Position numbers and translations under genes: made by a program. A stretch of DNA of 64,000 nt from Dillenia suffruticosa (lineage: Eukaryota > Streptophyta > Magnoliopsida > Dilleniales > Dilleniaceae): contig JAVTVX010000020.1 of assembly GCA_033439265.1 (NCBI GenBank), forward strand, positions 18,308,001-18,372,000, written 5' to 3'. Below are positions 1 to 64,000 of the stretch, in pieces; position 1 is the stretch's first letter, and each line of letters starts with the position of its first letter. The notes under the pieces are model-generated. The model ran no database searches and was not told where the DNA came from. It saw nothing but the letters and a program-made list of their open reading frames with translations.

Positions 1-25
1 GCGTGCCAAGAGGTACAGGCCAAGA
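1..25. other. sequence left of the inverted-duplication breakpoint
   Basis: Too short to classify. It holds two copies of GCCAAGAGG and does not match the Mutator-like element that continues at the corresponding point of the other arm, so the duplication breakpoint lies at about position 26. Confidence 0.5.
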
Positions 26-215
26 GGAACGTGAAACCTATGGGGGATAGATTGCTATTTACCCTTCCATTTAAAAACCTCATGACTAATGCATGCTTAT
101 GATCATCTTGAACAATTGTGCACATTTCATGCTTATATCTCACCGAGATGAGCAGTCTATCCTTTTCAAACTTGTCGTAGTCTTACTTTTATGTGAAATG
201 TGTATACCTGGAGTG

Positions 216-233
216 TTGCCCTTTTTTTTTTTT
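216..233 (-). repeat. copy of the ultra-short A-tailed insertion found at 15343-15361
   Basis: A T-run followed by GATATAA sits between two copies of GAGTGTTGCCCTTT (also seen as AAGTGTTGCCCTTT). It is the duplicated counterpart of the insertion in the right arm, with a different homopolymer length. It must have been present before the inverted duplication. Confidence 0.6.
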
Positions 234-401
234 TTTTGATATAAGTGTTGCCCTTTCCCTTTTTTTTTTTGGGGGGGGGGGGCTTCTGTTTGGTTCTTTC
301 TATTTCACATACATAAAATTGTAGAGGTAGAATTTCATCCTTGAAAAACTCTTTACATTAGTGAGGTTTCCGTGTCTGATGGTGATTTCTTGTTATTGCA
401 G

Positions 402-680
402 AATATATGACCTCTGCATGAGTGATAATTCATCCTTCTTAGGAATGGAGCAGCTGCAACAATTTCCTCATTTACAGCAATGGCTTGGCCTTTCAGTGGC
501 CGGTACTGTAGAGCTTGGCCACATAGTAGAGTCGCCAGTTATCCGAACAGCTACTTCACTTGTTCCTTTGGGATGGACTGGTAATCCGGGTGAGAAGAAT
601 GGGGAACCTCTAAAAGTTGACATTACTGGTTTCGGTTTGCATCTTTGTACATTGGTTCATGCTCAAGTAAATGGTAACTG
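402..680 (+). pseudogene. duplicated copy of lipase-GTPase gene exon 10
   Basis: This 279-bp segment is flanked by the same TTATTGCAG acceptor and GTATCATAC donor as exon 10 of the large minus-strand gene, and its frame is open. The product is the middle-region segment that includes the residues [17 protein letters not shown]. One visible change in the exon turns the IYELC of the source into IYDLC. No neighbouring exons of the gene accompany it, so it cannot make the protein. If transcribed it would be antisense-complementary to the parent pre-mRNA. The alternative, an assembly artefact, is discussed in the findings. Confidence 0.85.
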
Positions 681-1880
681 GTATCATACTCTCCCTCTAC
701 CAACTGATTCTTTTCTTTCAAGAGTGGGCTCCTTATATCGTAATTGATTAGTGTTATGAATTTACTTTGGTGAAGAGCTTTGATGTTTGGATAATTTTGT
801 GTGATTTTTTATATGTATCTGCCATTTTTAGGTAATTAGAACTTTTCTCTTGTTGGGTTTGACCAAGCAAGCGGGAATTAGCCTTACTTAACTATAGTTA
901 AAATTATAGGTTAGTCACTCCTACCTTAGTTCGAAGGTCACAACTTGTATGACAGTTGAACCAAGAAGAAAAAAAGAAAGACCGTCTGTTTGCGTCGAAA
1001 AAATACTAATTATCAAAGAGGTTTCAGGAAATGTCTTAGTTTGTCATGAGCAAAAGGTTCAGAAAGATAAATACTTTTTTAATCTGGAAACAAGAATGCC
1101 GTTAGAAGAAAGAGGAAAAAGTGGTATATTTGCTACTACCCTTGGAGTTGCAAAACGCACAATTAGTACAAAGTCAGGGAGCCATGTTCTTGTCTGGATA
1201 TTTCTTGGACATTACAATTTTCTACCAGTTACTAATCCCTTGCTGACTTGAAAGTGAATCAAGAGATGGGGAGGGATGTCCACACCAATTGTGTTTGATC
1301 ATGATTTTTTATGAGGGAAGGGGAAGGGTGTCCTTTTTTTCGGTTTTTTAGGGGGGGGGGCACAAGAGGGCAATCTTTCCTGGTCCTCTCCAGTCCTGAA
1401 TAAATTTTCCCTTTCTATCTCGCTAACCTTCAAAACAAACAAGACGGTATGACTTCAACTTTCCCCCTCCCTCTTTTGACTTGGGGTAATGAATTCAATC
1501 AAGAAGATGATTTGTTCTCTCCCCATCCAAAAAATGCCTAGATGAACGTGATTGTGTCTCAGCCTTCTCTCATTTTTTTTCTTCTTTTTTCTCCTCTCCC
1601 CCCAACGGCATAAGGAGGCTAGTTTTGTTTACCCATGGTTGAAAACTGCAATGAGTTCAAGCCCTTGAAACAAAGAATTGAGTATACACACCTTTTATCT
1701 TGTGAACATGCATTGGTTCGGATCAATTGTTGATTGTTGAATTATTCATGCCTCTTGTGAATTATGTACTGCTTAACTCTCAGAGGAAGGAATATATCTT
1801 TCCTTATGGCTCTGTACCTCTTGGAAAACAAGGAAGACCACTGACCCTGGGCATTGGAGATACATTTACGCTGCACTACA

Positions 1881-3444
1881 ACGTGATGGTATTTTCGTGC
1901 GTGCTGTTGTGGGAGAGCAGGCCCTCGTAGGCGAAGGCCCACCTACTGTATTTACGTCATAATACACACCCTCAGGCCTCAGCCCCACCCCCCCCAAGAA
2001 AAATGGAAAAGAAAAAAAATAAAATCCGAATTCCTGGTGCAAGAGAAAAGGGACTCCTCTGGTAAACATGCGGGCGGCTTGGAACCGAACTGTAACGGTT
2101 CCGGTTTAGCCCAAAAAATGAAATTGAAATCGATGTAACAATTCAGGAAGAATAAAACAGTTTCAGCTTTAGTTTTTTATTCTTTTTGTTTTATTTTATT
2201 TTTAATGGGGGTTTTTACTTTTAACATTTTTTATGATTTTTAAAATGATTTTTATGGTTCTTTAATTATTCAATTATGTATTTTAGTTTAATAATTATAA
2301 ATCAAAGCTAAATCAATTTTTGGAATTGAATTAGAACCGGTTTTATGGTTCCCGTTTGATTTTTCATAACTGGTTTTGGCTTCAAAACTGAATCAATGGG
2401 CACGTCCACCCTTTTGGGCAAAACAAAGTGCTCCTATAAAACCTCAAAATCATCGACCCTCTCATTCTGTGACTGTAGTAATAAAATATTAAATTTTTTT
2501 AATTAAGATTTTAATTTTGAGTTTTGAAAATATAAAAATAGTTATTGAGAGAATCGAATTAATTGAATTTTTAGTTATCAGTGTAAGTATGAAAAAAATA
2601 AAATAAAACTCCAAAATTCAATACTTTTTGAATGGAAGATGGTATGATATAAATGAGACTAAAATGCATCAACGTTGGGTTTGAGACAAAGCCCATTGGA
2701 GTGCGAAAGGAGAAGATGCTATTTTGTTTTTTTTTGGTGAAAAGGAGAAGATGCTATTCCAACTCCTCATCTGTTCCTAGAGGAACAACAAGTCAACTAG
2801 TGGTATGTGGCAGTGGAAATAGGGAAGTTAGGGTTGGGAAGAGCAGATATATGCTCTGTGAACAAGTCATCCTCATTACATTCACATATTCTGTATTTTA
2901 GGTCCAAACTTACGTCGGCTAATTTACTCCCAGCCCGATTCCCATATTTATATCACTTTTTTGAGACTTGATATGTGTAAAGCATGATTTCGAATTTATG
3001 CGAGAATTCTCAATTGTCACTCTTTGAGTGGTGTGGATAAAATATAGACTCAAAATTTGACAAAATTACTAAAAACTGAGTGTTGGATCTTATTTTGGAT
3101 GTTTAATTTCTAGTCCTAAGAATTAATATGAACAAAAAGCATACATTATGATCGGGATGGGGTTGCTTTGTCCTAAAATTTTAGTCTAGTCGATTGCCTT
3201 GGCAATCCTTCCCTAATTTCATAAAGCTGTTTGTGTTAAGAGGCCTATAATCGTCCACAGCTATCCGAAAGATTTAAGGTCCATTTATGTTCGAGTAAAC
3301 GGTGATGGAAACACTGTTGCAGCTTTTGATATGTTTGTTCCAAAAGTGAGCTCAATGATTGTTACACATAAGGGTCTGTTTAAACAAACGTCTTCTTCTG
3401 AGTATATATTTTTTGTGAACATTTACGGGTTGGAACATTGATCA
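1881..3444. other. intergenic; contains a hAT-like terminal fragment and one micro-insertion
   Basis: Positions 1881-2080 are a moderately GC-rich stretch with a C-run that I do not recognise. Positions 2085-2415 are AT-rich and framed by GGTTCC/GAACCGG blocks, ending in GGGCACGTCCACCC, which resembles the subterminal sequence of decayed non-autonomous hAT elements (low confidence). The rest is AT-rich and shows no supported gene apart from the ultra-short insertion at 2724-2740. Confidence 0.4.
2724..2740 (-). mobile_element. ultra-short A-tailed retroposon insertion (17 nt)
   Basis: The insert reads TTGTTTTTTTTTGGTGA and is flanked by perfect 18-bp direct repeats, AAAGGAGAAGATGCTATT, at 2706-2723 and 2741-2758. 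On the minus strand it is TCACC followed by an A-run. This is the structure expected from target-primed reverse transcription stopped almost at once after the poly(A) tail. Confidence 0.6.
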
Positions 3445-3457
3445 GAGAAAGCTAAAA

Positions 3458-3547
3458 AATGACCGAGTTATATCTCAACTCGCACTGTTTCCTTCCCTAA
3501 TGTCTCGTATTCGAATCTCTCCTATATATATTAAAAAAAAAAAAAAA
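3458..3547 (+). mobile_element. short tRNA-derived SINE-like element
   Basis: A 90-bp unit has a B-box-like GTATTCGAATCTC followed by a 15-nt A-run. The flanks GAGAAAGCTAAAA (3445-3457) and GAGGAAGCCAAAA (3548-3560) look like a 13-bp target duplication with two mismatches. The A box is weak. The alternative is a chance tRNA-like match beside a poly(A). Confidence 0.45.
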
Positions 3548-3560
3548 GAGGAAGCCAAAA

Positions 3561-4499
3561 TCAGGAGCGAATTAATGTGCTTAGTACAAGGTCAGGACTT
3601 TCTACTATTTTCCTAATCTAATATGGTTGATACTGGATTTGATTGAGAGACCTTGAAGCCTAAAAGCATGTTCAGTGGAAGACTTGCTAAACTTGTTCAA
3701 AGAAAAAGACTTGCACTTTGTCATTTTTCTCTTGACTTGCAATCACAAGTCACACCGCAGCCTAAAAGTCTTGTGCACTATTATTGCCTCAGACCGGACA
3801 TTGCCTGTTTGTCATGTAACTACTCCAATTTTTACATGAAAGTCAACTGGAAAGGCATCATTTGCCAAAATCAAGATAATGATAAAATGAGCTTTAAAGG
3901 AGGAAAAATTTGAGACGCGTCATGCATTTTCAATGACACTAATAACTTGCACTAAATTTAAATGCAATCCTATGGCCTCGACTACTTCCTTTATTTTACC
4001 CATCTAAAGAAGCAGCAGCAGAAAACTCTTAATCCTTTTTTTTTTGGCTTCTGGTTTTCAGGATTACGGAAATGGGTCCAGAAAGAGAGCAGTAAGAATG
4101 GTACCTGGATCTTCGAAGGCATGGAACTGTGAGACACAGTCTTTAGCCTTGCATTCGACCTAATGGTTCTCTTTGCCACAGGCCTCGCTGATGTCAAAGA
4201 AATCATGCATTCCTTCCCAAAAAGTTATGGCAAAGCAAACTGCTAAGAGATTTGGCAGGGAAAACTAATACATGGACAGAGCTATGTTGACAAAGGAGAG
4301 TATGATTTTAACTCCGAGAAAGACTGAAATATGCATGACTGAAGCATCAACATTGCAACCAACTTACAGGTGTACATACGTGTATATAAAGATTAGAGTG
4401 AAGAGAACATGTACAACTTAAAATGTAAGACACCATAAATTTGTTCATTCATTTATAATAATAAGAACCAAGCTTGGCAGGACTAAAATCACATGATTT
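3561..4499. other. intergenic, downstream of the DUF26 gene
   Basis: No supported gene. Positions 3690-3860 resemble 6740-6910 on the other side of the DUF26 gene. Shared pieces are a TTTTTCTCTTGACTTGCAA-like block, AGTCTTGTGCAC, and an AAAGGCATC block. This suggests a diverged duplication flanking the gene. Confidence 0.4.
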
Positions 4500-5264
4500 T
4501 CATGGTTTTACAAGTACCTTATAAACAGAAGTACTAGCAGAGGTGTTCTGTTGATCCAGAGGAAAGAAAAAAGGATACAGCTCATACCTAACATAACAAC
4601 TACTATATAGTGCGCGACATCCCTTGCGATCTGGACAAAAAGAAGGAAAATTACCAACAGCTATGGCAGTGCACTGAGCGCAGGACAGTGGTGGTAGATC
4701 TCTAGTGCATTGAGCCAATGCATAGAGCGTTAAGAAGGGTGACAGTTGGGTCTCTCCTTTTCCAAGCCCTTTATTTGCAGGCTTGGTGGCCTCTGATTCT
4801 ACATCATCCAGTAGAGACCCTAGTTTCTCGTTGAAGGTTTTCGGGTCTGTCACATTCTCAACATTGATATAGAAGAGACCAATGGTTGTGTCAACTTGAC
4901 CAGTGAAATCTTTTGTGTCATATCTTAGAAAGCAATAGTCATACCAAATTCTCGCATCGTCTTGTGTTGGACAACGGTCACGGATTTGCTTTGCTGCGTC
5001 TTGTATGCAGCTAGTGCAATCCTTTTTATCCACATCTCCTCTGCACTGTGCCAATCCGTAGACCTTCTCATCGCCTTTGCCAAAGGATGTTGCGACATAG
5101 CCATCTTGTGGAGCTTTTGATACTAACTCAGCCAACAAATGATCAATATTGGCTGATAATTTGGCTCCAACAACTACGTTATTATTGCAGACATTCCATA
5201 ATGGGTCATCTGCAATGCAATTGCGCAGTAAGAGGAGGAAAAGCAGAAAATAGAAAAAACTCAT
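4500..5264 (-). CDS. cysteine-rich repeat secretory protein with two DUF26 (Gnk2/stress-antifungal) domains
   Basis: Intronless, 254 residues, starting at the ATG at 5262-5264 and ending in TGA at 4500-4502. An upstream in-frame extension exists, but I chose this Met because it is followed directly by a signal peptide (residues 1-18, a Phe/Leu-rich core). Two DUF26 domains follow, each with the diagnostic C-x8-C-x2-C: Cys74/83/86 (CRGDVDKKDCTSC) and Cys186/195/198 (CTRDLPPLSCAQC). Likely N-glycosylation sites are NVT at 137 and NTS at 240. There is no transmembrane or kinase domain, so it belongs to the secreted CRRSP type rather than the receptor-kinase (CRK) or plasmodesmal (PDLP) types. 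Known members act in the apoplast; ginkbilobin binds mannose and inhibits fungi. The exact ligand here is unknown. Length fits the family's usual size of about 250 residues. Confidence 0.93.
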   Translation of the reverse strand: MSFFYFLLFLLLLRNCIADDPLWNVCNNNVVVGAKLSANIDHLLAELVSKAPQDGYVATSFGKGDEKVYGLAQCRGDVDKKDCTSCIQDAAKQIRDRCPTQDDARIWYDYCFLRYDTKDFTGQVDTTIGLFYINVENVTDPKTFNEKLGSLLDDVESEATKPANKGLGKGETQLSPFLTLYALAQCTRDLPPLSCAQCTAIAVGNFPSFCPDRKGCRALYSSCYVRYELYPFFFPLDQQNTSASTSVYKVLVKP

Positions 5265-5320
5265 GTGGATGTGTGTTTTTTGGCTCAGTAGTGGGTTCTC
5301 TTTGAAGACTTTTGCTTCTA

Positions 5321-5330
5321 ATATATTGTA
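5321..5330 (-). promoter_or_regulatory. possible TATA box of the DUF26 gene
   Basis: On the minus strand this reads TACAATATAT, about 57 nt upstream of the chosen ATG. That spacing is short but possible for a plant gene with a brief 5' leader. It is a sequence match only. Confidence 0.3.
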
Positions 5331-6902
5331 AAAAGCTGGAATAGTAGTGGATGTGGGGATATCTAAGCAGACTTTCTTGACAATTGTGTGCAAATTGGAG
5401 GGTTGAAAGGAACTGTCGTTCACAGATATTTCTCCTTGACACCTCATAAACACATTCCAAACCTAAAATGGAGATTTTTCCATCTTCACAGGTGGAAGGT
5501 AAAGGGAACTTATTTCTGTCACCATATACTAGGTTTATCTTATCCGCTCTTTGGAGAGAACTAAACCAAAAGAGACAATTACCGCGAGTGATTGGGAAAG
5601 CATTTTTCCCTAGTATGGAGAAATTATCCAATAAAACGGGAACATGCTCACAGTTAATTGTTTGGATTTGTGTAGGTACTTGGAAACTTGTCCTGCCAAA
5701 AAGTTTGTCTTAAGTTCGCAAGAAGCATGAACAAAAATATGCAATTTGCTGTGGGAATTGTGTTGCAGGACAGAAGCATAGAGTAAACAAAACACATACC
5801 GCGTAAAAGAGTTATCATCTTCGATTGTTTGTCAATTCACTAGAATCTTTCACTTGGATATCTGAGTCATTGAGAAAAAACAATTGAACTCTATTAGTAC
5901 ACATGTTTTCCGACAACTAACTACATCGTACCCAACCTTTTTTTTTATGTGGTCAAAATGAATAAAATTTTCTCAAAAAAAGATATTTGGTATATCATAA
6001 AGCAGTTATAATTCTTTGTAACAAAAAGATATTTTTATCCTTACTCATAATTAGTGAAGGGTAAGGCAGATTATTGATATTGAAATATTATTTTTCTTTT
6101 GTTGCATAAGAGTCACGAAAATCGCGAAAATATACCTATCCACAAAAGTTCGAACACTAAACCTTAGGGAATATATTTGAACAGTAGCTTTTTACTACTC
6201 GAGAATCCCTACAAGGACGATATTGAAATATCATTAACTTACATAAAAAGATATTTAATAAAAATCTTAGCGATTCTAGCCAGCCCTCTCTTCTCATTCA
6301 CATAGGAAGATCAAAGTCATGTCTGCAATGATAAATTGGCATTTCTTTTCGGATATCCCTCGCACAAAGTTGTTTCTTTGCATGCCCTTTTTTTGTTTGG
6401 GGGGGGGGGAGGAGAAGGTCTTAGAGGAAGGCCATGCATCTTTTTCGTTTATTTCTGTTAGAAATGTCAGAGACAATTAGGGTAAAATTTTACAGCGTGT
6501 GTAGCATTATTTCGCTTCTGTCATTATGGCAAAGGGTTCCCATGGTTCTTCTTTTCTACCAATTCTCGTAACCCAATGGTTTTATCAACGAGTATTAGCT
6601 CTATTCCAACGTTTGCTGTCCTCTGTCACAAATATGCAGGAAACTGAAACTTGGAACCAGTAATTCTAACTATGGTGATTATGCATTTCTGTCTGCTGGA
6701 TGTCCGAATATTCCATTTCTTGTACTGCTTCTAGAAATTACTGGAGAAAAGCGTGCTAAAAGTCTAAATGACAACTTTTCTTGTTCACTTGACTTACAAA
6801 TCGTTTGAATAGTCTTGTGCACCATTGTGCCTCAATACGCGGTTTCTTTTACTCCTAATTGGAGTCTATTTTTCATGGTATTACTCCAAAAACTTGTAAT
6901 TG

Positions 6903-7021
6903 AAGGCATCTTTATCGAGTGGAGTTGAACACCTTCAAGCTAATGGTGAAACGTCCATTAAAAGGAGGCATCTTCATTGAGTGGAATTTGAACACTTTCA
7001 AGCTAGATGGAACATCCACTG
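6903..7021. repeat. two-copy tandem duplication of about 58 bp
   Basis: The first unit begins GAAGGCATCTTTATCGAGTG and the second GAGGCATCTTCATTGAGTGG. Both continue through an AACACCTTCAAGCTA-type block and an AACATCCA-type block. They differ by several substitutions and small gaps. Confidence 0.6.
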
Positions 7022-7623
7022 GTTGTGATGGGGTGGGGTATTCTCGGGTGGTGCGTATATCTTAGCATAGCAGACTTTCTCGACACATTGGCTCCTTCGT
7101 ATCATGTGCAAAGTGGATAAATCAAGCACCAGATGGATATTTTCCTATTAATGGTATAAAGGAAAACTAGTATGAATTTTTTCCACCACTCGTACGCATT
7201 GGATTATCATATCTCCTGTTTGGAATGCAGAAAACTAGGGATATGATTTGGGATGTCGTTGCTTTGAGGTGATATTGTTGTGAAAAAAAGTTGGAATCGT
7301 GGGCAATCCTACTGATATATTTGTCCAAAGCTTCAATTAGTCAAGAATAATTAGCATTATTAGGACGCGGTTGGTTAATGAATATTTGTTTGAGATTTGT
7401 GCTTTTGGGGTTTTGTGGAAGTGAAGCTTTATTTGCTAGTTTGTCATGAGCGAGGGAAGAGATTAATTAGACTTTAAAGCCCAATTATCTCCCCATGAAT
7501 ACAAATTTTCATATTACCTGAAAGTAAATCCCTATGCTTCTGATTTTGCCATAAGCAAATGTACTTTTGTCAGATCACTAGGCATTACGTCTAAAATCCA
7601 AGTATTATAAGAAGAGTACCAAC

Positions 7624-7648
7624 ATTTACCAAAAAAAATAAATAAATG
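7624..7648 (+). mobile_element. ultra-short A-tailed retroposon insertion (25 nt)
   Basis: The insert is ATTTACC followed by an A8 run and TAAATAAATG. It is flanked by perfect 14-bp direct repeats, AGAAGAGTACCAAC, at 7610-7623 and 7649-7662. The joint between body and tail is ACC-A(n), as in SINEs of this window. Confidence 0.6.
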
Positions 7649-8165
7649 AGAAGAGTACCAACTTTAATAGTACACGCGTTTTGTAAGGACCAAAATCATG
7701 GAGATACAGAGTAACACACTAATCTTTGTGGACAACAGTATGTTAAGATTGAGGAAATGGTGTGAGTTTTAGTTAGTAAAATCTAACCTAAACCCAATCT
7801 GTTCAGCAGTAGATGGCCAAAAGTGCTTTACAGGGACATAAAAGACTAGTGTAGCTCAATTATCCTTCATTTGAAAAAAATTAGTGGTCAAAAAAAAAAA
7901 AAAAAAAACCAAACCTTCAACAAAATCTAACCATCCCCAAGTGAGAAAAATCAAGACCAATTGTGGTAGATCGAAACTTTGTTTCAAATATGCCTAAAGC
8001 TTTCTGTTGCTTTGTAGGTAAGATAGTTTGAAGAGGGTTTTTAGTGGAAGCTCTGCATTTTATCTCCCCAAATTCAAATTTCGCTTCCACTTTGTATGCA
8101 TATTATTTCAGCTTTTCATTATGACAAAAGGGTGGATCCCAGGTATTCCAGAAATGTGATACTGC

Positions 8166-8397
8166 ACTAACGTAGGTTGACTCAACTGGATGTGAGATTG
8201 AATTCCCTTAAACATGATCGAGATTCGACTCCCGTTGGGAGCATCGAGCCCTCATGTGTATGGAGCGTTCCCTGTTGGGAGACCCGCCCTCCGAAAAGGA
8301 ACTATTACAACTGTCGGTCCAGATTGATCGAGACGAAACCCCGGATACCGGGCGATGTCGAAGACATGGTACAAAAAAAGAAAAAAGATAGAAAGAA
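8166..8397 (+). mobile_element. tRNA-derived SINE with target-site duplication
   Basis: A 232-bp element. Its head has an A-box-like CAACTGGATGTGAG and, about 35 nt later, a B-box-like GAGATTCGACTCC, as in a pol III promoter. A GC-rich unrelated body follows, and it ends in GAAGACATGGTAC plus an impure A-tail. The flanks AGAAATGTGATACTGC (8150-8165) and AGAAATGTGATGCTGC (8398-8413) form a 16-bp target duplication with one mismatch. The single mismatch suggests a fairly young insertion. A 76-codon open frame crossing it is coincidental. Confidence 0.8.
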
Positions 8398-8413
8398 AGA
8401 AATGTGATGCTGC

Positions 8414-9346
8414 TGCTTCTTTGTTAACATTCTTCTTGCCTAGTTGTCCGAGATAATAGGTATAGGTATAGGTATAGCTTGACTTTGACTATTGTGGCCC
8501 TAGATTGCCACCACAAATAAATGGAAAAACCCGAACTTGGAACGAATAGTTCGACAATGGTCATATTGCATGCGGTCATTGAGGTCACTAGTCATTCTAA
8601 ATCTAAATTCAGCCATCTAATATTATACACACAGCCTTACTCCATTTAAGATAACTAAAACTTGAGGATTGACAACTAGAAACGGTGGAAAAGCCTGGGT
8701 CAGTATTAGTAGTCTAAACCTTGGAAAAAGGGGGTTCACCTTATTATGATGCCTGTTAATTTGTTCTGCAATTCATTTGATTAGAAGTCACACCAAGTGC
8801 CAGACCTAGTGCTGCAAAATCTTTTGAATCCAATGAAGTTTTAGGCATTAAATTCATCAGGATGGCCTATCACATGTGGAATGGCATTTTCCAATAGTTC
8901 ATCCTAAAGATGGTTTTGGATATGAGGACTCCCATATCCAAACAGGCATTATCCTCAAGAATTGACCAGAATATTCCCAACTAGACATTAATAATTTTAT
9001 TTTTTTCTGGGTCAGTCAAAACAGATTCATTCCTTTATGTTGGAAATTATTCCTTCCCAGTGGGAAATTATTCTTTCCCGTCTTCAGAGTAACATGCCAA
9101 CCCTAATCTAACTTCATATATATTAAAACTGTGGGAAAGATGGAATACGCAAATTTGACCATGCATAAATTGAATATTCATGATACATAGAAGGTGCACC
9201 TTTTTGCTTATAATAAACTTTAATGTGAAAACTTGTGCATGAAGTAGATATTGACTACTATGAACCTATAAATCCAGAGTGGCACGGGTACCTGAATTTA
9301 CAGCTGAGAAGTACACCTCATCCTAACAAAACAAAATTTCTGATTT
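8414..9346. other. intergenic, 3' flank of the lipase-GTPase gene
   Basis: No gene seen. It includes a short TATAGG tandem at about 8457-8476. Possible 3'-processing signals for the minus-strand gene, including ATTAAA near 9217-9222 on that strand, lie in the last 250 bp. Confidence 0.4.
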
Positions 9347-9535
9347 TCAAGGTTTTCTCAACGCGGATGCAGCACCCATGACAACTGCCAAAACAATGCC
9401 TAGACCAGCACCAAGGGAGGCTCCAACCGCAGCAGCAGTCATAGAGCTAGTCTTGGCCTGAGAATCTCTATCAGCATCTACTCTCATTGCATGCTCTAGT
9501 GCCAACTCCAACAAGAGCCTATCATGAGCAAATTC
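9347..9535 (-). CDS. lipase-GTPase gene, exon 14 (C-terminal membrane segment)
   Basis: Starts [20 protein letters not shown] and ends in a Gly/Ala/Val-rich hydrophobic stretch followed by ALRKP and TGA at 9347-9349. The glycine-rich segment with a basic end is consistent with a tail anchor or membrane-inserting helix. Confidence 0.9.
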   Translation of the reverse strand, partial: EFAHDRLLLELALEHAMRVDADRDSQAKTSSMTAAAVGASLGAGLGIVLAVVMGAASALRKP

Positions 9536-12500
9536 CTGGTAAGAGGGACAGAGGGAGGGAGAGTGAGAGCAAGTATATTTTCAAAAGCAGGAGGCCAGCT
9601 TAAAATGAATAGTAATTTATCATGTGCTGCCTTGAGGAAACAAATTCCCACATCATCTTATATTTGATAAGAAAAAATTTCAACTAAAAAATATTACACA
9701 CTAATGATTGCCAAAGTGATAAAGTTCTAAATAAAAAGCAAGTCAACTACTGAAAGACTACAATAACTAATTTTGGTAAACTCATTACTAGGGGACTTTG
9801 TTAAATAGATTTCAGTAATACAGGGTAGTAACAAGACAACAAAAGGTCAATAATATTTTATAAGCTTCCAACAACAATCTGTACCCAAACAAAGGCACAC
9901 TCTGGTTTGATTCTGTCAATGTTTATTTGTTTTTCATTTGCTTATAGACAACATTTTTAAATATTCATTGATATGCAATTCATCTTTATATACCAAAAAT
10001 TTGCACTCCTAAAATAGCTAAAATATACAATGAGGATCAGACCTTAATTAATTAGGTGAGTCAACAAAATTTGACTAGTTTTTTTTAAAGCATGGATCAT
10101 TTGCTTTTCAAAATAAGGTGCCTAACATGTTGCAGAACTTGTCGTTTGCATATTTGAAGACTTTTTATATCACTAACAAAGAGGTTAAATCATGTATACC
10201 TGCCGAGAGGCCTCCTCCTGGCTACGAAGTACATGGTGGGCAAGCTGACAAAAAGCAGTAACCCCTTCTACAGGCAGAATAGGAGCTTTCCTCTGAAAAG
10301 GCCTCCGAACAAAGTTGATTGGAGCAAATATAAGCTTCTGAGGAGATATTCTTTCCTTAGAAATCTCTTCGATTTCACTCCAAGACAAAGTACTTCCAGC
10401 ACTAGGCAACACATATGGACAGGAATTGATTACTTCAGCAAAACTCGGAGATGCTTGATAAGCTTTCAGTACAGCATCAATTGCAGCTCGTTGCTGGTGT
10501 GCACTAACAGAAAATTTGTTGGTTATAGCTAAGATCCAAGGAATCCCAAGTGCCTTCGCTTCATCCAACAGAAGAGAAAGGGCTGGTTGTTGCTGCAATG
10601 CATCTGAGTGGTTGCAGCAAGGTATTCTGTGAGATAAATTATGCACAAGAACAATTAAATCAATCTTCCTATGAAGGTCGCGAATTCCCATCCATAGTTC
10701 ATCCTTAAAATGAGAGACCTCTGTGTTAAGCTCCTGCAAGAAGTGAAAGAAAAAGGAAATTTGAGATTGCATCATCCTGGAAAGCAGGGGTAACAAAAGG
10801 AAAGGATAAAGGAAAAGAAAATCCATTCTAGCGCTAGGATAAAAGCATAATTCAAATTCTACATAATATTACCATCTAAAGTATAGACCAGTTCAATCAT
10901 AGAAGTGAAGGATTTCAATTCCGATTCCCATTCATCACAGTGATCAAGTGCTTATAAACAAGGATCAATTCGGTTCAATTCATCCAACTACTAAGAAAGT
11001 TAACTAAAACAATTTGATTGCTGAAATTAAAGCATAACAAAGACTGTTGCAAAATAGTTCAGCACACTATCCCATGACACTATCTAATGAAAGTAACAAT
11101 GTGAAAAGTATATAACCTTCCTCTTTAACTTTAGAAAGTTTAGAGCCTAATAATATTAATCCGGTATTAAGATCCTTCATCAGTACAATTTTTATCTTGA
11201 AAAGCAGTTTGAGGGAGGAAACTCCCCAAATGACCTACACTGTGAGTGATACGAGAAAATTTGCTGTAAGAAATTAATCTTTGGCAAGCTTAACCAACAA
11301 CCTTAAGAACTGAAGTGGGCAATAAATCTAGTATGCCTCGAACACTCCTGATACTGCACTTCTAGCTTGGACGACTATTTGAGAGGGGATACACACCCAA
11401 GATAACCTTCCAGTCAATAATGTTGTCTGGGCCAATAGACATTTATATCAGCTTTGCACAAAACCATAATTATCTTCTTCTCACTTGCCTCAGACTAGGA
11501 GGGAGTAGGGAGGTATGTTGCCCATTTTGAATCGATCTAGGGTTATGACTGACTGGCCTATGAGCTTTATGGATAATGGCCATTCAATGCAATGGTGTAC
11601 AATAAGAGCAGGGACATTGATCTAACTGGCCATTTTAGTTGGTACGTTTAAATAGGCGCTCACATTTCATGGCAAGGCACGAGGGCACTAAGACACAATG
11701 TGAGAGCCTTGTTAAAGTTTAAGCTTATTTGACTTGCTTCTGAGATTCTTTGCCCCCATTTTCTCCACTTCTTAATCTTACACCGTAAAATTACATGTAA
11801 TCAAATAGCCCACTGCAACAAAGAAATCAAAGTGTTGCAACTGACACTCTTAATTAAGTTATAACATACAATATCACGCACACCAGATACCCAATCTTAT
11901 CAGCAGATACTTTGCATCATAAAGAAAGGGCAGGGTCGAACTAGAAATGTAAAAAACAGAAACACCATGGAAAACTGTGTAACTACAGGAAATCCAAATT
12001 CAAGAGAGTGAAACCTGCAAATTCACTCCCTTCGAATCTAGGTAGCACAAACCACCAGCAATTCCTTCCCCCAAGTCATCCTCTAAGAGCATATTCTCAA
12101 TTTTGGTAGAGGATGAGAATTTTCCTTGTCCCAAAATTGCTTTGAAAAGCGAGGTTTTACCAGCACCCTGCACAATCCATAGGCCATGGTGTTAGTGAAA
12201 CAAAATTATGTGTTTTACAGGCTTTAAAGTTCAAAACGTTGTGTAATACATAACTACAGATACCTCGAGGCCAATTAGTTTCACCCTACGAGTTCTGAGT
12301 TGAACCACCTTGGAGATCGTATTGAAATCACTAATGCAGTAAATGATAAAATTGGTCAAACCTTCGGGTTGAATACAATGTCCATCATGAATAGTTCCTC
12401 TTTTGGATTCCCCACTGTCAGTAATTGAGTCAGCATCAATAGAAGGAAATGCTGATATCAATGAATCTGATATTATCTGATGCTTCGGGGGCTGTCTCAA

Positions 12501-15500
12501 GGGAGAACCAACTAATATCTGCATTTTTTGTAACTCTGGCTGTAATTCATTGTTTGAGGAATAATTAGGTGCAGAAGGAAAGGACTCCACCGTCGTTGCA
12601 CACCTGAATGTCAAAGTAATATGACACCATTACACATCATATCTGAAAATACTTTGGCAGATATTTTAAGAGAGAAAAAAAAAAAGCCACACAAATTTCA
12701 TAAATATTACGACCACACATGCAGATAAATTTTAAATCAGATGATTTTTTATAGGTGCTTTTTTGAATTGCATTTCCTATCAAAAGGAAATGACAGATCA
12801 CTCGAAAGGCATGATGCAGGGTTCAAAAAATCAGCTTGCATCTTGCCATCATCCATGGTAGTTGGCTGCTCATAGAGCGAAGGAAACATAAATAGACAAG
12901 GAAGCATATAGATTAACAGATTATTATATATAGATTAGCTGCTTCCAGAATAATCCACAGTAGGTGGCTGCTCATAAAGCAAAGGAAACATAATACGAAG
13001 TTCAACAGAATGTCCCTTAACAGGAAAAAGAAATCAAAGCTCATCTCCTAGGAAAAGCATTCAAGTATCCAAAGGTAATTTAGCCTACGTGGAAGAGCAT
13101 TCAAGTAGCCAGAGGTAATTTAGTCTACAGGGAGAAATAGAAGTGAACCTTAGAGCTTCATTAACCAAAAGGTTCCAAGTTTTTCAACCAATCAGAGAAA
13201 ATAATTATGGCCATAAATCAAGACAACCATAAGAAATGGCACCACATACAAAGTAACAGAACAAGATTGTGAGAAAGCAAGACATTCCACAACCTGAGCA
13301 AACTAATAAAAAACCTGAAAAAGCAGGTGCCATATACATATACAATAACAACAAGTATAAAATGGCTTGATCTTCAGTCTTCCACTCCTATTTTTTGAGA
13401 CATGGATCTCTTTCTGATGGAAACATTACTCGTCTTAAAATAGGCAGTAATGAATTTAGAATGATCATACATACATACTATGAAGGGCAGTAGAACAAGG
13501 CTTTTGGGAGGCCAAAGGGAGGGTTATTCAAGGAAGCATCCAATGAATGGCAGGGTTTTCCCTTGGAAGGCCAATAGGAGAAATAGCCTGTAGAAGCATC
13601 TCAGACTATGATAGTCGTAGAACAGTGTTTACAATTGACATTCCCATCAAAGGTTTTCTCTCTAAACAAGATTTCTTGCCCAAATGAAGCACACTGGAAT
13701 TTAAAAAGCTGTAGTGCAGCGTAAATGTATCTCCAATGCCTAGGGTCAGTGGTCTTCCTTGTTTTCCAAGAGGTACAGAGCCATAAGGAAAGATATATTC
13801 CTTCCTCTGAGAGTTAAGCAGTACATAATTCACAAGAGGCATGAATAATTCAACAATCAACAATTGATCAGAACCAATGCATGTTCACAAGATAAAAGGT
13901 GTGTATACTCAATTCTTTGTTTCAAGGGCTTGAACTCATTGCAGTTTTCAACCATGGGTAAACAAAACCAGCCTCCTTATGCCGTTGGGGGGAGAGGAGA
14001 AAAAAGAAAAAAAAAATGAGAGAAGGCTGAGACACAATCACGTTCATCTAGGCATTTTTTGGATGGGGAGAGAACAAATCATCTTCTTGATTGAATTCAT
14101 TACCCCAAGTCAAAAGAGGGAGGGGGAAAGTTGAACTCATACCGTCTTGTTTGTTTTGAAGGTTAGCGAGATAGAAAGGGAAAATTTATTCAGGACTGGA
14201 GAGGACCAGGAAAGATTGCCCTCTTGTGCCCCCCCCCAAAAAACCGAAAAAAAAGGACACCCTTCCCCTTCCCTCATCAAAAATCATGATCAAACACAAT
14301 TGGTGTGGACATCCCTCCCCATCTCTTGATTCACTTTCAAGTCAGCAAGGGATTAGTAACTGGTAGAAAATTGTAATGTCCAAGAAATATCCAGACAAGA
14401 ACATGGCTCCCTGACTTTGTACTAATTGTGCGTTTTGCAACTCCAAGGGTAGTAGCAAATATACCACTTTTTCCTCTTTCTTCTAACGGCATTCTTGTTT
14501 CCAGATTAAAAAAGTATTTATCTTTCTGAACCTTTTGCTCATGACAAACTAAGACATTTCCTGAAACCTCTTTGATAATTAGTATTTTTTCGATGCAAAC
14601 AGACGGTCTTTCTTTTTTTCTTCTTGGTTCAACTGTCATACAAGTTGTGACCTTCGAACTAAGGTAGGAGTGACTAACCTATAATTTTAACTATAGTTAA
14701 GTAAGGCTAATTCCCGCTTGCTTGGTCAAACCCAACAAGAGAAAAGTTCTAATTACCTAAAAATGGCAGATACATATAAAAAATCACACAAAATTATCCA
14801 AACATCAAAGCTCTTCACCAAAGTAAATTCATAACACTAATCAATTACAATATAAGGAGCCCACTCTTGAAAGAAAAGAATCAGTTGGTAGAGGGAGAGT
14901 ATGATACCAGTTACCATTTACTTGAGCATGAACCAATGTACAAAGATGCAAACCGAAACCAGTAATGTCAACTTTTAGAGGTTCCCCATTCTTCTCACCC
15001 GGATTACCAGTCCATCCCAAAGGAACAAGTGAAGTAGCTGTTCGGATAACTGGCGACTCTACTATGTGGCCAAGCTCTACAGTACCGGCCACTGAAAGGC
15101 CAAGCCATTGCTGTAAATGAGGAAATTGTTGCAGCTGCTCCATTCCTAAGAAGGATGAATTATCACTCATGCAGAGTTCATATATTCTGCAATAACAAGA
15201 AATCACCATCAGACACGGAAACCTCACTAATGTAAAGAGTTTTTCAAGGATGAAATTCTACCTCTACAATTTTATGTATGTGAAATAGAAAGAACCAAAC
15301 AGAAGCCCCCCCCCCCCAAAAAAAAGGGAAAGGGCAACACTCTTATATCAAAAAAAAAAAAAAAGGGCAACACTCCAGGTATACACATTTCACATAAAAG
15401 TAAGACTACGACAAGTTTGAAAAGGATAGACTGCTCATCTCGGTGAGATATAAGCATGAAATGTGCACAATTGTTCAAGATGATCATAAGCATGCATTAG

Positions 15501-18500
15501 TCATGAGGTTTTTAAATGGAAGGGTAAATAGCAATCTATCCCCCATAGGTTTCACGTTCCACCACATACTACCCCTATATTTCAAAAATAGCCACATATC
15601 CCCTTGTGATTTTCAAAAAATAAGGGATGGAAATGAACAGACAGACACGTAGATTGAGAAACATGCATGGGAACTTCCTTTTTACCAATTCTACCGTCTG
15701 CTGCATCCCCAACCTCCGCTTCATCCTCAATCACACCAACCGCAGAACAGAGAGAGAGAGAGAGAGTTTTCTATGAAAGTCCGAGAAGAAAACCAAACAC
15801 CCTTATCAAAGCAAAGCTTCCGGTGTCGATCTTCACCCTCCCTTTCCTCTCTGGCATAGTTCTCGATGACTCCTCTGATGTCTCGTTCAATCTGCGCACT
15901 AGCTTTTCCTCAAACCCTTCACTAAAGCTCTCTTACACTCCATCTCCAAACTCCACTTCCTCTCCTCCTTTCTCTCTCTCTAAAAGTTGGGGTTGGCCTC
16001 TTTGGGTTCTGGAGATGAAGAGGGCTCTTGAGATTGTAATTTACCCTATTTTGACAAAAATAAATAAATAAAAAAATGGAAACTTTGACAAAAAAATATC
16101 TAAAAATGTTCTCACCATTCTCTCTCTCTCTCTCTCTCTCTCTCTAAAAATATCAAAAAGATATCATCTCCTCTCCTAAATTTCACTCTCGAGAATTTCT
16201 CTAAATTTTATTTTCTTAACATTTTATCACCATTTTCTCACTTCCTCTCCTCCTTTCTCTCTCTCTCTCTCACCCCACAACTCCCCTATCACCATCTCTG
16301 CCAATTTCCGTCTCCTCTCGCCAAACCCATCTCCATCTTTCTCTCTCCTCCTCAAACCCCTATTTGGAGACTCTTCTCTCTACAAAAATACCCTCTTCAT
16401 CAAACCCAAACCCTAATCCCAATTCTAAAAAATCTCGAATGGGATTCTTATTGTGGGTTGAATTTGAATAAGGCATGGAAAAAATGGGGTTTTGTCTAGT
16501 TTTTCTATGTTGACGAGGACATCTTTGCCTATTTCTGGGAAAAATGTGGTTGTCAATTGCAAGTGGGGTTTGAATTTTTTTGAGAAAACAAAGTTTCCTT
16601 ATTTGACAATTAACAAAATTGGGGTTGAGAGGGTTGTGAAAAAATTGATGGTTGTATGTCTCATTTACTCTTATATAGTGGTACAAACACGCTCTCCCTC
16701 CATGCTTGAGACATTTTCTTAGTTTGCAAGATTTTGTTAAAAAGATGCATTAACATTCCTATCTCCACTTCATCCAAACATTTCTATACCTCAATGGGGA
16801 TGCCACCGGGTTTTATGGCTTTATTATTCTTCATTTTTCTTAAAACCTCCTTTACTTCATGAGAACAAATCTTGCATTTTAAATCCCTATTGATCTACTC
16901 TACAAGTATTGTGATATCGCCAACATCTTTTATACCCCAACATTAAAGAGATTATCAAAATAATCACTTCAACGTTTTCTTATATTCTCATTCCTTACAA
17001 GAACACTATTGGTTTCACTTTTAATACACTTAACACCATTTAGATCTTTTTCTTTCTTCTCTCTTAGTTTGGCAATTCTATAAATCTCTTTTTCTCCATA
17101 TTCAGTTTCTAATTTCTTATATAATTTGTTATACAATTTATTTTTTAATTCGTGAATAACCGTTTTGCAATCTTATACTTTTCAAATGTATTGTTACCTC
17201 TCTTAGTTTAAGGTTCTATAACACTCTCGTTTGGTTCGATAGCAGCTTGAATTTTCTCATTCCACCACCATGACTCGTAGCCTATTGGAGCCCAACCTTG
17301 AGATACGCAAAGAATCTCTTTACCTATATTTTTAATATTATTAGACATTTTTATCCACATAATTTTCGAATCATCACTAGCGGATCAGGTTGCTCCTTGC
17401 TTTAATTAGTTTTTTAAAATCGTCATTTTTTTTTTTCAAATTCCACCACTCAATTCTTGACTCTACAAATTAGTGATACTTCTTTTGCCTTAGGCACACA
17501 CACATATAAAACTAAAAGTCTATGTTGAGTTGTTACACTCTCACCTGCTATAACCTTACAATCTCTACAAATTATTCTATCGTCCCTCCTAATGAGGAAA
17601 AAATCTATTTGACTGGCATTTAACCCACATCTATAGATAACTATGTGCAATTCTCTTTTCTTAAAAAAAGTGTTTACAAGAATCAAATCGAATACTATAA
17701 CAAACTCTAAAATGGTGCCCCCCACCTCATTCCTACTTTCAAAGCCAAAGTCCCTATGTACGACTTCAAATCTCACATTATTCTCACCTACACGTCCATT
17801 TAAATCTCCTCCAATAAATAATTTTTTCCCACTAGATATTATTTGTATAAAATCATCAAAATCTTCTTAAAATTATTGTTTGCTAATTGCATTTAAACCT
17901 ATTTGAGGTGAATAACACTAATTAAATTAATTACGTTTCCTCTGCTAACTAGCTAGACAAGTAAAATTCCATCTTTATTCCTTCTTATCTCCGCTACATT
18001 CTCTTGTAAATTCTTATGGACAATTATTCCTATCCATTTTTAGTTCTATCCTTACCTATCTATCAAAATTTGTGGCCTTGACTCTACTATTCTATCATTC
18101 TCCCCCACCCACTTAGTTTCTTGGAGACACAATATTAATCTTCCGTATAGTCATTATTTCTCATCTCTCCCCTAACTTACGAGTTAAGGATCTTATGTTT
18201 CAAGTAACTAAACGAATCCTATTTTTATAGGCTAACTTTTTTCCCACATCCGTCCACATAAATGTGGGAACCCTTGCCTATTTGACACCACATCCAAGCG
18301 GCGATATAACGCGTCACTTTTGGGCGACGACCTAAAAGCCCTTACTAACTTGTCACTACATCCGGGATCTGATGTAGCACGTCGCTGAGAAAAGAATGCC
18401 CTAACGGATTTCCTATCTTTATCTCCCATTTTGATTTTGACAAGAGGTTTTACGCTGGCTATCAACCTACCGCAACGCTCCTCCTTTACTCGGATTTGGA

Positions 18501-21500
18501 ACCAACCATGGCGGAGTTGGCTGCGGAAAAAATGAAAGTGGAGAAAATGAAGGCAAATAATGAGGGTAATGCAAGCAAAGGAGAGTGGAGTTTTTAAAGG
18601 AGATGTGTTTTTGGGTGAAGAGAGATATTGAGATTTTGGAGAGAGAACATGGAAATGAAGAGAGTTATAGAGGAGATGAATTGGGGGCAATTTTGGCCAA
18701 AAAAAATAAGGTTTTAAAATTGGTGAAAGTTCTGCACATTTCCTGCGCGTGCTTCTCAATCTTCGTGAAGTCTGTCCATTTCCGTCACTTTCCACTTTTT
18801 GAAAACCACAGGGGGATATGTGACTATTTTTAAAATATAGGGATAGTACGTGATTGAACATGAAACCACAGGGGGATAAATTGTAATTTACCATAAATGG
18901 AACTGCAATTGTCATTGAGACATTGTATGTGCTGAACCCATCATCATCACCTCCACAGAAGGTGAACCCAGAGTCAAAAGAGTCAATTGCTAAATGAAAG
19001 CACCGCTGTGGGCCAAAAGATTAATGTAAGGAATCAGATTTTATGGGGAAAAAAATAAAAAACCATAAAAGGGGAACAACGTGTGATGGCATAGCCATTA
19101 CTTGGTTAGAAAAGAAGTGATCCTCTTTGGAAGCCTAAGGCGATGAAGAAAGGCTTTTTGGTCAACAAATAAATGCCCATAGTAGTAACTTAAGATTTTG
19201 TAGTAATTCAGTACCATTTAGAGTGGGAATAAGTCACTAGAAATCTGCACTTTCCAAAAATTTTTCATTTCTTGAAGTTTTTAGTTTTACATATAAGTTT
19301 GTTTTGTGTAGATTCTAGTCAGTTAGGAGTCCTCAAACAACTAAGTCCTAAAAAGGTATCGAGTTCAATGATATTTGAGCATATAATATTTGCAATGACT
19401 CAGACAAGCTTTAAAAGATTTTGGATTGTCATTTGTTTGTTGTAGCACTTATCAAGAAGCCAACCATCTACTTATACTTCTCTATGGTTCATGCCTCAAG
19501 AATTTATAAAGATTACAGCTTAGATGAGTTGATGAGCGATTGGAGAGCAATTACCCATAAGATTATATTTTATCCTTCCATTTCTAAGGGTTTTTCATCC
19601 ATGAAAGTTTTTACTGTATTCTTCTTCATCTAATACAATTTATTTTTCTATCTAAAAATTCATAACGAGCCAAAATAGAGGTGGGATTGGACCGGTTCCA
19701 GCCCAGAAACTGGCCCATCCGACTCGTTTTAGGCCGGACCGGTAACCGGCCAGGGGCAACAGTAACCCGAAACCAGACCGGCCACTACAGTAACCACACC
19801 GAGAATCGAGAACCAAGAACCAGCCCAGCACGGGCCTGAAACTGGCACAGAACCGGCCCGGGCCTGGAACTAGCACGCCGATTCCAACGGTCACTGAAAC
19901 TGGCCCAGCCCAGCCCGCCCGGTTCCAACAACTCCTCTCTTTTTTTGAATGTTTTCAATTTTACCCTTCCCAACAGTTATAAAACAGATAGTTTTAGGGG
20001 TATTTTGGTCCATAAGATCAAAACATTTTCCTATAAATAGATCATAACTCATTTCCAAATCTCACACAACAAAATTTCATACTCTCACAATCTTCTTCTC
20101 TCTACTATACTCTCTCAAAATCTCTACACAACAATTCATTTCCAATTTCCTACAACTCTCTCTACCTACAACATTTTCTTCTCTCTCACACATTTAACAC
20201 GACACATCTCATAATCTCCTACTAATCACACCACCAACAACTTACAATATCCCTCAAAATTTGATAAGATTTTAACATTAGAAACTCAAATTATTCATGA
20301 TTTGGCTATAAACTGTGATTTCCGATCAAATCAATAATATTTTATTTTTTGCAATTTTACTTTTTTTGCATATTTAATTCATTCGCATTAATTTTTTTGG
20401 CATATTTAAACTTAAATTTAAAAAAAAATGGTCGGAACATATTTTTCATAATCTTTCCAGCAATCTCCTCTCCCCCCATTTTCATTTTTCCAAGAGAACA
20501 TTCCAGAACACAAAGATATTGATATTGGTTTTAAAGAAAATAAACCTAATAATACACAATCTACCACAACATGCACTAAAAAAGACGATTTCAATGCATG
20601 GGATTATTTTGTTAAAAATTATGAAGAGCAAAGAGTAACTTGTAAAATTTGTCAACAAAAATATAAATTTATGAAAGGTTGGGGAGCGGAGACACTTAAG
20701 AGACACATAGTAAGAGATTACCCAAATAAATTATCTCAAGTTAGGCAAACACAAATCGTCACCGGGGGAAATGTCACCGTACATTTAGATATAATGCAGA
20801 GACAAAAAAAATAGAACAAATAGAATGGATAACACATAAAGAAATACCATTTAGTATAATAGAATGTGAAATTTTTTATAAATATGTACAAAAATATTTA
20901 CAACTGGGTTACCAAAAAAGTAGTAGGAAAACAGATAGTAGGAGGTCACTAGATCAATTTCAAATAATGAAAAATGCTTTAATTGCAACTTTTATGGCCA
21001 CTAATTGTAAATTTTCAATAATTTCGGATAGTTGAAAAGCAAAATATCAAAAATAAAAAATAAAAAAAAATAAAAAAACATTTTAGTGTTGTAACATGTC
21101 ATTAGATTAATGATTGATGGAACTTAGAAAAAAGAATTTTAGCTTTTTTAATATTGAGAACTTCTACATTCAGGTGCTAATATAACTCGAATAATTACAA
21201 ATATTTTTCATGAATATGGTATTGGTGATAAAATATTTTGTTTGCTTCAAATAATGCATCAGCTAATACTAATGCCATTAATACTTTAAAAACTGTATTA
21301 AATGGAATATTTTTTCATAATAGATATGCATGTCATATTTTAAATTTGTGTTAAAAATGATTTGGAAGCCGCAAAACTAATTTTACAATCTATTCATGAC
21401 TTAATTTTTCAAATTAGAAATTCCTCGGCAAAGCACAAAAAATGAGACATTTATGTACTTTACATAATGTAAAATTTAAATGATTTAAATAGGTGAAACT

Positions 21501-24500
21501 CAACTTATGATATATTACAAGGTGTACTTCATTTCAAAAATGTTTTAATTGAATTTGCAACTTCTAATTATGAATATGGTTTCATTGATAATAGCGTTTT
21601 TTATTTTGCAAATACACCAATTCAATTATTGAAAATTTTTTACACATATACAAATTTATTTGCCGAGATTTACTATCCAACTACTCATTTGATATTATCT
21701 AATTTTTGTAAAATTTGTTTCGTATTTAATCAATTTGAAAATGAAGATAGGTTTAGTGAAATTGTTCAACTAATGAAAATAAAATTTTAAAATATTGTGA
21801 AGAAAATCCTATTTTGTATTTGGTAGCATGTGCTTTACATCCACGTGTAAAACTTGAAGGTGTTGAAACTCTAATAGTTTGTTTTTTTTTTGTTAATTTT
21901 TTAACCGAAATATATATTAGTGCACAACATTTAAAAACAAAAATATCATATACTTTACAAAGCATGTTTACATTTTACGAAAAGAAACATAATAATATAA
22001 GCGGTAGTGATGTAGGTGGTGGTGGTGGTAGTGGTAGTAGTAGTTCAACAATTCATTCATTTTCATTTAATCATTTACATGTCAGCAAAAAAACAAAAAT
22101 CAACTACCTTGTCGTTGTAACTTAATGAATTGTTTTTATACCAACAAACACATTGGCTAGAAGGATGTGACGATGACGATCATTTTAATATATTAGGTTG
22201 GTGAAAAAAATAATGCAACTTACTATCCAATTTTGGCTAAAATGGCCAAAGATATGCTAACCCCCCCGATGTCCACAGTGCCATCGAAAAGTGCTTTCAG
22301 TGCAGGTGGTCGAGTTTTTTCAAAAAAGCATACAAAATTGGCAAACAACACTTTGGAAGCATTAATTTGTATAAAAGATTGGTGGGATACAAAAAAAAGA
22401 GACAAGCCATGGAAATAGTTCGATGGTGGAAGATGAAGAAGAATAATAAATTTGTAGTGCATAAGAAAATTATGCAAATATGAAATTTAAAAAAAAAAAA
22501 TTCATTCTTGAAAAAATCAAAAAAGTATAACCATGTTGAATTAGTGAAGTTGAAAATCCAAGTGAAGAACTTCATAGTGGACGTACACCGAATTTGATGG
22601 AACCAATCTAAAAATTTCATGTGTACGCTTTTTTTATTTTTGAATTTCAGGCAAAAAAAAAAAAACCGGTGAATCAATCCAACATGGCCCAATTCAGTGG
22701 GCCTGGTTCACCAGGCTGGGCCAGTTCCAAGGAATTTTTTTGGGAACGGCCTGGCACGGCCAAGTAAGGCCTCGGAACCGCGGCCGAACCGGCCCACGGT
22801 TCCTGGGCCTGTCCCGGAACCAACCAAAACCAGACCGGTCCCACCACTAAGCCAAAAAGGAGATTGAGAGAACTAATGGGTGAATCAGAGTTTATTATTT
22901 TGTTCTTATGAAAAAACAAAGAAACAAAGATTTTTATTTTGTTATTGTTGCTGACGGTAAGTTTGCATAGACCTTTCTTGTCTTCTTCTAGTTATCTAAG
23001 AACCTTCCATCCGTAAATTCTTACATCCTTCTTCTAAAGTTTTAGCAGCTAATTCTTTTGTCCTATCAACAAATTCAGCCCTTTGTAAGCCGGTGTTCCC
23101 TCACATTCTCAATACCTATTTTACGAACATTTCCCATAGCTTTTACATGGTATTTGGCACGAACAACAAGAATTTGGTGGATTAATCACATTTTCCATAC
23201 CTATTGTACAACATCTTTCCATAGCTTTTACCAGTATTTTCAATACCTCAGATTAGTTTATTGTGGCTACATTCAAGGGGACAACAAGAAGTTAGGGGAT
23301 TAATCAGCAACACAAAGGGGATTGCGGAGGAGGGAAGGAGAGAAAACATGATAAAGAAAAAGATAATGCGTTCCAGGTAACATGATACGCATATCAGGAG
23401 AAACGAAACCAAAGTGCAAAAAATAAAATAATATATTTAAAGCAACCAATATAGCCAAAGACTACCAATGTTAGAACAGCAATGAAGCTGAAACAAGAGT
23501 AACAAGCAAAAGACAGACTATGAGACATACCAGAATATTACCTCTGAAAACGAGACCTATATGACCTCATTGAATGTGACTGAAATCGTTGTCTAAGTTC
23601 AGCAATCACAGATCTGACCTGAACATATCTTTGCCAAAAGAAGCAAACAAATCAAGAGATTCCTTCAGATATTACAAACCCACATCCCCCAGCAAATAGA
23701 AGAAAAGTTAAGACATGCAGCTAAGAAAAAATATAACAGAATCCACAAAAGAAGTGAATAAGCAGGTTCATACCGATGTCATCTTCGAATACTCTGCACC
23801 CGATAAATGTTCAACTGATGAATTCCCCAGTAGATAAAGCTGTTATAAAAGTGGGTTTCTTTATTCCATTGTCATGACAATAATATATGATTAAAGATAA
23901 ACAGAGGATTCCCTTCAGGAACATCTGATAAAATTGGAATGAATCGAAGAAGATATATATTGGGGCAAAAAATTGATACAACGAAGATCAGAATAGCCCA
24001 TGGGCTAGGATGGCATGCATAAATCGAAAAATGGTTCTGAAAAGATGTATAAAGCAAAAATCATCATCGTGCCTGCAATATTAAATATTTTCAAAACTAC
24101 ATTAAAAATTATACAAGAAATCAAGAACCCTTATCCCCCACCCCAAAAAAAAATATATATATATATATATTACAAAAACTTTGTTAAGAAAACAAGAAAC
24201 TGGCTTGTAATAAAGGACATTGAAAGTCATAAAGCTCTGAAAACTTCATAGTACAAAACAGCGCCATTTGAATTTTACACACACTCAACTAATGGTTGTC
24301 CTAAGAAACAAAACAGAGAGTAACTTGTCAAAATCAAATATATAACAGGCCCATGAGTGAAAAAAAGGGAGAAAATAAAAAAAAAAAAGATAATAAAACA
24401 CAATGAGCAAGTCAATGTCAATCTCTTTGCTGTAGTTTTCTACTAGAAAGGAGTGTGCATGTGTGTGTGTGTTCGAGAGGGGGAAGGGAGGGGGGATGCA

Positions 24501-27500
24501 AACACTATGACAAGAATTAACCCTGAACAGTTCAGCAACTGATAAAAGAAGGCCCAGTCTGACATTTCACAGTGACTTTTGGTCAGAATGACCACAAAAC
24601 ACATTGAGCTGAGTAGGTTTTTTTTTGGGGGGGTCCTTCCAACTTTAGTCTAGGGTTCCGCAGGGTTTATAAATCTACAAACATAAATATTCTAACGAAA
24701 TTACAAAGGACTTTTTTGTTGAAGATTTAAAGTAGCAAGCAATGAGAAGGAATAAAAAACTTCAAGAATTTTATTGATCTTTCAAGAGAAGTGTACAAGA
24801 ATTGAAGACATTTTTCATACCTTCAAAGAACAACTAGAGCCTCCTTAAATAGAGAAAGAGGAAAGAAAGCTAAAGAGAGAGATAAAGAGGGAAAACTGAG
24901 AGGAGAGGGCACTGCCCTCTCCTACTAGCCGTTGGGGACAGCCCCAACGGCTCTTTAAAAGAGCAGTTGGGGCCCCCTTTTGGGCCCCTTTGAGAGAGGA
25001 AAACCTGGGCCCTAAGGGGCCCAGCAGATGCATACAGAAAGGGCTTATTTAGGGCCTGATTTGGGTCTCTAGATGGGCTGGAATGACTGAACAAAGACAG
25101 GAGAAAACTGTCCTAAGATCTTACAAATGTGATTCCTAATTTGTCTTCATTTCAACACTCCCCCTCAAGTTGGGTGTGTATATATCTATAACACCTAACT
25201 TGTCCATATTTTTGAGGATGTGCTTTGCAATTCCCGGCTTGGTGAGAATATCAGCAACTTGATCATCACTCTTTGTAAAGCTAGGAGTGATGAGCTTCTC
25301 TTCAATCTTTTGTCTAACAAAGTGACAATCGACTTCGATGTACTTTGTTCTTTCATGGAAAACCGGGTTTGATGTTATGTGAATTGCCGATTGATTATCG
25401 CAATGAAGATGAATAGGGGTTGGGACGGAGAATCCAAGTTCTTCAATAAGAGCCTTCAACCAAACTATTTCGCTTGTTACGGCCGCCATAGCTCTATATT
25501 CCGCCTCAGCACTTGACCTTGAAATTACATGTTTTTTGCTCTTTCATGCTATTAGGTTTCCTCCAACAAACATGCAATACCCTGAGGTAGATCGCCTATC
25601 TTCCGAGTCTCCGGCCCAATCCGCATCACAGTAACCCATGATTTATGAGCTGCCGTTTTCCTTCATCCAAATTCCCATGCCTGGAGTGCCTTTTAGATAA
25701 TGGAGAACCCTTTCCGCAGCTCGCCAATGCTTTCTTTTTGGCTTGTGCATATGTTGGCTTACTTGACTCACAGCAAATGAGATATCTGGTCTGGTTATGG
25801 TAAGATAGATAAACCTCCCTACAAGCCTTTGATATCTTTACTCATCCTCATACTCTTCATCATCATCCTTGAGCCCGTAGGAAGAACTGATGGGACTACA
25901 TGCGGGCTTAGCACCTAACTTCCCTGTTTCCAATAAAAGATCCAGCACATACTTTCTTTGTGATAAAACAAACCCATTTGAACAATAGGCAAATTCTATC
26001 CCTAAGAAATATTTTAGTTTCCCTAAGTCTTTAATGTCAAACTTAGTTTGAAGAAATTTCCTAACTTGGTTGATTAAATTTAAATCATTTTCAGTTATAA
26101 TTATGTCATCAACATAAACTAACACTACTATGATTTTTCCATTTTGATTTTTAACAAAGAGAGATGTATCACTATTGCATTTCCTAAAATCATGATTAAG
26201 AAGAGTAGAGCTAAGTTTTGCGTACCAAACTCTCGGAGATTGTTTGAGGCCGTAGATTACTTTCTTTAGTTTGCAAACTTTATTGCTATGATGAGCAAAC
26301 TCCGGAAGAATTTCCATATATACTTCTTCTTCTAGGTCCCCTTGGAGAAATGCGTTTGCTACATCCATTTGAAACATTGGCCAAGAGTGATTAATTGCAA
26401 GAGACAATAAGACCCGAATTGTGTTCATCTTGGCCACTGGTGCATAAGTCTCTTTGTAATCTACTCCATATGCTTGAGTGAAGCCCTTTGCCACTAATCT
26501 TGCCTTGTACTTATCAATACTTCTATCACTCTTATGTTTGATCTTATAAACCCATTTGCATCCCACAGCCCTTTTTCCTTTTGGAAGCAGAGATATTTCC
26601 CATGTCTCATTCTTAGCCAAGGCATCTAGCTCATTCTTCATGGTTTGGACCCATTAAGGATGATTTTTGTCTTCTTCAAAGGTTCTAGGCTCTTGATATT
26701 GGTCTATATTTCTTATGAAGACTTGGTGGCTCAAGGAAACATGAGAGGTGGTATAATAATCACAAATTGGATATCTTCGACTCATCCACTCCGATGGAGG
26801 AAGTCTAAGTCTAGTTGATCTTCGAAGAGAAGGAGAATCATTTTGTTCTTCTTGCCCGTGTTCCAAGTTGGCTCCCCCGTGTTCCAAGTTGGCTCCCCCT
26901 TCCTCTTGGTCTATTTCATGATCCGTATGAGAAGAGACCAATTCTTCTTGGGATGGATGATCATCTTCCCTTTGAATTGGTTCGTCTTCTTCATGTATTT
27001 GAGGTAGATCTTTGATGGTAGGAAGTACTACATTCCAATGATCTTGGTCACCTTTTTCCCTTGAGTGTTCTTGATTCTTCATTTCTGCAAAATAAAATTC
27101 ATTTTCCACAAATATCCCATCCTTAGATGTGTATAGTTTGTTAGTCAAAGGATCATAGCATTTATATCCTTTCTCAAATGTGGAATCGCCTAAAAATACA
27201 CATTTTCTTCCTTTTTCATCTAGCTTATTTCGAAGATGTGTTGGAACATGTACATAGCAAGAGCATCCAAAAACCTTTAAATGAGAAATATTAGGTTTCC
27301 TATTAAGAAGCTCTAAGGGAGACTTTCCTCCTAGGATATTTGAGGGCATAAGGTTTATAAGGTGGGCTGCTATTTTTATGGCTTCACTCCAATATTCTTT
27401 AGGGACGTTTGAATGGAACATCATGACCCTCGCCGTTTCTAGTAAGTGTCTATTTTTTCTTTCGTCAACTCCATTTTGTTGTGGAGTATATACACATGAT

Positions 27501-30500
27501 TTTTTATGGATGATTCCTTTCTCCTCTAAAAAATTCTCAAATGCATGACTAGTGAATTCTCCTCCATGATCTGATCTAAGAATTTTGATGTTGGCATCGA
27601 ATTGCCTAGTTACATATCTATAATAACTCTTGAGTGCCTCAAAAACTTCAGATTTGGTCGTCAAAAGGTATACCCAAGTATATCTAGTCTTATGATCAAT
27701 AAATGTCACAAAGTATTTAAAACCATTATGGAAAACTATGGGTGAAGTCCACACATCAGAATGAATGAGCTCAAAACCATTTTTATATATTGTGTTTGAA
27801 ATTGGATAGTATATCCTAGTTTGTTTTCCAAGAACACAAGCTTTGCAAAGCCTATCTTCAATCTCTATGTTTGGAAATAGGCGTTTCAAAGCTAAGTCAC
27901 CCAGATGTCCTAAACAAGCATGCCATATGGAAGGATCTTGACTCTGGACAGCAAAAACTTGATTTTCTCCATCCAAGTAATATATGTTGTTCTTTCTAGA
28001 CCCCTTGTCAATCAAGAGATTCGACTTGAGATCCTGAAATACAACTTAGTTAGGATCAAAAGTGGCTTTGCAATCTCGTTCTTTGGTTATTTTGCCAATG
28101 GACATGAGGTTGGAGTTAAATTTTGGCACATATAGTGCTTTAGTTTTCTTGCCAAGAAGTTCAACTTCACCTAAGTAATCAACTCTCAATTTTTGACCAT
28201 TGGCAACTTTGACAATCTTATGGTCTGAAAGAGGAATAAATTTCTTAATTTTGTTTCTATCTTTGACCATATGATTGTCACAACCGGAATCAATAAGCCA
28301 TTTATCAAAATGAGAAGAGTTTAGATCATTACCAGAATGTGGAGCCATTTGATCGATGAGCCTTTTCATTTCTTTATGCATTTCCTCCATCTTAGATTCA
28401 AGGGCAGCCACTTGAGAGACTTGTTGAGTGTGTGCAGGAGAATCTACCTCTCTTTTATTGTTCTTGGGTCTCAAGTGTGGATAAAGAAACCAGCACTTTT
28501 CCCTTTTGTGGCCTGGTTTTTTTGCAGTTGGTGCACACAACCTTTTTCATGAAGTTCTGACTTTTGTTGGCCATATGCTGTTCCTGGACAGATTTGAAGG
28601 CTTGGGTTTCGGATTTCAGCATGTTGGATTCTTCTAGCCTCATGCTTGTTTCGGCCCTTTGTATCATAAATTGGACTTCTTGGAATGAAGGAAATACCTT
28701 CGTTCTAAGAATTTCTTGGCGAATTGAAGCATATTCTTCTCCAAGGCACATAAGAAGACCAAAAGTCATATCTTCATCATTTCTTTGAAAAAGAGTTTTG
28801 AGATTAGAAGTAGGAGGCCTTAGAAGATTAAACTCATTCCATAGATTCCTATATTCTCCAAAGTATTCGGGTAGGGATTTATCTCCTTTTTGGATTTTAG
28901 AGATCTTCTTTTTCAACTCAAAAATTCTGCCGGTGTTTGTTTCTTGGCCATACAGAGCATGCATTTGATCCCACAAGATCTTTGCATTTGGAATGCAAGT
29001 GACCATTGCTTTGTGGATCTTGTCAAGAGACATTTGTAGAAGCACCACCACTTGATCATCTCTTTTCTTCCATGCTTTGAATGATGGATCAGCATCATCA
29101 AGAGGATCTTCAAATATGTGATTTTCAAAATTGAAGAAGTTTAAAGATCTCTTGATGGTATCTTGCCAAGTATTGTAATTTGATGAATCCAAAAGAATGG
29201 AAGTGAACATGGAAGTGCTAATTTGTGGTGGTGGATCACCAAGGATGGAGGAAGAAGGAATTGAAGCCTGCTCTGATACCATGTTGAAGATTTAAAGTAG
29301 CAAGCAATGAGAAGGAATAAAAAACTTCAAGAATTTTATTGATCTTTCAAGGGAAGTGTACAAGAATTGAAGACATTTTTCATGCCTTCAAAGAACAACT
29401 AGAGCCTCCTTAAATAGAGAAAGAGGGAAGAAAGCCAAAGAGAGAGATAAAGAGGGAAAACTGAGAGGAAAGGGCACTGCCCTCTCCTCTACTAGCCGTT
29501 GGGGACAGCCCCAACGGCTCTTTAAAAGAGCAGTTGCGGCCCCCTTTTGGGCCCCTTTGAGATAGGAAAACCTGGGCCCTAAGGGGCCCAGCAGATGCAT
29601 ACAGAAAGGGCTTATTTAGGGCCTGATTTGGGTCCCTAGATGGGCTGGAATAACTGAACAAAGACAGGAGAAAACTGTCCTTCTGAGATCTTACAAATGT
29701 GATTCCTAATTTGTCCTCATTTCAACATTTTTCATGACTGAATTTGTCTTCTCCCTCCTCCCAACTTCTTTCAGTGTCCAATCTCTTCTTCTCCCACTCG
29801 TGTTACCCTACCCATCACTATTTGTATCACAGAAAAACCTCAATCGTCCATTTTCCCATGATTCTATTATATTCTGTTGTTTTCAGTAGAAAAACTTACA
29901 AAAAGAAGAAGAAAAAAATAAGGGGGTTTTTGGTTTACACTAGGGAATCGGAATTGTAATAGGAATCAAAGACCTTGGGAATGGAATATGGATTTGGGCC
30001 AAAACCATGCTTTTACTCGGGTTTCACAAACCCCTTATTTTGAGGATTTCATTCCCAAACCTCCATTTCCATTCCATTAATCCAAACAACTCATATGGGA
30101 CTTAATCTGAATCTTGATTCTCATTCCCTTTAACCAAACACTCCCCTAATTTTGCAATATTGTCCACCAATCTACAATTGAAACAAAAGGTTTAAAGCAC
30201 AAACATAAGAATGCAAAAGTCATATATGTAAAGCCTTCTATGCCTAATATCAACCGGAATTCTAGCATTACAGGCCTACGAGTAAACATAATCATATGTG
30301 TAATGCCTCCCATGCCTAATATCAACCAGAATTCTACCACTAACGGCCTAGGAGTAAAGCATGACAAGTAAAACTCTCCAACTATGCTTAGGAAATGATT
30401 ATACGGTTTTAAGAAATTCCCATTACTCAATGAAAATCAGAAACCACATCACAGGGCATATGCAAGAAACAAAGACCATAAGTCTCTTTGGTCTTCTCTC

Positions 30501-33500
30501 ACCATGAACCCTCTCTCTTTTTTCTGCGTTCTCGTACACTTTATGAATATCTTCTACTGCTCAAGCCTGGTCCTCCAGAAGAACCAATTTGAAACAAAAA
30601 TTTCCATTGAAAGTATTTTTTATATCTAAGCTATGATGAATCCAGGCCAAGTGGAAGACTGTTTAGATCCTACAAAATAACTTGTGACCGGTAATCATAG
30701 ACAACAAAAAATAAGTACAGACTTCCATTCAAGGTTCAATAAATTCTTGTGGTTATTTAAATATAGGTTATGGGATCTTTTTTGGTGATCTTATGCATAA
30801 CACTCATTGCAAGCTCCAGGAAATCTTGATATCAGGAAATTCGCAACCTGCCCCCTACTACAGGACTAGATCAGAATCCATGATCACCAGATCACAAATA
30901 GCAACCATTGAACAAAATGAAGGCAATGAAGCACCAAGGACCTGCACCATTACAACCTAAGAGAAACCAGAAAATCTTCAAAATAGTCTATATTAACTCA
31001 AAATTCAATAAATAAATAAATAAGAAGATAAATAAAGTTAATGTTTCTTTAAACAAAAAAGAAAAAAAAAACCTCAAAATTCTCATTTTTCTTCCTCTCA
31101 AAACCAACAAGAAACTTGCTAGATGGATCATATGAATAGCCTTTGTGCTCCCACCAACAACCCCTGGCCCAATTAAAAAAAAAAAAAAGGAAAATGAAAA
31201 ATGAAAAAGCTCCTTATCCACACTTCCAGCTAGCATCGAATCAATATAAAATAACAGCATGAACCAACTCTCATAGGCATCTAGTCCATGGCCTGTTTCT
31301 GCCTCTCTCTGTAAAGCAGATACCTTTTAACTAGAACGATCTCCCTTCTTTCCAAGTCATCTTCAGTTATGATTAGACCAAGCAGCTTCCCAGACAAAAG
31401 CACCTTTAGAGAAAAAGTCATACTAATGGCTTTCCATGGGAGACACTCTCTCCTGTCAAGCTCAAAATCCTCCACAAATAACCTTGTGGAACCCCCAAAC
31501 CTTAGAGAAGCCAGAACCACTAGTGTCCTCCATGACATCATGTCCTCTCTATCTGGACAAACATGGGCTCTTTCCAGACACACAAAAAAACTGGAAACTG
31601 CTTCCAAGTCCCAATGAACTTACATTCCTCATGAATTTTAGAAGCTTATTCAGTGTCCAGAGCTGCCAAGGAACACAGAGAGAGAAAACTTACCTATGCC
31701 ACCTTGTCCCCATGTCCTTCAATGAGGCAGGCATACACCAAACATCGAGCCAACAACACAGCAACATAAACAAAAATCACCATTATTTCTCTATGAATAT
31801 CAAATGAGGACCAATGTTGTTCAAATAAAATGTCTCCATAAAGCAAACGAATTTGGAGTCAAAGAGAAAACCTCTTGGCAGAAGTTTCCGAATTTTGTAG
31901 GTTGTACAATTAAATCAAGATATGTCATATTAAACAAAGACAAATAAGGAATTTTCTCAGAGTTTTCATACTTTGTCTCCATAATTATATGAAGGACCTA
32001 AATTGAGAGTGCAGAACCTTTTAAAGGGAACCACAAAAACAACCTCACCAAAAGAATAAGAAGGCTCCAAAGCAATGTTGAGATCACATGGTTTCCTGTA
32101 GCACTACTTCCTACTTTTCAAATCTTAAAATCTATAATAAGCAAATACGTGCCAGAAAAAAAGTGAAACAATTAGTGAGTTTACTTTAACTACCTGTCCA
32201 AATGGAACATATGAAGGTAAATACGGCATCCTTCGCCATGATCTCTGATCGCTAGAGTTGATGTTACTATTTCCAGCTACTTTTCCAGCCGTTGCTTCAT
32301 TTGATGGCTCTCCATCGGAATCAGAAACTGGTTTTAAAGATACACCGTCAGAACCCTCCTGGATTTCAAGAGATTGTGGCACAGCAACAACATTAATTGA
32401 TGATGTTACTGCAGATTCAGAGCCTGAAGACTTTTCAGTGTCGGTTGGTTTTCCCTTGTATCTGTTAATTTGTCTCTTAACGCCTTCTAGAGGTACAAGC
32501 CTTGAAAGTCTCCAGAAAGAATTCTGTACAGGGCCCAAACCCAGGACAAGCTGCTCCCCCTCATTTTCCTTGGGTTTTTGAGTTGATTTCTCCACCTGTT
32601 CCTCGTTTCTAGACAATGTATTAGAATTCCCAACAGAAACAGTCACCAGTTGAGGCTGAGCATTATAATGATGAAAATATGCAGGTGACAAGATACGAGG
32701 CACCAGATCTTCAGGGATGCAGTAAGTCTTGAAATAATTGTGCCACCCTTTCCTATGAACATAACTGTAAGAAGAAAAAAAAATACTTGAGTTAAATACA
32801 TGTGCATGTCAATGTTGGAGAATAATATCGCGATGGACTTCGTTAACAAATTACAATGACATTGAACTCACTCTCTTAAAGCAGCATTTCCTACAGGAGG
32901 CTGGGAGAATGTAATACATTTGATCTGAACCTTTTCAGATTCTTTTGCTGGTGTAGAAGCATTAACAACCCTCAAAATGGCTAGGGTAGCAAGGACTGCA
33001 ACCTACATAGACATAAAATGGAACATCTAAAGGACACGTCAGAAAATAAACTCACATATAGCTAGATAAAATAAAAAGTAGGTTAGTCAAACTTACAGCT
33101 CCACCAAGTGAATGCCCACAGAGAACAAGTTTTCGTTTTTTCTTTTCAGCAAGCCTGTATAACTCCAATGCAGGTATTCCTTTGGCACGAGCCAAGAACC
33201 CCTGGAGATCAAAAATTTTAAACAGAGAAAATGAGGGGGGAGAGAGAGAGAGAAGTTATAATATGATTTAGATCTGAAAAAGGACAAGTCAACTTAATTG
33301 AAAAAAAATAAGATGTCAAATGCAGGATATCAGGCGGATAACAATAATGACACAAACCCGATGAGCGGCAGGCTTTGGTTTGCCTTCAACCACCTTAGGC
33401 ATCAATTTGATGGGCTTCTGACCATTAGCTACGCTCTCGCTTCCAACTTTCGCTGATTCAGAATCAGAATCTTCAACCCCAAAAATATCTTCTGCACCAT

Positions 33501-36500
33501 CTTCATGGAATATGGCACCTTGCAGAATGTTTGCATCGGCCATGACATCCCTTAATTGACAAGAAAATAATAACAAAAAGATTGGACTGGAATAGTGCCA
33601 GGGAACATAAATAAAACTAAAGGCTTGAAGTAGCTTATCAGTTGGCCATATAAGACACCTACTTATATTGTTTGGTTCCGATGAAGGAGGCAAATAGTGT
33701 ATCACCAGCTTCTGCTAACAGGTACCTGTGAGAGATGTAATGTCAACAAGCCAACTCAATATGAGGAATGGCTAGGAATGGCTCACCCATTAGCACTTTA
33801 GCTAAACCATTACACAACAAATAACATGCCTCAGTGATTGGGGAAAAAAAAAAAAGAAGAAGAGGAAGAAGAAGAAGAACCCCAGAAGGAAACCAATAAT
33901 AACACAACTCATGGGAAGTCCTTTGCACTAAAGCACCAAAGGCATGGCACACTAAAGAGAAAAAACCACTATCCTATTCCATAAAAGCTAAGTGACAAAA
34001 ACTGGTATCTTCCTTCTATCAATAAAAATAAATTCACAGAAAAATTTCACAACACCAGAAGCTCTTCAGTTCAGCTTCAGTCTCATTTTTACAACCCGGT
34101 GCCTTGAAATTAATGAAGGAAATAAAATATTCCTGAGGGCGAGCCTATTGTACACCCAAAATACCAAATGTTTGTTCTGCATCTCTCAGATGGTTGGGCA
34201 AGATGGCGGTACATTTCACTACCAGCCCACGTAGTGAATCAGTTGGTGCTTCGCAATGTGTTCAGCCTCTTTGAGCAGATCAGAGCTGATTATCTTATAG
34301 CAGCTGTCAGAGAATTTCTAGGGAATCCAAAAAGATTCTTTCTCTCTTTTTCTCTTATTTTGTTCAAGATTATGCAGTATTATGTACAAAGGATTCATCT
34401 CTGACTCTCTTTATCTATCTGTTGTACCTGGGAGGTTCTTCCTCTGCTCCTATCTGTAGAGAATGGCTGGGAACTGTTGATTGTTACTCTCCAAGGAAGA
34501 GGCAGAACAAAACATAAGCAGCTTGAATTCAGAACAGCTATTTGATACCTTAGTGAAACACTTGAGTTGTCATCTCATGTCCGCTTTTCATGAAAAGAAA
34601 ATGCAATAATCAAAGAAAAAGTATGGGAATGTAACAGAATTTTCCAGTAAAAAATTTCTCCTCACACTTTTTGGAATACTGTTAATAAAATAGCAAACAT
34701 GGAATGGAAAACTTAACGCATAAAAACAGTTTAAATTAATGCATGAAAGACAATGATTACCAGCTTGTGGCTCTAGTCAAGAAAAAGAATGTGTTATTTG
34801 AGATTTTTCTAATTTGATTACCTTAAGCCTTATTTATTGAGTTCCATAAATCTCTAGTCACTAGTTGACTCAGTTTTTTTATAATTATAAGGAGGTTTGG
34901 AGCTATCAGTACTTCTAGCTCATTAAATGAATGTTTGCCTAGCTTTACGCCTTTCACTGAACATTTCTTCCCATTCCTCCATCATCTTCTTCTCCATGTC
35001 TTCTTGCCTTCAGCTTTCCAAAAATTTCAACAAAAAAATCTGAAATTCCGTGAATGCTTCTGCTTATAATTCAAGCTAACCTCAAAATGTTACAAATTAA
35101 AACTTCCCTCCATTCAAATTCCTTTAGGCCACTGAATGAAATTTGTTCAAACAAAAAATGCAAATGCCACAAAAATCAGAAATATCTTCTAGTAAACAGT
35201 ATGATAGGAGGCACAAGAAGTCTTAGAAACTATTAACAGTGGTTGCAGTAGCAGGGTCCTCTATACACAAAAATAAATTAAGGAACCAAACATGCTCACT
35301 GACTTCAATGCCAACAATTAATTTCAAGCATGAGATTGGAACTTCAACGTTTTTATAAGTTGCAACTTACCAACACAAGAAGATGACTTAGTCTATCAGA
35401 AAGTGACCATTTTTAACTGATAAAATGGGAATACAAAATTTAATTACAGTTGAAATCCAACAGTCACTAACGCATAATGATCACTAATCATGACTACCAC
35501 CATTATTGCAGGCCAATACAACCATTTTCACATTTACTTAAATTTAAATATGTAATTAGTTTGCTAATCATTACACAAGGGCAGAGCCAAAGACTTTTTG
35601 ATGCTTTTATCATTGAAGAACAAAGAACAAATATTCAAATGCAGTATTTTTGTAATTCTCACAATTGTCCTCAAGCATGGAGAATTCCTCGAATTAAAAA
35701 CACGAAATGATATATGATATTAATGCAGCAGCCATGACAAAACACCACATAACCTAATGTACAATATAAGGTTAATTTTAACTCCATAGCGTACTTCAAC
35801 CTAGAAATTGTGTCATTTGACATTGACTGTAGCTTGCAAACTGCCAATGGTTGTGAACATAGCTAATCAGCCAGAGATATGGCAGTTCCATAGCAAGGAG
35901 AAACAAACTTTGGAGGCCACACATGTAGAAAGTTGGTACGAGGTATGTGCATTCCAATAACAAAAAATTGAATAATGAAAGAATTTACTTGGATAATGAC
36001 CTTTTGCTTGTATCTTAGAAGGTAACGAAATTATTTAATATTGTGAAAATCTAAGATTTAATCGTAATGCTTTATTATAATCTTGTGTTTGTGCTTTTGA
36101 CTAATCAATATGTGTAAAATAAATTTTACCTAATTATTTAAAAAAAAAAGAATAATGTGTTGAAAAAAAAAATCTTTTCCATTTATGTGGTATATATTAT
36201 CTTAATTGTTCCGAGACAATAATAAGTTCGTATCTCCTATTTTAGTAATTGGGATTGCTATAGTACCACATTTGGGGTCTTATGCTCCAAATCACACATC
36301 ACTGGGAGATATAATGATCCCAGTAACCATGGCATGGACACTATTACAATGCCATTACAGCTGCAACAGGCAACCCAACAGCCATGACAGAGCCTGGACA
36401 CTGTTATAACAGCCAATGTGGCTGCAACAGGCCACAAAACTGCCATGACAGAACCCTGGCACGGCTGTTACATCCATGACATTGGTGGTAGTATCAGAAA

Positions 36501-39500
36501 GCCAAACAACCTGAAACAATAATTTAAATCTCTCTCCCTCTCTCTAGCTTTTTTTTTTTTTTTTTTTTTTGGTGAAAACATAAGTTAAAGAGACACACAG
36601 GTGACCATGCCAAACCCAAACCAAAATTTTTTCCATCCCATTAAACTTCACATCGTGACTCATTTCTTCGATCCTACCGTGTGTTTCATTTTCAACAGCC
36701 TTGCCCCAAACAGTTCCTTCAGCTTATTTAGCATCCATCCAAATACATGCTCCACCAACAACCATTCACAAACCCATTCGCAAGTTACTACAGAGTCATT
36801 AAGCCACTTTCCCAGTGAGATTGATCCCAAAACCACCATCTGTAAGATGTGTTGGAACAATAATTTGACCTAGTGACTTAAATTTTGTATCCTTAAATGG
36901 CCCAGAGAATCTTCTTTAAACAGTTTCCAATCTAATCACAGTCAAACAAGAAAGAAATTTGGTAACCTTTCATCAAATCAGCAAAAAAAAATGTAGAAAA
37001 GTAATCTACAAGACTAAAATGCTCCTGCTAAATGCCACTCCTGGAGGAAGTTGATCCCAAATCTTGAGGCCTTTCTCACCAATAACAGGTTTCAAATTCT
37101 TCTGCCTTCATGTATAACCATCCCAGTGGTATTACTCTCAAGATAGATACATCAAGAAGCAAGCAATGGCCCAACCTTACAATCCAAAGTATAGTCCAAT
37201 ATATAACTATGGCCTCTACTACCTAAAGAAATTAATGAAAGTCTTCCTTAGAGAAACTATTAGCCTAGACAGCACTATGACGCAAAGGAATGGAGGCACC
37301 TATTTAATAACCGGCTCATTGAGAAATTTATTAAAACAAAACAAAGAAGCATTGCCCATCACAGTACACATTCCCTCATCATCACTTCATACCCATCTAC
37401 ATAGACTATGATCTGTTGCATTTACAAAGAAACAGAAACTGACTCGACTTATGACAGACACCCACATGAAACCCCGATCAATCCAAAGCTGGATCCTGAT
37501 GTCAAGCCTTGATGCCAGAAACTACACTTTAGCAATATGCGTAGGATGAAGCAAGTCTAACATTCAATAGATACCTAGATTTTCATTTAGGACTCAAATA
37601 ACATACGAAGTGCATCACAAAGATCCTAAAGGCATCAGGTCACTGATGTCTTTGTTGCTACAAACTGATCACAGCCAAGAAGATGAATTTGAGAATTTTG
37701 GAAAGACAAATTCAAAATAGTTGCAAAACTTTCAATACTTTGGAATTTGAATACAAATATGCAGTTAAAAAAAATCTAAATTGATATGCAACAAATGACT
37801 CATCAGTGCACCTGTGAGTAACATGATCCGAAGATGGTTGCACACACTCAAGAGAAACAACTTGGCCTCCAAAATCAGCTTTGAACTTGTTTACAGCTCG
37901 AACCATCTCAGTTGCGGGTCTCTATAAATTGAAAAGTAATAAGCACTGTAGTAAATTATATTCCTCTGAACATGCTACAGAAATATTATTAATTACTATC
38001 CTAAATACGGAAAAACACAAAACAAAGCATCAACATAGAATCTGACATAAACCGAATAAATCCCTCTCCAGCAGCAAGCATAATTAGTACAAATCAGGAA
38101 AAAATTATTATTGATACATCAAGTCCATGCAACTACACAAAATTTACAGCAACCAAGACCACAAAATCAACAGCCTCTACAACTGAAGCAAATAATTTGA
38201 AAAACAACGAAAAATAGCAAACACTTGATGAAAATATCCATAAAACTCCTCAAAGTATTTCCTATCCCCTCAAAATCCTCCTATTTCATTCCCTCCAAAC
38301 CAACCAAAACACGACAAAGGGAACAACCTAAAGATCTCCACCTCGATGCACATACACTCACACCATTCGAAGCCTACAGGATAATTAGTACATATATTGT
38401 TTGAGAACATGGCAATATGCTTACATTACCAAAAAATAATAATAATAATAATAATAATAATAATCTAAAGCTCTTCTATTCTACCACCATCTATTAAAAA
38501 AAATGAAAAAAGCACGTGCACGCACACAAAGCATAAGATATATAGCCTTGTTCCCTTGAACAAACAATATATAAATATATACATAAGTATATTGGCAAAA
38601 AATGTATACATATACATACATATATAAGAAGAAATTCATCTTCCTAATTTCAAACTATGATCCACAAAGCTTTTCCTAGTATGGAGTATTATCTTTAAGG
38701 ATGCTGGCTCCACAGTTATTATATGGACAAATATTGTTTGTATTACTTTTGCCACGAAAGAGGCTAAACATAATTAAAATGAATTTGGGACAGCCATTTG
38801 AGATCTTTGTGGAAAAGTGGTTTTCTCATCTCCTGCCTACATTTTTTACAAAAAGAAAATGCAGTTATTTTACTTTTGTCAAAAAGATTAGATTGAAACA
38901 TTGATATAGGACAGAGAAATGGCTAGAACACATGATGAAACAATATTATTTATATGTAAATAGATGTAGATATTCCTGGAAGCTATGAAGCATGGAAACA
39001 GATATAGGATATATCAAATTTTCAAAAAAAAAAAAAAAGGACATAGACACAGCTAGCAAACATTATGAAACAATATTATTTTTATGTGTATAATTATATA
39101 ATTTAAATAGCATTATTAGATTTTATCAGTAAGTATTACAAAATTAATTTATAAGGGATTTATATATTTCAAACATTACAATAGTTGAATTTACTTTTGA
39201 ATAAAAAACTCCTGTCTGTTATGTCATACAAGTTCTCTATTTTTAACAGAAATAATGAGTACAAAAATAAGCACGAAATGTCCACTATTTAATGTAAGGA
39301 TTATCCAACACATGTCCCTCGAGTGTCCAACAAGTGTTGATGTCCAACACGTGTCAAACATGGACATGGCTTCCATTTTGAAGTGTTCATGCTTCATAGC
39401 CTGGTTGAAATGTTCCCCTTATTTTACAAGGGGCTTTGTCAACGGAAGTACAAGCATGGATTCAAAGCATGACAAATATATGCTTCATTCAACTCAAAGA

Positions 39501-41186
39501 AGTTACATCATGAACTGAATTTCACATAATGATTGGGGAAATCATATGCCTAACATAAAAAAAGTTCAAACAAGGAAGAGCATAGAAGATAATCACAACC
39601 AGGTTCACAATCATTATGTGGCAAATATATTAGGCAAATTCCTTTCTCACCCATTTAAAAGCAAACCATTATGCTCCCATTTTGAAACTTGGCAAAAGCT
39701 TACCATTGTTAACAAAATCAAGACTTAGTGGTCAAAGGGAAACCCTCATGTAATACAATCTCAATATGGATAGAAACAGAGGTCAGATTCAAATTCTGTA
39801 CAATTTAGAAGCTAGAGGTAGATTTCTTGCCAAAAAATCAAGGAAAGAGACCAGATAACAAGCATTATCTTGTCCACTTAGGGGCACGTTAAAACCTATT
39901 TCAAAAGGTTTCTTTTAAGGGGGATTGACTGTAATTAAATTTGGTTTTTTTTTTTTATCGTAGGAGGGTTATTTGTGATTTTGGCCTATTAATTAAAAAA
40001 AAATTAAATACACTTGTGTGTAAAATTGAAACAAATTGATGGATGAGAGTTCAAAATAAAACTAAAACTAAAAGTTTAAAAATAACATGCTTGCCAATTC
40101 CCTCATTGGCTTGGGCATCATTCCAGCATCAATCTAACAGCTAAAAAATTAAATAAATAAAACCTTCTCCCTTTAATTTTTCCCTTTTTCCTCCTTTAGC
40201 CATTGCAATGGCTAATTTTGTTATGAATGATTGTCACAGATAATACCACATATTCTCAACGAGAACCACACATGGTAAAGTTTCAAGTAGTAGCATCCAT
40301 ATGATTGTGAATGAATCTTACATGATTAAATATACTTGAAACAACCATCTTCGCATTCACATTCAATCTAACTTTATCTTAAATATGAAACATCCTGATC
40401 ATGAGCTCATAACCAGCTTTTATGATAGTGTTTCAGATATGTACATTTTAAAGAATGCAAAAAGTGAACTCATACACCTAATTAGTACACCACTCCTCAT
40501 GAGTACCTAAAACACTGATGCTGCTCGAATTCATCATATATGAGAATTGTTCACTCTAGAATGTATCCTTTTGCATCCTCCAATTTCCTAAAATTACAAA
40601 AGTTGGGATATGGGAGTAAACATTCCGCAAATAATCATAACCGGAAGAGAGGAAAATCCCATTTACTGCAAGATGCTAAGTCAAAGCCAAATCATAAATC
40701 ATATTTTAGGACATTTTCCAGATGTTTTCCCGTCCTAAACTAGTATTCTTAATTCTTCCAAATAGGATGGGACGCCCGGTGTTTTCTTACATAGCTACAT
40801 TTGGAAATTTGATGAAATCATAAAGAAGAAAATTAAAATCAATAAACAAGCATTGCAAATTTCAGGTACTTGGGCACGTAGGAAGCAGCAATTGAAGACC
40901 AAATGGAAAAGGAGAATGAGCCAACCTTATAAACGCACTCGGAGAGGACCATGCAACAGAGAATATCCTGCAAATCGGAGACGGAATCGGCCTTGACGGC
41001 ATAGCAAAGATCTTGAATTTGCCTCTTGTGCTTCTCGTACTCTTCCTGAATTTTCTTCCTCTGTTCTCGGGAGTGCGTCCAAGGCCATTTGTGAGTCCAT
41101 TGAGGAGGCCATGACACCTTCAATATCTTCACTCTCTGGTCTCTGATCCATGACTCCACTTTGCTCTGTACCGCTTCCATAATCAT
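9347..41186 (-). CDS. class 3 lipase fused to a P-loop GTPase-like domain with a C-terminal membrane segment (14 exons)
   Basis: Exons in transcript order: 41186-40926, 37921-37812, 33725-33663, 33550-33358, 33201-33097, 33002-32872, 32764-32194, 23839-23774, 23618-23542, 15186-14908, 12603-12264, 12167-12015, 10733-10200 and 9535-9347. All introns are GT-AG, all phases join, and the total of 3072 nt gives 1023 residues plus stop. Residues 1-87 hold a conserved charged N-terminus ([20 protein letters not shown]). The lipase_3 domain has GHSLGG with nucleophile Ser240 and a probable acid Asp307 in PEDLVP. An acidic linker and a conserved middle block follow. The GTPase-like part has P-loop GLEGAGKT (730-737), DSKG (776-779) and TNKF (854-857). 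A Gly/Ala-rich hydrophobic segment lies at about 993-1018. It resembles the plant lipase class 3 protein I recall as Arabidopsis At3g07400 (about 1000 residues). The natural substrate is not known to me. All three catalytic-type signatures look intact. Start could be Met at 41186 or 41180. Confidence 0.9.
10200..10733 (-). CDS. lipase-GTPase gene, exon 13
   Basis: Encodes 178 residues, starting [20 protein letters not shown]. It contains the hydrophobic strand [14 protein letters not shown] in the G4 position and [10 protein letters not shown] in the G5 position. It ends SRQ with donor GTATAC. Confidence 0.92.
12015..12603 (-). CDS. lipase-GTPase gene, exons 11-12 (P-loop split by an intron)
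   Basis: Exons 12603-12264 and 12167-12015, separated by a 96-bp intron that falls inside the P-loop. Exon 11 ends VKLIGLE and exon 12 begins [12 protein letters not shown]. Exon 12 also has DSKG, a DxxG-type G3 motif, near its end. Confidence 0.92.
14908..15186 (-). CDS. lipase-GTPase gene, exon 10
   Basis: Begins in phase 2 (AG/A ATA TAT GAA) and ends ...VHAQVNGNW with donor GTATCA. It joins exon 11 as [13 protein letters not shown]. This exon has a near-identical copy at 402-680 on the other strand. Confidence 0.93.
15343..15361 (+). mobile_element. ultra-short A-tailed retroposon insertion (19 nt)
   Basis: TTATATC plus an A-run, flanked by perfect 14-bp repeats AAAGGGCAACACTC at 15329-15342 and 15362-15375. 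It lies in intron 9 and is also present in the duplicated arm, so it predates the duplication. The body-tail joint is ATC-A(n), not ACC-A(n). Confidence 0.55.
15522..15676 (+). repeat. left terminal inverted repeat of the MULE
   Basis: About 155 bp, pairing with 18739-18893 at roughly 75-80% by eye. The first 39 bp are also present, inverted, at 26-64. Confidence 0.8.
16690..18480 (-). mobile_element. LINE fragment (RTE-like): endonuclease and start of reverse transcriptase, nested in the MULE
   Basis: Minus strand. Around 17450-17776 the frame gives an endonuclease C-terminal region with [20 protein letters not shown] and [16 protein letters not shown]. Next, at 16920-17310, come [33 protein letters not shown] and [11 protein letters not shown]. 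At 16690-16900 come [20 protein letters not shown] and [15 protein letters not shown], the linker and early RT of plant RTE-type LINEs. There are several stops and frameshifts, and the catalytic RT core is missing. The 5' limit (about 18480) is uncertain; 18232-18480 may be its upstream coding part. Confidence 0.75.
18739..18893 (-). repeat. right terminal inverted repeat of the MULE
   Basis: Reverse complement of the left repeat. The homology extends from the outer GGTAAATT to the inner AGATTGAGAA block. Confidence 0.8.
18894..19667. other. intron 9 sequence between the MULE and the hAT element
   Basis: Ordinary AT-rich intron sequence; nothing recognised. Confidence 0.5.
20031..20040 (+). 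promoter_or_regulatory. TATA box of the hAT transposase gene
   Basis: CTATAAATAG, followed by a CT- and AC-rich leader of more than 200 nt typical of plant hAT genes. Confidence 0.5.
20570..20715 (+). pseudogene. hAT transposase BED zinc-finger region
   Basis: Reads [20 protein letters not shown] then KICQQKYKF and TLKRHI. The CxxC and H residues of a BED finger are present. The frame closes soon after, so the finger is no longer joined to the catalytic part. Confidence 0.75.
21800..22420 (+). pseudogene. hAT transposase C-terminal region (dimerisation domain)
   Basis: [20 protein letters not shown] at the start and, after a frame change, the hallmark [20 protein letters not shown] plus [19 protein letters not shown] and [11 protein letters not shown]. 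These match the conserved hATC block (TVxSESAFSxGGRV). Confidence 0.82.
22858..23541. other. remaining intron 9 sequence upstream of exon 9
   Basis: AT-rich and without a recognised element. Intron 9 (15187-23541) would be about 1.8 kb without the MULE and hAT. Confidence 0.5.
23542..23839 (-). CDS. lipase-GTPase gene, exons 8-9
   Basis: Two small exons: 23839-23774 ([20 protein letters not shown] plus TS, 22 residues, phase 0) and 23618-23542 ([20 protein letters not shown] onward, ending phase 2 within AGA). They are separated by 155 bp and isolated between two 8.35-kb introns. The phases fit exon 7 and exon 10 exactly. Confidence 0.87.
23840..24711. other. intron 7, 3' portion
   Basis: Contains short AT and GT microsatellites (about 24152-24169 and 24456-24471) and A/G-runs. 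No gene. Confidence 0.5.
24717..25157 (-). repeat. copia 3' LTR
   Basis: Begins TGTTGAAG and ends TTCAACA in window orientation. It pairs with 29282-29727 with about ten substitutions and two small gaps. Confidence 0.93.
29282..29727 (-). repeat. copia 5' LTR
   Basis: Same ends as the other LTR. The tRNA-Met primer-binding sequence follows immediately on the minus strand. Confidence 0.93.
29922..30146. mobile_element. Tourist-like (PIF/Harbinger) MITE
   Basis: A 225-bp element with related inverted ends (left GGGGGTTTTTGGTTTACAC, right on the minus strand GGGGAGTGTTTGGTTAAAGG, both followed by GGAAT...GAAT). It is flanked by TAA on both sides (29919-29921 and 30147-30149), the Tourist target duplication. 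It lies in intron 7. Confidence 0.8.
30150..32193. other. intron 7, 5' portion
   Basis: About 2 kb of AT-rich intron. A pair of similar 80-bp blocks at about 30220-30300 and 30295-30375 (ATCAACCGGAATTCTAGCA versus ATCAACCAGAATTCTACCA) forms a diverged tandem duplication. Nothing else recognised. Confidence 0.45.
32194..33725 (-). CDS. lipase-GTPase gene, exons 3-7 (lipase domain core and acidic linker)
   Basis: Five exons (33725-33663, 33550-33358, 33201-33097, 33002-32872, 32764-32194) separated by short introns of 94-156 bp. They encode [19 protein letters not shown], the [17 protein letters not shown] block, an acidic Ser/Glu-rich insert, [20 protein letters not shown] (nucleophile Ser240) and [21 protein letters not shown] long, polar, poorly conserved stretch in exon 7 ends in [10 protein letters not shown]. 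Confidence 0.92.
33726..37811. other. intron 2 of the lipase-GTPase gene
   Basis: 4.1 kb with no recognised complete element. It holds a degenerate tandem repeat at 36327-36482 and a T-run of about 24 nt near 36549-36572 followed by GGTGAAAAC. Confidence 0.5.
36327..36482. repeat. degenerate tandem repeat, about 60-bp unit, 2.5 copies
   Basis: Units start CCATGGCATGGACACTATTA, CCATGACAGAGCCTGGACAC and CCATGACAGAACCCTGGCAC and share a GCTGCAACAGGC block. It could be the internal repeat of an unrecognised transposon. Confidence 0.6.
37812..37921 (-). CDS. lipase-GTPase gene, exon 2
   Basis: Acceptor TTTATAG, then [20 protein letters not shown], ending phase 2 at donor GTGCAC. It joins exon 1 as VYK-RPATEM. 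Confidence 0.88.
37922..40925. other. intron 1 of the lipase-GTPase gene
   Basis: 3.0 kb. It contains an AAT microsatellite, TATA/CATA-rich simple sequence (about 38560-38630) and a diverged direct repeat (about 38909-38965 and 39039-39095, each with ATGAAACAATATTATTT). No gene. Confidence 0.5.
38430..38464. repeat. AAT trinucleotide microsatellite
   Basis: About eleven AAT units in intron 1. Confidence 0.85.
40926..41186 (-). CDS. lipase-GTPase gene, exon 1
   Basis: Encodes residues 1-87 and ends in SECVYK with donor GTTGGC at phase 0. The family pattern ([16 protein letters not shown]) favours the second Met at 41180, but the first, six nt upstream, is equally readable. Confidence 0.9.
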
Positions 41187-41189
41187 CCC

Positions 41190-41193
<4 letters not shown>

Positions 41194-41235
<42 letters not shown>
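41194..41235 (-). promoter_or_regulatory. CT microsatellite in the 5' leader of the lipase-GTPase gene
   Basis: Twenty-one AG units on the plus strand, (CT)n in the sense of the gene, ending about 8 nt before the first ATG. CT-rich leaders and core promoters are common in plants (Y-patch, GAGA-type elements). I see no TATA box nearby. Confidence 0.5.
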
Positions 41236-41238
<3 letters not shown>

Positions 41239-43440
41239 AGGGGAAGTTTATGGCGGCAGCATATGCTGAGGGATCAGAAAGGTACTATCAGCGCGAAACC
41301 GAAAACGAGAGAGACACTTTCATTGCTTCTTCAAAGCTTTAATTTAACCCTCTTCCCCTATTCCTTTTTCCCTTAAAAAAAAAAGTTGGGGTTTCCGTAT
41401 TTTATCGATTATTTTCAGTTTTTTTTAAAAAAAACCTGGCGGTGGCGTGTTTTTTTAAGGTTTGCGTAACGCAACGTTTCGACCATTTTTCTAGTTGGGC
41501 CAATCATCGATTGGATTATAGGTTTCATCTTCTCGGACACGTAATGTAACAGAGAGGACAAAAAAGGAAGGATCGTCTTCCATCTGGGCAACATCAGAAT
41601 TAATAATTTCAACAAATTAATTACATTTAATGAAATCAAAAATGAATTTTCGAGGAAGGGATGCTTTTTAAGTTTTTTTTTTTTTACCGATCGAATCCAA
41701 ATATTATATGATTAAACCGAATCCAGATATTAAGAAATTATCTCTCATAAATTTCATTTCTTCATTTTCATAACTCAAAACTTATGTTTGAGTGAGTGCG
41801 ATATTCTACTACTATACCCATGGGAGTTTGATAATACTTTTTAACTTCTTTGCATAGGAAAATTCACTTTTCAAATGATTACTTGACTCACATGTTTATC
41901 TAAAATCTTTTCTAATAATTCATAGTTCAACAACCTATTATCACAAGATTAGAGCTACTCGAGCCTATTAGGTCACACCACCCATAAACGATCGAACATG
42001 TCCGCAATCTCTCAATTGAGTGCTCTCTAGATCCAACACTCTTTTCAACCCCACGGTCATCCCAGCTCTCGGTAACCAAGCTTCTCAATTACTCTGCTTC
42101 TTTGTAGATGTGTTCCATTAACATAAGCGTAATTCATTCCATTACGCAGTAAATACAACTTAAACCATCCATTAAAGAAATAAATCTCTAACAAATATAA
42201 ATCATCCTCAATCGAATATGAATCTTCCATATTCCGAGGAAAATCTCCCTCAACAAAGAAATATATCTCAATAGCCACTCCCAATAAGGTAGGAAGCTTT
42301 TACGACAACTTAAACCTTCTTTAATCCACATGATACTAAATCTCTTAGTTATCTTTGACTATCAGCAATTTCTCTACAAGAAAATTAGGATTTCAATACA
42401 TTTAAATTCATACGAAACTTATCATACACACAGGCTATATATATTCGGCACCAACAACCATCTAGGTACATTTTGTGGAACTCTACACTTATTACACAAA
42501 CACAACATAAAACTATCACGGCTCTTTTTAATCTATTTCTTATTCTCTAAAACCGTCTTTCTAATTTGATTGTCGGAGTCTTTCCATCGGAACGTGATCC
42601 ACGTGGTAGTGGTATTTACAGATCTCATCATTGTCCAAAACTCTTCATCATTTTAGTTTCACACTTGGGTCAACGAAACAAGTATTTATTAAGCAAACTC
42701 ACCTCCAACATCTTCTATTATAAGTAATTTTTTCTTTTTTTCCCTAACCTAAGACTTATTCTATGAACATGAGTTATAACTTCAAATTATATAATATTGC
42801 AAGTGTCTAGACCTAACCAATATTCCTAAAGCTAGAAATCAAATTGGTCAACAAGTACCAATTTGAACCCAACAAAACTAGAATCATGGGAACCAAAACT
42901 TGAAACCATTTAGCCAAAGAATCAAAGAAAAAAAAATGAAAGGACAAAATACCTCTCCACTTGGAAGGTCATTTTAATTGGAATGACCAATTATTATTTT
43001 ATTAATTATTAAACTAAATCAAACAACTACAACAATAGCTATCTAAATTTTAATCTCAAATTTTAAATTTGGTTGTTTGAAAAACAAATATAAGAGAGAA
43101 AAAAGAAAACAAATTTGAAGTATAAAAGCAAAAATAATGAAACTAAAAAATAAAAATAACAATAAACTGTTTATAAAAATTTAAAATAATAAGAGAGATA
43201 ATTTAATTAATTTTAATTCTCTTACGTCATTCATTTTTATTTAAAATTATCTTCTCAACTAACTGTTTAATTTTTATATCTTTACGAATAATTTATATTC
43301 ATATTTTTCATTGTCTATTCTAATATTTCACTAAATATCATATATTTAAGATTTCGCTCCTCTTAACCGGTACATTTTTAGATTTTTCGTTACATATGCC
43401 TAAACTATTTTACGCGATATTCTCGCACATAGTTATTAAA
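41236..43440. other. intergenic, 5' flank of the lipase-GTPase gene
   Basis: AT-rich without a supported gene, apart from a SINE-like copy at 41673-41834. Confidence 0.45.
41673..41834 (-). mobile_element. SINE copy, T-run-headed family (family 2), diverged
   Basis: Plus strand: a T13 run then ACCGATCGAATCC. The element ends in the complement of a tRNA-like head (CCATGGGTATAGTAGTAGAA on the minus strand). The flanks TGCTTTTTAAG (41662-41672) and TACTTTTTAAC (41835-41845) may be an 11-bp target duplication with two mismatches. Confidence 0.4.
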
Positions 43441-43620
43441 TCCGAACCAACCCACCGGTCAAACCGGATCATTTCTCAACCCATAAACTATACGGGTTGA
43501 TCCGCTAGATGGACCGTGTATGCAACCAACCCAGATAAACTTGCGAGCAATGAGGGTCAACCCGCAAACCGTGTGACCCGAGGGTTTGGGCAAACCGTGT
43601 GAACCACGGGTTTTTTCCAA
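43440..43620. repeat. GC-richer block with CCGG/GGGTT motifs, probably transposon-derived
   Basis: Contains repeated ACCGGTCAAACCGG, ACGGGTTGATCC, GGGTCAACCCGC and CCGTGTGACCCG motifs, sharply different from the AT-rich surroundings. Similar blocks form subterminal regions of plant hAT elements, but I found no inverted repeat or target duplication. Confidence 0.35.
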
Positions 43621-43901
43621 ACCCTCTCCACTACGCTCTCAACCAATATCTATCCCTTCATCTTACCCAAATAAGAAATAACATGGAGAAAATAAAAATA
43701 AAGAAGGTTTTGGAAAGACAAAAAAGTGGTTTTAGGTCACAAATGGTATCGGCCGGTGACGGTAAAGGGAGTACATCAAAGATAAATTGAGAAATGAAGC
43801 GAGCGTCAAAGATAAAGGAAGAAATGAAGCGAGAGCATGCCCTGGAGAAAACCCCTGTTACTCTTCGCTGATGCGGTAGCAAAGTCCCATCAAACGTCGC
43901 C

Positions 43902-44010
43902 ATGGTGAAGTACTCCAGAGAACCCGACAATCCCACTAAATCCTGTAAGGCCAGGGTTTTGATCTTCGAGTTCGTTTCAAGAACACCAAGGGGATAGCTC
44001 ATGCAATCAG
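43902..44010 (+). pseudogene. 60S ribosomal protein L17 (uL22) gene fragment
   Basis: Starts ATG and reads MVKYSREPDNPTKSCKAR, the N-terminus of eukaryotic L17. One nucleotide is missing after the AGG codon; in the next frame it continues as FDLRVRFKNTK and AHAIR, matching the expected residues. Similarity ends after about 37 codons, near the place where plant genes for this protein have their first intron, so it looks like exon 1 copied with some upstream leader. No later exons are visible. It lies next to the left end of the second hAT element, which may have carried it. Most probably non-functional. Confidence 0.8.
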
Positions 44011-45461
44011 ATAAAGGGAGAGATGATTTTTTGGGGGGATAGAGAGAGAGGGGTCTAATCTTTCTGTACCCAACGAAAAATAGAGGTGGGTCTAAGAGTT
44101 TTGTACAGAGCAATTCGGATAGTACCCTTCCTGGATACGAATATGGATCAGCATATTCAATATCCACAGATATCCGAACCGATCCGAAAAGTTGGGGCGT
44201 AAATAAGTCATTACAAAATGTTCAAATTAAAATCCTAAAACTACTCTTGTTCTCTCCTGCCTTCATCTTAACATCTTTTCTTTTCGCCTTCTCACATACA
44301 TCTTGTTCTACCTTGGCTGCCTTCAACCTTCGATCCTTCAATTTGGTGAATTTTCTTGTTATCATGAGTTTTTGCTAGCGCCACCAAGACTTCAAGTGTG
44401 TGATTATGGACCTAATTGAGGTATAGATGCCATCTTTGTCAATTGTTCATTTTTATCTTTTTTTTAACAAAAAAAAAGTTTGTTTTTCCTTTTACTTTTT
44501 GAGGATATATGCTTGTTGTTCCGGTGAGATGTTATTCTTTTACTTTTTTCCCTGTTCTGGAGGGAAGAAAATTTTGGAAGTATTGGAAGAAAGAGAGTTT
44601 TGAGGATTGTTTATGTTCTGTTGTGGAAATAATGTTTGGATGAAATTAATACCAACTTTAAAATATTTTCCTATTTTGGAGGGAAGAAAATTTTGAAAGT
44701 AGCGGAAGAAATTTTAAATTATTGTCCTTTTTGAAGATTTTTTTAAAGTGAGAATTTTCCTATTCTGTAAGTTGTTTTTGTTCTGTGGATTATTCATTTC
44801 TGTGGACTATTCTGTTCATGAATTTTTTGGAGGGGTTGTGGTAGCTTGACACAAAGCGAATCTGCTCTATTTTTTTGAATTGTTCTGTTCATGATTTTTT
44901 TTTTGTTTATGAATTTTTCTATCACTTTTCTTATTGATCTGCTAGAAATTATTTTTACCAAAAATTTCACTACTTTAGAATTGGGTTTTGAGGACAACTG
45001 TGGATTCGAAGGCAAATCATGAAATTAAAGCCTTTTGATGGAGAATTGACTAAATTAGTTGCAAAAATGTTGAACATGATATTTGTTTGCAACTATATTA
45101 ATTGACTAAATTAGTGACAAATTTCACTATTTGATTGTAACTATGGAAATCATGTTTGATCGTAACTAAATTAATGGCAAAAATGCTGAACATGACTAAA
45201 AATTAAGGCTTTTGATGAAAAATTTGACTAAATTAATTGATGGATTTTGAGGACAAGTTTGATTATAACTATATTTTTTATTTGATTGTAATTCATGAAA
45301 TCATGAATTTTTACAATTTGTTTGCTATGGTTGTTCTATTTTTGAAAATATCAAGTACGGGAGAAAATACCAAACCTAAAATTATTGCTAAAATTTCATC
45401 TACTCCTCTAGATTCAACGCAACCCATGTCTTCTACTATCCCCGAGTGAGCAACTAATTCA

Positions 45462-45671
45462 GTGAAGCCACCACTTCCTAAGGTGAGGATGAAAAAATCT
45501 TCTGCATGGAATCATTTTAATAAGGTTAAGGGCTATCCCAAAGATAACAAGAAGGTTTCTTGTAAATATTGTAAAATTCTTATTGGTTGTTCAAGTCGAA
45601 ATGGTACTACTTCCCTCCATAACTGCATAGTTAGGTGCAAAAAGTATCATTACAATGCGAAAAAAAGGTAA
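45462..45671 (+). pseudogene. hAT-2 transposase BED zinc finger
   Basis: SSAWNHFNKVKGYPKDNKKV followed by SCKYCK and a TTSLHNCIVRC segment. The C-x2-C half of the finger is present and matches the family pattern, but a canonical second His is not clear. Confidence 0.7.
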
Positions 45672-46604
45672 AAAAAAACTTTGGAATTTCAATTTAATGA
45701 AGGAAATGGGGGAAAATGATGACAAGTTATATCTTTGATTAAGATAGTTGTTGGAAGAAACTTGCTAAGATGATAATTATTGATGAACTTCATTTCAACC
45801 ATGTGGGAAAGGAAGGATTTCATGAATTTATCTTTGACTTCAACCCAAGTTCTTGATTCCCACACACTTCATTGTAGTTAGAGATTGTTATAATCTGTAT
45901 TGGGAGGAAAAGAAAAAAACAAAAAACTTTTTAGGAGTGTTGTCTTCACATATTTGTCTCAAAACTGATACATGGACAACCATTTAGAATTTGAATTACA
46001 TGTCTCTCACAACTCATTTCATCGATGAAAATTGGATATTGCACAAAAAAAACCTCAATTTTTGTCCAATTAGTAGTCATGCTGGTGAATTTATTAATAA
46101 AACAATAGAGAGCTGCTTAATCAATTGGGGGATTAGCAAAGTTCTTTCGTAATAGTAGATAATGTTAGTTCAAATGACAATAGCCCTCAGTACTTGAAAA
46201 AAAAAACTTAACAGATGGAAGGGAACTATTTTAAATGGTGAATATTTGCACATGAGATGTGTTGCTCATATTTTAAGCCTGGATGTGCATGAGGGTTTAA
46301 AAGATTTAGATGAATATATTGCTAGAATCAGATCAGCTATTCGGTATGTTAGGTCCTCTCCAGCAAGAGCTCAAAAGTTCAAATCTTGTGTGGAAAAAGA
46401 ATGAATAAAGAGCAAAAACTTTCTTTATTTGGATGTTGAAACAAGGTGGAATTCCACCTACTTAATGTTAGAGATAGTTTTGAAATTCTAGAAAACTTTT
46501 GATTTGTTAGAGGTAATTGATAGTAAGTATGCGGAAAAGTTAACTCCTAAATCTCAAATTCCCAAAGATGAAAGTGCTGATGAAATGATGAAGCCGATGC
46601 CGAT

Positions 46605-46853
46605 GTGAGGCCTTCTAAAGTGAAAGGTTTGCCAATAAAACTTGATTGGGAGTATGCTAAAAATCTAGTGACCTTTCTTAAGATTTTTTATGAAACCACT
46701 ACCAAATTTTCTAGATCCCTTTATATTACTGAAAATGAATACATGTATGAAATTTATGGGATTGGAATTCTTCTTTCCAAGATGGTTGAAAGTGAGGATA
46801 GTGGTATATCTAGTGTGGCTTCCAAAATGAAGAAAAAGTTTGCAAAATATTAG
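46605..46853 (+). pseudogene. hAT-2 transposase middle region
   Basis: DWEYAKNLVTFLKIFYETTT, then FSRSLYITENEYMYEIYGIG, a conserved stretch of RICESLEEPER-type hAT transposases. It is followed in the same frame by SKMKKKFAKY and a stop. Confidence 0.72.
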
Positions 46854-47235
46854 GGCAACATTAAAAGAATCAATATTTTGTTGTTTATTGTTATCATTCT
46901 TGACGATACAAATTGAACTATGTCAATTGGGTTATTAAAAAATTATATGATGTTAATGTTGCTAGAAAATTGAAAAACAAAGTGATAACAATGTTATATT
47001 CTTTGTTTTAGAGTTATAGGACAGTAAAACCCCCCAAAAAAAGAAACAACTACTCCAGTTGAGAAAGTATCTTCAATGAATGTTGATGGAATATTTGTTG
47101 AGGCTGTTGATTTCATGAACTTTTTATATTTTGCTACGGATGATAATGTGGATAGCACTAAAAATAAGACAGAATTAAATATATACATGCTAAAGATAGC
47201 GAAAATAGAAATGATAAATCATTTGATTTCTTGGT

Positions 47236-47620
47236 TTAGTGGAAAGTTAATACCGCTAGATATCCTACTCTTTCTTCAATGGGATGAGATATACTTGCAA
47301 TTCTAGTATCTACTGTTACATCTGAGTCTACTTTTAGCACCGAAAATCGTGTACTTGATTGTTTCCGTAGCTTTTTGACTCCATGAATGGTATAAGCTAT
47401 TACATGTGGACAAGATTGGTTGCATAGAGGATGTGGAGCTCCTTTTTATTTGGAACTGAGCTTAGAAGATCTCGAGAAAATTGAATTAGGTAACATTATA
47501 TTTTTTTATTTGATTTTTTATTTTAATTTGTTAAAAGAGGCAATACTAATATTTCATTTTTTAACTTTGTAGACACCCTAGAGATAAATCAAGAGCATCC
47601 TATCATCACTACTGAAGAGT
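47236..47620 (+). pseudogene. hAT-2 transposase C-terminal domain
   Basis: ARYPTLSSMG, stop, DILAILVSTVTSESTFSTEN, then RVLDCFRSFLTP and ITCGQDWLHRGCGAPFYLEL. A possible terminal intron (GTAACATT to TTTGTAG) separates a last short exon ending EHPIITTEE and a stop. Confidence 0.75.
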
Positions 47621-48224
47621 GAAGGCCAGATTTGCTAGAGTTTTCAAGATGCTGCTGCTGATGTCTACAACTTTATTTGACTTTTTTAATTTAGAACATT
47701 TTTGTTGTATTTAATGATATGTGAACTATGATCTTTGATGTGTTATTATATCATTTGGATCAGATGTATTATATTATATGTTTTAATGTTGTTTTAGTTT
47801 ACTTGAATGATTAAACTTTAATTATTAGATTGAGTTTTTTGATAAAAATGGAACTTAACTTAGGTTTCTTGGATACAGATAATATCCGATCCATATTTTT
47901 GAATATCTGCTTCATCGGTATTACTTTATGCGATACGGAATCAGATCACAAAATTCAGTATATGAAATATTTGGATCGAATCAGATAATGGGCATTCGGA
48001 TCGGATATCCGATTCATGCTCATCCTAATATCATTTGTAAAAAACATACACCACGGTATTTTATTTTAAATACTCTTTGTGATTCATTTATTACTATCGT
48101 AAAAAGAAGAGAATTTAATGCCGAATTTTAGAAAAGGTCAATGTTAATTAAGGAGTTATCACTTAAATCCTGTAAGTTTTTACATTGGTAATAAGTCGTT
48201 CATATATATTTTTGATGAGATTAA

Positions 48225-49470
48225 TATATTTCAAAAAAATCCATTTTTGTCCGAGTCCACTATAATATATCGCTAGAAACTCTAGAATATGCTTTTTCTA
48301 AATCAATTAATAGTATATGCAAATCTCTTTTCCATATTTTATATGTCTTCATTAGATGTCTTAGCAAGTGAATGATTTTGATGAAGAATCGTTTTGGTAT
48401 GAATCCAAATTGATTTTAAGAGATACCTACTTCCAATTTCAATATATATTTTATCACTCTCTCCCACAATTTTATGGTATAACTAATAAATTTAATTCCC
48501 TTATAATTGAAATAATCTTGTATATCTTCTTTATTCTTATATAGTTGTATACGTGTGCTCTCCTTCCATATTTATAACATTTTCTTAATTTGTCAGATTT
48601 TATTAAAAAGATCAATCAACATTTCTATTCCCACTTCATTCAAATACTTCCATATCTCTATAAGGATGTCATCCGTTACTATAGTTTTATTATTCTTTAT
48701 TTTTTTAAACATCCTTTATTTCATAAGAATGAATCTTGCGTTTAAAATCACTATTGAATTCCTTTGCAGGTGTCATGATATTATAGATATCTTTCGTACT
48801 CTTAATATTAAAGAGATTATCAAAATAATTTTTTCAAAACTTTTTTATATTATCATTTATTATAAAAATATTATTGGTTTCACTCTTAATACACCTAATA
48901 TCATTCAATTTTTTTTTTTCCTTTTGATTTCACTTTTAATACATCTAATATCATTCAGATTTTTTTTCCTTTTTCTCCCTTAATTTAACAATTCTATAAA
49001 TTTCTTTTTTCTCTATCATTAATTTCTATTTTCTTATATAATTCATTATACATTTTACTTTTTGATTTATGAATAATTTTTTTCACATCCTTTTTTACAA
49101 TCTTGTACTTTTCAAATAGATCACTATTTATGTTATTTTTAAGATTTATACTAAAATATTATTCTTCATTACCTATATACTTCACGTCCTTTGATTTGTA
49201 TAACAACTTGGATTTCTTCATTCCACCACCATAACTCTTTACCTATTGAGCCTAACCCATAGATCCGTCAATAATTTCATTACCTATATTTTTAATATTA
49301 TTAAACATTTCTATGTACATGATTTCCAAATCATTATTAGCGGATCAGATTGCTACTCGAATTATTATCTCTAAAAATCGTCACTTTTTTCTTTCAAATT
49401 TCGCCACTTAATTTTTTACCACCATAAATTAGCGATATTTATTTTGATTTTTAGACATATGCATACTCCT
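48225..49470 (-). mobile_element. second LINE fragment (RTE-like): linker and reverse transcriptase core
   Basis: The minus strand from about 48480 downwards reads YKGIKFISYTIKLWERVIKY, then NQFGFIPKRF and DLHILLIDLEKAYSRVSSDI, the RT core typical of plant RTE elements. From 48550 to 49470 it parallels the first LINE fragment at 16690-17490 (shared linker and NEKIQAAIE-type region) but is more AT-rich and more decayed. It is truncated at both ends, and the catalytic FADD-type block is absent. Confidence 0.75.
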
Positions 49471-50450
49471 TTGCCTATAAACTTTCAAGAATTATATTTT
49501 TATCCTAAAAATTTGGATCTTTACAAAAATGTCTCTAAACAATATTTCTAAGAAAAATATGCTTCTTTCAGACTTTTCAAAATTTTTTATGAATAATTAC
49601 AAAAAGGATGGTTTTTAAAAATATCTAAAGGGTTATCGTGACTAAATTTTGGGGGGGGGAACATTGATTTTCTTTATTTTCTTTTGTCGAATCTTCTCCC
49701 TTTCTCTTATTTTTTATCCTTTTCTTTCTTTTCTTTTTTTTTTATTATTTCATATAATCTCTATTTGTTTTTTCTCTCAACTCTCTCCTCTTTCTTTCTT
49801 TCTCCTTGTGTCTTCTTCACTCGTATCCTCTCTTCCTTTCTTTTATCTTATTAATATCTAGAAGTCCAATTAAGAATTGGGTGAGTTCAAATGTCAAAAC
49901 ACCTATCTTATATGATCTTGCATGGGACGGACAAATAAAGGGTAAGGATTAATCCAAGTCATAGGTTGATTTGAATAAGTGTAAGGTTTGTTCACTTTAT
50001 AAAAGACAAGTGTGATACAAAGATGATATTACAAGAATGAATAAAAGTATGACATCGGTAGAGTTTATATCAAAACTTGTGTTTGTTTGTGATTGTGGAA
50101 TGTATGAGATCAAAGTATGATTTTCTATCTTAAATCAATGGCCGAGATCGTTTCAAATTTTCAAAGTTATTTATCTTTCAAACATATTTAACCCAAATTA
50201 AAAAAATATTGGCTAGGATTTTTGGATAAAACATTTTTTATAAAATATTTCAATAATTAAAATTCTCTATAATTTAATAATTTTTTCATTTTTGATTTTG
50301 GAAAAAAACTAGGATTAAGTTCTAAGCACAACCCAATGAAAAATATGTAAAAGAAACATTTGCAAATTCTAAAAAAGTTAAAGTATTTGAATTGGAGCCG
50401 GAACAAAGACTTGTCATAACAATATAAATCACGAGATCCATCTAGACATA
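49471..50450. other. AT-rich intergenic region
   Basis: Contains a G-run (49651-49659) and TTTC-rich low complexity (49690-49850). Open frames here are low-complexity. No gene. Confidence 0.45.
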
Positions 50451-50696
50451 TGTAACAACTACTAACCATATTGTAAATAGTTAATTATAGTTAATAAGAA
50501 TAATTAGTAGTTATTTATAGTTATTAGGTTAGTTAGTTGTTAAAAGATTGGTCGGTAGCAGTTAATAGATTAATTAGTAAAATTATTATAAATAATATTC
50601 TCAACACATATTATGGATATGGATTGAAATTGTATTGAAAACACTCTTTCTCTCTTTCTCTCATTTTCTTGACTTGGTTAACGATAAATTGGTATT
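50451..50696 (+). repeat. LTR (left) of the small non-autonomous element
   Basis: Matches 51424-51727 along its length, with a CTCTCTCTC stretch towards the 3' end and several short gaps. Confidence 0.7.
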
Positions 50697-51423
50697 AGAA
50701 CTCACGATTCTTGACAAAATGATTAGAAAATTGTAGAGGAAGCCTACTTTGAAGAACAATTTGAGAAATTGGATGCAAAAATTGGCGAATTGCATCTATA
50801 TGTTGATAAAAGTTTTGATGAACAAGACAAAAAATTTGAAGCTTTTATTACTAAAATAGAAGCAAAATTTGACATTTTCTTGATAATGATGGATGAAGAC
50901 AAACATGAAAAGCAATGTATTAAAACACCTTTTCATTCTTCCACTCCACCTACTTCTAGTAAAGAAAATTTGAAGGTAAAAGGAGAATTTTGCATGTCCA
51001 AAATGAAATTGATGGTGGGCTCTTGTTAAGCTCTCCAAAGATTGAAATTCTATTATTTATTTTACAAAATCCTTCACCACCTACTCTTAATGAAGAAAAT
51101 TTAAATGTAGAAAGAGGATCTTGAATGTTCAAGAAAGAAGTTATTGATACTAAATTCTTGTCAAACTCTTCAAAAATTGAATTTCCATTATTCATCTTGC
51201 AAAATACTTCACCAAAAAGAAGTTTAAGAAAAACCCTTTCAAGCTTTCCCATTTCTATTTTTCTCCTACTACTCTCCTTGCAACAAGTCACATTTATTGT
51301 TTATTTCCATCACTTTATTTCTCAACACAAATATAAGTTTTGGTTCAAAATTCATGGATTTAAAGTCTCAATTTTTTGTTTCCCATATTTGAGGACATGG
51401 ATATTTTCAAAGAGGGAAAATAT

Positions 51424-51727
51424 TATAACAACTACTAACTATAAGATTAGTAGTTAATCATAATTAATAAGAATAGTTAGTGATTAATTATAGTTGTTAG
51501 GTTAGTTGTTAAAAAATTGGTTAGTAGTAGTTAATAGATTAGTTAGTAAAAATTAGTAGAGTCGGTATAAATAGTAATCTCAACACATGTAATGGACATG
51601 AATTGAAATTGTATTGAAAACCTTATTTCTCTCTCTTGTATTCTCTTTCACTCTCTCTCTAGCTCATTCTCTATCTTTTCTCCATAATCTCTCTCTTTCT
51701 CTCATTTTATTGACTTGGTTCATGACA
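51424..51727 (+). repeat. LTR (right) of the small non-autonomous element
   Basis: Second copy. Its 3' two-thirds plus the following primer-site-like sequence is duplicated in tandem immediately downstream. Confidence 0.7.
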
Positions 51728-51947
51728 ATGTGGCTATAGTTCTAACCAATTAGTAGAATCGGTATAAATAGTAATCTTAACACATAATGGGCATGAATTG
51801 GAATTATATTGAAAACCTTCTTTCTCTCTCTTGTATTCTCTTTCACTCTCTCTCTCTAGCTCCTTCTCTATCTTTTCTCCCTAATCTCTCTCTTTCTTTC
51901 ATCTTCTTGACTTGGTTTATGACAATGTGGCTTAGTTCTAACCGAAC
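51551..51947. repeat. two-copy tandem duplication of about 198 bp
   Basis: Unit 1 (about 51551-51748) and unit 2 (about 51749-51947) both run from AATTAGTAGA(G/A)TCGGTATA to GTGGCTATAGTTCTAACC or GTGGCTTAGTTCTAACC. The unit consists of LTR 3' sequence plus the adjoining primer-site region, so it probably arose by recombination or slippage after insertion. Confidence 0.75.
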
Positions 51948-51954
51948 CATGAAA

Positions 51955-52635
51955 TCTAAATGAATCGAACCAGTCGGCTCGCAATTTAGAAATTGGAACT
52001 GGAACCATATTTAAAGGTTTGGTTCAGGTTCTTCATTTTGAAGAATTGAGAACCGACCATCTTCAATTTGAACCATCGATTTGAAAAGAAAATTTTTTTA
52101 AATATATTTTTTTCATTTGCTGATGGTAAAATGAGTGATATTAAAAATTAAAAATAATAAAAAACTATTATTATTAGTTTGAAGGCATAAGTAAAAAATT
52201 TTTAAATCAATGCTGAATGTAATATAGTTATTAAAATTTAATTGTAAAAATACATGAGTTTTATATTAGAAATATTAATTTAAATAAATTACTTTATAAA
52301 TTTAGTAATGGTAAAATATGTTTCGAATGTTCATTACCGAATCATTTAAGAGATTCTGTCTATGAAAAAACGTAATAAATTTCTAATTAAATTCATCTTG
52401 TCATTAATGAGTTACGATTTTCCATTTAAAAAAGGGATATAGAATTTTATTTTTATTTTTATTCTTTTGATTTTTATAATTTTGATCGTAGAATCTGAAC
52501 CGAAACCATTTGGAACTAGAATTGACAGTTTTAGAACTAGAACCTAGACCGCCCATTTAGGTTTGATTTTGATTTTCTAAATTAGAAATAGGAACCGCCG
52601 GTTCCAAAATGGGAATTGACCGTGACCACGCCTAA
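51955..52635. mobile_element. probable non-autonomous hAT-like element
   Basis: An AT-rich core is framed by GGAACTGGAACC/GAGAACCGACC on the left and GGAACCGCCGGTTCC on the right. The right end on the minus strand reads TAGGCGTGGTCACGGTC, a hAT-like terminus. I did not find the left terminus or a target duplication. Confidence 0.4.
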
Positions 52636-53925
52636 GACCATCTAATGGAAACTCCAAAATTTATACCGACGACTCACCAAAATATTAAAAAAGATTTGAC
52701 CATGGACTATCATCACTTTTTGTTGTTGCAGGAAAATTTAGTGTCTTTGTTTTGGCAAAATTGCGTACTTTCCACAAATAATATTTTGAAGTATTTTTTG
52801 TGCTTTTCTCTACAATGCTAAGGTGCATGAGACTACTTAACATACCAAACATCGGACACTTGTTGGTCATGCATAATCGCTCCGTAGTGTACAGCATGCA
52901 TGATGTCTTTATTCTATCACACTATGATTATTGTGTAAAAACCTGTACCTTTAATTTGAATCAGATATGATAATTCTTGCATCTCACACAATTTATATAT
53001 TAATTCTTTCTTATACATGCCATTTGAAATATCCCTAGCTTGCTTTGTCTCTCTATTTTTCAAAAAGGCTGCTCAATCATGCCATGCATATGGGTATTTG
53101 TTTATTGTACTAAAAATAAAACTAGGCATATTATTATAAGACACATAAACTAGGCAAATCATTATAATGATTTCAGTCTTAACAAGCACATAATTCTGAA
53201 AACTAGATTCAAGACCACCTTAAATTATAAGATACACATAATAGTTGATTATGTTTTTACACGAAGCATTTTCGTTTCTCAGTCTAACTCATGAGGCAAT
53301 CTATCTTATGATACACGATGCAAATCCAAGCCCCTCTAGAATTTTTGGAACGAAATTAAACCTTCTTGCATTCCCTTTTCACGTTTTATAAAGAATTTAT
53401 CCTATGATACATATATATATATATTTTTTTTAAGATTTAGGGTTTAAGGCAAAAGACAAGTCATGGTTAGATTTGCACTTTTGTTTCACGTTGAGATTGG
53501 AATCCAATGAAATATAAATTTAATTCATTTTGAACAAATTTTATTAATTCACCCTCATTTAAAATAAATTTATTTACTTGGAGTGTGGGAAGAAAAATAT
53601 AAAATTCAATTGAATTTCATTACTTGAAACAACTAAATAATTTTGAAGTTTAATTATAAAATTGTTATCTAATAACATTTTTAGAAAATTTTTATAAAAC
53701 CTAAAAACTCTTGTAGTTCAAAAATTTTCCCCCTATTTACTAAATTTTATTATATATATATAAACTATCGGTATTTTGTAAATAAAAATTCAGTTTGAAT
53801 TGGATCAGATATTAAAAGGGTAAAATTCTCTTGACATCTATTTTCGTTATACACAAGACTCAAACTTTGAACCTGATATATTGTTTAAGAGGTGCTGGTG
53901 TCTGACCGCTAGACATATTAGGCAT

Positions 53926-53969
<44 letters not shown>

Positions 53970-54632
53970 ATATTTATGTATGTATGTATTCTACTACATT
54001 TTTGTTTTGGCATTCAAACAACAAAAGTTGGAATTACAGTTGAACTTCACAAATTTTAAGAATTTATTTGTTTCCGAGCAAAGTCTAGTCAAATTGGTGG
54101 AATTAAAATATCGAGGTGGGGTGGGGGCTAAAGTGAAATATAAATGACCCAATTTTAGAATGGCATTAGAAAATCTTAAAAACTTAGAACCAAATTAGAA
54201 AAAGTAAAAGTTTTGACCTAAAAACTATGACATACTAAATCAAGTGAAGTGTGGAACATTTATGAACATAAATGAGTCGGGCCATCTTATTTTTGTTTTA
54301 TTAAGTCAATCAAGTTAATCTTGTAAACAAACAAGTTAAGCCCAATCATGTAATGCTCATGGCATTGCTCATTTTGGTTTCCAAACAACGGATGCCGCAC
54401 AAGCCAATTCACCATAAATCGGGCCTAGTTGGAAGGATTATCAATGACCTTTTACTAGCTTTGCCATTAGTATAGAAACCAATTTTAATCAGATCTGCCA
54501 CAAAAGCCCTACAAAGGCCCATCAGTGGGCTTTGAACTGACCTTTCACAGGCAGAGCATAAATGGTTCCAGAGGCTTGAAATGATACAAAAGAGCCACTC
54601 TTTTAGGAGTATCTTACAAGATATTTGATAAA
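52636..54632. other. AT-rich intergenic region
   Basis: No gene. It contains an AT microsatellite at about 53930-53960 continued by TATG/TGTA repeats to 53990. Confidence 0.45.
53930..53960. repeat. AT dinucleotide microsatellite
   Basis: About fifteen TA units followed by imperfect TATGTATG repeats. Confidence 0.8.
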
Positions 54633-54645
54633 GGTACAAACTCAA

Positions 54646-54826
54646 CTTTTTTTTTTGGTACTGGAGTTACCGGTATTTGAACTTCACCCGATTAATCTGA
54701 TTCGAATAATATGATACCTATTAAGGGGTTGGCTTTCCGAAATCTTTTTTCTTCATTCACAGGGTTAAAACTCAAAACATCTGGTTTAAGGGGTAAAGTG
54801 TTCAACTACTCAATTCAAAAAAGTTT
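54646..54826 (-). mobile_element. SINE, family 2, with 13-bp target duplication
   Basis: 181 bp. On the minus strand it runs from a tRNA-like head (TTGAGTAGTTGAACACTTTA, then GTTTTGAGTTTTAACCC as the B-box region) to CCGGTAACTCCAGTACC and an A-run. The flanks GGTACAAACTCAA (54633-54645) and GGTACAAACTCTA (54827-54839) are a 13-bp duplication with one mismatch. Confidence 0.78.
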
Positions 54827-54910
54827 GGTACAAACTCTAAGCTTTGCTAGAGCATCAGCACAAGAATTAGCCCGTTAGTGAAAATTCTTAATTTAAATAT
54901 TGTCTGGCTC

Positions 54911-55045
54911 TTTTTTTTTTCTCAACCAACGGTATTCAGAGTCATATTTCGATTAATTCGGTTCAAGCGTTTACAGGGATTTGGTTTAGAGGATGACTCT
55001 CCTAACGGAGCAGATTACGTTAGAAGGGTAGCACTCTGAGTGGGT
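54911..55045 (-). mobile_element. third family 2-like SINE copy, partial
   Basis: A T-run followed by CTCAACCAACGGTATTCAGA and GATTAATTCGGTTCAA resembles the 3' half of the neighbouring SINE on the minus strand. The 5' half differs and no target duplication was found. Confidence 0.45.
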
Positions 55046-55168
55046 CATTGCAAATCTCGGATCAGATTAGTTATAGTATAGATCCGAATACTGATAGATA
55101 TAGTACTAAAAAAAATCAATATAATAGAGAATTTCCGGTGAACAGTTGATGGAGTGCTCAAGTCTATT

Positions 55169-55186
55169 TTTTGGTACCATGTCTTG
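55169..55186 (-). mobile_element. ultra-short A-tailed insertion (18 nt) with a SINE 3' end
   Basis: On the minus strand the insert is AGACATGGTACC plus A6. The direct repeats around it, TGGAGTGCTCAAGTCTA and TGGAGCGCTCAGGTCTA, are 17 bp with two mismatches. The insert repeats the last bases of the SINE at 8166-8397 (AGACATGGTAC-A), so it is best explained as a SINE copy truncated to its last dozen bases. Confidence 0.6.
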
Positions 55187-58100
55187 GAGCGCTCAGGTCT
55201 ATGGCCACCTTTGAATCGGACTGAGATTTGAGGTTCAGATTTTTTGCTAAGCTGAGGCCTTTCTCTCATGGCCCATAGTTGTATGAAACTACCACATGCA
55301 TCGGTAAGATCGGCTTGTGTTGTGAGTTGGACCAAGTAACGTTTTAGAGTGAGAATTGGGAACTGGAAAGGCCACTGCCACCGATTTTGATGAGTCATGC
55401 AAGCCATTAATAACAAGGCCTATTTTGAACAGGGAAAACATAATAATCGAAATAGCCATTAGACAATAAATAGAGGACAAATTGAAATGCTAAACTAAGC
55501 CAAACGACTTGTGCCCATTTTGGCAGGCGACGAATAAAATTCACTTTAAGTAAAATTTTAATTTAGTTAAATCAAATCTATAATCGTTTGATTAACATTT
55601 TATGAATTTAGTAAAAAAATATTAAATTTTTTAATTAAAATTTTAACTTTAAATTTTAAAAATAAAAAAAGGAATTTAAGAGAATTAATTTTTAAATTAA
55701 ATTATAAATCAGATCGAATTAGTTTAATCGAGTTTTTAATTTCGATACTAAGTTTAAAAAAGAGAAAAAAAAATTCTATGGCGGTTTGAATTACATGCAA
55801 CGAGACGAAGGGCCTTTCCTTTCATGACTTTTGTCTTGATGGTGGTGGGTCCCTTCTTTTTTTTTTTTTTTGGTGCATATGGTGGTGGGTCCCTTCACTT
55901 CAAACATTCACCTACTACTTTCTAACTGGCAACTTTGATTTGGGAGAAATGCTGAAGGCTCTACTAACCACCTCGAACTCATTGTTTTCTTAAACGAGGC
56001 AGAAAACAAGCAAACATAAAAAGAAAAGAAAATTGTGGTCCGGTGTCACTTTTTAGGGCATTACCTACAGCTTTAAGGAACGGCAAACTATGCTTGCTCT
56101 CTCTCTCTCTCTCTCTCTCCCTGCGCAATAATTGTGTGACTGTAGGGCTACAGCAACCATTGCTCAATGGAATTAAATTTGCAGAAAGCATCACCTAAAA
56201 ATTAATTTTCTTCTGCTATCCATCCCCAGAAAAGACCCGATTCTTATCAATTCTTTTCATTTTCAAAAGAAAAAGAAAAAAAAAACGTCTTTTTAGTTGA
56301 ATTTTGAACAAATATTATCTTCCACGTATAGTATTTTGGGAGCTCAATTGTGTTTCTTTGAATATAGGCCACTAATTTTGAGGAGTACCACGTGGGTAGA
56401 GACTAAGACGGCCATTTTCACCACATAAAGTTACATTTTGTGAAAAGAAAGTACTTTGGGTAGATAAGTCAATTCCAACTGAAATTGGCCTTCTTTCGCA
56501 TTTTCCATGGAAACCCTGCTTTACCATCACAATAAACCTGCTTTTAATGCCCATTAGCACAAGCTTGGCAACTCTGCTCTTGGTAAAACAAAATAAAGCT
56601 TGCGAACTCTTACTTTCAATGTATTAAATTATCTTATTTCACTTGCAGTATATCACAAATTAAACAAAAATTATTATCTAAAAATATAACATTCTTTCAA
56701 AAAAAAAAAATTACAATATTTTTGTAGGCGAATATAAAGTGTCATTGTATCAATAATTTCAGTACTAGTTACAATTTTTACCGGAAAAGAGCTTAATGAA
56801 AAATTTTAATTCAAATTCTACTTCCATAACAAAGATTTTAAAGTAATTTCTTGATTAATGAGTCGAAATGGGAATTTGGGCAGCTTGAAACAAGCAATTC
56901 AGCAGCCTCCGGCTGGGGCTGCGTACTTAGGCATTTAGTATATAATGAAAGAGGGAAAGATGGAATCTTGGAGAAAAACTCTTAGCAGGGTGCATTTTGT
57001 TGGACAAAAAAATAACACAGATAAATGAATTACCAAAAAAGAATTTTTATTTTTTATAATCAATTGATATTTAAAATTATTTTTTAATTGATTTAATTTA
57101 AATATTATTAAATTTAATTAAAAAAAAACTCTTATCAATATACTCCTCTTCGATCAATAGGACTCTAGTAGTTGTTGATTCGAATACGAATAGTCAGTTT
57201 TTCCCATTCATTCCAAACAGATCACTATGAAACAAAAGAATATTAATGGAAGACTACCCCACCTACATTGAAAGCAGCATGTGGACTCCCAAGGCTTGAG
57301 TGTAGTTTGGGGTTGTCCCACTCTCCTAATAGTCGTGTTGACCGCAAGTAAAGGAGAGAGAAGGATGATGGAAGGATGATGCCACACGAACGTCATTTGG
57401 TAACATGAAATCCTGTGATCCCCTCCCGCACGCCCCCCCCCCCCCCACTCCCAAATCTCCTCCACAATTATATTAGGTCCTGCAGGCATGAGAGTGACAT
57501 GGGTCCAAATCATCATATCTTCATTAAAATTAATACTATTCTCTCCCTATATTACCATGCAAATCACATCACAAGTATCCCCCCGGGTGTCGCTTTTGAA
57601 ACTTAAGTGGGAATTCCCTTGTGACCAGCAATTAATAGGAATAGTTGTGACATGACATTCGCCACTTGGTTTCAATTTTCACGTAATTATTTATTTTTTT
57701 AATTAAGGTAAAAGAGATTTTAATATATATATTTACTTCTCTACATGTTTGGACTATCCATGGAGAATCCGGGCAACTACCGCTTAAATTTTAAGAAAAA
57801 AATTTATTTAAAATTGATTGCATTTCACACAAATGTTACTAAAAGTTTGAAACCATGCAAAAATAAAAAAAAATCTTAAAGTTTCAAAAATACTACTATA
57901 GATTTTAAAATATCTTTGTTTATTAAAAATTGTGATATCTACATCTTTGATCACCAACGTTAGTATTTGATATTTCACTGTAGGTGTCATCTCAAAATTT
58001 TCATACCGTAGAGCCCTTTGAGTTAAGGGGTATATAGGGAAATTAGAGATATCACGCGACCCTTTTAGAATGGTTTCCGAGTTTGAAAACCTCTATGCTA

Positions 58101-58283
58101 TCTAGAGTTCTAAGTTAAGTTGTGCTTTTACTCTTTTTATTATAGTTTATATCCTGTTGCATGTTAACTCTTATTTAGAGGATTGAGTTGGGAGAAGCCA
58201 AATGTAAGGTTGAAGAATTTCCTATAGGGAAAACAAAGTTTTGGGTCATGGCATAAGGTAACCCAAGCGGGACACTTTTGCAA
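55187..58283. other. intergenic region
   Basis: No supported gene. It contains one ultra-short insertion (55857-55878), a CT microsatellite at 56097-56120, a C-run of about 17 nt at 57431-57447, and unclassified AT-rich sequence at 57.7-58.0 kb. Short open frames here lack family features. Confidence 0.45.
55857..55878 (-). mobile_element. ultra-short A-tailed retroposon insertion (22 nt)
   Basis: A T15 run plus GGTGCAT (minus strand: ATGCACC-A15), flanked by perfect 18-bp repeats ATGGTGGTGGGTCCCTTC at 55839-55856 and 55879-55896. The joint between body and tail is again ACC-A(n). Confidence 0.65.
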
Positions 58284-58288
58284 TTATT

Positions 58289-58473
58289 TGTAACAGTCAG
58301 GGGTGTACAGTTAAGATCATTGCTGAGTTGTACTATACTTAGTCAGCAAGTTAGCTAGTTGGAGGTTATGAATTGGTTAGAGTTATTGTAATAAAGGAAA
58401 TATAAGTGTATTGCTCAAGGGGAGAAAAAATAACAGAATTATGAGCTAGTTCTTCTTGTACTGACTTATTCTC

Positions 58474-58507
<34 letters not shown>

Positions 58508-58699
58508 GTTCTCTCTCTATTCTTCTTCTTCTCTCCTCTTATCATCATCTCCTACATTCCCTTCTCAAACCTTTACGTAACAGCAGATTTCCAGCTTTGC
58601 AGAAGGTGCAATTCTAGTCCCTCGAGCAGGCATTACAAAAGTTAATTGATAGTCGACTTCTTCACACGCCTCAAGTCACTTATCTCAAGGATTGTGACA
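58289..58699 (+). repeat. gypsy 5' LTR
   Basis: Starts TGTAACAGTC, contains a CT-rich microsatellite near 58472-58503 and ends ATTGTGACA just before the primer site. Confidence 0.9.
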
Positions 58700-61600
58700 A
58701 ATTTGGTATCAGAGCAAAGATTCTTGGCTTGAATTCACTGGAAAATGGTGGAGGGAACCAGATAGAAAGCCAATGAAAAAAACAATAAAAAACAAGAATT
58801 ATATATTCAAGAACTTAATCAAGAAATGCAAACGGCAAACATGCAATGGTGGGAGTAAATGGAGAAGAAAATGGAATTCTTCATGACTCAAATGGAAGCA
58901 CAATTTAAGGCGTTAACAAGAAAAATGTGTTAGGAAGTGGAGGATGATTATGAGTTAAACGAAGCTCACTGCCATCCCTACTACTGACTCTGACGGGAAA
59001 TAGAAAGAAGAATGATGCAAAGTCTTCTAAGAAGGAATTCAATCTAAAGCCTTCAGCTCCTAATCTTCCAAGATTTGAACTACCAATATTTTCAGGGGAA
59101 GATCCTCGAAATTGTTAAGGAAATGTCACAAATTTTTTATGATATATCACATTCCACATCATCTCTAGATGGACACTATAGAATATTATCTAGAGGAGAA
59201 GGCTGACATCTGGTATCAAGGCTTGTGAATGGCCAAAGGAATGATGGAGTGGGAGGAGTTTTCAAAGTTATTGTGTCAGAAATTTGATAAAAAAGGGATG
59301 CAAGATGAGATAGAGGAGTTTAATAAGTCGCAGCAGACAGGTTCTGTGATGGAGTATCAGGAGAAGTTTGAAAAACTATGTCGTTGATGCTTCTCAGAAA
59401 TCCTAGTCTTCTGGAATCCAACTTTGTATCTAGTTTCATAAGTGGTCTCAAGGAGGAAATTGAACCAATGATGAAGTTAATGAAGCCTATTACATTGCTG
59501 CAGGCATTTGAGGTTGCTATTCTACAAGAGCAAGCTTTGGAAATGATAAAAAATGGTAGGTTGTCTACTTCTTGGAGTAGAGTGGGATTTATGAATGAAA
59601 AAAATAGAGGTAAGGAACTAGGATCATCCACAGCTACGAACAGACCTATGATAGCCTTTCCAAGAAACCAAAACCTAAGTGTTACATAAGGCAGCAAAAC
59701 ACAGAAGATTACTTCTCATGAAATTCAGTATCGGAGAAATAATCATTGATGTTATAAATGTGGGGAGAAGTACAGCCGAGGTCATCAATGTAGACTTAAG
59801 AGATTGAATTTGATCTTAACAGAAGAGGAGGAGGAAAAGGAATCTATTGAAGATGAAATGACACCTGAAGAGTTGAATGACACTGTAGGTAAACCCATAG
59901 ACCTCTCTCTCTGAACATTGTTTAATTCCTTATCTAGGAACACCATAGCACTACAAGGAATGCTGAATGAGACTGCCATAGCTATTCTAGTAGACACTGG
60001 TAGCTTAAATAGTTTCTTGAACCATAGAGTAGTGCACAAATTACAGTTAAAGGTTGAATCATCAATAGCCCTGCATGTGGTTATAGCAGATGGAAGAATA
60101 GTCTCTAGTTATTCAGAAGTGAAAAATGTTAGATGAAAAATACAGAACTATACTTTGTCATTTAACCTGAGGGTGATGGAATTAGGTAATTGGGATGTGA
60201 TTTTGGGAGTGGATTAGTTGTATTGTTTCAATCCCATAACTTTTGATTTCAAACAATTATAAGTGAAGTTCTCCAGAGGAAAGGAGGAAGTAATACTGGA
60301 AGGAAGTGTGCAACATCCTAAAATACAGCTTGTCAGAAGAAAATATGCTAAGGGTTTCAGACAGCAGTAGCTGCAAACTTGTGCTACTATTGTCTGTGGT
60401 GGGGAAAGGACCAGGATGGAAAATCCTGAGGAGATATCACAGTTACTAACACAATTTGAAGATATTTTTTAGATACCCACCTCTTTACCTCCTCCATGAA
60501 GCCATGACCATCCAATAGCACTGAAACCTGAATCTCAACCCTTCAAGCTTAAGCCTTATAGATACTCTCATTCACAAAAAACTAAAATTAAGAAGCAAGT
60601 GCAAGAAATGTTGGATAATGGCATAGTAAGGCACAACAAGAGCCCTTTTGCTTTACATGTCCTGTTAGTTAAAAAGAAGGATAGTACTTGGAGATTTTGT
60701 GTGGATTATAGGCAGCTAAACAAGTAGACAGTCATGGACAAATTTCTTATTCCCAATATTAATGAGTTGTTGGATGAGTTGTATGGGTCAAAGTCTTCTC
60801 AAAGATTGATTTAAGATCTGGATATTATCAAATAAGAGTTAAACCATAGGATGTGCCTAAGACAGCATTTCATACTCACCATGGACTCTTTGAATTTCTG
60901 GTTATGCCCTTCGGATTGACTAATGCCCAAACTACGTTTCAGTCCTTGATGAATCACATTTTTAAGGCCCTTCTCAGGAAGTTTGTTCTTGTGTTCTTTG
61001 ATGACATTCTCATCTATAGTGTTGATTTGTTTGCTCACTTGCAGCATCTGGAAGTGGTACTGTCATTACTTGGCAGCATCAATTATTTGCTAAGTTTTCA
61101 AAGTATATTTTTGCTCAAGAACATGTGGAGTATTTGGGTGATGTGGTAATCGGTGAGGGAGTAAAAATGGAAGATCAAAAAACAGAATGCATAGCTGAGT
61201 GGCCAACTCCATATTTTGTCAAAGCCTTGCGAGGGTTCTTGGGCTTAACTGGTTATTATAGAAGGTTTGTAAATCATTATGGTCTCATTGCAAGACCCTT
61301 AAATGATCTGCTTAAGAAAAATAACTTCAGGTGGAATGAAGTCGTTGACGGAGCTTTCAGGAAGCTCAAAGATGCTATGATCACTACTCTTGTAATGAGA
61401 CTACCAGATTTTTCAAAACCCTTTGTAGTTGAGACAGATGCATGCTATACTAGTGGAAAAAGAGGTGCTTGCCATCTCTGTGGTACAGCCTAAATGGATG
61501 GAAGAGGTTGTGCAAAGCTATAAAGGGGATGAGAATTGTCAGAATTTAATAGCCCAGTTGATACTACAGCCAGGAAGCAAGACTGAATCAAATTAAGGAG

Positions 61601-62805
61601 AATCAAATCTACCTTTTATTAGCCCTTTCTCAAAGCTGCTGTAATTAGATTTGTGTAAGAATGTGATATTTGTCAGAAAAATAAGCATGAAAATGTGGCT
61701 TGTCCTAGATTGTTGCAGCCACTTCCGATACCAGCTCAAGCTTGGTCTCACATTACCATGGATTTCATTGAAGGCCTACTAGATTCACAAGGTTCTGACA
61801 CCATATTGGTAGTGATTGATAGACTGACGAAATTTTAACATTTTATAGCCCTGTAACATCCTTATTCTGCTCTGACAGTTGCTAAAATATTTGTGGATCA
61901 AGTGTTTAAGCTGCATGGACTAGTAAAGGCAATAGTGACTGACAGAGATAAAGTCTTCACAAGTTTGTTTTGGCAAGAATTATTCAGATCGGTGGGAACT
62001 CAAATCAATCTAAGTACTGCCTACCATCCTCAAATGGATGACCAAAGTGAAATGTTGAATCAATGCTTGGAGTGTTATTTGCGTTGCATGAATGCATACA
62101 GGCCTTCTCTATGGTCACAGTGGTTAGGATTGGCGGAATGGTAGTACAACACTAACTTCCATTCAAGTATTCAGATAACTCCTTGTTATCAGCTCAAGCA
62201 TATACCCAGTGGACCATACTTGGATTCTGTAACTCCAACAGCTGTTAATTTCGTTCAGAATAGACAAGCCAAGCTGCAGTCCTACATGATCATCTTACCA
62301 AGGCCCAGAATAGGATGAAGACTTATGTAGATTTAAAAAGAACAGAAAGGGAGTTTAGGGTGGGAGATTTAGTCTATCTCAGACTGCAACCTTACAGACA
62401 GCAGTCTGTAGAAGTAAGGAGACAACTCAAGCTCTCATCCAAGTTTTATGGACCATTCCCTAGATAGCTAGAGCGGAAAATATGACTTATCTACTGTAGT
62501 TACCTCAAGGATCTAAGATACATCCTGTTTTCCATGTATCTTTACTCAAAAAGAAGTTAGGTACTGATCAGACAACAATGCCTACGTTGCCTTTGTTGGG
62601 TTCAGATAGACAAGCTCTTGCGGAGCCTGAGGTAGTCTTGAAGAGACAGGTGATTATGAGAAACAACAGACTAGTGACTCAAGTTTTGATTAGGTGGATT
62701 AACTTGAGTCCTGAAGAAGCAACCTGGGAAGACAGAGACTTTATCATAGCACAATTCCCATCATTTCAGCCTTGAGGACAATGGTTCTTTTAAAGGGAGA
62801 ATAAT

Positions 62806-63235
62806 TGTAACAGTCAAGGGTGTACAACTAGGATTATTGCTGAGTTGTACTATGTTTAGTCAGCAAGTTAGTTAGTTAGAGATTATGAGTTGGTTAGAGT
62901 TGTTGTAAAAAGGAAATATAAGTGTACTGCTCAAGGGGAGGAAAAATAACAGAATTCTGAGCTAGTTCTTCTTCTTATATTGACTTCTTCTCTTACTGAC
63001 TTCTTCTCTTCCTCTCTCTCTCTCTATCTCTCTCTTTCTTCTTTTCTCTCTATATTCTTCTTCTTCTCTCCTCTTATCATCATCTTCTACATTCCCTTCT
63101 CAAACCCTTACGTAACAGCAGATTTCCAGCTTTGTAGAAGGTACAATTCCAGTCCCTCGAGCAGGCATTATAAAAGTTAATTGACAGTCGACTTCTTCAC
63201 ACGCCTCAAGTTGACTTGTCTCAAGGATTATGACA
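62806..63235 (+). repeat. gypsy 3' LTR
   Basis: Starts TGTAACAGTC and ends ATTATGACA, followed by TTATT. Confidence 0.9.
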
Positions 63236-63240
63236 TTATT

Positions 63241-63610
63241 CAAATGTAGGACTTAAAAGGTTTTCCATTACGTCTAATTGCTCTCATCTACCCCGAGCCA
63301 TTTCTCTCTCTCTCTCCCTCCCATAGTGTTTCTCCCTCCTCTCTTCCTCTTACCCCACTAAATAGTCTTTTTCTCTCTCACACTTGTTTAGTGGTGACTT
63401 GGGTTAATTCTCTTTGTCCAGTTCAGACAACTTGACCTTACTTTGCCCGCTTAGCCTTAGTGGGTCCCGTGGGTCAGCTTTAACCGTGTCCTAATCGCCT
63501 TATTTGGTATTCAAGATTACTTATTGTGAATACAATGTGATTATGATACATTAACTATTTGTTGTGGATTGTTGTGATTGCGTGTCTTCTATGTTAGGTG
63601 AAGGGTGGAT
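63241..63610. other. intergenic sequence right of the gypsy element
   Basis: CT-rich low complexity (63300-63390) and ordinary sequence; no gene. Confidence 0.45.
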
Positions 63611-63625
63611 ATGCGTGTTGCCTAC

Positions 63626-63805
63626 CTTTTTTTTTTTTGGTTTTCACCATCGATATTCGAGTTTTATCTAATTAATCCAATTGTAATACTATGGGGTCTA
63701 TTTTAAGAGTTAGTTCTCTCAAATTTTTCGCTATTCTCAGGGTTTAAAGTCGAGATCTTTAGTTAAGAGAGTAGAGTGTTCAATCACTCAATCCAAATTA
63801 ATTTG
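63626..63805 (-). mobile_element. SINE, family 2, with perfect 15-bp target duplication
   Basis: 180 bp. On the minus strand it has a tRNA-like head (TTGAGTGATTGAACACTCTA; B-box-like region CGACTTTAAACCC), a body, and an end GGTGAAAACC followed by an A-run. It is flanked by identical ATGCGTGTTGCCTAC at 63611-63625 and 63806-63820. The perfect duplication suggests a young insertion. Confidence 0.82.
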
Positions 63806-63820
63806 ATGCGTGTTGCCTAC

Positions 63821-64000
63821 TTTGGCCTTAGTGTGAAACGATTTACTCTCTTTCCACGTTTTGATATTTTGGGATGTACTATGCATATAATATATGATGA
63901 AGTCCGGTTCAAAGCCTATTATCATATGATTTGAGATCCTCTGAACTCATGGCCCAATAGACAAAATGTACTAAAATGTGTCATCGATACGAGATCTATC
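63821..64000. other. right edge, no feature
   Basis: Nothing recognised in the last 180 bp. Confidence 0.4.

Follow-up and report, generated by a model that had tools for sequence, protein, structure and literature searches.

Gene fragments that keep their introns are found in or near DNA transposons of the Pack-CACTA, Pack-MULE, and Helitron types, and Helitrons are recognized by a TC start, a CTRR end with a hairpin, and insertion between A and T. Wicker, Buchmann and Keller, in work cited in PMC3445842, reportedly described in 2010 how gene fragments are copied as filler DNA when double-strand breaks are repaired in plants. Breaks and transposon excisions in plants are repaired with deletions and with foreign filler, according to the portions of three papers drawn on here (PMC4423477, PMC3445842, and PMC5217109). 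At 58 excision sites in rice, the fillers measured 1 to 123 bp, with an average of 13 bp, in the part of the study cited (PMC4423477), while the insertions at breaks in Arabidopsis are described, in the relevant portion of PMC5217109, as templated, attributed to polymerase theta, and mostly matching sequence within 100 bp. We describe here a locus of Dillenia suffruticosa at which, with a probability that we put at roughly 0.75, DNA was lost at a break within or next to a CACTA element, and a nearby gene served as the template for the filler that closed it.

The window analyzed is a stretch of 64,000 nucleotides (C20:18308001-18372000), in which positions are counted from the first base and negative numbers lie to its left. 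The gene structure and the transposons are those of a flowering plant. Positions 26 to 1880 (plus strand) aligned with 15560 to 13710 (minus strand) in a single gapped alignment of 1,858 columns (E = 0), and the coordinates at which the initial annotation had placed a 1.85-kb inverted duplication, 26 to 1880 and 13710 to 15560, proved exact. The arms differ by 8 mismatches and by 10 gap columns in 6 gaps (1,840 of 1,858 columns identical), so that the identity, earlier put at about 99.5%, is 99.57% (1,840/1,848) when gaps are ignored and 99.03% when they are counted. An ungapped repeat finder returned the same pair as five arm pairs, broken at the indels, and the eight substitutions are dispersed. 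When positions 1 to 2000 were searched against the genome (596 Mb in 37 contigs), four places were recovered: the window and the source, a stretch of C17 that matches at 74%, and a fragment of 62 bp on C35. No third near-identical place for the arm came out of this search. In positions 1 to 20000, nothing reached the gathering score of Rfam.

The arms consist mostly of intron, and both hold the same 279-bp exon in full. In the source arm it lies at 15186-14908 (minus strand), where it is delimited by splice sites and by an open frame with the exons that follow (exon 10 in the numbering of the initial annotation), and in the copy it lies at 402-680 (plus strand), where the AG acceptor and the GT donor are both present, in agreement with the earlier claim of one intact exon. 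The sole exon difference is at position 411, with C in the copy and A in the source, and changes Glu to Asp. A retrocopy is ruled out because intron sequence flanks the exon on both sides, and the earlier description of a DNA-level copy of part of a gene, inverted and with its introns kept, therefore stands. A filler-type copy made in break repair is expected to be a DNA copy that keeps introns and is free of a poly-A tail and of a target duplication; the copy here agrees with this, with introns kept and no common flanking duplication seen at its ends.

Five exons on the minus strand (15186-14908, 12603-12264, 12167-12015, 10733-10200, and 9535-9347) form the 3' part of the source gene (9347-15186) and, when joined, give one stop-terminated open frame of 497 residues containing the P-loop motif GAGKTS. 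In this exon model the stop codon is at about 9348, which puts the copy about 7.5 kb past it, as previously stated. The Pfam matches of the 3' part, to ABC_tran and MMR_HSR1, were weak and under the curated cutoffs; two upstream open reading frames at 32874-33255, with the motif GHSLGG, matched Lipase_3 at E values of 2.1e-4 and 3.3e-4, likewise under the curated cutoffs. On the basis of these motifs and matches, the source gene is probably that of a class 3 lipase that also carries a P-loop domain. Of the seven open reading frames or exons first tried, six drew no Pfam match. The interval between the arms holds the remainder of the putative lipase gene and a Stress-antifung (PF01657) gene at 4500-5462 on the minus strand (Pfam E = 7.1e-38).

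Two features had gone unnoticed in the initial annotation: the source arm ends in the terminal repeat of a MULE, and the copy sits at the truncation of a CACTA element, with filler. Together they show which arm is derived and suggest the route by which it originated. The MULE-type element occupies 15522-18893, in the intron upstream of the exon, and was recognized by inverted terminal repeats (15523-15666 and 18892-18747, about 80% alike), by membership in a dispersed family (40 of 61 first-look candidates scored), and by a 9-bp target site duplication, TTCCATTTA, at 15513-15521 and again at 18894-18902. With its outer end at 15560, the source arm reaches 39 bp into the terminal repeat; the copy breaks off in that same repeat, of which it carries a 39-bp piece at 26-64 on the plus strand (the genome search also places 38 bp there), followed by a copy of the target duplication at 65-73; the remainder of the MULE is absent from it. 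Since the duplicated segment enters the MULE terminal repeat for 39 bp and then stops, the MULE is older than the copy. The arm at 13710-15560, on the minus strand inside the putative lipase gene, is the source, and that at 26-1880, on the plus strand, is the derived copy; the MULE inserted first and the copying followed. In agreement with this assignment, C17 is collinear with 13482-14763 at 79 to 85%, which includes the inner part of the source arm (13710-14763).

Alternative transposition of the MULE, by which adjoining DNA would have been moved or copied, could account for a source end within the terminal repeat, but the boundary is not at the end of that repeat, and the printed junctions showed no 9-bp duplication at either end of the copy. 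This reading is very improbable. A Pack-MULE was rejected as well, as the copy has one truncated 39-bp end and both the MULE and its 9-bp duplication sit at the source.

To the left of the copy, a CACTA-type element opens with CACTACAAAAAAACAG at -1508 (C20:18306492). It is truncated: its first 1.5 kb are kept and its 3' end is absent, the 3' end motif TTGTAGTG being missing from the CACTA start (-1508) to 22452. The family is large and dispersed: a first look gave 1,649 candidates, 40 of these were scored, and 20 loci were cut out. In one relative, L017, both CACTA ends were found, spanning about 2.44 kb. The 3' half of L017 has no counterpart to the right of the copy; its sole match is to the left part and lies in the terminal repeat region. 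Alignments to the relatives L014, L017, and L027 extend to about -3, -2, and -1, and positions 1-3 (plus strand) are the last bases that could belong to the element, which would thus end somewhere between about -2 and 3. The absence of CACGCATGCG from all 19 fetched relatives (L013 to L031) counts against an end at position 3.

Positions -8 to 8 form a palindrome, GGCACGCATGCGTGCC. The 18-mer CAGGCAGGCACGCATGCG, which ends at position 3, occurs at 34 exact places in the genome, including this one, by pattern match alone, and at 88 places with at most one mismatch. The bulk of the palindrome is therefore probably repeat sequence, and a snap-back palindrome as a fold-back signature at the break was discarded for the same recurrence. 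When CAGGCAGGCACGCATGCG is extended along the palindrome to position 7, no second place is found with one mismatch or none.

Because the copy directly adjoins the CACTA element, and because gene capture by CACTA elements is known (PMC3445842, in the portion drawn on here), we weighed a Pack-CACTA-like capture in which the element took up the gene fragment and lost its far end later. However, no CACTA 3' end follows the copy, the fragment does not lie between two CACTA ends, the right flank is ancestral from position 1886, and the genome search found the captured piece in no other elements, which makes such a capture quite improbable. As for Helitron ends, when the junctions were read by eye, the CACTA element to the left and the ancestral flank to the right seemed to leave no room for outer ends.

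The related locus on C17 defines the flanks of the event. Positions 17005697-17006999 of C17 are collinear with -2843 to -1535, left of the CACTA start, and collinearity resumes to the right of the copy, from 17007960 on C17 and 1886 onward in the window, which sets the right junction at 1881-1886 (plus strand). Between 17006999 and 17007960, C17 has no copy of the arm, while the matching interval on C20 holds the 1.5 kb of CACTA-type element, the filler, and the copy; the presence of the copy in only one of two collinear loci, C20 and not C17, speaks for break repair. The site on C20 has lost DNA relative to C17, in that about 0.9 to 1.0 kb of C17 is without a counterpart there. The first ~170 bp of this C17-only stretch are a dispersed repeat, so part of the length difference may be a gain on C17; the remainder has no other long match. 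Positions 14771-15523 gave no match to C17, which has lost the copied exon. We take the collinearity of the two loci to reflect an old whole-genome duplication.

At the left junction lies a filler of about 22 to 25 bases, positions 4-25 (plus strand) being neither CACTA element nor copy. Within it, 13 bases at 7-19, CCAAGAGGTACAG, match 13766-13778 (plus strand) in the source intron, 56 bases from the inner end of the arm. A match of 13 bases to the source arm was obtained with 0 of 2,000 shuffles of the 25-base patch and with 13 of 2,000 real local 25-mers, low-complexity ones included; when the 20 kb around the source was taken as the target, the corresponding counts were 7 and 94 of 2,000, again with low-complexity 25-mers included. 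Twenty bases of the filler also match two places on C16 with 2 mismatches. Templating of the left patch from the source intron is thus suggestive, not proven.

The copy is young. Copy and source differ by 8 substitutions in 1,848 positions (0.43%), which agrees with the very recent event that the initial annotation gave as one of two alternatives, and over 990 aligned positions they show 177 and 174 differences from C17, respectively, so that the copy would have about 2% of the age of the C17 divergence after Jukes-Cantor correction. The terminal repeats of an intronic Copia element at 24717-29727 differ at 11 of 441 ungapped columns (2.5%), and the copy would accordingly be several times younger than the Copia insertion. 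Polarized against C17, three of the eight substitutions arose on the copy (that at 994 lies in a poorly aligned stretch) and one on the source; two others lie outside the C17 alignment, and at the remaining two C17 has a third base.

A divergence of 0.43% is also the size of ordinary heterozygosity. It would therefore fit the allelic scale if the assembly had misjoined the other haplotype's version of 13710-15560 at 26-1880, and several of the six indels between the arms fall in homopolymer runs. Such an artefact would nevertheless need a short, sharp-ended, inverted piece between a truncated CACTA element and a collinear flank. A false join, which the initial annotation had left open, is made less likely by the setting of the arm: the truncated element lies on one side, and collinearity with C17 holds for the right flank and, beyond the CACTA start, for the left flank. 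Moreover, the window contains no N bases, the differences between the arms are dispersed, and a haplotype misjoin would not be expected to leave filler at the junction. The four polarizable changes fall on both arms, although two alleles would give the same. On balance, we consider an assembly artefact unlikely.

Repair of a break with copied filler thus remains the preferred reading: a truncated element, a patch, a long copied insert, and missing flank make up the layout of such a repair. The following course is proposed. A double-strand break would have fallen within the CACTA-type element or next to it, at a distance of about 12 kb downstream from the source segment, and one of the broken ends would have kept the left 1.5 kb of the element. 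To this end a short patch of about 22 to 25 bases would have been added, probably copied in part from the source intron. Synthesis would then have proceeded along the nearby gene, starting in the MULE terminal repeat (15560) and passing through the exon to 13710, after which the new end would have been attached to the right flank (1881-1886). Lost in the process would be the element's right part and perhaps as much as about 1 kb of flank. The break may have followed from aborted repair after cutting of the CACTA element or may have been unrelated to it, and since the element was not excised, a transposase-made break is a guess. We infer synthesis-dependent strand annealing or microhomology template switching as the repair route. 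Points against break repair are the modest match of the junction patch to the source, the two similar places on C16, the possible gain on C17, and the length of the copied filler, as 1.85 kb far exceeds the 1 to 123 bp at rice excision sites in the part of PMC4423477 cited. Set against that range, an insert of this length from about 12 kb away suggests strand invasion with longer synthesis, rather than polymerase theta alone.

The event would be a well-preserved example of a known process, and no function is indicated. It is a young scar in which the parts, namely, donor, element, filler, and lost flank, can still be read, and it provides a plant example of a local inverted filler of kilobase size; copies of this kind can be mistaken for gene duplications or assembly errors. 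An inverted copy of an exon near its gene is a possible source of small RNAs or a possible cause of inversion of the intervening 11.8 kb, and nothing shows that either happens. There is only a very faint chance that the locus silences itself, with the paired exon copies giving rise to small RNAs that lower expression of the putative lipase gene and the repair scar acting as a cis-acting regulator. RNA for such pairing would have to come from read-through of the putative lipase gene or from a transcript that enters the copy on the CACTA side; the C17 partner is without the exon.

How, then, does the locus compare with the systems described before? Capture by Pack-CACTA, Pack-MULE, or Helitron elements resembles it in that an intron-bearing gene fragment lies in or close to a DNA transposon, and differs from it in that here no pair of element ends appears to surround the copy. 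The fillers of Wicker et al. (2010) are said to be alike in being DNA copies that bear introns, in adjoining a transposable element, and in breaking the colinearity with a related locus, whereas here donor and copy share a chromosome and lie about 12 kb apart, the copy is inverted, and the element is truncated yet present. In the portion of PMC4423477 cited, the rice excision sites likewise combine a flank deletion with copied DNA inserted at a DNA transposon, but there the element is gone and the fillers are of 1 to 123 bp, while here the insert measures 1.85 kb and the element is partly preserved. The Arabidopsis insertions attributed to polymerase theta, as presented in the part of PMC5217109 drawn on, resemble our junction patch in matching a nearby donor, reverse-complement matches included; in contrast to them, our main insertion is much longer and comes from a donor about 12 kb away.

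The counterpart of the lipase gene on C17, the contig collinear with this part of C20, lies at 17047805-17056174 and lacks both the copied exon and anything matching window positions 14771-33908; this stretch looks like a decayed partner of the lipase gene.

An intron of the lipase gene harbors a Copia element (24717-29727, frames on the minus strand), whose terminal repeats, 24717-25157 and 29282-29727, differ at 11 of 441 ungapped columns, all by substitution. The introns of this gene also contain, at 20452-22125, frames that looked by eye like those of a BED zinc-finger hAT transposase. LINE-like fragments were seen at 16652-17487, within the MULE-type element (15522-18893), and at 48518-49446, with a mutual likeness of about 76 to 82%. 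Further right, positions 51551-51943 hold a tandem pair (unit of about 197 bp, 91% alike), and direct repeats at 58285-58699 and 62802-63235 (88% alike) flank frames at 60850-62775 that, judged by eye, resemble Gypsy reverse transcriptase and integrase.

The Stress-antifung gene (4500-5462) was matched by two C17 loci, L009 (17034907-17037020) and L034 (17024636-17026831), pointing therefore either to a tandem duplication on C17 or to the loss of one copy in C20.
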